Source: a candidate division WOR-3 bacterium
Lineage (GTDB): Bacteria; SDB-A
Direction of reading: 5' to 3'
Length of the DNA stretch: 37,182 bases
Assembly (NCBI GenBank): GCA_016934535.1
Contig: JAFGSQ010000006.1
Location: forward strand, 66,617 to 103,798
Positions 1 through 37,182 of the stretch are shown piece after piece. The notes beneath the pieces were generated by a model that did not search any database, was not told the DNA's origin, and saw nothing but the letters and a program-made list of their open reading frames with translations. A program made the position numbers and the translations under genes. The first letter of the stretch is position 1; the number at the start of each line of letters is the position of its first letter.

Positions 1-625
1 CGAACGTAAAAACCATGAAAAACATTGAAAATTCAGGTATCCAGATATGACGAAAAGCTTCGCGAAGAGCCGGATTTTTGAAGTTTTCTATAAATTCCTC
101 CGTGCTGACATTCATCAAATGTTTTATTTTTCTTCCCTTTGTAACAAAGAGAAGACCCATTCTTGCATAGTTCACCAATTTCTTGAAAAAGGGATCGGCG
201 TCGGAAGGTTTGTCAAAACCGAGGCACATTCTAATGCTGTTTGTGAAATCTTTAATCGGTTTTTCGTCCTCAGGAGAAAATTCAAGCAATTGTTTTTCGA
301 ATTTATCCACGTCTGAGTAGAAAATCAGTTTTCTTCCGTCAGCATACTCGTAGCGCATGAATTCATCCAAATCTATGAATTTGCTTCCTCCGGTTATTCC
401 GACTTCTTGCCAAAATCTGTACATGCCGCTTTTGGGAGAAGAACCTACGAGCCAGTGGACGCACCCGTCAATGGTGTATCCCTTCCTTTTCCAGGCGGTG
501 CAAAGACCTCCGGGCAGATTGTGCGATTCGAATATTTCTGTCTTGTATCCGTTCATTTGAGCATATATGCCTGCGGACATTCCGGCGAATCCCGCTCCGA
601 TGATTATTATCGAGCCGTCTTTCAT
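1..625 (-). CDS. NAD(P)/FAD-dependent oxidoreductase, phytoene dehydrogenase-like (3' end outside window)
   Basis: This is the N-terminal 208 residues of a CrtI/phytoene-desaturase-type flavoprotein; the rest lies beyond position 1. The first residues form a beta-strand followed by GAGFAG at residues 10-15, the dinucleotide (FAD) binding Rossmann motif. About 25 residues on comes an acidic residue (FES), then LPGGLCTAW and a DGCVHW segment, the order seen in CrtI-like proteins and in uncharacterised relatives of bacterial carotenoid desaturases and retinol saturases. The ATG at 625-623 follows a good ribosome site (AAGGAAGGG). It lies 35 bp after the MATE gene on the same strand, so the two are probably co-transcribed. 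The substrate cannot be told from this fragment: carotenoid, polyprenoid or another lipid are all possible. The family call is secure, the substrate is not. Confidence 0.85.
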   Translation of the reverse strand, partial: MKDGSIIIIGAGFAGMSAGIYAQMNGYKTEIFESHNLPGGLCTAWKRKGYTIDGCVHWLVGSSPKSGMYRFWQEVGITGGSKFIDLDEFMRYEYADGRKLIFYSDVDKFEKQLLEFSPEDEKPIKDFTNSIRMCLGFDKPSDADPFFKKLVNYARMGLLFVTKGRKIKHLMNVSTEEFIENFKNPALREAFRHIWIPEFSMFFMVFTF

Positions 626-660
626 GTCGCCCTTCCTTTTGCCTTTATAACTTTCAAAGT

Positions 661-2076
661 TTACGGTCTGAATTCCTTTTTCTCCAAATCTTCGCATTCA
701 ACTTCGTTGATTATTTCCTGTTCTACTACTTTGCTTGCGTCAAAACTTTTAATGGCAATTCTCTTTCTCCAGTTGCCGCTTTTGTAATAGAGGAGCGAGG
801 CGAACGCTCCGAAACACCATGCGACAGGTATCCCCCACCAAATGCCTGATGTACCTATAAACCTCGACAAAAAATATGAAAGCGGAACTCTGAACGCCCA
901 GAGAGAGAAAAGGGTGATTATCATCGGTATCAATGTGTCGCCGGCGCCTCTGAGAAGCCCGTTTGAAGCGAACATAACGGAAAAGGCGATATAAAAAGAG
1001 CTGACTATCAACAAATATTCTCTTCCTATGCTGACGACTTCCGGATCGGTGTTAAAAATCCTGATCAAGTCTCCGCCCTTGAAATAAATTAGCAGAGTCA
1101 CTGCAAGCGAATATATTATCGACATTAAAAGCGTACTTTTTAAGCCCTTGGAGACTCTTTGCATTTTTTTCGCTCCTATGTTCTGGCCTGTAAAAGTCGA
1201 AAGAGCCATAGAAAAATTCATGGCGGGCATCATCGCAAAGGAGTCAATTCTACCCGCTGCCGTGAAAGCTGTCAGGGCGTTAGTTCCGAAACCGTTGACT
1301 ATTTTAGTCAAAGCCATCATGCCGAGGGATACGAACATCTGCTGTACACCAGACGGGATTCCGATTCTTATGCTCTCCGTGAATATTTTTTTGTCAAATC
1401 TGCAGTTTCTTATCCTCAGGGACAGCAGCGGATTTTTCATATTTAATATGACGACTCCGAGCACGAACGAAATCGTCTGAGCTATCACCGTCGCCCAAGC
1501 GACTCCGGCGACTCCCCATCTGAAAACCAGCACAAAAATAAGGTCGAGAGCTACGTTTATCAAGCTTGAAACAATGAGCAGATACAGAGGCGTTTTGGAA
1601 TCGCCGACTCCTCTCATTATAGCGCTGAGCCCGTTGTATCCGAAAATTGATATGAGTCCGGCAAATATTATATCGAGATAAGTTTTAGCGTCTTTTATGA
1701 CATCGGCGGGAGTGCCTAAAAGCCTGAGTATATACCCGCTCGTCAAAAGTCCTATGAAGGTCATGAGCAAGGCCGTCAAAAACATGACAATGTATGTCGT
1801 GTCTACTGTCGCCCTGAGTTTTTCATAATTTTTTGCTCCGAAAAACTGCGCGACGAGAACCATAGAACCCATGGTAGCTCCCATGATCAGGGCTACAATG
1901 AAAAATATTATGGGAAAACAAACACCGACAGCGCCCAGCGCCCCTTTTCCTATGAACCGACCGACTACAATAGAATCGACAACATTGTAAAACTGCTGAA
2001 ATACATTTCCGAGAAGCATAGGCACGCTGAAAATCAGAATATTTTTTGTGACGCTTCCGCTTGTCATGTCTTTCAT
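661..2076 (-). CDS. MATE family efflux transporter
   Basis: A 471-residue multidrug/toxin extrusion (MATE) protein of the inner membrane, which exports organic cations or other compounds in exchange for Na+ or H+. The N-terminal half has the family hallmarks: SVPMLLGNVFQQFYNVVDS in the first helix, then VGRFIGKGALGAVG and a MVLVAQFFGA segment. Twelve hydrophobic segments in two halves fit the normal family length of 440-480. Closest in type to the NorM/DinF-like MATEs of anaerobes. The ATG at 2076 follows AAAGGGAA at good spacing. It reads into the phytoene-dehydrogenase-like gene 35 bp downstream. The 231 bp upstream (2077-2307) hold no gene; a TTGACC with a TAAAAT about 15 bases on is a weak promoter candidate. 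The physiological substrate is unknown. Confidence 0.93.
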   Translation of the reverse strand: MKDMTSGSVTKNILIFSVPMLLGNVFQQFYNVVDSIVVGRFIGKGALGAVGVCFPIIFFIVALIMGATMGSMVLVAQFFGAKNYEKLRATVDTTYIVMFLTALLMTFIGLLTSGYILRLLGTPADVIKDAKTYLDIIFAGLISIFGYNGLSAIMRGVGDSKTPLYLLIVSSLINVALDLIFVLVFRWGVAGVAWATVIAQTISFVLGVVILNMKNPLLSLRIRNCRFDKKIFTESIRIGIPSGVQQMFVSLGMMALTKIVNGFGTNALTAFTAAGRIDSFAMMPAMNFSMALSTFTGQNIGAKKMQRVSKGLKSTLLMSIIYSLAVTLLIYFKGGDLIRIFNTDPEVVSIGREYLLIVSSFYIAFSVMFASNGLLRGAGDTLIPMIITLFSLWAFRVPLSYFLSRFIGTSGIWWGIPVAWCFGAFASLLYYKSGNWRKRIAIKSFDASKVVEQEIINEVECEDLEKKEFRP

Positions 2077-2307
2077 GTAATGTTTCCCTTTTACATCAAT
2101 TTATAAGTCGGGGAGGAATAATTTTCAGAATCATCGATGAAATCATACTTCAAATGCAGACATGAATCATTCGATATTTTATATCTTTTGATTTCTAAAC
2201 TTTGATAAAGCCTTCAGTGACATAAAAACAAACAGCGCGGGAAAATTTATTTTAAACCGGGAGGCATGGGGTCAAGAATAATATTTGCTATTGGAATGCG
2301 TTTTTCA

Positions 2308-3420
2308 TCAGACAACGGTCGGATCTGAGCGTTCCTGCTTTTCATATTCATCTACAAGGGTTCCAATTAATTCTTTAACAGAAATGATTTTATTTACTCT
2401 GTAGGCATTAGCTCCCGCAAAAACGAATCCGTCATCGAGGTTGCCTTTTTTGGCGTTTGTAAGGGCCAGAGCTATGCAATAAGACACTTTGTTGAAATCG
2501 CACGTTCTCAAACACGTCCACGGGCATTTGAAGGGTTTTTTATGGCCGTCCAATACGTCTTTTATAAACTTGTTTCTGATGGCTCTTCCCGGCAAACCAA
2601 CAGGACTGTCTATTATGACAATGTCTTCTTCTTTGCAATTTATGTAAGCCTCTTTAAATTCGTCAGACGCGTCACACTCATGGGTTGCGACAAATCTTGT
2701 CGCCATCTGCACTCCCTGGGCTCCCATTCGAATAAACTTATGAATATCCGCTCCCGTGTAAATACCGCCGGCGGCGATCACTGGGATTTTTTTACTGAAC
2801 TGCTGTTCGTATACTTTTAATACAGATAATACTTCAGGTAATATCTTTTCCAATTGATAATCCGGGTCGAAGATGTGATCTTTTTTGAAACCGAGGTGTC
2901 CTCCGGCCAAAGGCCCTTCGACGACCACCGCATCAGGAACATGATTGTATTTTTTAGCCCAATGGTGAAATATTATTTTAGCGACATTTGCCGATGACAC
3001 TATTGGTATAAATTTTGTCGGAATATTTTTAATTCTTTCAAGCGTCAGTGTTTCAGGTATTTTTAACAGAAGTCCCGCTCCCATTAAAACCAAATCAATT
3101 CCCTCATCTACCGCAGTAAGTACCAAATCATCAAAATCCGAAAGAGCCAGCATGACGTTGACGCCTATGAGGCCGTTTGTCTGTTTTCTCGCTTTTCTGA
3201 TTTCGTTTTTTAAAACTCTTATGTTCGCTTCTTTGTAATTTGTCAGGAAATCGGGTTCAAGCATGCCGATTCCCGCTGTGGCAATGACACCAATCCCACC
3301 CTCTTTTGCCACCGCGGCTGCCAGACCCGAAAGCGAAATACCGACTCCCATACCCCCCTGAATTATCGGTATCTTTGCTTCAAGATTTCCTATTTTTAAT
3401 ATTGGCATACTTTGATTCAT
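2308..3420 (-). CDS. Nitronate monooxygenase / FabK-like FMN flavoprotein
   Basis: A 370-residue TIM-barrel flavoprotein of the 2-nitropropane dioxygenase (NMO) family, which also contains the enoyl-ACP reductase FabK. Visible motifs are IIQGGMGVGIS near residue 19, GGIGVIATAGIG, the VEGPLAGGHLGF segment whose His is the usual catalytic/FMN-proximal residue, an IPVIAAGGI phosphate-binding strand, and GAQGVQMATRF. Near residue 300 there is a Cys-rich stretch (CPWTCLRTC, then YC) seen in a subgroup common in anaerobes. Family members oxidise alkyl nitronates, or reduce enoyl-ACP (FabK); which applies here cannot be decided from sequence alone. The ATG at 3420 follows AAGGAAC. A strong promoter-like pair at 3664-3692 would give a leader of about 237 nt. 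Nothing in the neighbourhood points to fatty-acid synthesis. Confidence 0.9.
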   Translation of the reverse strand: MNQSMPILKIGNLEAKIPIIQGGMGVGISLSGLAAAVAKEGGIGVIATAGIGMLEPDFLTNYKEANIRVLKNEIRKARKQTNGLIGVNVMLALSDFDDLVLTAVDEGIDLVLMGAGLLLKIPETLTLERIKNIPTKFIPIVSSANVAKIIFHHWAKKYNHVPDAVVVEGPLAGGHLGFKKDHIFDPDYQLEKILPEVLSVLKVYEQQFSKKIPVIAAGGIYTGADIHKFIRMGAQGVQMATRFVATHECDASDEFKEAYINCKEEDIVIIDSPVGLPGRAIRNKFIKDVLDGHKKPFKCPWTCLRTCDFNKVSYCIALALTNAKKGNLDDGFVFAGANAYRVNKIISVKELIGTLVDEYEKQERSDPTVV

Positions 3421-3663
3421 AAACTGTTCCTTCTTAGTATTGTATCTGCTTACAGAGGGTGTGTGCTCCCGAATCCCAGGAAAGTGTTATCGAAAATTTA
3501 TCTGGTGAAATGAATTTTTCACAAACATCTTGATTATAAATATTAAACTTTAACGTCTTTTCAATATACCTGTTGTTAGTTTTGTTGTGATTACCGTTTC
3601 CGTTCTCATCAATTTAACGGATTTTCCTTATAAAACATATTTCCCCGTTTCTATTAACACAGG

Positions 3664-3692
3664 ATTTTAAGACTCTTTAAGGTTTATGTCAA
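3664..3692 (-). promoter_or_regulatory. Sigma-70-type promoter upstream of the nitronate monooxygenase gene
   Basis: On the minus strand TTGACA (3692-3687) is followed after exactly 17 bases by TAAAAT (3669-3664), five of six matches to the -10 consensus. Transcription would begin near 3657, leaving about 237 nt before the ATG at 3420. The long leader contains a possible 19-codon reading frame (3609-3550) but no riboswitch I recognise. Confidence 0.6.
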
Positions 3693-4027
3693 CTTTTCGT
3701 CGGTTAAATTTTCTGACACTCATTTTTGCTCAGGTCAATAAAGTAACCGACAAAGGCGAGGGTTTTGGCAAAACCGTCTTAGTCGGACCGCTCTGTCACA
3801 GCTTTTTCCGGTTTTATCATAATTTTCGAGTTTTCCACTGTCTGGTCCAAGAAGCCTTCAAGGCACGCAACGGCGATTATTATGCTTCCCCCCCAGACGC
3901 CGAACCTGTGCATTGGTTGGCGGAACCAAGGATTGACGTGGGCATATTCCCTGCGGGGCTAAGGTATATTGCCGTTTTTCCTGTATTTGTCGAAATTATA
4001 GCGGAGAAGGTTGTTGACCTTTTCAAA
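3693..4027 (-). other. Intergenic stretch with degenerate reading frame (possible gene remnant or RNA)
   Basis: The 708 bp between the nitronate monooxygenase gene and the Ca2+/Na+ antiporter gene have no convincing intact gene. One minus-strand frame reads protein-like text on both sides of two in-frame stops (for example YNFDKYRKNGNIP, stop, then PWFRQPMHRFGVWGGS), with no usable start codon. A 116-codon plus-strand frame at 3686-4036 covers the same bases, but it has no ribosome site and reads like an antisense shadow. A promoter-like pair lies just upstream at 4028-4055. I cannot name the family; a pseudogene or a structured RNA are both possible. The rest of the gap (3421-3663 and 4056-4128) shows only the promoter described separately and a small CAACC/GGTTG hairpin. 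Confidence 0.35.
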
Positions 4028-4055
4028 ATTATGTAAAAAAATACTAAATTGTCAA
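4028..4055 (-). promoter_or_regulatory. Promoter-like pair upstream of the degenerate stretch
   Basis: TTGACA (4055-4050) and CATAAT (4033-4028) on the minus strand are separated by 16 bases. The site points into the 330-bp stretch without an intact reading frame, about 75 bp after the end of the antiporter gene. If used, the transcript starts near 4020. Confidence 0.4.
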
Positions 4056-4128
4056 ATACGAAAGAATTATATGGAGCATTTCTTTACAACCAATAGGTTG
4101 AAGACAAAACCTTTTAAAGAATTTGTCG

Positions 4129-5058
4129 TCACAACCACAAAAAGAAAATATAGACAATATAAATCATGACGAAGACTGCGCCTTCCTTACGGGACAGCCT
4201 GAAATTTGATTTCAGAAACGGGAAGAGTAACAATCCGACGAGAAACATGACCAAAAGATCGTCTATCTTTAATAGAGGAAACGAAAAAGATGAAATGGTT
4301 CCTGAAATCCCGAGGACGAAACCTAAATTCAAAGTACACGCGCCGATTATGTTGCCAATGGCAAGGTCCGCCTCTTTTCTTATAGAAGCGATTACGGACG
4401 ACGCCAGTTCGGGCAGGCTTGTGCCGACAGCGACAATGGAAATACCTATTATTTCCTCGCTGACTCCGAAAAACCGAGCGAGATCGATTCCTCCCTTAAT
4501 CAGCAGATTCGCCCCTATCAGCAAAGCAGACAGACCGCCTGCCATCGAAATTACAAGTAAAAACCAGGGAGTTCTGCAGATTTTCCTGTCTTCTTTTTCG
4601 GCGTCTTTTTCCCGCACAGCCATGAAAATGGTAAAAGCAATGTACATGGCGCAGAAAAATACCAGTATTACAGCTTCCACTCTGAAAAGTTTCCTGTCGA
4701 ATAGAAACACAAAGGCCAGCGCCGACATAATTACGAGAAATGGAGAATCCCGTTTTACCGCCTTGAGGTGTACTCTCAGCGGATTTATGAGAGAAGCTAT
4801 GCCGAGAATTAAAGCTATGTTCACGATGTTCGACCCCAGAACATTTCCTACGGCAAGGCCCGCATATCCTGATAGAGCTGATTTTACACCGACAACAAGT
4901 TCCGGACTGCTCGTTCCGAACGAGACAACCGTCAGCCCAACGACCAGAGGAGAAATCCCCAACCTTTTTGCCAGTCCTGAACTTCCTCTGACCAGAAATT
5001 CTGCTCCTCCCGTGAGAAAGATTATTCCCAAAACAAGTAATACAACGGTCAAGAGCAC
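4129..5058 (-). CDS. Calcium/sodium antiporter (CaCA family, YrbG-like)
   Basis: A 309-residue inner-membrane antiporter of the K+-independent YrbG/CaxA type, exchanging Ca2+ for Na+ (or H+). The two inverted alpha-repeats that form the ion site are clear: GTSSPEL with GNVLGSN in the first half (residues 48-54 and 71-77), and GTSLPEL with GNIIGA in the second half. Ten or so hydrophobic helices surround them, and the length is normal. The start is GTG at 5058, chosen because AAAGGAAA stands just upstream. A 311-codon plus-strand frame over the same DNA is the antisense shadow. It lies 70 bp after the corA-like gene on the same strand, completing a K+, Mg2+ and Ca2+ transport set that begins at ktrB. 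Confidence 0.93.
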   Translation of the reverse strand: MLLTVVLLVLGIIFLTGGAEFLVRGSSGLAKRLGISPLVVGLTVVSFGTSSPELVVGVKSALSGYAGLAVGNVLGSNIVNIALILGIASLINPLRVHLKAVKRDSPFLVIMSALAFVFLFDRKLFRVEAVILVFFCAMYIAFTIFMAVREKDAEKEDRKICRTPWFLLVISMAGGLSALLIGANLLIKGGIDLARFFGVSEEIIGISIVAVGTSLPELASSVIASIRKEADLAIGNIIGACTLNLGFVLGISGTISSFSFPLLKIDDLLVMFLVGLLLFPFLKSNFRLSRKEGAVFVMIYIVYIFFLWL

Positions 5059-5128
5059 AAATTTCCTTTCCCGGTTCGTTTATGTTCTTTATCAGAATTA
5101 AAATTAATGTAAAACGATTGATTATTCT

Positions 5129-6061
5129 TTACAAGAATTTCTTGAGGACAAAGAATATCAGAGCTCCCGCAGATAAAAGAACGGATCCCAGAATTACAAT
5201 TAGAAATGCATAGACACTGTGCTGAAAGGGCAGTCCCACGTTCATGCCGTAAATACTCGCAATAAGTGTCGGTATCATGAGAACCAGGGAAATAGCAGTC
5301 AGTTTTTTTACCACGACGTTGAGATTGTTAGAAATTATCGAAGCGAAAGCGTCCATCATCCCGCTCAATATATTGCTGTGTATGTTCGCCATCTCAATCG
5401 CCTGCTTGTTTTCGGTCATAGCGTCTTCAAGCGCCTCAATTTCGTCTTCGTACAATTTCAGTACGACTCCTTTTTGAATCTTTTCAAGCAACAGTTCATT
5501 TGATCTCAATGCAGTCGTGAAAAATACGAGTGATTTTTCTATTGTCAACAGATCGTACAATTCCGTGTTTTTTATTGATTTTTTCAGGTCCTTTTCTATC
5601 AAAGAAGTCTCTTTGTTCAATGCTTTCAAAAAGATAAGAAAATTTATTGATGACCTTAAAAATAACGTCAAAAGAAAAATGTTTTTTGTTGTAATCCTTA
5701 TATTTTTCATTTTGCTAAACAATACATTTCTTATCACGATATTGTCCTGAAGGCATATGGTTATCAGGCATTTTTCATGAAAAATGACGCCTATAGGAAC
5801 GGTAAAATATGATACGTCCCTGTTTTTATCGAAGGCGGGACCCCTCATTATAAACAATGTGTAATTCTCGTCTTTTTCGTATCTCGACTGTTCGTCAATA
5901 TCGAGTATGTCTGATATGTTTTCTCCGTCAATTTCGAATTTTTCAATGAGCCATGATTTTTCTGATTCATCCGGATCAACAACATTGATCCAGCAATTTT
6001 CCTGGAATTCGCCGATTTCCTTGATATCTTTTTCGTTGAAAATTTTGTAGAATTTTATCAT
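5129..6061 (-). CDS. CorA family divalent-cation transporter
   Basis: A 310-residue CorA-type channel, normally a pentamer that takes up Mg2+ (or Co2+/Ni2+). The long charged cytoplasmic N-terminal part ends in two C-terminal transmembrane helices, and the family signature YGMN is at residues 271-274 in the loop after the first helix (IYGMNVGLP). The helix before it (VVKKLTAISLVLMIPTLIASIYGMN) is typical. Subgroup differences in the loop after GMN (VGLP here) make the exact metal uncertain. The ATG at 6061 follows AAGGAG. It lies 282 bp downstream of ktrA, with no terminator that I can see between, so it may be read from the riboswitch-controlled transcript or from its own promoter in that gap. 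Confidence 0.9.
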   Translation of the reverse strand: MIKFYKIFNEKDIKEIGEFQENCWINVVDPDESEKSWLIEKFEIDGENISDILDIDEQSRYEKDENYTLFIMRGPAFDKNRDVSYFTVPIGVIFHEKCLITICLQDNIVIRNVLFSKMKNIRITTKNIFLLTLFLRSSINFLIFLKALNKETSLIEKDLKKSIKNTELYDLLTIEKSLVFFTTALRSNELLLEKIQKGVVLKLYEDEIEALEDAMTENKQAIEMANIHSNILSGMMDAFASIISNNLNVVVKKLTAISLVLMIPTLIASIYGMNVGLPFQHSVYAFLIVILGSVLLSAGALIFFVLKKFL

Positions 6062-6343
6062 TGTTCACTCCTTGCAATCCTTCCGGCTTATCGCCTCCAA
6101 AAAGATTTGTGAGTAAAACAATATTTATTCGGAGGCAACAATCAAATATTTTTAGACCGACAGCCGCTACAATCACTATCCATAAAATCATTCCTCCTTG
6201 AAGACGGGTCCCTAATGATAGCTTCGTTAGTAATTTTTTGTAAACACATTTTATACCCATTATAAACACATGAGCCGAACACCGGAATGACTTCATCCCG
6301 AAATTCCTTTCTGTTTTCAGTCCTCTCCTTGGAATTCACTTTC
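6062..6343. other. Intergenic region between ktrA and the corA-like gene
   Basis: This 282-bp gap holds overlapping short minus-strand frames. One, starting at about 6187 after an AAGGAGGA ribosome site, begins with a hydrophobic run (ILWIVIVAAVGLKIF) and would run into the corA-like gene out of frame. I do not regard it as proven. No M-box or NiCo riboswitch motif is recognisable, which matters because CorA genes are often under such control. TATAAT and TATAAA words occur near 6250-6265 but without a good -35. Confidence 0.3.
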
Positions 6344-7003
6344 TTAAGATTTCATTTTCGAGAATTTATTCGAATCACTTTTTTTTCCGATTATAAACAA
6401 TGAATCTCCCTGATTTAAAACCGTTTGTGAATCGGGTATTTCAATTATATTGTCTTTGTTTTCGTTTCTGACACCTATTATAAGAATCTGAAATTTTTTT
6501 CTGATGTCAAGTTTTTGAAGCGTTTTCCCCGTCAAAGACAAAGGACAAATCACTTCCTGAAGTACGAACTCCTCCGAAAAAGGAATGTATTCGCGAACAT
6601 TTTTCATGCTTAAGAGGAAAGAAAGTCGCTGCGCCTCATCCTTTTCAGGATAAACAATCCTTTTGACGCCGATTGTCTGAAGCAGATTGTAATGGTCATC
6701 GGATAAAGCCTTGACTAATATATTTTTAACGTCAAGAGTCTTTAAATATTGAACAATAAGAACGCTCGTTTCAATTCTGGGTCCTACGCTGACAATTACA
6801 CCGTCGAACTCTTTAATGTTTAAATCCCTCAAGACTTTTATATTCGTCACGTCCGCTTGAAAAGCCAATGTTATGCGATCTTTAATGACGTCTATTTTTT
6901 CCTTGTCTGAATCAACGGCAACAACGCCATGACCATTTTTTGCTAGGCTAACAGCAATATTCATACCGAAGCTTCCTAACCCTATGACTGCATATTTATT
7001 CAC
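6344..7003 (-). CDS. ktrA: Potassium uptake regulatory subunit KtrA (TrkA/RCK family)
   Basis: A 219-residue cytoplasmic RCK protein that gates the KtrB channel. Residues 1-125 are an RCK_N Rossmann domain: GLGSFG at 8-13 binds the nucleotide, and VVAVDSD supplies the acidic residue that contacts the ribose. Residues 135-215 are an RCK_C (TrkA_C) domain; in Staphylococcus KtrA this domain binds c-di-AMP, so protein-level control on top of the riboswitch is possible here (inference). Length matches single-RCK KtrA rather than the double-length TrkA. The start is GTG at 7003, preceded by AGGAG. It follows ktrB by 10 bp in the same operon. Confidence 0.93.
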   Translation of the reverse strand: MNKYAVIGLGSFGMNIAVSLAKNGHGVVAVDSDKEKIDVIKDRITLAFQADVTNIKVLRDLNIKEFDGVIVSVGPRIETSVLIVQYLKTLDVKNILVKALSDDHYNLLQTIGVKRIVYPEKDEAQRLSFLLSMKNVREYIPFSEEFVLQEVICPLSLTGKTLQKLDIRKKFQILIIGVRNENKDNIIEIPDSQTVLNQGDSLFIIGKKSDSNKFSKMKS

Positions 7004-7013
7004 GTTAATGCTC

Positions 7014-8369
7014 CTATCCTATGTATATTTCTTCTTCAGGACATTTCAATGAACGTGGTTTTTTCCTGCTCATTATCAAAAAACCGAGAGTCAGCGGACC
7101 GATGCGTCCGACAAACATGGTTACAGATAATACTATCTTACCGGTATTGCTCAAACCACAAGTAATACCGGTAGAAAGACCCGCGTTTCCCAGAGCGGAT
7201 ACAATTTCAAATAAGATCTGAAGAAACGTTCCTTTCTCAGTTATAGTCAGAATCAACAGATTCACTACAATGAAAAGTATAAAAAGCATAAACACACCCA
7301 TTGATTTGTTTACAGCATCGTTGGATATTTTCCGTTTAAGAACATTGACCGTAACATTTTCACCTCCATTTATGATAGATAAAACAAAAAGACATATAAC
7401 ACCGGCAGTGCTTGTTTTAATGCCTCCACCCGTACTTCCCGGCGAGGCGCCTATGAACATGAGAATCATTATCAAGACCATACTTACATTATTCATTTCT
7501 TTAATATTAATCGTGTTGAATCCGTCCGTAGTTGATGCCGAGATAACTTGAAAAAAAGAGTATTGAAATCTTTGCCCTAGAGTGGTTTCCGAGCCCCATT
7601 TTCCTGCTGCGATCAAAAAAATTGCGCTGACGCAAATTATGACCGTAGTGACAAGCAATACGAACTTGGTGTGCACAGTTAATTGCCGGTTGCCTATTTT
7701 TGATGATTTATTTTTAAAATACGATAACAAATCGAACAAAACAACAAATCCTATTCCTCCTAACAGGGAAAGAATGCTTATGGTCAGGTTGACAATGACG
7801 CTGTTTTGATATCCAATCAAACTGTCAGGGAACAAGCAAAAACCCGCCGTGCAAAAAGCGGACACTGAATGAAACGTACCAAAATACAGTGAACTGAGAA
7901 TGCTGAACCTGCCAATCCAAAACAGAGATAAAATTAGTGCCCCGATAAACTCGGATATAATCGTTAAAATCATTGCAGAGAAAAATAATTTCCCGAGTAT
8001 TCTGAGATTCGTTCCAGACAGCGATTCTTTTGCAACAATTTGAGTCCACAGGTCAGATTTAACACCCAAGATATACATAAAAAAAATGATAAAAGTCATG
8101 TAGCCAAGGCCACCAATTTGAAAAATAGCGAGTAAAACAATTTGCCCGAACAAAGTATAATCTCTCCCAATATCAACCACCGAAAGACCTGTCGTACTTA
8201 TTCCGGATGAAGCCATAAAAAACGAATCTATGAAACTCTGCCATTGCCCGTTTTTCATCGCCGGGGGAGATCCGAGTAGAAAAGCACCGATTAAAGTTAT
8301 AATGAAATAACCCGCGACCAATACTTCGTACGGATGTAGTTTTTGACGATATATACTGCGTTTTTCCAT
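7014..8369 (-). CDS. ktrB: Potassium uptake channel subunit KtrB (TrkH/KtrB family)
   Basis: A 451-residue inner-membrane K+ translocator, Na+-coupled in well-studied KtrB proteins. The four pseudo-repeated selectivity loops are all present: STTGLS, CTAGF, STTDGFN and GNAGLS. GSTGGGIKTSTAG follows the third loop and carries the conserved basic residue of the fourth core repeat. The length is typical of KtrB (440-460) and shorter than TrkH. The ATG at 8369 is preceded by an AAGGA ribosome site that lies inside the riboswitch expression platform. The leader carries a c-di-AMP riboswitch and a consensus promoter upstream. Because c-di-AMP signals adequate K+, the expected effect is that high c-di-AMP lowers expression of ktrB-ktrA. 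Confidence 0.95.
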   Translation of the reverse strand: MEKRSIYRQKLHPYEVLVAGYFIITLIGAFLLGSPPAMKNGQWQSFIDSFFMASSGISTTGLSVVDIGRDYTLFGQIVLLAIFQIGGLGYMTFIIFFMYILGVKSDLWTQIVAKESLSGTNLRILGKLFFSAMILTIISEFIGALILSLFWIGRFSILSSLYFGTFHSVSAFCTAGFCLFPDSLIGYQNSVIVNLTISILSLLGGIGFVVLFDLLSYFKNKSSKIGNRQLTVHTKFVLLVTTVIICVSAIFLIAAGKWGSETTLGQRFQYSFFQVISASTTDGFNTINIKEMNNVSMVLIMILMFIGASPGSTGGGIKTSTAGVICLFVLSIINGGENVTVNVLKRKISNDAVNKSMGVFMLFILFIVVNLLILTITEKGTFLQILFEIVSALGNAGLSTGITCGLSNTGKIVLSVTMFVGRIGPLTLGFLIMSRKKPRSLKCPEEEIYIG

Positions 8370-8429
8370 GTCTATCCTTACTTTTTCAGGGCAAGGATAA
8401 ACAAGACCGCAAAAACGGTTATGTTTGGG

Positions 8430-8562
8430 TATTCTTGCCCTTCCAAAAGCCTGCGAGGTTAGCTGACGGGCTCGGGTTTGGAAGTACCCTATCCTGTTTC
8501 AGGAATACGCCCCTAAAATTGGGTCCCCCGTATTCATGGCCGTTTTCATGAATTTCGGCGTC
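8430..8562 (-). promoter_or_regulatory. c-di-AMP riboswitch (ydaO/yuaA family)
   Basis: Read on the minus strand, the leader of ktrB contains the ydaO/yuaA hallmarks in order: a CGCCGAA start near 8560, ACGGGGGACCCAATTTT followed by GGGGCGTATTCCTG, an AGGGTAC segment, CCCGAGCCCGTCAGCTAACC and CTCGCAGGC, then GGAAGGGC. The long run ending in CAGCTAACCTCG is highly diagnostic. Between the aptamer and the ATG, GGGCAAGAATA (8440-8430) can pair with TATCCTTGCCC (8399-8389). That alternative stem lies next to the ktrB ribosome site and is a likely expression platform. These riboswitches bind c-di-AMP and usually turn genes off. Position upstream of ktrB-ktrA is a classic context. The exact 5' and 3' limits are approximate. 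Confidence 0.93.
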
Positions 8563-8586
8563 TGTAACGGCAATTTTTTGGGTAGC

Positions 8587-8615
8587 AGTGTAAGAAAATT
8601 CTATCGTTTTGTCAA
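8587..8615 (-). promoter_or_regulatory. Promoter of the riboswitch-ktrBA operon
   Basis: A perfect -35 TTGACA (8615-8610), a 17-base spacer and TACACT (8592-8587; four of six matches) lie directly upstream of the riboswitch. A start near 8580 would give a leader of about 210 nt containing the whole aptamer, which supports both assignments. Confidence 0.7.
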
Positions 8616-8670
8616 CAATTCTTTTATAACACTCCGCATTGTAAAATGGTTTCGTTCATCTATCAGTTAC

Positions 8671-8976
8671 TTACCCCCAAAAGCAGCCTTTCTCATCCTC
8701 TGTTACGATTTTGAGAAACTTTTTCAAGGTCTTAACAACAGGTTCCGGATCGTAAGGATGCCATTTCAAGTCTCTTTTCATCCAATATATTTTCCATTGA
8801 TTTTTTGATTTTACGTGGACCGTCTTTGCAATCGGGTGTTCAATTTTCAGCATAGGATCACGCAAAGAAGATCGAATTTCAAAAATTATTATGCTTTGTT
8901 TTTCAATTTTATAAGCGATATCAATCCTGTCGCGAATTTCTTCCTTTGGCCGGATGCGATTGATGAAATTTTCCAT
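8671..8976 (-). CDS. DUF3024 family protein
   Basis: A 101-residue soluble protein matching the DUF3024 pattern: an N-terminal RIRPKEEIRDRIDIAYKIE segment, a central I-x-E-I-R-S strand with LRDP, then AKTVHVKSKNQWKIYWMKRDLKWHPY and the C-terminal CFWG. The Cys-Phe-Trp-Gly ending and the Trp-rich core are the family signature. The function of the family is not known; members are scattered among mobile gene cassettes and accessory regions in many phyla. The ATG at 8976 has only a weak ribosome site. It lies directly downstream of an attC-like hairpin, which would fit acquisition as a cassette neighbour (inference). Confidence 0.82.
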   Translation of the reverse strand: MENFINRIRPKEEIRDRIDIAYKIEKQSIIIFEIRSSLRDPMLKIEHPIAKTVHVKSKNQWKIYWMKRDLKWHPYDPEPVVKTLKKFLKIVTEDEKGCFWG

Positions 8977-9037
8977 CGTTTCAACTATATCTAAATTTTT
9001 TTATTCATACTATCATTGACTTTACATCATTATTTTA

Positions 9038-9142
9038 ATTTAACAACTGCAATGTAGCTCGTTTTGTTGCGGAGCAATACGACGAAAGCCTGGCGCCAGG
9101 GCCGCTTCAGCGAAGTACACGGCAACTGAAACGCTGTTATAT
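9038..9142 (-). repeat. attC-like imperfect hairpin after the CPBP gene
   Basis: A 105-bp imperfect inverted repeat lies between the CPBP-like gene and the DUF3024 gene. One end is ATTTAAC (9038-9044), which fits the integron RYYYAAC site. The other end is GTTATAT (9136-9142), one base off GTTRRRY. The centre is a perfect 12-bp palindrome, CCTGGCGCCAGG (9089-9100). The two arms can be aligned with interruptions, as in attC sites with extrahelical bases. Its base composition is richer in G+C than the surroundings. No integrase is nearby and I find no second copy, so this is a candidate only. Confidence 0.45.
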
Positions 9143-9181
9143 GCATACTTCCTACACCCTTCTTACTTCACATGCTATTTT

Positions 9182-9889
9182 TTATTTCATCAATCCAAAT
9201 GCCAAAGCGATAAAACCTGGACCGGATAAACATGCATGCAATATTATTGCCGTCCATGTATTATGTGTTTTTTGAGCAATAAAAGGAACGATTATTAATG
9301 TTGGTAAAAGAATGATCAAATTTCCTAATCCGAAAGCAAGATGAAATAAACCCCACAAAAACGCATTGAGCAACCAAGCGGATTTTCCAATTTTTCTTTC
9401 CATCCTCGGCAGAACGACTCCGCGCCAGACAAAATTTTCACCCAGAATATTTACGGGCCAGTATAAAGCCCAAAGAGCGAACATCCATAAATGCCCATTC
9501 GTCCATGCCTCCGCGTTCCTCGCAAAAGGGGGATTGGTATCCAGTTTCAGTAAACGGCAAAACGTAAATGCAATTCCACTGCCTACAATGATCCCCAAAA
9601 ATCCGAAAAACGTCTGTTTCAAATCATATTTTGTAAGTTTTCGAATCCTCAGCCTCTCCTTTAAGTTTTGCACTTTTCTTTCCGACAGTAAAATCAGTAT
9701 TCCTCCTGTAATAACAGGTACAAATATCATGGGTACGGATAAAATCATCCACGCACAAAGATTATTGACTTTGCGTTCGCTCAAAATCGGAACAGCCAGG
9801 TAAATGGTTATATATTGAAGCAGGCTTCCGATAATAAATATTGATGCATCTGGTATAAGCTTATATAGATTTTTGTCTTTACCAATCAT
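9182..9889 (-). CDS. CPBP family intramembrane protease-like protein, degenerate motifs
   Basis: A 235-residue membrane protein with about seven hydrophobic segments and the layout of the CPBP (Abi/CAAX) family of glutamic intramembrane proteases. Motif 1, usually EExxxR, reads ENFVWR, so the second Glu is Asn. Motif 2 (FxxxH) is present as LWGLFH. Motif 3, usually HxxxN or HxxxB, reads HACLS. The two non-consensus catalytic positions raise doubt about protease activity; some family members act as scaffolds or are simply divergent. The ATG at 9889 has no clear ribosome site. It is followed by an attC-like hairpin. In bacteria such proteins are linked to bacteriocin maturation or self-immunity, but nothing here shows a peptide partner. 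Confidence 0.75.
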   Translation of the reverse strand: MIGKDKNLYKLIPDASIFIIGSLLQYITIYLAVPILSERKVNNLCAWMILSVPMIFVPVITGGILILLSERKVQNLKERLRIRKLTKYDLKQTFFGFLGIIVGSGIAFTFCRLLKLDTNPPFARNAEAWTNGHLWMFALWALYWPVNILGENFVWRGVVLPRMERKIGKSAWLLNAFLWGLFHLAFGLGNLIILLPTLIIVPFIAQKTHNTWTAIILHACLSGPGFIALAFGLMK

Positions 9890-9991
9890 AATTTACAAAA
9901 CTTAGTTTCCATATTTTGCAAAAGTTGAGAAAAAGTTTAACATTCTGAAATTAATAGGCGAGAATCTTTTCTCTTTCTTTCAGTTCAAAAA

Positions 9992-10318
9992 TCATTGTTT
10001 TTTATTGAGCTTTGAAACAGCGGAAATAACTTCTTTTGTTACGTCTTTACCGCCTTTGCCGTTCAGATACAGGCTTTGTATTGTGTAAATCGGCCCCCAC
10101 GGAATTCCCCACCAGCCGAAAAGCCAGGTCAACAGTGAATACTTGAAAGAATATTTTATTTTCTTTTCGTTTCCCCTGACGAAATAAATCGCCGACACTC
10201 GTTTAAACGTTAGAATAACGATGGATACGCAGTACTGAAAAACAAGAAATTTCCCTCCGGCTGCAATTTCTCTCAAAAGGTCTTCTCCGCTAAAACCATC
10301 GATATTTTTAAATTTCAT
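9992..10318 (-). CDS. Small membrane protein of unknown function
   Basis: A 108-residue protein I cannot assign to a named family. It has a soluble N-terminus (FSGEDLLREIAAGGKF), a hydrophobic segment at about residues 23-41, a short basic loop (RGNEKKIKYSFKYS), and a second hydrophobic segment rich in Trp and Pro (WLFGWWGIPWGPIYTI, about 65-80). The C-terminus is soluble (GGKDVTKEVISAVSKL). The Trp-Gly-Pro pattern looks conserved rather than random. A good AGGAG ribosome site precedes the ATG at 10318. It starts 37 bp after the acyltransferase-domain gene and is probably co-transcribed with it. Confidence 0.7.
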   Translation of the reverse strand: MKFKNIDGFSGEDLLREIAAGGKFLVFQYCVSIVILTFKRVSAIYFVRGNEKKIKYSFKYSLLTWLFGWWGIPWGPIYTIQSLYLNGKGGKDVTKEVISAVSKLNKKQ

Positions 10319-10355
10319 GTTGACTCCTGCTTAATATATGCATTTTGTTACCTAA

Positions 10356-11147
10356 TTATTCATCAATGAATGATCCCTTTTGAATGTTCTGCGATATGTC
10401 GCTCAGAAACCTCGCCATTGGTGAACCGTCTATAACGTCGTGATCCATGAGAATCGTCATGTTGAGAATTTCTCTTATTTGGATATTGTCGCCTACTACG
10501 ACCGGTTTCTTTGTAATAGTGCTTATTCCGAAGCAAATCGGATGCACCGATACGGGAATGAACCATCCCGTTACATTTCCCATCATACCTATCGAAGTGA
10601 AAGCGACGTTCCCCATTTTCGAGTAAGCAGTTTTGGGATGCTTTAAAACGTAATTCCAGAAAAACCTTCGGGCAAAACCCGGCAGGACATAGTAAATGCG
10701 TTCATAGAAACTTGTCTTTCTCTGTAGGACGATGTCTTTTTCAGTAACTATTCTATCTTTCGCTTCGCTTATCTGCTCGGTTATGGATTCGACGTTCCTT
10801 TTATCTGCCTTTTCAATTATCAAAGGAACCGGAACTTTTTGTCCTAAGATTTCCTTCTCGACTATTAAAGAGACATTTATATCTTCAAAAATCCGGGCAC
10901 TGCATTTTCCTTCCAAATATGAAGCAGCCAGTTCGTATTCTTTTATCGTCTTGGATATCACTTTTATCAACCATGCCGTGAAAGAGATTCTACCTCTTTC
11001 CCGTTTATACTTTTTGATTTTCTCTCTTCCCGCCGTGACGTCAACTTCGATGAGTGCAGCAATGTGGTGCTTCTGCAGGCCGACCGAACATATGTCTATC
11101 GTGGCTATTCTCGTCTTGGGAAATCTGTGAATTTTCGATTTCGGCAT
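10356..11147 (-). CDS. Free-standing 2-oxoacid dehydrogenase acyltransferase (E2) catalytic domain protein
   Basis: A 263-residue protein corresponding to the C-terminal catalytic domain of E2 subunits of 2-oxoacid dehydrogenases, a chloramphenicol acetyltransferase-like fold. The catalytic signature is HDVIDG at residues 236-241: His as general base, with Asp-Gly as in HxxxDG. It lacks a lipoyl domain and an E1/E3-binding domain, and no E1 or E3 genes are nearby, so it is not a standard complex subunit. Stand-alone E2-like proteins of this length are known in many genomes; they may acylate small molecules or proteins. The ATG at 11147 has only a weak ribosome site (ACTTTAAAATAAAT). It precedes the small membrane protein gene by 37 bp. 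Confidence 0.85.
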   Translation of the reverse strand: MPKSKIHRFPKTRIATIDICSVGLQKHHIAALIEVDVTAGREKIKKYKRERGRISFTAWLIKVISKTIKEYELAASYLEGKCSARIFEDINVSLIVEKEILGQKVPVPLIIEKADKRNVESITEQISEAKDRIVTEKDIVLQRKTSFYERIYYVLPGFARRFFWNYVLKHPKTAYSKMGNVAFTSIGMMGNVTGWFIPVSVHPICFGISTITKKPVVVGDNIQIREILNMTILMDHDVIDGSPMARFLSDISQNIQKGSFIDE

Positions 11148-11187
11148 ATTTATTTTAAAGTTTTAACACTGAAATTTGTTGTTGCCG

Positions 11188-12831
11188 TTATTTTGTCAGA
11201 ACCAGCAAATAATTCCGTGTCTCTATTCCGCAAGTCAAACGGCAGACGTACTGGCCGGGAGGAAGATCGGAGCCGTCAATAATCGTTTCATGACTTCCGG
11301 GACCGTATATCTGTCCGTTCAAGAGACGTCTTACTTCCCTGCCCGTAAGATCGTACAAACTCAAACCGACCGATGAGATTTCGGACAGACAGAACCTTAT
11401 CACTGCCTTTTCTCTGAGAGGATTCGGAAAGCTTTCAAAATCCAAAATACCTTCAGACAATACAGGCTCTTCCTCGACATCTGTCGAGACATTTTCAAAT
11501 ATCACCAGATTGCCCGGATCGCTTGTCGTCCACCATACAGCTTCACCTTTTCCGTCGCTATCGAAATCTGATCCGAGAAGTCTTAAGCCGCTTTGACCCA
11601 CGGCAGTAGTTCCCAACTCCCAGTAAATTTCGAGGCTGTCGTCGCCTGCGTACTGGAATATCTGTGTATAGTTGGGTACCTGGCACATCAGCTCGTTAAA
11701 GCCGTCGCCGTCTATGTCTCCCGTCACAACTCCGCCATTGACGATTCCGGATGTTCGTTGATGTGTCCAAACGAGCTGAAAAGAATCATTGCCCGCCGAC
11801 TCGTACACCAAAAAAGACCACACCGCTGTAGGGAACCCTTCTCCTCCCGCGACTACAAAATCCCCTTTTCCGTCTCTGTCGAGGTCCGGGCCTGAAGTCA
11901 CCCAATAAAGATTGTTGGTCGGAATACTGTAATCGCTCCATACTTCCTGGTATTGATTGTCACCCGTACATTCTATTACATGAATGGATCCGACATTGTC
12001 GCCTGCTACGACCAGCACTATTTCTCTATTCCCGTCCCCGTCAAAATCTCCCGTTGCAAACTGACCGCATACATCGTAATACCCATAGCTAAGCGTATAA
12101 ACCTGTACAAAACTGTTGTCTCCGTTGTTTTCCCAAATGGACAGAAGACAATCGTGGTTTCCCTGACTCACGCCTATATATTCCCTGTAGCCATCCTCGT
12201 CGAGATCATCCATCAACATGTAATTGACACCGATGTTGTTTTCAGGCAAAACCAGAACGACAGAATCAGGGTATAATCCGGCTCCGCGGGACTCTACAAA
12301 AAACAGATCCCGGGGTACGCCGCTTGTTCCTGTTCCAAAGACCATTTCCGGTTTTCCGTCTTCATCTCCGTCGCCAGCACATAAAAAATATGTAAAATAT
12401 GATCCCACCGGGTTCGGATATACGAATGCGCATTCAAACTGATTGTCGGACAGTGACTTATAGACGTATGTCGTTTCGCCCCAATTGCTGTAGACAAGAT
12501 TATCCTGTCCGTCGCTGTTGAGGTCGTATACACGCAATTGTCCAGCAGAAAAAACATTGCCCGGGCACTGCCACTGGGCTATCAGAGTTAGGACTCCATC
12601 TGTTGTGAAATCACGTCCGGCATCTTCCATTGTTTGAGCCTGGCATGCTCCTTTTGCCTGCCATTTCAAAATTTCTCCACTCCAAAACGACCAATCAATT
12701 GAATCTGTCTTCAAAGTATATTGACGTTCGTCTATAATTATTTCACTGTTGCCGAGCGTGTTAGAATTCAAATTAACTTTCATGAAGGCTAAAACAAAAA
12801 CAATAACCGAAAATATTCTCAGCGCTTTCAT
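11188..12831 (-). CDS. Secreted FG-GAP/VCBS-like repeat protein with T9SS type A sorting domain
   Basis: A 547-residue exported protein. Residues 1-20 are a signal peptide. The body carries seven spaced Asp/Gly-rich loops of the form DxDxDGxxE, including DLNSDGQDN, DGDEDGKPE, DLDEDGYRE, DFDGDGNRE, DLDRDGKGD, DIDGDGFNE and DFDSDGKGE. These are calcium-binding loops of FG-GAP/VCBS-type beta-propeller blades. Residues from about 461 to the end form a Por/T9SS C-terminal sorting domain: FPNPLREKAVIRF, then LYDLTGREVRRL, then LPPGQYVCRL and a final strand. So it is predicted to cross the outer membrane by type IX secretion and stay surface-bound or be released. No enzymatic domain is visible. The ATG at 12831 follows AGAGG. 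This is the best taxonomic clue in the window. Confidence 0.9.
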   Translation of the reverse strand: MKALRIFSVIVFVLAFMKVNLNSNTLGNSEIIIDERQYTLKTDSIDWSFWSGEILKWQAKGACQAQTMEDAGRDFTTDGVLTLIAQWQCPGNVFSAGQLRVYDLNSDGQDNLVYSNWGETTYVYKSLSDNQFECAFVYPNPVGSYFTYFLCAGDGDEDGKPEMVFGTGTSGVPRDLFFVESRGAGLYPDSVVLVLPENNIGVNYMLMDDLDEDGYREYIGVSQGNHDCLLSIWENNGDNSFVQVYTLSYGYYDVCGQFATGDFDGDGNREIVLVVAGDNVGSIHVIECTGDNQYQEVWSDYSIPTNNLYWVTSGPDLDRDGKGDFVVAGGEGFPTAVWSFLVYESAGNDSFQLVWTHQRTSGIVNGGVVTGDIDGDGFNELMCQVPNYTQIFQYAGDDSLEIYWELGTTAVGQSGLRLLGSDFDSDGKGEAVWWTTSDPGNLVIFENVSTDVEEEPVLSEGILDFESFPNPLREKAVIRFCLSEISSVGLSLYDLTGREVRRLLNGQIYGPGSHETIIDGSDLPPGQYVCRLTCGIETRNYLLVLTK

Positions 12832-12929
12832 AAAAACCTCTCTTTAACAGGTGACATGTATAAATCTACCTGAACCTTTTCACATTTCATAGAAATTTCA
12901 AAATTAAATATCTTTATCATTCGCCCTCT

Positions 12930-14066
12930 TCATATTACTGTCAGGGCTTCATCCATGCTTTGAAGAAAAAAATCCACATCATCTAAGGTGATTGTCAGGG
13001 CAGGGTCCAGCCTCAAAACTTCAAAGTCCGGCCTTTTTACGAGAATTATTTTTTTCTCTATCAATTTTTCAAAAACATGATTTGCGTAAAAGTGCCTTTC
13101 TTCAAATTCAACAGCAATCATCAATCCTCTTCCCCTGACCTCTTTTATCTTTCCATGCCTGAACTTAATGACGTCAATTTCATCTTTTATCTTCTTTCCA
13201 ATGGATCTGCTCCTTGATAAAAGGTCTTCATTTTCAATAACTTCAATCACTTTGCCTGCCACTGCCGCTCCGAGCGGGTCGTTTTGATGAGACTGGGAAT
13301 GATGAAAGCTTTTTAAATCGATCCTTTTTATAATTTCATCGGAAATCGCAACACTGCTTACGGGATATCCGTTTCCGAGACCCTTGCCCATGGCGACTAT
13401 ATCGGGGACTATTCCGTAGTGTTCACAACCAAACCAATAACCGGTTCTTCCAATTCCTGTGGTGACCTCATTTGCTATTACCATCCCGCCGTTTTCCCTC
13501 ACCTTAGATGTTATTTCTGATATCAGTTCGTTTGGCGGGAAACCGACCAGTCCCATTGAACTGCCCGGTTCAAATACAAAAGCGGATATTTTTCCGAAAT
13601 CAATTTCATCAATTTTTTGACCGTTCATCCAATCGAAATTTATCCATTGTTTTGAACATCTCTCTCCTGTTGTTCCAAATGCCGACAGGTAGCAATTCTT
13701 CATCGTAAGTAAATACGGTTTATTCGATATGCTTTTGGCTAGTTTAACTGAAAACTCGACCGCTTCGCTTCCTGAACTTAGAAACACGCATTTTCCGGAA
13801 TTAAGTTTTGTTATTTCAAGTATTTTTCCTGCTGTTTGATCTATTACTGGATCGAGATAGCAGTAACCCGTGTGAATAATTTTACCCGCCTGTTCGGAGA
13901 TGATTTTTGTAATATCCGGATGACAGTGTCCAAGCGGCATGCACCAGATACCGGATTCGAGATCCAAATATCTGTTTCCATGGGAATCGAAAACCGAACA
14001 ATTCTCAGCCCTCACTATATTTTTAAACAACAGTTCATGGCCTGTTGTATTGAGAATATTTTTCAA
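12930..14066 (-). CDS. Class III (PLP-dependent) aminotransferase with Asp-to-Asn change
   Basis: A 378-residue aminotransferase of the class III (omega-amino/ornithine/glutamate-semialdehyde aminomutase) family. LDLESGIWCMPLGHCHP near the start, SSGSEAVEFSVKLA at 97-110, the EP of FEPGSS and the PLP lysine K228 in MGKGLGNGYPV are all in place. The strand usually read as DEV-TG-GRTG is ANEVTTGIGRTG, so the Asp that normally pairs with the pyridine nitrogen of PLP is Asn199. At 378 residues it is shorter than the usual 420-450. The start is TTG at 14066, preceded by AAGGCGG; no better ATG is available. It lies 34 bp after the radical SAM gene, so the two likely act together. The substrate is unknown. 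Confidence 0.88.
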   Translation of the reverse strand: MKNILNTTGHELLFKNIVRAENCSVFDSHGNRYLDLESGIWCMPLGHCHPDITKIISEQAGKIIHTGYCYLDPVIDQTAGKILEITKLNSGKCVFLSSGSEAVEFSVKLAKSISNKPYLLTMKNCYLSAFGTTGERCSKQWINFDWMNGQKIDEIDFGKISAFVFEPGSSMGLVGFPPNELISEITSKVRENGGMVIANEVTTGIGRTGYWFGCEHYGIVPDIVAMGKGLGNGYPVSSVAISDEIIKRIDLKSFHHSQSHQNDPLGAAVAGKVIEVIENEDLLSRSRSIGKKIKDEIDVIKFRHGKIKEVRGRGLMIAVEFEERHFYANHVFEKLIEKKIILVKRPDFEVLRLDPALTITLDDVDFFLQSMDEALTVI

Positions 14067-14100
14067 AAAACCGCCTTATTAAATGTATTAAACCTGACAA

Positions 14101-15195
14101 TCACTGTCTTTCCGTGCAAAAAGCATTTGTCTGCCATGCAATTTTTCTGACAATGTCATCGTGTTGAAAGAGCATACAGTTCTTTAGAGGGTTTTCTTTA
14201 TCGTGAAAAGTATTCCTCAACTGTTTGAAAAATTCAGAATTTAATATATCAAGAATGGATTTATCCCTTATATTGTCAACGGCATAGTGTGAAAACGGGC
14301 ATGGTTCGACATTGCCATTTGCGTTTATGTGAATGAAACCGTTTCCGGCTGACATGCACCCCGGTTTTTTGTACTCGTCTTCCGGGAAACTGAAAAAAGT
14401 AATCCCCGCCCTTTTATTAAGCTTCTGTATCTTCATTCTCTTTATTTTTATATCGTCTTCATCAAGTATCAATTCCCCGCGAAACGTCTTCGGCATAGGA
14501 ATATAATCTATAATAAATCCAAATTTCGCGCCGAACCTTAGAAGAGAATCCGCATATTTATATGACAGAACATCATTCAAATTTTTATGTGTAATCATGC
14601 AAGAGAAGCCGAAAGCGACATTATTCTCTTTGAAAAGAGACAAGGCTTTTGACACTTTCTCACCCATACCAAAACCTCTTCTGTGATCTATATATGAATC
14701 ATCTCCGTCCCAGGAGAGAACAGGTATAATATTTCTTGCTTTCTTTATTCTAATCGTCTTTTCACGATCTAACAGCGATCCGTTTGTAAAAAGAAAAAAC
14801 AGAATGTCTTTCTTTTCAGACAGCTTCTCAACCAAGCTCGGAAACAACAAAGGCTCTCCTCCAACGACGATAAATATGTAAATTCCCAGGTCTTTCGCTT
14901 GTTCCAGAATTCTTTCAACATCATTCATTTCGATTTGGTTTTCTTTGGGATAATGCCTGGCGTAACATCCAAGACAGTTCAAATTGCACTTCCATGTCAC
15001 GGATAAAATGCACACGTGAGGAACTGGTGTATTATAAGCCTCTTGTTTCTTTCTTCTTCTTCTCTCTCCAAGAAAGACGGTAATCAAGACAGTTAGAGTT
15101 TTGCACAGCAAATATAAATCAGGAGGAAAATCCTTTGTAAAAAATTTTCTCGTCGCTAAAAAGAAATAATTATATGAATTGATTTTTTTTTTCAT
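14101..15195 (-). CDS. Radical SAM protein with SPASM-like C-terminus
   Basis: A 364-residue radical S-adenosylmethionine enzyme. The [4Fe-4S]-binding CxxxCxxC is at residues 70, 74 and 77 (KCNLNCLGC), and the GGEP SAM-binding motif is at 112-115. A long N-terminal extension of about 60 residues with a hydrophobic stretch precedes the barrel. The C-terminal part has Cys280 followed by HINANGNVEPCPF with Cys299 and a further Cys340, the layout of a SPASM or twitch auxiliary-cluster domain, used in peptide modification and some small-molecule pathways. The ATG at 15195 has a weak ribosome site. The class III aminotransferase gene follows after 34 bp. No small precursor peptide gene is evident nearby, so RiPP maturation is not supported. 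Confidence 0.88.
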   Translation of the reverse strand: MKKKINSYNYFFLATRKFFTKDFPPDLYLLCKTLTVLITVFLGERRRRKKQEAYNTPVPHVCILSVTWKCNLNCLGCYARHYPKENQIEMNDVERILEQAKDLGIYIFIVVGGEPLLFPSLVEKLSEKKDILFFLFTNGSLLDREKTIRIKKARNIIPVLSWDGDDSYIDHRRGFGMGEKVSKALSLFKENNVAFGFSCMITHKNLNDVLSYKYADSLLRFGAKFGFIIDYIPMPKTFRGELILDEDDIKIKRMKIQKLNKRAGITFFSFPEDEYKKPGCMSAGNGFIHINANGNVEPCPFSHYAVDNIRDKSILDILNSEFFKQLRNTFHDKENPLKNCMLFQHDDIVRKIAWQTNAFCTERQ

Positions 15196-15314
15196 AAATT
15201 CAAGATTGTTTTTTTACTTTTTCAAACACTCAATTAATGCCTCTTAATCCAAAATCGCAACACCTATACCGATTGATTAAAATTTGTTTGTCCAATTAGT
15301 GTTCTTACGATTCA

Positions 15315-15734
15315 TTATTCTATCAAAAAAGTTTCTGATTTAAAATTGCTGTAATATCGCCCTTTATGGGCGGTAAATTTCAGCACACAATAATCCGGAT
15401 CTGAAACTCCTTTTGAATAATAGATCTCATCGCCTTCTCTCCAAATCATCTTTTTGCTTCTGGAATCATGCATAACCTTCATTTCTCCTATTAGCATGAC
15501 GCCTTTATAAAACTTTTTATCATAAAAATAAACACACGCCTTGGGATTTGATGTATACTGTTCCACTCTCATGGAAGATGTATTCGTAGTCAGATATATT
15601 TCCTTAATACCTTTTCTTTTTCTAGGAGACAGCATGGCTTTCATGTTCGGAAAACCATCTTTGTCTATCGAACCGATAATTGTGACGCTGGATTTATCAA
15701 TTATGTTACCAATTGTCTCTTCAGCATTTTTCAT
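15315..15734 (-). CDS. Pyridoxamine 5'-phosphate oxidase-like FMN-binding protein
   Basis: A 139-residue split-barrel flavin-binding protein of the general stress protein 26 type within the PNPOx-like superfamily. SSVTIIGSIDKDGFPNMKAML at the start is the usual first hairpin, and EIYLTTNTSSMRVEQYTSNPKACVYFYD gives the strand-helix-strand that contacts the flavin. VLIGEMKVMHD and a CVLKFTAHKGRYY end complete the fold. It is shorter than true PdxH (about 210) and lacks its C-terminal region, so vitamin B6 synthesis is unlikely; flavin-dependent reduction or flavin binding in stress is more plausible. The ATG at 15734 follows a strong AGGAGG. It is one of three paralogue-like proteins of this superfamily in the window. 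Confidence 0.88.
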   Translation of the reverse strand: MKNAEETIGNIIDKSSVTIIGSIDKDGFPNMKAMLSPRKRKGIKEIYLTTNTSSMRVEQYTSNPKACVYFYDKKFYKGVMLIGEMKVMHDSRSKKMIWREGDEIYYSKGVSDPDYCVLKFTAHKGRYYSNFKSETFLIE

Positions 15735-15841
15735 TGAGTCCTCCTGAAATTATTTATTATCACAGTTGCCTCTTTTATTTGTTCAGCCGGCAATATAGAT
15801 TTTGCACAAATCGTTTTATCTCGCAAACGTTTTTATTATCA

Positions 15842-16432
15842 TCATTTCAGGCCAAGTTTTTTGTTTTCTTTCAACAATTGTACGGATTCTTTTAATCTTT
15901 TACGCCTGGTATCTTCCTTTTTTGCGCTTGTTATCCAATATATGAAATTTCTTTGATATGTCGGGGCAAGTTTGGTGAAATTCTCCAGAGCCGGCTGGTT
16001 TTTCTTGAACTCTTCAACGACAAAAACAGGCGCGGAAAATTCATTTCGGGGTTTTTCAGATGTTTTCTTACTTTTCAAAATGACTTTGCCGCCTTTTATG
16101 AACGATTCTATTTTTCTCAGACCGGCCTCTGTCATTTCACCTCTGTCTATTAGAGAGGCTACCATCTTTTTGTTGACTGAAGACCAATTAGCCGTGTTTG
16201 TCCTCGGAGTGAATTTTCTTACATATTTTTCTTCGTCGATTCTTTTGACAATGCTGTCAATCCATCCCCAGCAGAGAGCAGTTTCGAGTGCATCCCTGTA
16301 TTCTATACATTCCATATTTGTGTGCTTTTTATAGAAAATGATCCAGACGCCCGGGCTATTGTCGTAATATTTTTTAAGCCAATTCAGAAAGGCAATTTTA
16401 TCGGGAAAATATATCTGTTCGAGTTCTTTCAC
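15842..16432 (-). CDS. YdeI/OmpD-associated family protein
   Basis: A 196-residue soluble protein of the YdeI/OmdA family. The diagnostic segment is GVWIIFYKKHT, then YRDALETALCWGWIDSIVKRIDEEKYVRKFTPR and NWSSVNKKMVASLIDRGEMTEAG. The C-terminal part, with FTKLAPTYQRNFIYWITSAKKEDTRRKRL, is the bacteriocin-protection domain. Family members are thought to help resistance to antimicrobial peptides or to act in stress, but the biochemical role is not settled. The start is GTG at 16432, chosen because the protein then begins with the usual KELEQIYFPDKIAFLNWL; no ribosome site is evident. It lies 56 bp after the HExxGH protein gene. Confidence 0.88.
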   Translation of the reverse strand: MKELEQIYFPDKIAFLNWLKKYYDNSPGVWIIFYKKHTNMECIEYRDALETALCWGWIDSIVKRIDEEKYVRKFTPRTNTANWSSVNKKMVASLIDRGEMTEAGLRKIESFIKGGKVILKSKKTSEKPRNEFSAPVFVVEEFKKNQPALENFTKLAPTYQRNFIYWITSAKKEDTRRKRLKESVQLLKENKKLGLK

Positions 16433-16488
16433 GTCTTTTGAAAATCATCATAAGCAATGATGTATTTAGATTTCGATATTTTCATAAC

Positions 16489-17775
16489 TTATATTTTAAT
16501 TCCTATGCCTGTCCTGAACAGAACAGTTGCGTCCAGCTGATAACCTTCCATAAAACCTACGGATTTGTATCCAAGTTCTAGAACTGCTGAAATAGGGTAG
16601 TCTGTTTCCGTAAAGTCATAATAGCCTCTAACAGAAAACGCTCCACCGACGCCTCCGCCTTTTTCAATACCCGGAATGCTGTCAAACCTGAGATCGGGTT
16701 GCTTCCAAAGATCCAGATTTAAGTCTGCAGAAAATCTGTCGCGCGAGTAGATATTCCGAAAAACGACTCCGAAGCCTCCCCAAGATTTGTAAAATGTGTG
16801 GTCTCCAATTCTCAAATCCATCAATAAAATTCTGTGTCCGATACTGAGATAGTTTTCCAGATGGTATTCAAGACCAAAAGGAGTCAATCCTGTTCTGACG
16901 ACAGGAACATACTCGATTTTTCCGAAACGGATGGCCGGAAAACCGCTTGAAACATTACCGTCCCACAGATATGTCTTCAATCCGATGAAGAGAGCAAAAA
17001 CGACAAAAGGATTGATCATGTCGAGCCGGGACATGGATTTCAGTTTCTCGACAGTAAACAGCGGAACAGCGGGATCGGAATAGCCCATAACTTCGTTGAG
17101 AATTCGTACATAAGCACGCGGGTCTGTATCCTGTACATTCTTGGTTAAATCATTTTCTGCGTCTTGAATATATCTGAACTTAATCTGCCATGACCAGAAA
17201 TATTGCATCGCCTCACGATAGTGAATTGACTTCGTCGCCATCCATCTTAGTCCGAGATTCCGGTTCAAGATGCTGTGCGCTTCGATTCCCCCCTGCCATA
17301 TTCCCAGCAGCTCGTGCTGGCTGATGATGTTTCCGGAAATACTGACCGAAGCTTCTCCTCCGCCCTTGCCGTAAGGGGGAGGCGCATCGTATGCATAATG
17401 GACATTGTCGATGCCGAATTCTCGATAGCGTGCACCGTGTCCGAAAAATTCATGAGCAAACACCACCGAAAAATAATCCACTGGAACGTCGAGTATCGCG
17501 TATTTGGCGAACCGAACCAGCAATCCTGCTGATTTACCCGGAATTGTATTCTCGTCAAACCATTTGACTTTTATTAATTCATCTTCAGTTCTCGTTATCG
17601 CAAAATGAACGGCTCCAATGTTTTCACATCCACTTATCATAGTCAGGTTTGGATCATATAAAAGGGACAGGCGCACCCGGCTATGCCGGTTTTCAAGAGA
17701 CAAATCTGGTACGGAAGACTCAACGGTAGGTGAAAATAGTATAAACGCCAGAATTATGGAAGAAAAAAGTTTCAT
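16489..17775 (-). CDS. Predicted envelope protein with HExxGH zinc-protease-like motif
   Basis: A 428-residue protein I cannot place in a named family. A signal peptide covers residues 1-20. After a region without clear motifs comes VVFAHEFFGHGARYREFG, giving H108-E109-x-x-G-H113. This spacing (HExxxH) is that of dipeptidyl peptidase III (M49, HELLGH), not the usual HExxH. About 50 residues later GGIEAHS (Glu165, His167) could supply the third ligand. The C-terminal half has alternating polar/aromatic strands ending in LDATVLFRTGIGIKI, suggestive of an outer-membrane barrel. A zinc-dependent envelope peptidase is plausible but unproven. The ATG at 17775 overlaps the stop of the CPBP gene by four bases (ATGA), so translation is coupled. 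It is last in the lipoprotein-GrpB-CPBP unit. Confidence 0.65.
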   Translation of the reverse strand: MKLFSSIILAFILFSPTVESSVPDLSLENRHSRVRLSLLYDPNLTMISGCENIGAVHFAITRTEDELIKVKWFDENTIPGKSAGLLVRFAKYAILDVPVDYFSVVFAHEFFGHGARYREFGIDNVHYAYDAPPPYGKGGGEASVSISGNIISQHELLGIWQGGIEAHSILNRNLGLRWMATKSIHYREAMQYFWSWQIKFRYIQDAENDLTKNVQDTDPRAYVRILNEVMGYSDPAVPLFTVEKLKSMSRLDMINPFVVFALFIGLKTYLWDGNVSSGFPAIRFGKIEYVPVVRTGLTPFGLEYHLENYLSIGHRILLMDLRIGDHTFYKSWGGFGVVFRNIYSRDRFSADLNLDLWKQPDLRFDSIPGIEKGGGVGGAFSVRGYYDFTETDYPISAVLELGYKSVGFMEGYQLDATVLFRTGIGIKI

Positions 17776-18548
17776 TGATGCTCCGATAACATTCTTTTAG
17801 ATTGTGAATTTATCAATATAAAACTAATTATTGACAAGCCACCGAGAAAAACCAACATCTGTATTGTTCCGACAAAATTATTGAACAATTCAGGCTCGTT
17901 GAATCCGTGAACGATGTAATATCCAAAAAACAACATGTTCCAGGCAAGATGCAGCGCCCAGGCCCAGTAAATATGACCTGAATATATTATTAAATTGTTC
18001 CGGATGAATCCAGCCAAAAACAAATTAAAAATCGTTAAAAACGACAGATAGCCTCTGTTTTGACCAATACAAATCCTGTAAAAAAGAAGATGAAACAAAG
18101 CAAAAACAACTGCCATTATTAAAGATGCTGATATGGAATATTTTTTTGGAAATCTTCTTATTATTGGCAAAAACAGCAACGCTCCGTAAACCAGTTCTTC
18201 GTTGAACGTTTGGCCGATCGTTTGAATTATTGAAAAATGTATGGATATTTTTCTGTTGAAAAGCAAGTCTTTCTGATGGCAAATTGACATTATAATGAAA
18301 TACGATGAAATGAAAACTAGTAAAAAAATTACTATGAATACAACCAAGTCAGTGAATTTCAGCTTTAAACCGAGTTTATATGCCCATTTTTTCTGCCAAA
18401 AAAGAAGCGTCAACCCTATTATTAGAAACGAGCCTATTAAAGAAATATCGTATCCGGTGTAAGTGAACAAAATATAACTGCAGAATACAAGAAAATAATA
18501 AAGAACTGTTTTGAGTATTTTCAGGGTTTTTGCTGATGTTTTGCGCAT
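17772..18548 (-). CDS. CPBP family intramembrane metalloprotease-like protein
   Basis: A 258-residue integral membrane protein with about eight hydrophobic segments. The CPBP (CAAX protease / Abi) motifs are FNEELVYG for EExxxR, with Gly in place of the usual Arg; FALFH for FxxxH; and HLAWN for HxxxN. The glutamates and histidines used in catalysis are therefore kept, and only the Arg of motif 1 is lost. Family members are intramembrane endopeptidases such as Rce1 homologues. The ATG at 18548 lies inside the 3' end of the GrpB gene (28-bp overlap), and its stop overlaps the start of the HExxGH gene, so these genes form one translationally coupled unit. The substrate is unknown. Confidence 0.82.
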   Translation of the reverse strand: MRKTSAKTLKILKTVLYYFLVFCSYILFTYTGYDISLIGSFLIIGLTLLFWQKKWAYKLGLKLKFTDLVVFIVIFLLVFISSYFIIMSICHQKDLLFNRKISIHFSIIQTIGQTFNEELVYGALLFLPIIRRFPKKYSISASLIMAVVFALFHLLFYRICIGQNRGYLSFLTIFNLFLAGFIRNNLIIYSGHIYWAWALHLAWNMLFFGYYIVHGFNEPELFNNFVGTIQMLVFLGGLSIISFILINSQSKRMLSEHQ

Positions 18549-19105
18549 GTTTGAATCTTGTATATTACTTGTGTTCCATTTTCCTCCGCGCTTTTTCTGA
18601 TTACATCTTCAAAAAACCATTTGTATTCATTTTCTTTAACATCTACATATTTTTCCAAGTTGTCGTCACAAAAATTTTTTAATATTTGCATCTTGATCAA
18701 GTTGTATTTTTCAACATATTCTACGTGCTTTATAAGATAATCCCTGAACAAAATGTGACGGGTGAGTTCTCTCGCTCCTTTTACGCACACATAGAGATGG
18801 TGTCTGATCGAGTCCAGAATTTCATTGCAGGCTCCGCCTTTTCTTTTAAAAGCTTCTCTTCCTTCGATCCCCTGATCTCCGTTGTGGTTATAACCTATCA
18901 TTTCAAGTTCCCGTTTAACGGCATCAAAACTTTGAACGTCGTCTATTTCCATGTCTATGTCTATTACAGGTTTTGCGTACATTCCGGGTATTGATGTACT
19001 GCCCACGTGATACATCCGGTGATTTGATTTGACATATTCCTGTATTTCAATTCTGATTTGTTCGAACTGATAGGGCCATTTTTTGTCATATTTTTGAATA
19101 ATCAC
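18521..19105 (-). CDS. GrpB family protein (nucleotidyltransferase fold)
   Basis: A 194-residue protein of the GrpB/UPF0157 family, which has a minimal nucleotidyltransferase fold. The family signature HVGSTSIPGMYAKPVIDIDM at about residues 35-54 includes the GSTS (GS) motif and the D-x-D pair. Downstream KRKGGACNEILDSIRHHLYVC and HILFRDYLI are also typical. The biochemical role is unknown; some members are fused to dephospho-CoA kinase. The C-terminal 25 residues run beyond the usual end and overlap the CPBP gene. The start is GTG at 19105 with TGAGGA just upstream. It follows the lipoprotein gene by 16 bp. Confidence 0.9.
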   Translation of the reverse strand: MIIQKYDKKWPYQFEQIRIEIQEYVKSNHRMYHVGSTSIPGMYAKPVIDIDMEIDDVQSFDAVKRELEMIGYNHNGDQGIEGREAFKRKGGACNEILDSIRHHLYVCVKGARELTRHILFRDYLIKHVEYVEKYNLIKMQILKNFCDDNLEKYVDVKENEYKWFFEDVIRKSAEENGTQVIYKIQTCAKHQQKP

Positions 19106-19121
19106 GACGAATCCTCAAAAA

Positions 19122-19754
19122 TCAAGGGTTTTCAAATCCGAATCTGAACCGAATCAGATATCCGTTGTCAAATTCGTAAACGGCGTTATATTGAGGCACG
19201 TTGTATCTTTCAAGAAATCCGGAACCGTTGGATTCATCTATTTTATACAAATAGATACTTGTCTCATCGAAAACGACACTGTCCGGTTCACCTTTTATTG
19301 CCCTCAGATCTCCTATAGAGATTCCCAGTTTGATGCCGTTTTCTGTTTTAAACTCGCTTTCGCGGCTTGTTTGTAATTCTCTCCCGCTGCCGTCGTTGTA
19401 TTTTATCTCAAAACCGGAAATATCTGCTCTATCAGCAGTGGTATGAAAATAAACCTTCATCCGCTGATTTCTGTCATTTGACAAGACTTCGACAGAGAAC
19501 AGTGCATTTTGGTTCAACTTATCCAAAACGTCATCACCCAAATATTCTGAAATGTTTTCAGAATTCATCAAACTTATTCCGCCTATGGAAGTGTCCGGAA
19601 TGAAAACAGGTTTTAAGGAATCCGGCAGTTGTGAATATCCGTCGTGCTCATATTTTTCAGGATACGGAATCATTTCTCTGTTATGCGGATTTTCTTTGCA
19701 GGAACTATCAAAAAGCAGGATTAACAGAATTAAAAGTATTTGAAAGTGTTTCAT
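19122..19754 (-). CDS. Predicted lipoprotein of unknown function
   Basis: A 210-residue exported protein. The first 18 residues are a lipoprotein-type signal (hydrophobic LILLILLF then DSSC), though the Asp three positions before Cys19 is unusual for a lipobox. The mature part is polar, with a long proline-rich linker and then alternating strands. Near the middle KLGISIGDLRAIKGEPDSVVFDE resembles the region after LGMSxxxV in SmpA/BamE-like or YxeA-like small lipoproteins, but I would not assign it. The ATG at 19754 follows AAAGGATA. A TTGACA-like promoter lies immediately upstream. It is the first gene of the unit with GrpB, CPBP and the HExxGH protein. Confidence 0.72.
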   Translation of the reverse strand: MKHFQILLILLILLFDSSCKENPHNREMIPYPEKYEHDGYSQLPDSLKPVFIPDTSIGGISLMNSENISEYLGDDVLDKLNQNALFSVEVLSNDRNQRMKVYFHTTADRADISGFEIKYNDGSGRELQTSRESEFKTENGIKLGISIGDLRAIKGEPDSVVFDETSIYLYKIDESNGSGFLERYNVPQYNAVYEFDNGYLIRFRFGFENP

Positions 19755-19760
19755 TATCCT

Positions 19761-19789
19761 TTAATATTGAATATTCTTCATATTGTCAA
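19761..19789 (-). promoter_or_regulatory. Possible promoter of the lipoprotein-GrpB-CPBP-HExxGH operon
   Basis: TTGACA (19789-19784) and TATTAA (19766-19761) are 17 bases apart. The -10 lies only six bases before the ATG at 19754, so either the transcript is nearly leaderless or the true -10 is shifted a little upstream (ATATTA at 16-base spacing). The -10 match is moderate. Confidence 0.35.
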
Positions 19790-19813
19790 GAGTATCATCT
19801 TATAAAAATATTT

Positions 19814-20365
19814 CTATTTTCTTTCGTCCCATTCCCGTTTCAACAAAGCATACTGAAATTCACTTCCCCATTTTCCCTTGAAAAATACATTCTCAATAAA
19901 GTGTCCTTCCCGCCTGAATCCTGTACTTTTCAGCAAGTTGATTGAAGCAATGTTTTCAGCATCGACAATTTCCTGGACCCGATGAATTTTTTTTGTGTCA
20001 AACAGGAAAGTCAAAATTCCCAATAAAGTTTCCTTCGCATATCCCTTTTTTTGTTCAAGGTGTGAAACGGTAATTCCAATTTCCGCAATCCTTATGTCGT
20101 TCCGGTCAAGTTTGATTGCACAATCACCTATAAGCTTTTTTAATTCAATGTTTTCAATTCCGTATTGTACCCACTCTCCGGCTTTTCCAAAATACCTGGT
20201 TGAATTTTCAGTAATAAACAATTCAGCCTGTTCTGTCGTCATTGTATCAAATCCCTGATACTTTGTAACTTCCGGATTTGAACGATAAAAGTGAAAGTCA
20301 TAGAGGTCTTTCATTTCGAGGTGTCGTATTTTAAGCCGTTCAGTTGTTATTAGCAATTTTCCCAT
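19814..20365 (-). CDS. GNAT family N-acetyltransferase (RimJ/RimL type)
   Basis: A 183-residue acetyl-CoA-dependent N-acetyltransferase. LITTERLKIRHLEMKDLYDFHFYRSNPEVTKYQGF is the RimJ/RimL/SpeG-type start. IAEIGITVSHLEQKKGYAKETLLGILTFLF carries the acetyl-CoA-binding loop (QKKGYA for QxxGxG/A). VQEIVDAENIASINLLKSTGFRREG is the conserved late segment. Substrates in this subgroup range from ribosomal protein N-termini to small amines and antibiotics and cannot be told here. The ATG at 20365 follows AAAGG at rather short spacing. It sits between the decayed methyltransferase and the lipoprotein gene, 59 bp before the latter. Confidence 0.9.
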   Translation of the reverse strand: MGKLLITTERLKIRHLEMKDLYDFHFYRSNPEVTKYQGFDTMTTEQAELFITENSTRYFGKAGEWVQYGIENIELKKLIGDCAIKLDRNDIRIAEIGITVSHLEQKKGYAKETLLGILTFLFDTKKIHRVQEIVDAENIASINLLKSTGFRREGHFIENVFFKGKWGSEFQYALLKREWDERK

Positions 20366-20627
20366 TTCCTTTAATCCTTTTTACATTTTATAAGAAGGGT
20401 TCATCCATTCCTGTTGTCTTGATGATATTAATAAATATTTGCATCAACAATTATCATATTCGTTTTGCAAAGCCGGTAAGTTTATCTGATTATTTGCCGG
20501 TTGGAAATAACAAAATCGGGAACATAAAACCGGGTAATTGTAAAATGATTTTTTATGAGTTCAATCATTTGCTTTGGATCCGATCTGATTTTCCAATTAC
20601 CCAGGAGAATACCAAACAAATATGGAC
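20366..20627. other. Gene-free stretch downstream of the methyltransferase remnant
   Basis: Between the start of the GNAT gene and the remnant there is no supported reading frame on the minus strand. The plus-strand frame of 208 codons across 20344-20970 has no ribosome site and overlaps the remnant, so I treat it as chance. No terminator or repeat is evident. The remaining part of the gap, 20899-20991, also holds nothing recognisable. Confidence 0.5.
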
Positions 20628-20877
20628 TCATGCTTCAATCCATCGGATGGGCAGGCCGTCAGCTTTTTTTGGCTCGTTCCAGCATTCCAGGTACAATGTC
20701 CGGACCAGTAATGTCAATTCCATACTGGGCCAGAGGGATTGTTATTCTGCCGGTGCCGCATCCAAGTTCGAGCGCCGCTCCGCCAAGCTTTTTGGCGATA
20801 GCAAGGTAAAACGGCCCGTCAGGTTCAAAACTGTTGTTCTCACAGTCATACAAGCCTGGATCTTCATACTCTTTCAG
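20628..20877 (-). pseudogene. Class I SAM-dependent methyltransferase remnant
   Basis: The minus strand reads the N-terminal part of a class I methyltransferase: LKEYEDPGLYDCENNSFEPDGPFY, then the SAM-binding ELGCGTGRITIPLA, then PDIVPGMLERA. No ATG or GTG is in frame upstream; only an internal TTG at 20853-20851 is available. After about 64 codons from that TTG the frame ends at a TGA (20661-20659) next to a run of seven A. Removing one A restores 14 more codons of family-like text (ADGLPIRWIEA) before another stop at 20630. The remaining two-thirds of a normal methyltransferase (about 250 residues) is absent. I read this as decay, not a working short protein. Confidence 0.75.
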
Positions 20878-20898
20878 ATTATTACCGCCGGTAATAAT
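20878..20898. repeat. Perfect palindrome (10-bp arms, 1-base centre)
   Basis: ATTATTACCG, one central C, and its exact reverse complement CGGTAATAAT. It stands where the start codon of the decayed methyltransferase would be expected. It could be an operator or the scar of a small insertion. I see no second copy. Confidence 0.55.
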
Positions 20899-20991
20899 AT
20901 TCCGAACTCCCTGTGGTTACCCGCTGTGATAATTTCTCTTCTCTTTTGCACTCAGAATAACATCACATGATACACAAACATTAAATCAATT

Positions 20992-21384
20992 CTATAATTT
21001 TTCTTCTTCCGGTTCTTTGCCAAAGCAATAAAACTTTGACACACCTTCTTTAAAATACAGGACTTCGAACAATCCATCGTTACTTTTGTACGTGCCTTTT
21101 AAAATGGGATTATTTTCCAGCATTACCTTCCTCGCGTCTTCCGAGTCATCTTTCGCAATTTTTCCGCTCACCCGAATCCATGCCTTGTCATTCATAGCAG
21201 ATATTTCAATATTCGAATTATTTATCATTTGTTTATAGCAGTCTTTCTTGTTATTTGTGCAGATATAAAGACGGTCCTTATGTCTGCATAAAGCTCCGAA
21301 AGGTCTTACTCGGGGTTTATCCCCGTCGACAGTCGCGACATAAAAAACACCGGCGCCTTTAAGGAATTTTAACGTACGTTCCAT
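20992..21384 (-). CDS. Pyridoxamine 5'-phosphate oxidase family protein
   Basis: A 130-residue split-barrel FMN-binding protein. AGVFYVATVDGDKPRVRPFGA at the start and DRLYICTNNKKDCYKQM then IEISAMNDKAWIRVSGKIAKDD form the standard small PNPOx-like domain found in many clostridia and other anaerobes. NPILKGTYKSNDGLFEVLYFKEGVSKFYCFG is the usual C-terminal half. Members typically bind FMN or F420; a role in B6 synthesis is not indicated. The ATG at 21384 follows a good AGGAG. It lies 84 bp after the Trm112-like/methyltransferase gene. Confidence 0.92.
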   Translation of the reverse strand: MERTLKFLKGAGVFYVATVDGDKPRVRPFGALCRHKDRLYICTNNKKDCYKQMINNSNIEISAMNDKAWIRVSGKIAKDDSEDARKVMLENNPILKGTYKSNDGLFEVLYFKEGVSKFYCFGKEPEEEKL

Positions 21385-21468
21385 GTTGTACTCCTATTGT
21401 TTTCTTTTCAAATCAATACTCATTTTTAATAACCTTTTATTCAAATCCATTGTCAGCAACCCTTATAA

Positions 21469-22473
21469 CTATATTTTCCTCATTTCGACAAGGCATAGAT
21501 CCTTTTCTCCGTCTTTAAATTCCCTAAGATCTGAAACTGTCAACCCGGTTTTTCCGGCAAGAATTGACAGAGCATCTATCCCGGAAAAAAGATCTGCAGC
21601 TTCCGCAAACGCCTTGTATTCATCGAGAGAAATGATATGGTTCAACCACGGTTCTCTGTTCAAAAGCGCGAAGTAGGATCCATCTTTACTCAATACACGT
21701 TTGACCTCTCTTAATAGAGAGCTGATTCCGGTGATCTCCTGAAGTGCCATCACCGAACTGACAACGTCCATTGATTCGTCCGGAAAAGGCATTCCCCGCA
21801 CGTCCCCGCCTATTGCCTCACAATTTGAAGAGCGACCTATCATTCTGAACTTCTCCTGGATGATCCAGAGACATTTCAGGTCTCTCTCTACGGCGAATAT
21901 GCGCGTACCTGCGGAGAGATTATGAGCCAATGACGTCACGGAACTGCCGCTTCCTGAAGCAAAATCAAGCAGAGTTCTGGGTTTTAGGGATACAATGGAC
22001 CTAATGAATTCTTGTACCGGTTCTGCCGGATATTTGAGGACTTCTAAAAATTTCTTTTTTCTGTTCCGGGCAGACAGCCAACGACCTCTTTGGATATACC
22101 TGATCCTGCCTTCCTGCTTTTTCAGGTCCGGAAGTATATCCCGTGATGGGACAGCAGTTTTTCCCTCAGGTTTTTTAATTAATTTTATTGCGTTTTCAAT
22201 CCCCAGCCCTTTGAGACGATAAAGTGAGAAGGGACCATCGGGTTTACGTATCTCTCCCGGAGACAGCACTTCGTCAATCGGAGCAATCCAATCGTGAACT
22301 TTATCATCGGACAAAAGTATTGGCCTGCCGTGGAATATGGGAAATTTTTCAGAGCATTTTTTACAGCAAAGACTCCCTGAAATCAATTCATTTTTCCGGA
22401 CCCGTATTCGCTTTTCGTCCAGCTTTCCTTTACAGCGCGTACAACATAGAAGATTTAGGGTAAGTCTATTCAC
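21469..22473 (-). CDS. Trm112-like zinc ribbon fused to a class I SAM-dependent methyltransferase
   Basis: A 334-residue two-domain protein. Residues 1-55 resemble a Trm112p/YcaR zinc ribbon: LLCCTRCKGKL (Cys11, Cys14) and LCCKKCSEKFPI with Cys37 and Cys40, followed by the usual GRPILL. A linker of about 100 residues leads to a Rossmann methyltransferase domain with motif I DFASGSGSS at about 170-178, an acidic end of strand 2 (AVERD), GGDVRGMPFPDESMDVVSSVMALQEI (motifs II/III), and LLREVKRVLSKDGSYFALLN. The target may be a small molecule, quinone, RNA or protein. The start is GTG at 22473 with a poor ribosome site; an upstream start is not available before stops. Confidence 0.85.
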   Translation of the reverse strand: MNRLTLNLLCCTRCKGKLDEKRIRVRKNELISGSLCCKKCSEKFPIFHGRPILLSDDKVHDWIAPIDEVLSPGEIRKPDGPFSLYRLKGLGIENAIKLIKKPEGKTAVPSRDILPDLKKQEGRIRYIQRGRWLSARNRKKKFLEVLKYPAEPVQEFIRSIVSLKPRTLLDFASGSGSSVTSLAHNLSAGTRIFAVERDLKCLWIIQEKFRMIGRSSNCEAIGGDVRGMPFPDESMDVVSSVMALQEITGISSLLREVKRVLSKDGSYFALLNREPWLNHIISLDEYKAFAEAADLFSGIDALSILAGKTGLTVSDLREFKDGEKDLCLVEMRKI

Positions 22474-22589
22474 TTTACTTCAATTGGTAAATCAATGGAT
22501 TCAATTCATGGTCAGTGTAAAAAGTGTCAAAATCTTTGATCAAAAAAAGTTGACTTAACTCACTGCCTGGACAACTGATTTTCATATAG

Positions 22590-23084
22590 TCATTTTCCCA
22601 TTTTCTTTACCAGTGATATTTCATTCGGTTTAAAACCAAGCTTTTCGTACAATTGCTTGGCGGGATTTGACACTAATACGTTAAGATCGACCTCTTCCAC
22701 GTTCATCTGTTGACCCCATTCCAACATCTTCCCAATCAGTTGCTCCGCAACTCCTTTTCGACGTGCATTAGGTTCAACATATACAGCGCTCAGATGCAAA
22801 CGCTTTTTTTCAACAAATATGCTGTCCAAAGGTTCGATGTCCGCTGAAACCATACCGATTACATCGTCTTTTTGCGACTCGTGATAAGCGATGAGAAATA
22901 TATGTTCTATACTGTAAATATTTGACCTGACATTTTTTTCCATTGCTATCCATACTGAATTAGATTTATCAACTCTATGGCCGCTGTAATTTTCCATCTC
23001 AAGAACCATATTCCTGATAAGATCAGTGATAACCGCAACGTCTTCTATTGTACCCGTTCGTATTTCAATCTGATTTTCTTTCAT
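22590..23084 (-). CDS. GNAT family N-acetyltransferase
   Basis: A 164-residue acetyltransferase. IEIRTGTIEDVAVITDLIRNMVLEM is the usual first strand and helices, and HLSAVYVEPNARRKGVAEQLIGKMLEWGQQ carries the acetyl-CoA loop (RRKGVA). VEEVDLNVLVSNPAKQLYEKLGFKPNEISLVKKM is the conserved final part with the Tyr general acid. I start it at ATG 23084, with GAG about ten bases upstream, rather than one codon earlier at GTG 23087. The substrate is unknown. A promoter-like site 425 bp upstream (23509-23537) could serve it. Confidence 0.9.
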   Translation of the reverse strand: MKENQIEIRTGTIEDVAVITDLIRNMVLEMENYSGHRVDKSNSVWIAMEKNVRSNIYSIEHIFLIAYHESQKDDVIGMVSADIEPLDSIFVEKKRLHLSAVYVEPNARRKGVAEQLIGKMLEWGQQMNVEEVDLNVLVSNPAKQLYEKLGFKPNEISLVKKMGK

Positions 23085-23554
23085 CACTTGATCTCAATAA
23101 ATTAAATTTAACCGGTTCATGTCATTTCTTCCTATTTAAATTTTCTTAACCACAATAAAAAACTCGGTTGCACGGCTTTATGACGAAATTTCGGATTCCA
23201 TGATTCGGTTCAAACATTTTCAATCCAACTGATCAATGATTTTTCTTTTTCACATCATCAGAGTGTATGCAAAATACGACACAATAACGACCATTAACAT
23301 TAACAAGTAGTTAATTAAAAAGCAGTGGTTTTCCTTCATTAATTATTGGTTAAGAGTTAATCTTGAAAAAATTTCCCTGTCCACCCTCATCCTTCACCGG
23401 CGAGAAAGAACTTTTTTGTTGTCAATAAATTGTTGATTGAAAAAATATTTCGAAATGTTTGGGCACAGAGATGATTTCAGGCTTTTCCCCTTCTATGAGG
23501 TTTTTAGTATTTTATATCTGAAAAATATTAATGTCAAATAACCCAAGAATGAAA
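23085..23554. other. 470-bp gene-free region upstream of the GNAT gene
   Basis: No reading frame is supported. It is AT-rich, and near its upstream end it carries one copy of the recurrent promoter element (CCCCTTC box at 23487, promoter 23509-23537). If that promoter is used, the GNAT transcript has a leader of over 400 nt. A TTGACA near 23418 on the minus strand has no -10 partner. I recognise no riboswitch. Confidence 0.5.
23509..23537 (-). promoter_or_regulatory. Recurrent promoter element, copy C
   Basis: TTGACA (23537-23532), 17 bases, TAAAAT (23514-23509), then CCTCATAGAAGGGG ending at 23487. The spacing and the trailing GAAGGGG box match copies A and B, but the sequence upstream of the -35 does not match theirs and runs into the end of the HemN-like gene. 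Confidence 0.55.
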
Positions 23555-24805
23555 TCAATAGAGCCTGATTTCCTTGGGCCAAGGGGTTTCCATGGATGCA
23601 CGCCATGTCTTATCGATGTATTGATGTGTATACGATTGCTCGACAATATGAAAATAGTAACTTCCTGACATCGTCAATTCCCACCCATTACTTGTTCGCT
23701 TAAACAATTTTAATTTCTCCCCCAATTTCAAGTAGAAAGAAAAATCATTTTTCAATCTTGTCTCAAATAATTTAAAATAAGAATCTTCATTTAACACGCC
23801 ATTATAACAGTTCCAGAACAACCAATACGCTCTTCTTGTCCTCGGCGTAAACTCCATTTTCAACACGGTCGGAATCCTGCCCTTATTCAGCGAATCAATA
23901 TACGAATCAACAGAAAAGGTGTTCATTTTAAAAGCATCATTTCCTAGAGAAGCGGCGCTTGGCCCAAACCCCAAAAAACAATCACGGGTCACGGAAGAGT
24001 ATCTCGGAGAGTCCTTTTTCCCGAACGTCCAGACAGACGTTCTTATAAAATTTCTGGCCCAGGCAATCTCCAACAAACCATCGAGCAAATCCTTTTTCTG
24101 GCTGTTTCCCAAGGGTTTGTTCCGATTATTAGCATAACTGAAATCAATAAACGGATATGCTGATATTTGTGTTGCGCCAAGATCTACTGCGCGGGAAAAA
24201 TCTTCTTGAATATTTTGTCTAGTCTGACCCGGGATTCCGAATATTAGGTCTATATCAACGGCTTTGAACTTCTGAGAACATAGTTTTTTTAACTGTTTGG
24301 CACCGTCTGTATATTCTCTACCCAGATTGTTCAGCAGTTGTTCGTCAAACGACTGAATCCCGACGCTTACCATATCAATGTTCGCGCCCAAAAGTTTTTT
24401 TGACGTATCTTTTTCAATATCTTGTGGATGTAATTCTATTCCTGCCAATCCCTTAATTACATATCTGTCATCTAATTCTCTGCGAATATTTTCAAGATAA
24501 TCAACTGCCAGGGCCGGGCTTCCACCTCCAAAATAGAGAGTTGTAAATTTGTTTTCAGAATTCCCGATAATTCTACCGGCAATATCAATTTCAACAGAAA
24601 GCGCTTTTAAGTATGCACTAAACTTGTCTTTTTCAAAGGTTTCCTTGTAATAGGGGCAAAAATCGCACAATGCTTTGCAAAATGGTACATGAACATATAA
24701 TCCGACATCGCGATCGTTGAAATCAGGTAAAAAACCCGTGGCTTTTTTAAACAGGTAAAGTTTTAACTGTTGTCCTATGAATACTCTCAATAAATGAGTC
24801 AGCAT
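23555..24805 (-). CDS. HemN/HemW-like radical SAM protein
   Basis: A 416-residue radical SAM enzyme of the coproporphyrinogen III oxidase-like (HemN/HemW) superfamily. GLYVHVPFCKALCDFCPYY has the cluster cysteines at 43, 47 and 50 in the family form CxxxCxFC. The fourth Cys found in true HemN (CxFCxC) is missing. TLYFGGGSPA is the GGE-equivalent, IELHPQDI and VSVGIQSFDEQLLNNLGR are the next conserved segments, and VDIDLIFGIPGQTRQNI follows. A C-terminal HemN_C-type wing region is present. HemW homologues act as haem chaperones; other members act in haem degradation or unknown pathways. No other haem genes are nearby. I start at ATG 24805 instead of the adjacent TTG at 24808; the ribosome site is weak. 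Confidence 0.87.
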   Translation of the reverse strand: MLTHLLRVFIGQQLKLYLFKKATGFLPDFNDRDVGLYVHVPFCKALCDFCPYYKETFEKDKFSAYLKALSVEIDIAGRIIGNSENKFTTLYFGGGSPALAVDYLENIRRELDDRYVIKGLAGIELHPQDIEKDTSKKLLGANIDMVSVGIQSFDEQLLNNLGREYTDGAKQLKKLCSQKFKAVDIDLIFGIPGQTRQNIQEDFSRAVDLGATQISAYPFIDFSYANNRNKPLGNSQKKDLLDGLLEIAWARNFIRTSVWTFGKKDSPRYSSVTRDCFLGFGPSAASLGNDAFKMNTFSVDSYIDSLNKGRIPTVLKMEFTPRTRRAYWLFWNCYNGVLNEDSYFKLFETRLKNDFSFYLKLGEKLKLFKRTSNGWELTMSGSYYFHIVEQSYTHQYIDKTWRASMETPWPKEIRLY

Positions 24806-24962
24806 CAAAACCGTCTTTTTTATTTTTCCCAGATTTTCAATATTATCTGTGGATTTTTATTTTTCCCAATACCGGGTCTCAACAGTTGGATAACAACCGC
24901 AAATATTATATCATAAATGCCAATTAGGATTAAGCGACCGAAGTTGGAGAAACGGGCAAAGG

Positions 24963-25901
24963 TTATTGAAACAGTTGAGTGTATATGGATTTTTTGTATT
25001 TTTTTAATACTCGTAAAGCCCTCAGCGTATTCCATGTACTGCTCTTTCCGGTCTCTTCCATGTCAAAATGAATCAGTCCGGGATGTTTTTGCTGAACGGG
25101 CCAAGTATTATTTTTTAGTTTTTTAGACATTATTATTTCTAACGCGTCTTCCATTCTGTCGTCAAATTTTTGACCGACGCTTTGAAAATAGTCCAGACAC
25201 CAAAGAATATCGTATCTCCATCTCGTCGGATATGAAAGCATTGTCATTTTTCTGTCTATTACTTTTCCGGTTTTATCAGACTTGTATAATTTATGCATAA
25301 GAATAAACTCGTGCGACTGTATTATTGATTTTTTTATTTCTTTTATTCTATACATATAATTATTGTCGATATACATCTTTAATCCCTCTAAGATATTTAT
25401 TGTCGTGTGAAGAGAGCTGTGGTTTGTGTCAAACTCCCAGCGGCAATTCCAACCGCTGTCTGGAAACTGTTTTTCAAGAATGAAATCAATTATTTCCGAT
25501 AGTCTGCTGTCATTCAATTCAACATAACAGCAAATAAACAACAGCATGCCGCAAATACAAAGGTCCAAATATCGTTCTTTTTTCTTTTCCGGTATTCTCC
25601 ACAATTTTTCCAACAACAGTTTACTGCTTTGGAATATCCTTTTGTCCTGAGGGGGAGCCATGTTGATCAAATCCAGCAAAGTATAAGTCGTCGAAATCCA
25701 CTTCGGAGAATAAATACCGTTTCCCCATGTACAGCTATTATCATCACGCAGATCCATAAACGCTTTCCCCCACCCTTTTTTTAATATTTTGGATCTGTCC
25801 TGTGTGAGTTCAATCTCTTCGAAATCGAGCAGGTCTCTTTTAACTTGATAAATTACTGAGGGATCGCCTTTCATAAACCAATCAAGTAAATCATTATTCA
25901 T
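24963..25901 (-). CDS. Hypothetical alpha-helical protein, prenyltransferase/squalene-cyclase-like toroid
   Basis: A 312-residue soluble protein rich in helix pairs. Segments such as WISTTYTLLDLINM, FPDSGWNCRWEF with HTTINILEGL, and STWNTLRALRVLKKY have the spacing and the aromatic/Gly turn (DSGW) of alpha/alpha-toroid repeats seen in terpene cyclases and prenyltransferases. A catalytic DxDD or zinc site is not visible, so an enzyme role is not supported. I start at ATG 25901 because GAGGAG stands eight bases upstream; a longer frame to 25925 lacks a ribosome site. It lies 67 bp after the AlkD gene, probably in the same operon. Confidence 0.7.
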   Translation of the reverse strand: MNNDLLDWFMKGDPSVIYQVKRDLLDFEEIELTQDRSKILKKGWGKAFMDLRDDNSCTWGNGIYSPKWISTTYTLLDLINMAPPQDKRIFQSSKLLLEKLWRIPEKKKERYLDLCICGMLLFICCYVELNDSRLSEIIDFILEKQFPDSGWNCRWEFDTNHSSLHTTINILEGLKMYIDNNYMYRIKEIKKSIIQSHEFILMHKLYKSDKTGKVIDRKMTMLSYPTRWRYDILWCLDYFQSVGQKFDDRMEDALEIIMSKKLKNNTWPVQQKHPGLIHFDMEETGKSSTWNTLRALRVLKKYKKSIYTQLFQ

Positions 25902-25968
25902 TTTATTTACTCCTCGTTTCGTCAAATATTACTATGCTTTTCATTTTCATCTTTGTCATGAATTAAAT

Positions 25969-26676
25969 TTACCTCTCCATAGCTTTTATTTTTAAATCTT
26001 TCGGTATTTTTTCAATGGCGTACCGTAAAGCGGTTCGTGGCATTTGACTCTTGTTTTTTATTACATAATCAAACACCTCTTTTTGACGGGCTTCACTAGC
26101 AGCTTTGAGCATCCAGCCGTAACCTTTTTGAACCAAATCATCTTTATCCAAAAGCAGAATATCAGCAATTTCTAAAATTTCCTTTAGAAATTTTCCCTTT
26201 CTTGCCGGTATAATCAATGACACGGACGACGCTCGGCGCATCCATCTGTTTTTTGATTTGGCCATGTCTTTTAATCTGCATAAATACTTGGGATACATTA
26301 CAATGAATTCTCCAACCGTATGATTGCAAAGAGTATCGCATGAAGCCCAGTTATCGACATATTTGTCTACCCATTTCTCGAAAATTTGAAAGTCTTCAGG
26401 TTCGAATTTCTTATGGATATAATAAGACCAATGGCAGGCAATGAACGATTCTTCAATAAATCCGGATTGCCATAACCTTTCGCAAATGTCAAATATTTCA
26501 GATTTTGTCTTTGATTCGATAAATTTGAAATATTCCCTGCTTATTTTATTTACAATTGGAACCTTTACCCCGTAAAACTTTATCTTTTCCTTAAAAAATT
26601 TCTGACTGGTTAACTCAGTTTTTTCATCAATGTTTTTTCTCAGTTCTGTTCTTATTTTCTCAATGATTTTTTCCAT
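25969..26676 (-). CDS. DNA alkylation repair protein, AlkD-type HEAT-repeat glycosylase
   Basis: A 235-residue all-helical protein of the AlkD/AlkC-like family, which removes bulky or cationic N3/N7-alkylpurines without base flipping. FFKEKIKFYGVKVPIVNKISREYF is the conserved first repeat (YGVxxPxxR type). WVDKYVDNWASCDTLCNHTVGEFI carries the WD(x)CD region whose Asp and Trp are catalytic in AlkD. NRWMRRASSVSLIIPARKG and DLVQKGYGWMLKAASE are later HEAT repeats with the basic DNA-binding face. The length matches the family. The ATG at 26676 follows AGGA. It lies downstream of vapBC by 92 bp. Confidence 0.92.
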   Translation of the reverse strand: MEKIIEKIRTELRKNIDEKTELTSQKFFKEKIKFYGVKVPIVNKISREYFKFIESKTKSEIFDICERLWQSGFIEESFIACHWSYYIHKKFEPEDFQIFEKWVDKYVDNWASCDTLCNHTVGEFIVMYPKYLCRLKDMAKSKNRWMRRASSVSLIIPARKGKFLKEILEIADILLLDKDDLVQKGYGWMLKAASEARQKEVFDYVIKNKSQMPRTALRYAIEKIPKDLKIKAMER

Positions 26677-26768
26677 AATTAACTGAATTCCTGTCTTTTA
26701 AATTTCTTATCTATATTTGTACAATGTATGACAATTTTCCTAAATTAATATACTTTGCTTGTTTATAT

Positions 26769-27170
26769 TTATTCTTTTACCCAATTCTCAATTCTTATTC
26801 CATCTACTCTTTCAAACTCTTTTATGTTATTTGTGACAAGGATGAGCTTTTTCGTTTTTGCCTGAGCTGCCAACAATAAATCCATTTGACCTATTATTTT
26901 ACCTTTTTTTTCCAAATCTGTTTTAATAATCCCAAAATTAACTGCATCTTTGTCGTCAAATGCTAAAATATTGAAGATTGATAAAAACTCAATCAAAGCT
27001 ATTTTATTCTTTTCAGGGAATTGGCTTTTTGAAACTCCAAATTCTAATTCAGCAATTGTTATTGCTGATATATAAATATCTTTTTTAGATTTTATTTTTA
27101 ATGTCTTTAAAACATCTGCAGGCTTTTTCTTTATGATATAGATACAAATATTCGTATCCAGCAGATACAT
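26769..27170 (-). CDS. vapC: VapC-type PIN-domain toxin
   Basis: A 133-residue PIN-domain ribonuclease toxin, Mg2+-dependent; VapC enzymes typically cut tRNA or rRNA. The acidic active-site residues are in place: Asp5 in MYLLDTN, Glu in ITIAELEFGVSKS, and Asp in IGQMDLLLAAQA, with the LVTNN segment near the end. The start is ATG at 27170, whose A is the last base of the vapB stop (TGATG), so translation is coupled and the antitoxin is made first. A TTG one codon upstream is a less likely start. Together with vapB it forms a type II toxin-antitoxin module with its own promoter. Confidence 0.93.
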   Translation of the reverse strand: MYLLDTNICIYIIKKKPADVLKTLKIKSKKDIYISAITIAELEFGVSKSQFPEKNKIALIEFLSIFNILAFDDKDAVNFGIIKTDLEKKGKIIGQMDLLLAAQAKTKKLILVTNNIKEFERVDGIRIENWVKE

Positions 27171-27400
27171 CAAAACTCTTCTCGTATTTGATTTTTCCCT
27201 TGATTACGGCCTTCTTTCATAAAATCATCAGTGAAACCATTCAAACCTTGAAGGAATACTTCCCATAATTTATCGTGCGGGAGAAGAATAACGGCGTCAC
27301 CAATTTTCTGGATTAGAACATCTTTCCCTGAAAACTGGAATTCCTTGGGTAAACGAACGGCCTGACTTCTGCCATTTATAAAAAGTTTTGCGTTTTTCAT
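27170..27400 (-). CDS. vapB: VapB-type antitoxin (AbrB/MazE DNA-binding)
   Basis: A 76-residue antitoxin. KLFINGRSQAVRLPKEFQFSGKDVLIQKIGDAVIL is a swapped-hairpin AbrB domain of the VapB/MazE kind, and the C-terminal part (DFMKEGRNQGKNQIREEF) is the toxin-wrapping tail. The start is ATG at 27400, with a near-perfect GGAGGTGA seven bases before it. A longer frame up to 27430 would overlap the promoter and is rejected. VapB normally binds vapC protein and, with it, represses this promoter. Confidence 0.93.
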   Translation of the reverse strand: MKNAKLFINGRSQAVRLPKEFQFSGKDVLIQKIGDAVILLPHDKLWEVFLQGLNGFTDDFMKEGRNQGKNQIREEF

Positions 27401-27418
27401 TTTCTCACCTCCGGCAAC

Positions 27419-27447
27419 AGTATATATCATGGTATAGATTCTGTCAA
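27419..27447 (-). promoter_or_regulatory. vapBC promoter
   Basis: TTGACA (27447-27442), a 17-base spacer and TATACT (27424-27419) lie just upstream of vapB. The predicted start near 27412 leaves only about twelve bases before the ATG, almost all of it ribosome site. The spacer contains an imperfect TATACCATGATATA repeat that could be the VapB operator. Confidence 0.72.
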
Positions 27448-27549
27448 TATTTTAACTAAACCTTCAAACATCGATTATGGAAAAGTCATGAATAAAAATC
27501 ACATATCCTTTGTTGCCGGTAGGGTCTAAAATTTAAAAATATTTTTACT

Positions 27550-30500
27550 CTAATTCAATTTTATGGTTTTAATCTCAAATGGTTTGAATTTCAAGCTGAT
27601 TGATCCGCAATTTTCAAAGTCGAGTTGCTCAGTTATATTTTCCAGGAGATCGGTTTCAGAACAATTTTTATAATTAGCTTTGGGCTGAAAGATAAACTCG
27701 CCGTTGCGACCGCAGGTCTCGTAAAATCTCAGGACAATTCCTTTCCCTTTCTCAGCCGGTTTAATTGCCTCTATTTTAATATTTCCGCTGTCACCAATAA
27801 TTGTCATAGGGTTTTGAAAGTCAGGAATTATTTTGGCTGAAAACCTGAGAAGTGGAGTATTGAATTCATGAGCCTTTTTCCAGGTGTCGCTCACCTCTAT
27901 CCGGTTTTTGTGAACATAGTAAGCAAAAGCAAATCCATGGATTCCCTGATCGGCAATATTGCCGTCAGGCATGACGGGAGAGCGCAGAAGATTTAGGTCA
28001 ATAGTCGAACCTTTAATATAATGACCGTATTTGCAGTCGTTGAGCACGGCAAAACCGTAGCTGTGGTTGCTCAATCCTGCATAACGGTGAGCGCAGATTT
28101 CAAAACGTGCGGTATCCCAGCTTGTGTTATTATTATTGGGACGGCTGATTGAACCAAACTGAATTTCCGATATGGAATCATTGCAGAGAACTGACGTTTC
28201 GGCTGACAACCTCAGCATTTTTCTCTTTTCCTGCCAATGAACAGTATTGTCAAACCTCAAAAGAGAGGATCCCTCTTCAAGAGTTATATCCTGTTCTATG
28301 AGACTCTCCGCAATTTTAAGCTTTTGCAGTATTTTAATTCTGAATCGGTTGATTTCAATAACATTTCGTTCCAGGAGTTTTGGTTTTATCGGAGGCTTTT
28401 CCCGGTAATAATGGTTGATGTCCCATGCTTCCCATTTGAGCGGTTCATCGTCATACAACAAAAACTGGTTTGCCGGTCCGCTCAGAAATTCGTAATCATA
28501 TTCTTTATGAAAAAAGGATCCAATGCTTCCATCGTCTTCCAGTCTGATTCTGACCAAGCTGTTTTCCAGTACATTGTCTTTAAAAGATAGTTCGTTAAAT
28601 GTATCTTTTTTGAGTTCCGTGGTTCCCGTTGTCACGGCGATCATTGCCATTGGAGGCAAATCGAGGCAAAAGATCAGCTTGTCATCCTGCCTTTCGGCAA
28701 AAAACCTTTCTCCTGTCTCTGTAAAAACCTCGTTTTGTTCTTTATCAACCGGAAGTTCAACTGTCTCCCTGCGTTCCCAGTTGAGGGTATTCATAAAAAC
28801 ATGATACTTGCCGGAAGTTTCCTCATCATAAAATTCACTCAATATTTGGGTCTGAATTTCATCCAATAGAGATAAATTTTTCTCACTGAGAGCATGAGCG
28901 TCTTCATAGACCTGTTTTATTGAGGAACCGGGCAGAATATCGTGAAACTGATTGAGCAGAGTGTTTTTCCAGATTTTCTCCAGTTCTTTTACAAAAATTC
29001 CTCCGTTTATCGCCGAAAGAAATTCTATATCTCTGAGTCTTTGCTCAAGTCTGCGGTTATATTTTTTCATCAGGGCCTGTGTAGTATAAGTTCCCCTGTG
29101 CAGTTCAAGATAAAGCTCTCCCACCCAAACCGGCAGGATGTTTTTATCAATTTCGCTGATTTTTTTGAAAAAATCCTGTGCAAAAGCAAACTTGAACCGG
29201 GGTACACCGTCGGTGTTCTGCTGGCGCAGGCCGTATTCAATATGTTCTCTTCCCGGTCCGCCGCCGCCGTCTCCGTTTCCGTAGAGATTCAAAAAAGCGT
29301 CGGCAATGTCGCTCTGAGAAAATTTTTCTTCACCTTTAATAAGTTCTTTGGGAGTGTTGGCAACATTGTAGTCGTCAGTCGGCAAAAAGTGCGCAATGAC
29401 AGAACTTCCGTCAATGCCCTGCCAGTTGAAAAGATGATGCGGAAAGCGGTTGGTTTCATTCCAGGATATCTTCATTGTCATAAAATAGTCAACTCCGCAC
29501 TTTTTTAGAATCTGGGGCAAGGCGGCGCTGTAACCGAAAACGTCGGGCAGCCAAAGATTGTTGATTTCCTTTCCGAACTCATCCCTGAAAAACCTTTTTC
29601 CGTATAGACATTGTCTGACCAGAGATTCCGAACCGGAAAGATTCATATCCGGCTCCACCCACATGGCTCCCTGTAATTCCCAGCAGCCTTCCTCGACGGC
29701 TCTGCGGATTTTCTCAAAAAGCAGGGGCTGATCCTGCTTGACCCATTCGTAGAGCTGAGGCTGACTGGCTCCGAATTTGTACAGGGGATATTCTTCCATC
29801 ATCTGCAAAGCCGTTGCAAATGTTCTAATCCCTTTCCGTCTGGTTTCTCTGACCGGCCAGAGCCATGCCATGTCAAGATGGGCATGACCTATGGAATAGA
29901 CTGTCAGAGCCGACCAGGATGCCGGCACAGCCAGAAGAGATTTGGTAATATTCAGGGAATTTTCTATAAAACAGTTTTCATCCGGCAGATTTAAAATTTT
30001 GTTGAGCTCCGAGAAAATTCTTTTTCTGCGGACCGAACCGTTTTTCTGGTTTTCAGCGATCTCGTAGAGCACCCGCATATCCATCCATAATTCAAAAATT
30101 TTCTTGTCAAAACGGACAAGATCAGACCCATTCAAAAAATAATCCTTTTTGCCTGCTTCTCCGAAAAGCGAATTGGCCGAAGTCTCAAGAATAAGTTCAA
30201 ATTTATCCCCTGCCGGTTTTATTAAGGGGTAATAGTATTTTCCTGCCCTGAGATCCCAATGTATTTTGTTTGTAAGTCCGGCGACCGGAATCTTGTTTTC
30301 AAAGACGCACGATTCTCCGTCAGTGTCGAGATAGACACCGAAATCGGAGTTCTGCCATTCTTTTGGTATTGTTCCGTAAAACTTAAACCACCCGCAATCC
30401 CAGACCTCCCCCCATTTTTCTCCGGTTTGAATCTGCTGAAAATCCATGGTCTGCATCTTTTCATAACTCACCGGGATATTTTTGGTATTAATGTAGAAAG

Positions 30501-30591
30501 CTTTTAAGGGAATGGCATCAAAATAGACTTTTTTGCCGAGTCTTTCTATAAACTGCTTTATTCTTTCGCCGTATATTTTCTCATTCTGCAT
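27550..30591 (-). CDS. Alpha-mannosidase, glycoside hydrolase family 38
   Basis: A 1013-residue GH38 enzyme that releases alpha-linked mannose. The catalytic domain shows the zinc site and nucleophile: GHAHLDMAWLWP (His238, Asp240), LWLPDVFGYSAALPQIL (Asp350, the nucleophile and a zinc ligand), and NQFHDILPGSS (the last zinc-binding His). An N-terminal beta-sandwich-like region precedes it, and a long C-terminal beta-rich part follows, as in bacterial and yeast-type alpha-mannosidases of about 1000 residues. No signal peptide is seen, so it is probably cytoplasmic and acts on imported oligosaccharides. I chose ATG 30591; a TTG at 30627 would add 12 residues (residue numbers here are for the ATG). 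It follows the 222-residue hypothetical gene by about 50 bp. No sugar transporter or other mannose gene is nearby. Confidence 0.93.
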   Translation of the reverse strand: MQNEKIYGERIKQFIERLGKKVYFDAIPLKAFYINTKNIPVSYEKMQTMDFQQIQTGEKWGEVWDCGWFKFYGTIPKEWQNSDFGVYLDTDGESCVFENKIPVAGLTNKIHWDLRAGKYYYPLIKPAGDKFELILETSANSLFGEAGKKDYFLNGSDLVRFDKKIFELWMDMRVLYEIAENQKNGSVRRKRIFSELNKILNLPDENCFIENSLNITKSLLAVPASWSALTVYSIGHAHLDMAWLWPVRETRRKGIRTFATALQMMEEYPLYKFGASQPQLYEWVKQDQPLLFEKIRRAVEEGCWELQGAMWVEPDMNLSGSESLVRQCLYGKRFFRDEFGKEINNLWLPDVFGYSAALPQILKKCGVDYFMTMKISWNETNRFPHHLFNWQGIDGSSVIAHFLPTDDYNVANTPKELIKGEEKFSQSDIADAFLNLYGNGDGGGGPGREHIEYGLRQQNTDGVPRFKFAFAQDFFKKISEIDKNILPVWVGELYLELHRGTYTTQALMKKYNRRLEQRLRDIEFLSAINGGIFVKELEKIWKNTLLNQFHDILPGSSIKQVYEDAHALSEKNLSLLDEIQTQILSEFYDEETSGKYHVFMNTLNWERRETVELPVDKEQNEVFTETGERFFAERQDDKLIFCLDLPPMAMIAVTTGTTELKKDTFNELSFKDNVLENSLVRIRLEDDGSIGSFFHKEYDYEFLSGPANQFLLYDDEPLKWEAWDINHYYREKPPIKPKLLERNVIEINRFRIKILQKLKIAESLIEQDITLEEGSSLLRFDNTVHWQEKRKMLRLSAETSVLCNDSISEIQFGSISRPNNNNTSWDTARFEICAHRYAGLSNHSYGFAVLNDCKYGHYIKGSTIDLNLLRSPVMPDGNIADQGIHGFAFAYYVHKNRIEVSDTWKKAHEFNTPLLRFSAKIIPDFQNPMTIIGDSGNIKIEAIKPAEKGKGIVLRFYETCGRNGEFIFQPKANYKNCSETDLLENITEQLDFENCGSISLKFKPFEIKTIKLN

Positions 30592-30642
30592 AAATTTCTC
30601 TGCTGAATGATTCCACTGCCTGTTCAACTGAATCTATTTGCC

Positions 30643-31311
30643 TCACCACTCTTCTCTTACTTTTCCAAATAAACTGATTAGGTCTTCTTCCAGATTCCGC
30701 TTCTCAGCAGCAATAGACTTCAATGAACAAAGAGCACTTCTCGCTATACAAGCCTTATAGGACCAACTGTATGGACTTTGAGCAGGGTCATCATCATTGA
30801 TTTCCAAGTCTCCTGCAACAACGGCCATTGAAAGCAGTTGCGTGTTTTCAATGATCCATAACCACATTTGATCATCAGGAGGGAAAAGGTCTTCTTCCCA
30901 AACCTCCACCTGTCGGCTGTGATCGATTCCCTTCTTCACAACTTGTGTATTTTCTTGCGTGGGTTCTTTCAGCCAGGCTTCAACATTCTTGAGTTGTTTC
31001 TCAATAGTCTCCCCATCGAGACATGGGTCGGTTTCTAGAAAGGCAAAACCGAGGTCTTTGACTTGAACAAGATGGTTTTCAAAAACATAATCCCACGCAT
31101 AGCGTGCGAAGAAGGTTGCGAACAGGATAGCTGTACTTCGGTCGAGTTCGGCAAGTTGCTGCATGAACGTATCGAAAGATTTCTCCAGGGGTAGGGTCGC
31201 AAAAAGCCAATTTTTGGTTGGCGGATTTGTGTTTTCATTGCAAAGTAGAAAGAATTTGTTAATATCAACGATTTGTGCGATTTGTCTCTTGATTTCTTCC
31301 AGTTTCATCAT
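30643..31311 (-). CDS. Hypothetical protein upstream of the GH38 gene
   Basis: A 222-residue soluble, mostly helical and acidic protein (pI clearly low) with many Trp and Glu. I do not recognise the family. Helices such as SFDTFMQQLAELDRSTAILFATFFARYAWDYV and MWLWIIENTQLLSMAVVAGDLE are amphipathic. No signal peptide, membrane segment or metal motif is visible. The C-terminal ARSALCSLKSIAAE segment resembles the conserved end of immunity- or DUF6931-like small proteins, but I would not assign it. GGAGAT precedes the double ATG at 31311. It is first in the transcript that includes the alpha-mannosidase, downstream of repeat copy A. Confidence 0.7.
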   Translation of the reverse strand: MMKLEEIKRQIAQIVDINKFFLLCNENTNPPTKNWLFATLPLEKSFDTFMQQLAELDRSTAILFATFFARYAWDYVFENHLVQVKDLGFAFLETDPCLDGETIEKQLKNVEAWLKEPTQENTQVVKKGIDHSRQVEVWEEDLFPPDDQMWLWIIENTQLLSMAVVAGDLEINDDDPAQSPYSWSYKACIARSALCSLKSIAAEKRNLEEDLISLFGKVREEW

Positions 31312-31474
31312 TTTTAATATCTCCTGATTGTGTTTTTGTCACAGACCCGGCATAAGATTAGGATTACTAATGACAAAGCATGCGTTGCTTTCAATCATTG
31401 TCTATCCTAAGTTGAATGCTAATTGAAGATTTATTTTGGTGAATGACCCGCAGTAAAGAAATAATTGGTCCTTA

Positions 31475-31685
31475 CCCCTTCAGTGGTTTTGTATCTCAAT
31501 ATTAAAATTGCATATGGGAGCTGTCAAATACTGAATCATTTCTTTTCAGTCTATATTTTCTATTTCATTTTTTGGATTTATTCTAATGTAATGGCTTAAA
31601 TTCGTTAAGTCCATATTTTGAGCCATTCTACATGAAAACCGAGTAAAAAAAATGATTCAAAAACTTCAGAGACAATATTTTTCTC
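31475..31685 (-). repeat. Recurrent intergenic element, copy A
   Basis: About 210 bp aligning by eye at roughly 75-80% in its core with copy B (34426-34640). Shared text includes CCCCTTCAGTG at the low-coordinate end, TCTGAAT/ACTGAAT next to the -35, TTTTCAGTCTAT, TTTGGATTTA and ACTTCAGAGA near the other end. It lies between korB and the 222-residue hypothetical gene and carries a promoter reading toward the latter. The rest of the 437-bp gap (31312-31748) holds no gene. Confidence 0.75.
31499..31527 (-). promoter_or_regulatory. Promoter in copy A, reading toward the hypothetical-GH38 operon
   Basis: TTGACA (31527-31522), 17 bases, TAATAT (31504-31499), followed by the CACTGAAGGGG box. The -10 is identical to copy B. 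The predicted leader to ATG 31311 is about 180 nt. Confidence 0.6.
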
Positions 31686-31748
31686 AACAATAATATTTCG
31701 GCTGGTTACGAAAGAAGTTGATATAGAGCTGTAACTTATGCCACAGTA

Positions 31749-32612
31749 TTACACTTTTTTTGAATCCAGTATTTTCTTCAGTTTATCTATGCCGGGTTTT
31801 GTTTTATAAAGAGGTACGGATTCTTTTCGTTGCGGAAAAAGGTTTTCTTCGAAAACAGTATTTTCTGTAGTGTTATAAATAACTCCGAGAGAAAATTTAT
31901 TGTTTTCAAGTGCATTGCGCATTGCCTTGTCTCTGTCTGTTGAATCCCAGGATTCATCCAGATAGTATGTATTGTCTCGATACCAGCGAAAATTATTTTC
32001 TTTATTGAATGAAACGCAGGGTTGCAGTATGTCAACCAAAGAATATCCTTTATGGATTATCGCTTTTTTTATAATCTCTCTGGTTTTATCAACATCCCCG
32101 GAAAAAGCCCTGGCGACAAATGAAGCGCCCATTGCTACAGCAACAGCGGCAGGATTAAACGGTTCAAGATATACACCGGCAGTCTGAACGGGAGTTTTGA
32201 AGCCACGTTTACTTGTCGGAGAAGCCTGCCCTTTTGTGAGGCCGTAAACCATATTGTTATGAACAAGGTTGGTTATATCCGGATTTCTGCGGATTGTTGC
32301 CAGAAAATGATTTCCACCCTCGCCGTAAGTGCATCCGTCGCCGCTTTCAGCAATAACAGTCAGTTTGGGATCAGTCGCCTTTATGGCTGTCGCCGCCGGC
32401 AGTGATCTGCCGTGAAGACCGTTGAAGAAACTAACATTAATATATTGAGGCATTTTCGCGGCCTGACCTATGCCAGAAACCATAACAAGCTGATCTCTTT
32501 GAATCTTCAGGTCATCAAGAGCCCCTTTTAGCGCTTTGAGTATATCAAAGTTGCCGCATCCCGGGCACCACGCGATATCAATTTCCCTATTAAAATCAAA
32601 AATGGATGACAT
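31749..32612 (-). CDS. korB: 2-oxoacid:ferredoxin oxidoreductase beta subunit (KorB-like)
   Basis: A 287-residue thiamine diphosphate-binding subunit. [13 protein letters not shown] at about residues 17-29 is the conserved N-terminal Cys motif. [46 protein letters not shown] carries the TPP-binding GDG-(x)-N motif and the classic MVYGLTKGQ(A/Y)SPTS. With the alpha/gamma subunit it oxidises a 2-oxoacid to acyl-CoA and CO2, reducing ferredoxin; the reverse reaction is used for carbon fixation in some anaerobes. The subunit layout fits 2-oxoglutarate (Kor) or branched-chain types; substrate is not fixed by sequence. The ATG at 32612 follows AGAGGT, four bases after the korA stop. Confidence 0.92.
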
Positions 32613-32616
32613 GAAT

Positions 32617-34365
32617 TTACCTCTCTGCCGGGTTTATGAATTCTTGTGTCAGTTCTTCCACGCTGAAAGGCATTCCATTATATTTAGTAATCTTCCTGTC
32701 GAATTCAAAGCTTGTAAGCATCCGTATAAGCAGGGCGAATTGTGACGAGAAATTATTTTCGACGATTATGGTTTTGCTCGCTTTTTTTAAATATATTTCT
32801 GTCTGCCTGTGTAAAGGGAAAAGCTGGGTGAAATGCAGGAGAGCCGTATCCTTTGCACCCGAAGATATGAGTGCTTCAAGTACCGTTTCAAGTGTCGAAC
32901 CCCACGAAACAATGAGTGTTGTGTAGTTTTCTGGGCCATAAAGATCGGGAGCTATAATATCTGGTTCCATAGCTTTAATTTTCCCCATTCTTTTGTTTAC
33001 CTGAGCAGTTCTGACAGAAAAACTTTCTGTTATGTATCCTCCTTCATCGTGTTCATCGCTGTCAACACAGACTATCCCTGTGCCGTATCCGGGAATTCCT
33101 CTGGGTGAAATTCCGGTGTCTGAAATTGTGTATCGCTGATATTTATCATCAGTTTCAACAATAATGTTTTCGTTAGAAAATTCATCCATTTTTATTTCAG
33201 GGATGGTGGTGTATGAGTCAAGATAGTACTGATCTGTCAGGATAATGACCGGCACCTGATATTTATCGGCAATGTGAAAGGATCTCGCGGCAAGAAATAA
33301 ACCCTGACGGAAGTTTCCCGGAGCGTATATTACCCGTGGAAATTCGCCATGACCGGCGAAAAGTGTGAAGAGGAGATCGCTTTGTTCGGTTCTCGTCGGT
33401 AATCCTGTTGCGGGTCCGGGTCTTTGTCCGATGTGAATTACCACAGGGGATTCGGTGGCGCCCGCGAGACTTAAGCCCTCTGCCATCAGCGCGAAGCCTC
33501 CTCCCGATGTGGTGACCATTGCGCGGCCTCCTGCATACCAGGACGCGATTGCCATATTGATCGCGGAAATTTCATCTTCAGCCTGTTCAACGGCTATATT
33601 CAATTCTGTTGAATGTTTCGCGAAATTTACAAGAACATCAGTCGAGGGCGACATCGGATAAGAAGAAATGAAGTTGCATCCTCCGGCAATGGACCCGTAG
33701 GTTATTGTCTCTGCACCATTCAACAGTATTTCCTGTGAAAGCGCCGGAGCTGGATCCGGAATCCGGATTACCTGCCGGTTGTTGAATAATTCCTGCCCTT
33801 TTTCAAATCCCGCGGAAGCTGCATTAATGTTACTATCAATTTTATCGGAGGCGGCAGATGAGAAATAGGATTGCACCTGATCTATAAGCATATAACGATC
33901 AATTTTAAAAAGGGCGGCGAATAGTCCCATTATTAAAAGGTTCAGGTATTGTTTCCCTCCGGACTCTTTCGCCATTTCTGTAAAAGGAATATCTATAAAA
34001 GTATAATTTTCATTTTTGTAAATATCATTAATAAAGACTGCTTCACCAATGATAACTGTATCGGAACCGATTCTCTCTTTGAACCGGTCCATAGCCCCTT
34101 CACCGAATGGAATAAATATATCTATTCTGTCGGTAAATGCGGTTTTTCTTTGTGAAGAAACTCGAATTAACGTTGAGTTGTTGCCTCCTCTAATCCGCGA
34201 CATAAATTCACTGTATGAAAAAATATATCTTCCTGAAATTTTAAACATCCTCAATAAAAGACGTTCGAGGGTTTGTATACCCTGGCCGGCCTGACCAGAG
34301 AGTACGATTGACAGGTCTAAACTGTTTTCTGTCATTGAAGCTTTTGTATCCCTTGAGTTCATCAT
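32617..34365 (-). CDS. korA: 2-oxoacid:ferredoxin oxidoreductase alpha subunit, gamma-alpha fusion (KorA-like)
   Basis: A 582-residue protein with two parts. Residues from about 15 to 190 are the gamma domain ([19 protein letters not shown] at the start). The rest is the pyrimidine-binding alpha domain, with [29 protein letters not shown], then [44 protein letters not shown] and [18 protein letters not shown]. These are the usual landmarks of Kor/Vor-type fused alpha subunits. It pairs with korB four bases downstream; no separate ferredoxin subunit gene is present, so a free ferredoxin is expected to take the electrons. The start is ATG at 34365 with no good ribosome site; an ATG at 34335 (before [12 protein letters not shown]) is an alternative. 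Confidence 0.92.
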
Positions 34366-34425
34366 TCTTTTACTGGAAAATTATGTTTACGAGACAGGAT
34401 GTTCCTAAGGCAGGTTCTTGCATTT

Positions 34426-34640
34426 CCCCTTCAGTGAGGTTTGTTATTTTATATTAAAACCGTGAAGAGTTGTTGTCAAATTCTGAATTATTCTTTTTCA
34501 GTCTATTTTTTCTGTTTCATTATTTGGATTTAATCTAATGCAATGACATTAAATTCTTCGAGTCAAGCATTTGCACTATTCATTCTAAAAATTGAACGAT
34601 GAAAAATATTTTAAACAACTTCAGAGATAGTTATTTTCTC
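34426..34640 (-). repeat. Recurrent intergenic element, copy B
   Basis: The partner of copy A, in the same orientation. The core between TTTTTCAGTCTAT and the GAGTC box is the best conserved part. It fills most of the 331-bp gap between the NimA-like gene and korA and carries a promoter reading into korA. With copy A it brackets korA-korB as direct repeats. The rest of the gap (34366-34425 and 34641-34696) holds only the hairpin described separately. Confidence 0.75.
34451..34479 (-). promoter_or_regulatory. Promoter in copy B, reading into korA
   Basis: TTGACA (34479-34474), 17 bases, TAATAT (34456-34451), followed by CCTCACTGAAGGGG. The leader to ATG 34365 would be about 80 nt. Confidence 0.62.
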
Positions 34641-34663
34641 TCAAGCTGAGGTCGCTATCTCTG
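34622..34663 (-). terminator. Inverted repeat after the NimA-like gene (possible terminator)
   Basis: CAGAGATAG (34622-34630) and its exact complement CTATCTCTG (34655-34663) flank a 24-base loop, 34 bp beyond the stop of the NimA-like gene. No T-run follows directly, so intrinsic termination is uncertain; a Rho-dependent end or an mRNA stabiliser is possible. Confidence 0.35.
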
Positions 34664-34696
34664 GATGATTCCGGTTTGAAACGGTTGTTGCGCAAT

Positions 34697-35179
34697 TTAA
34701 CCAATATATTTCTTTCCTATAATAGATTCAATATCCAATCTCAGTATTGTCACTTTATTATACGATTCATCATTCTTTATGTTTCTTTCAAATATCGGCT
34801 TTGGATCTTTTTCAAGATGGTTCAATAAAATCTGGAGTCCATGTTTCTTTTCTTCCAGGTCTGAAACAATAAATATATTGCCGCGTACTATAAGTGAAGA
34901 ATAATCATGATCACATTGAGTTTCCAAATAGCCTTTATCCTCTATTATTGTTCCGCATACTTTGCTGTTCATTTTTATATAATCAAGTTTATCGCCTTTA
35001 TTCGCGCAGTGAAAATAGAAGCAATTCCTGTTTTTATCAAAACCATAACTCAAAGTTACAATATAGGGATTATCATTTACTGACAATGCAAGTGAAATAT
35101 GATTTCCAATTTTTATTATTTTGTTTATTTCACTTTGATCCAGAATTTCATTACGTAAACGCTTTGGATGATACTGCAT
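34697..35179 (-). CDS. NimA-like flavin protein (PNPOx superfamily)
   Basis: A 160-residue split-barrel protein of the NimA/pyridoxamine 5'-phosphate oxidase-related family. MQYHPKRLRNEILDQSEINKII is the usual NimA-like opening, followed by ISLALSVNDNPYIVTLSYGFDKNRNCFYFHCANKGDKLDYIKMNSKVCGTI and DYSSLIVRGNIFIVSDLEEKKHGLQILLNHLEKDP. Members bind FMN; some reduce 5-nitroimidazoles, most have unknown roles. I start at ATG 35179 because GGAG lies six bases upstream; the ATG at 35191 has none. It lies between the acquired-looking glycosyltransferase and repeat copy B. Confidence 0.88.
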   Translation of the reverse strand: MQYHPKRLRNEILDQSEINKIIKIGNHISLALSVNDNPYIVTLSYGFDKNRNCFYFHCANKGDKLDYIKMNSKVCGTIIEDKGYLETQCDHDYSSLIVRGNIFIVSDLEEKKHGLQILLNHLEKDPKPIFERNIKNDESYNKVTILRLDIESIIGKKYIG

Positions 35180-35283
35180 TGCATTCTCCATTCAAGTAAT
35201 TCAATTATTCTTTGAGCACGCGACAGCGCGTCCGCACAACGCCTGCACCGGCAAAATCTAAAAGAGGAGGATCGTGATTCCTC

Positions 35284-36873
35284 TCATTCAAAGTGCTTGT
35301 ACTCCGCCCAGGCGCGGTCGATCGGGACATGCCGGTCGCGTACGATAAATATCTTCAGATTATTCTCCTCTGGCATGCAATGCATGCACGTGTGCAGACC
35401 GGCCTGCATGACGTCGCCGTAGGACTCGAAGTAATCTTCCCGGTTTCCACCCAGCCGGATAAATGTCGTCACCGGCATTGGGCCGACACCCCAAAACCAG
35501 TAAGAGTTGTGGTTGCATATCACACGCGGCAGAAGATATTTGTGCGCGTACAACTCCAGCGCACCTGCCTCGCCGTAATTCGTGACGAAGACAACCGTCG
35601 TGGCCCGTTCGGTATCTGGAATAGAGACATAAGCCTTCGATACATTCTGCGCAAGCTCCTCCCACCCGTGCATGTCGGCGAAGAACTGCGGAAGATCCCC
35701 GAGTTCCTGGTTTTCCGGCGTGTTCGGCGCTACACCAAGCGCTTTTGAGTAACTCAGGTACAAATTCACGGGCAGGATCGGAATAGCAAACGGCGCGAGA
35801 ACCGCTCCCGATAGGACGAGGATCGTTGGAACGCCCCAGCGCCATGGGAATTTAGCCGTGCCGAGGCAGACACCGCCACAAGCAAATATCATCGGGTAGG
35901 CTGCAACGATGTACTCCGATTTTGTATGAGAGTTGGCGATAAGTACTCCAAACACAGTGAGGAACATTATACCGATGAGCCGTCGCGAACGTTCATCTTT
36001 ATGAGTAAAACACCACACGAGACCCGGCAGTGAAACCAAGTACGTAAACGGATTCATTCCCCAGAACTGATCGACGACAAAGCGCCACCGGGTGAGTGAT
36101 GAATACTTCTGCTCCAAAGCGTTCCGCATGAACTCGATGTGTGGCCAGCCGTTCAGGGCATTCCAGATCACAAAGGGTGAGAAAATCGCGAGAGCAACAG
36201 CTGCCGCCGCGTATGGCCCAGGGGTCTTGAGCTGAAAGCGCAATCGCCTGTCGAATAAAATTACAGCGGAAACGCCTGCTCCAAGCCATAGAACGCTTGT
36301 CTTATTGAGAAGTCCCAGGCCAAGAACAAATCCAAGCCAGATCCATGCCTTGAACCTGGCGCTTTCAGCTGCTCCGATAAGCGCATGGACCGCCAAAAGC
36401 CAGAACATGACGTCGAGGCTGTTCATCGAGAAGTAAGTGTGGAGACTCAGCATCTGCGGAGCGGCCAATAACGCCAGCGAAGCCAGTACGATCGAGGCGC
36501 GGCCTCCTCCCATTCGCCGGGCGAGGATGCCCGTTAGAGCAACGGACACGCCGAAGAGAATAGCAGGTACGAGGCGAATGGCAAACACTGAATCACCGAA
36601 GAGACTGCACGCTACTGCTAAGACGAAAATCGATAGAGGCGGTTGATCAACATATCCCGCATCGAGATGTTTACTGCAAGCGATATAATAGAGCTCATCC
36701 CGAAAATACCCGTAACCGCCTATGGTGTTTGCGATGATGAGCACGGTGAGCGCCAACACCGCCATTACGAAAATCGTAACCCAGTTCGATGAACGCGCCT
36801 TTCCTGCAGTTTCTGTTTTTGTCAGGTCTATCTGGGCAGATTCATCGCCCTCACCACACATGATGCTCAACAT
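35284..36873 (-). CDS. GT39-like membrane glycosyltransferase, probably horizontally acquired
   Basis: A 529-residue integral membrane protein of the ArnT/PMT (GT39, GT-C fold) type, which moves a sugar from a polyprenyl-phosphate donor to a lipid or protein. After the first helix comes GYFRDELYYIACSKHLDAGYVDQPPL: Asp59-Glu60 is the expected acidic pair of the first periplasmic loop, and YVDQPP is the family's next motif. About 10-12 hydrophobic segments follow, then a soluble C-terminal part. G+C is near 55-60%, far above the neighbours (one 60-base line within the gene is 60%, against 27% in a line of vapC), and codon use changes likewise, so recent transfer is likely. The GC-rich tract ends near 35215. 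The first ATG is at 36873; an ATG at 36861 is nearly as good. A GAGGA/TCCTC hairpin at about 35262-35283 could end the transcript. Confidence 0.87.
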   Translation of the reverse strand: MLSIMCGEGDESAQIDLTKTETAGKARSSNWVTIFVMAVLALTVLIIANTIGGYGYFRDELYYIACSKHLDAGYVDQPPLSIFVLAVACSLFGDSVFAIRLVPAILFGVSVALTGILARRMGGGRASIVLASLALLAAPQMLSLHTYFSMNSLDVMFWLLAVHALIGAAESARFKAWIWLGFVLGLGLLNKTSVLWLGAGVSAVILFDRRLRFQLKTPGPYAAAAVALAIFSPFVIWNALNGWPHIEFMRNALEQKYSSLTRWRFVVDQFWGMNPFTYLVSLPGLVWCFTHKDERSRRLIGIMFLTVFGVLIANSHTKSEYIVAAYPMIFACGGVCLGTAKFPWRWGVPTILVLSGAVLAPFAIPILPVNLYLSYSKALGVAPNTPENQELGDLPQFFADMHGWEELAQNVSKAYVSIPDTERATTVVFVTNYGEAGALELYAHKYLLPRVICNHNSYWFWGVGPMPVTTFIRLGGNREDYFESYGDVMQAGLHTCMHCMPEENNLKIFIVRDRHVPIDRAWAEYKHFE

Positions 36874-37182
36874 AAGATTAGTCGTAACAATTCAAAAAGA
36901 ATGGTTTACGCTCCATAATTACCTGGTTTCTGTTGGCTGTTAATTGAAAAAAAAATATTAGTTAAATAGCGCTTAGAAAAGAAATGATTTGGTATTTCTC
37001 CTCCAATAAACAAGTATGAATAATAATAGAACTGTAGTTATTTCAAGTCAAACAAGGATTTTTAATTTAGGATAGTTGTTTATCTTTTGTTCTTAGTAAA
37101 AAATATATTTTAAACCACTAGTGTCCTATAAAAAATAAAAAGAAAAAGACTGGTTCCTAAAAAGAAAATATAATCAAAAAAA
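36874..37182. other. AT-rich upstream region of the glycosyltransferase gene
   Basis: This 309-bp end region has no gene. It carries the fourth copy of the promoter architecture (37023-37051) and, near 37116-37133, a CACTAGTGTCCTATAAA stretch that resembles insertion-sequence ends. The first 85 bases beyond the ATG can be aligned loosely with the leader downstream of copy A: both begin CATAAGATTAG and later read TAATTGAA. Confidence 0.5.
37023..37051 (-). promoter_or_regulatory. Recurrent promoter element, copy D, reading toward the glycosyltransferase gene
   Basis: TTGACT (37051-37046), 17 bases, TATTAT (37028-37023), then GGAGGAG ending near 36999. The architecture is that of copies A-C; sequence upstream of the -35 is not clearly related. 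The leader to ATG 36873 is about 140 nt. Confidence 0.5.

Follow-up and report, generated by a model that had tools for sequence, protein, structure and literature searches.

A probable dispersed promoter repeat with apparent remains of a tyrosine recombinase upstream of unrelated genes in a candidate division WOR-3 bacterium

Promoter-like sites and their genes in the window

The analyzed window, i.e., the whole 37,182-nucleotide stretch from a contig of a candidate division WOR-3 bacterium, harbors four minus-strand sites, A to D, at which an earlier note had described TTGACW, a 17-base spacer, TAWWAT, and a purine box in front of a hypothetical-GH38 operon (A), korAB (B), a GNAT gene (C), and a glycosyltransferase gene (D). 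All four sites are present where the note had placed them (Table 1), with the box reading GAAGGGG in A, B, and C and GGAGGAG in D, and Pfam identifies the products of the named target genes as GNAT, GH38, korB/korA-type oxidoreductase, and PMT_2-type glycosyltransferase. The hexamers are of the sigma-70 type at each site (10–11 of 12 consensus matches, spacer 17), and the box follows the -10 hexamer after 15 (C), 17 (A), or 18 nt (B and D), which lies inside the previously given range of 13–24 bases. The end of the window at 37182 is also the contig end and lies 131 bp upstream of site D.

Table 1. Positions of the probable repeat copies (sites A to D), their parts, and related stretches in the window
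Feature	Position	Strand	-35	-10	Box	Basis or remark
Site C, repeat copy	23422..23540	(-)	TTGACA 23532-23537	TAAAAT 23509-23514	GAAGGGG 23487-23493, then leader	leave-one-out E 1.5e-9
Site A, repeat copy upstream of hypothetical-GH38 genes	31409..31530	(-)	31522-31527	31499-31504	GAAGGGG 31475-31481	leave-one-out E 8.5e-9
Site B, repeat copy upstream of korAB	34358..34482	(-)	34474-34479	34451-34456	GAAGGGG 34426-34432, then AAATG	leave-one-out E 8.8e-16
Site D, diverged repeat copy upstream of PMT_2-family glycosyltransferase	36929..37054	(-)	TTGACT 37046-37051	TATTAT 37023-37028	GGAGGAG 36998-37004	leave-one-out E 2.3e-7
A/B duplicated stretch, A side	31488..31685	(-)				repeat families D1 and D6; partner 34440-34640
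A/B duplicated stretch, B side	34440..34640	(-)				same repeat search and alignment
~1.0 kb including GNAT gene 22590-23087, between box C and methyltransferase start	22485..23484	(-)				absent at orthologous G002 locus

Rfam models gave no match at sites A to D; the sole match in the window is a c-di-AMP riboswitch (ydaO type, RF00379, 85.8 bits) at 8433-8570 on the minus strand, upstream of an open reading frame at 7014-8369. A pair of MazE-like antitoxin and PIN-domain toxin genes at 26769-27430 (minus strand) has a near-consensus promoter, TTGACA-17-TATACT, at 27419-27447, which is not accompanied by a GAAGGGG box.

The combination of promoter and box at the four sites is real and far beyond chance. 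The motif TTGACW-16..18-TAWWAT occurs five times in the 37-kb window versus 0.30 expected, four of the five being sites A to D, and the full pattern with GAAGGGG occurs three times versus 0 in 100 dinucleotide shuffles. The genome-wide search suggested in the earlier note extended the set: scanning all 2.23 Mb of the assembly with the strict pattern added one good site, C45:25477, and a profile search (see below) added C48:8893 and C48:7765. The box alone was not enriched in the window (four GAAGGGG found versus 4.07 expected). Convergence of independent strong promoters, each with a Shine-Dalgarno box, would agree with this chance frequency of GAAGGGG and with the fact that each feature is ordinary when taken alone; it is contradicted, however, by the shuffles as well as by the leave-one-out recovery and the homology beyond the box described below, and we regard it as highly improbable.

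Two further pattern matches deserve mention. The fifth strict promoter of the window, at 3664-3692 on the minus strand, reads TTGACA-17-TAAAAT followed by GAAACGGGGAAATATG and, after a leader of ~230 nt, by a nitronate monooxygenase-like gene; it is possibly a very decayed further copy of the repeat (6.8 bits, E 0.27). The fifth pattern match in the genome is C43:18499 (L004). It is located where genes end, the profile score in its vicinity is only 8.5 bits (E 4.5), and it was therefore not counted. A strict scan of other genomes, which as an exact-pattern search would miss diverged copies and may leave out records near the window's own genome, returned three matches in 84,980 species genomes and none in IMG/VR. 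The three matches look like chance: in two cases the box is the Shine-Dalgarno sequence of an unrelated gene, and the third apparently lies in a coding sequence.

Copies and extent of the repeat

Besides this genome (G000), the comparison covered two sister species of the same genus (G001 and G002) and the nearest relative from another genus (G003). BLAST with site B retrieved copies in both same-genus genomes, G001:C70 and G002:C83. A sequence-only profile, built from an alignment of seven sequences over 150 columns and run over the four genomes, recovered all seven aligned copies and two that were not in the training set, followed by a gap to the next matches. The two additional copies, C48:8893 (E 1.1e-9) and C48:7765 (E 1.4e-6), each carry TTGACA-17-TACAAT/TTAAAT and bring the number of copies in G000 to seven (A, B, C, D, C45:25477, C48:7765, and C48:8893). 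Leave-one-out profiles recovered each of A, B, C, and D (E 8.8e-16 to 2.3e-7), with no non-copy under E 0.4. A match in a sister species at G001:C45:1812 (E 0.0025) probably represents a decayed copy and was left out of the certain count. The profile search found no convincing copy in G003, where the best match (C208, E 0.001) proved to be the Shine-Dalgarno sequence and start of an ordinary gene.

Most pairs of copies are ~58–68% identical. Site C and the C45 copy share 66% over 193 nt, and CTCACWGAAGGGGAAATGCAAGAACCTGYCTT is common to site B and the C45 copy. Site D, with its deviating box, belongs to the family because its likeness continues for ~100 nt past the box, as seen in a BLAST alignment with A (246 nt, E 5e-11) and in its recovery by a profile built without it. 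Based on these similarities, sites A to D are probably copies of one short, old, dispersed, and genus-restricted repeat, and a genus-specific repeat that is decaying vertically is the best reading of its distribution.

Where the likeness begins and ends is informative. Mean pairwise identity upstream of the -35 hexamer is at chance level (0.30 versus 0.28 in shuffled sequence), is highest in the -35 (0.91), the box (0.84), and the -10 (0.77), values that are inflated by the choice of sites on hexamers and box, and amounts to 0.41 in the spacer. In successive stretches after the box it declines from 0.54 (first 20 nt) to 0.43, 0.43, and 0.34. When the comparison is confined to DNA beyond the box, 13 of the 45 pairs reach significance (p ≤ 0.002), among them A with D, B with C45, B with G001, B with G002, and C with C45, whereas A with B is the sole significant pair in a shuffle test of upstream DNA. 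The shared unit thus extends from the -35 hexamer to at least 85–110 nt beyond the box. Post-box-only profiles, in which promoter and box were left out, no longer recovered sites A to D in the leave-one-out test, so that the evidence from this part is pairwise: A with D; B with C45, G001, and G002; and C with C45. Overall, the homologous repeat spans at least 130 bp at unrelated loci and in sister species. The earlier note had remarked that ordinary promoters share no sequence downstream of the -10; this is right, and the sharing observed here is due to common descent.

The left edge of the repeat at the -35 hexamer is well supported, though it need not be an exact element end. The BLAST alignments of B with the G002 copy and of A with D reach further upstream, but in the shuffle test upstream likeness is confined to A and B. 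The likeness of A and B outside the repeat (73% identity over 218 nt, including ~160 nt upstream of the promoter) is a local duplication. A mosaic origin of A, with a B-like upstream part and a D-like leader, was suspected, but the alignment was not clean enough to retain it.

Recombinase remains in the leader and genes behind the copies

In C45, G001:C70, and G002:C83, an ATG shortly after the box opens a reading of the downstream DNA that ends in HKSSKMTEIYTH, a frameshifted HKNSKKTEI(L)YT, and HNSSKTTKIYTHFSK..NPLDD. A hmmsearch of six-frame translations, using a profile built from tyrosine recombinases of these genomes, scored the G002 copy at 25.3 bits and the C45 copy at 17.1 bits, compared to 5.9 bits for the best of 3,000 shuffled frames. 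When the G002 reading was searched against plasmids by tblastn, it aligned without gaps from its first methionine to the end of Persicobacter recombinases/integrases (E 1e-3), matching MLRHSFATH...NPLD. By its predicted translation, the leader of the least decayed copies is the worn 3' end, ~55 codons long, of a gene for an integron/XerC-like tyrosine recombinase. Three copies (C45, G001, and G002) carry this relic; A, C, and D are linked to the family by DNA alone, and the recombinase reading is not recognizable in them. In C45 and G001, a conserved inverted repeat, TATGATARCT/AGYTATCATA, comes after the relic, and the DNA past this inverted repeat is alike up to AACACCT, beyond which the genes differ.

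Site B and five copies from outside the window retain an ATG after the box, whereas A, C, and D have lost it. The box is therefore best read as a former Shine-Dalgarno site, and GAAGGGG(AA)ATG looks like a ribosome-binding site with start codon, the box being at the position expected for the Shine-Dalgarno sequence of the recombinase gene. At site B (34330-34432, minus strand), the longest-ORF start of korA (34365) falls within the decayed leader, which suggests that the true korA start may be further in, e.g., at the ATG of MTENSLDL. In G003, the intact gene L032 has the C-terminal motif of the relic without this promoter or box upstream. At L105 (G003:C394), an intact recombinase gene is directed towards accessory genes; its stop codon is followed by GATATACGCAATAGGA..TTTACACAA-like DNA, as is also found after Persicobacter recombinases, and this DNA is possibly the attI of such platforms.

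The genes downstream of the repeat copies are functionally unrelated, and across the seven copies in G000 the same promoter sequence stands before non-homologous genes. On C48 (L090:7765-9787), the genes for a Phd/ParE toxin-antitoxin pair lie in the 1.1 kb that separates two copies, and the second copy precedes a methyltransferase gene. Matches in G001 and G002 to the genes behind A to D are remote (at most 34% identity, partial) or absent: korA reaches at most 34% over a part, GNAT 30% over a part, and GH38 25% over a part, and the PMT_2 gene has no match in these two genomes. As the genes behind them have no close orthologue in the sister species, sites A to D resemble a promoter that has been spread and not the control regions of a co-regulated gene set.

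The locus of site C provides a relative age. Its flanking genes are conserved in G002 (radical SAM, 86% amino acid identity over the last 65 residues; methyltransferase, 74% nucleotide identity), and window positions 23754-23485 and 22484-21475 have their matches as neighbors on G002:C59. There, the radical SAM gene is followed by a decayed promoter C with box and then directly by the methyltransferase gene. Copy C thus predates the divergence of the two species; the ~1.0-kb difference (Table 1) is either a gain in G000 or a loss in G002.

The earlier note had offered two readings of the common box, a mobile promoter-bearing element and a regulon with RNA-level control. The element stands in that copies homologous over 130 bp or more occur at unrelated loci and in sister species, with pairwise likeness after the box, and it may have been mobile. 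The regulon, in which a regulator or the ribosome would act on RNA 5' ends and selection would keep promoter and box, is not supported, as the downstream genes are unrelated and the leaders have no common structure: RNAalifold gave -0.13 kcal/mol with four weak pairs. A regulon would explain why the hexamers and the box are the best conserved segments, why the 17-nt spacing is constant in all nine aligned copies, and why A and C retain the box despite the lost start codon. However, homology continues at least 85–110 nt past the box in sequence without common structure, the leaders of three copies hold a recombinase relic, and the conservation of hexamers and box is inflated by site selection. 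We therefore consider a regulon improbable; selection may nevertheless act on promoter and box, given that hexamers and box are better conserved (0.77–0.91) than the rest (0.34–0.54).

Origin of the repeat and comparison with known systems

We propose as the likely overall explanation that the sites belong to a dispersed repeat which now provides ready-made promoters for acquired genes. The repeat would begin with the -35 hexamer at its left end and comprise a sigma-70-type promoter, a short leader that includes a Shine-Dalgarno-like box, and, where preservation is best, the decayed recombinase end. Most likely, it arose from an integron-like platform in which the integrase gene was directed at the captured genes, and more precisely from the recombinase end of that platform. 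Copies would have been carried to new places by recombination and would now serve as promoters, judging from their hexamers and position, for the acquired korAB, GH38 operon, GNAT, PMT_2 transferase, ParE/Phd pair, and methyltransferases. What the sequences show directly is the homology, number, and position of the copies, the recombinase relic, and the fact that the sister genomes lack close orthologues of the genes behind A to D. The copies within the genus stand in different contexts, and the loci compared include no clean insertion, which counts against the proposal.

A narrower form of this explanation, which we entertain tentatively, holds that the copies are remnants of in-line integron platforms with cassette promoter and attI, and that the genes behind them are captured cassettes. 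It draws on the succession of relic, inverted repeat, and conserved DNA ending in AACACCT in C45 and G001, on cassette-like cargo (Phd/ParE, methyltransferases, HEAT), and on a promoter that, by sequence, would read into the presumed captured genes; Treponema has integrons in which intI is directed towards the cassettes (PMC3607928). On the other hand, G000, G001, and G002 yielded no full integron integrase, with the intact PF00589 genes of G000 and G001 being XerC/XerD-like only, no canonical attI core (GTTRRRY) was recognized beside the copies, and A, B, and C precede larger operon-like groups without recognizable platform remains. Rather unlikely, in our assessment, is a variant by which a genus-specific element originated as the 3' part of an in-line integron integrase gene together with promoter and ribosome-binding site, multiplied alone, and became the promoter by which acquired genes are regularly taken into use, recombination recurring at the junction formed by its promoter-box segment.

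The dispersed repeat that we favor suggests a way in which a bacterial lineage that is poorly known may equip newly captured genes with a functional promoter immediately, and it connects repeats of this kind with what is left of a recombinase platform. A further lesson is that a common leader box can reflect shared descent and not shared control.

Several known systems resemble the repeat in part. BrickBuilt of Porphyromonas gingivalis is a bacterial MITE that is short, dispersed, intergenic, and possibly acting as promoter (PMC4596501, which also cites putative mobile promoters). The repeat is likewise short, dispersed, intergenic, and possibly promoter-acting. Unlike MITEs, it has no terminal inverted repeats, the inverted repeats found being internal, and we do not claim it as a MITE. 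A target-site duplication is not apparent at the one orthologous locus compared, that of C. Treponema integrons are also known to include promoter-supplying cassettes (PMC6557892). As in a Treponema-type integron platform, a promoter and a tyrosine recombinase end lie upstream of accessory genes in one direction, but the integrase is cut to its last ~55 codons or less and several copies exist per genome; with neither an integrase nor a canonical core, the repeat is not claimed as an integron member. Putative mobile promoters, reportedly described by Matus-Garcia and colleagues in NAR in 2012, are said to be promoter-containing repeats before unrelated genes. The repeat differs from these in that its copies are diverged (~58–68% in most pairs), confined to one genus, and associated with a recombinase relic; near-identical copies marking a recent spread are lacking, with most pairs at 58–68% and C predating the split from G002. 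Like putative mobile promoters, however, its promoter copies stand before unrelated genes.
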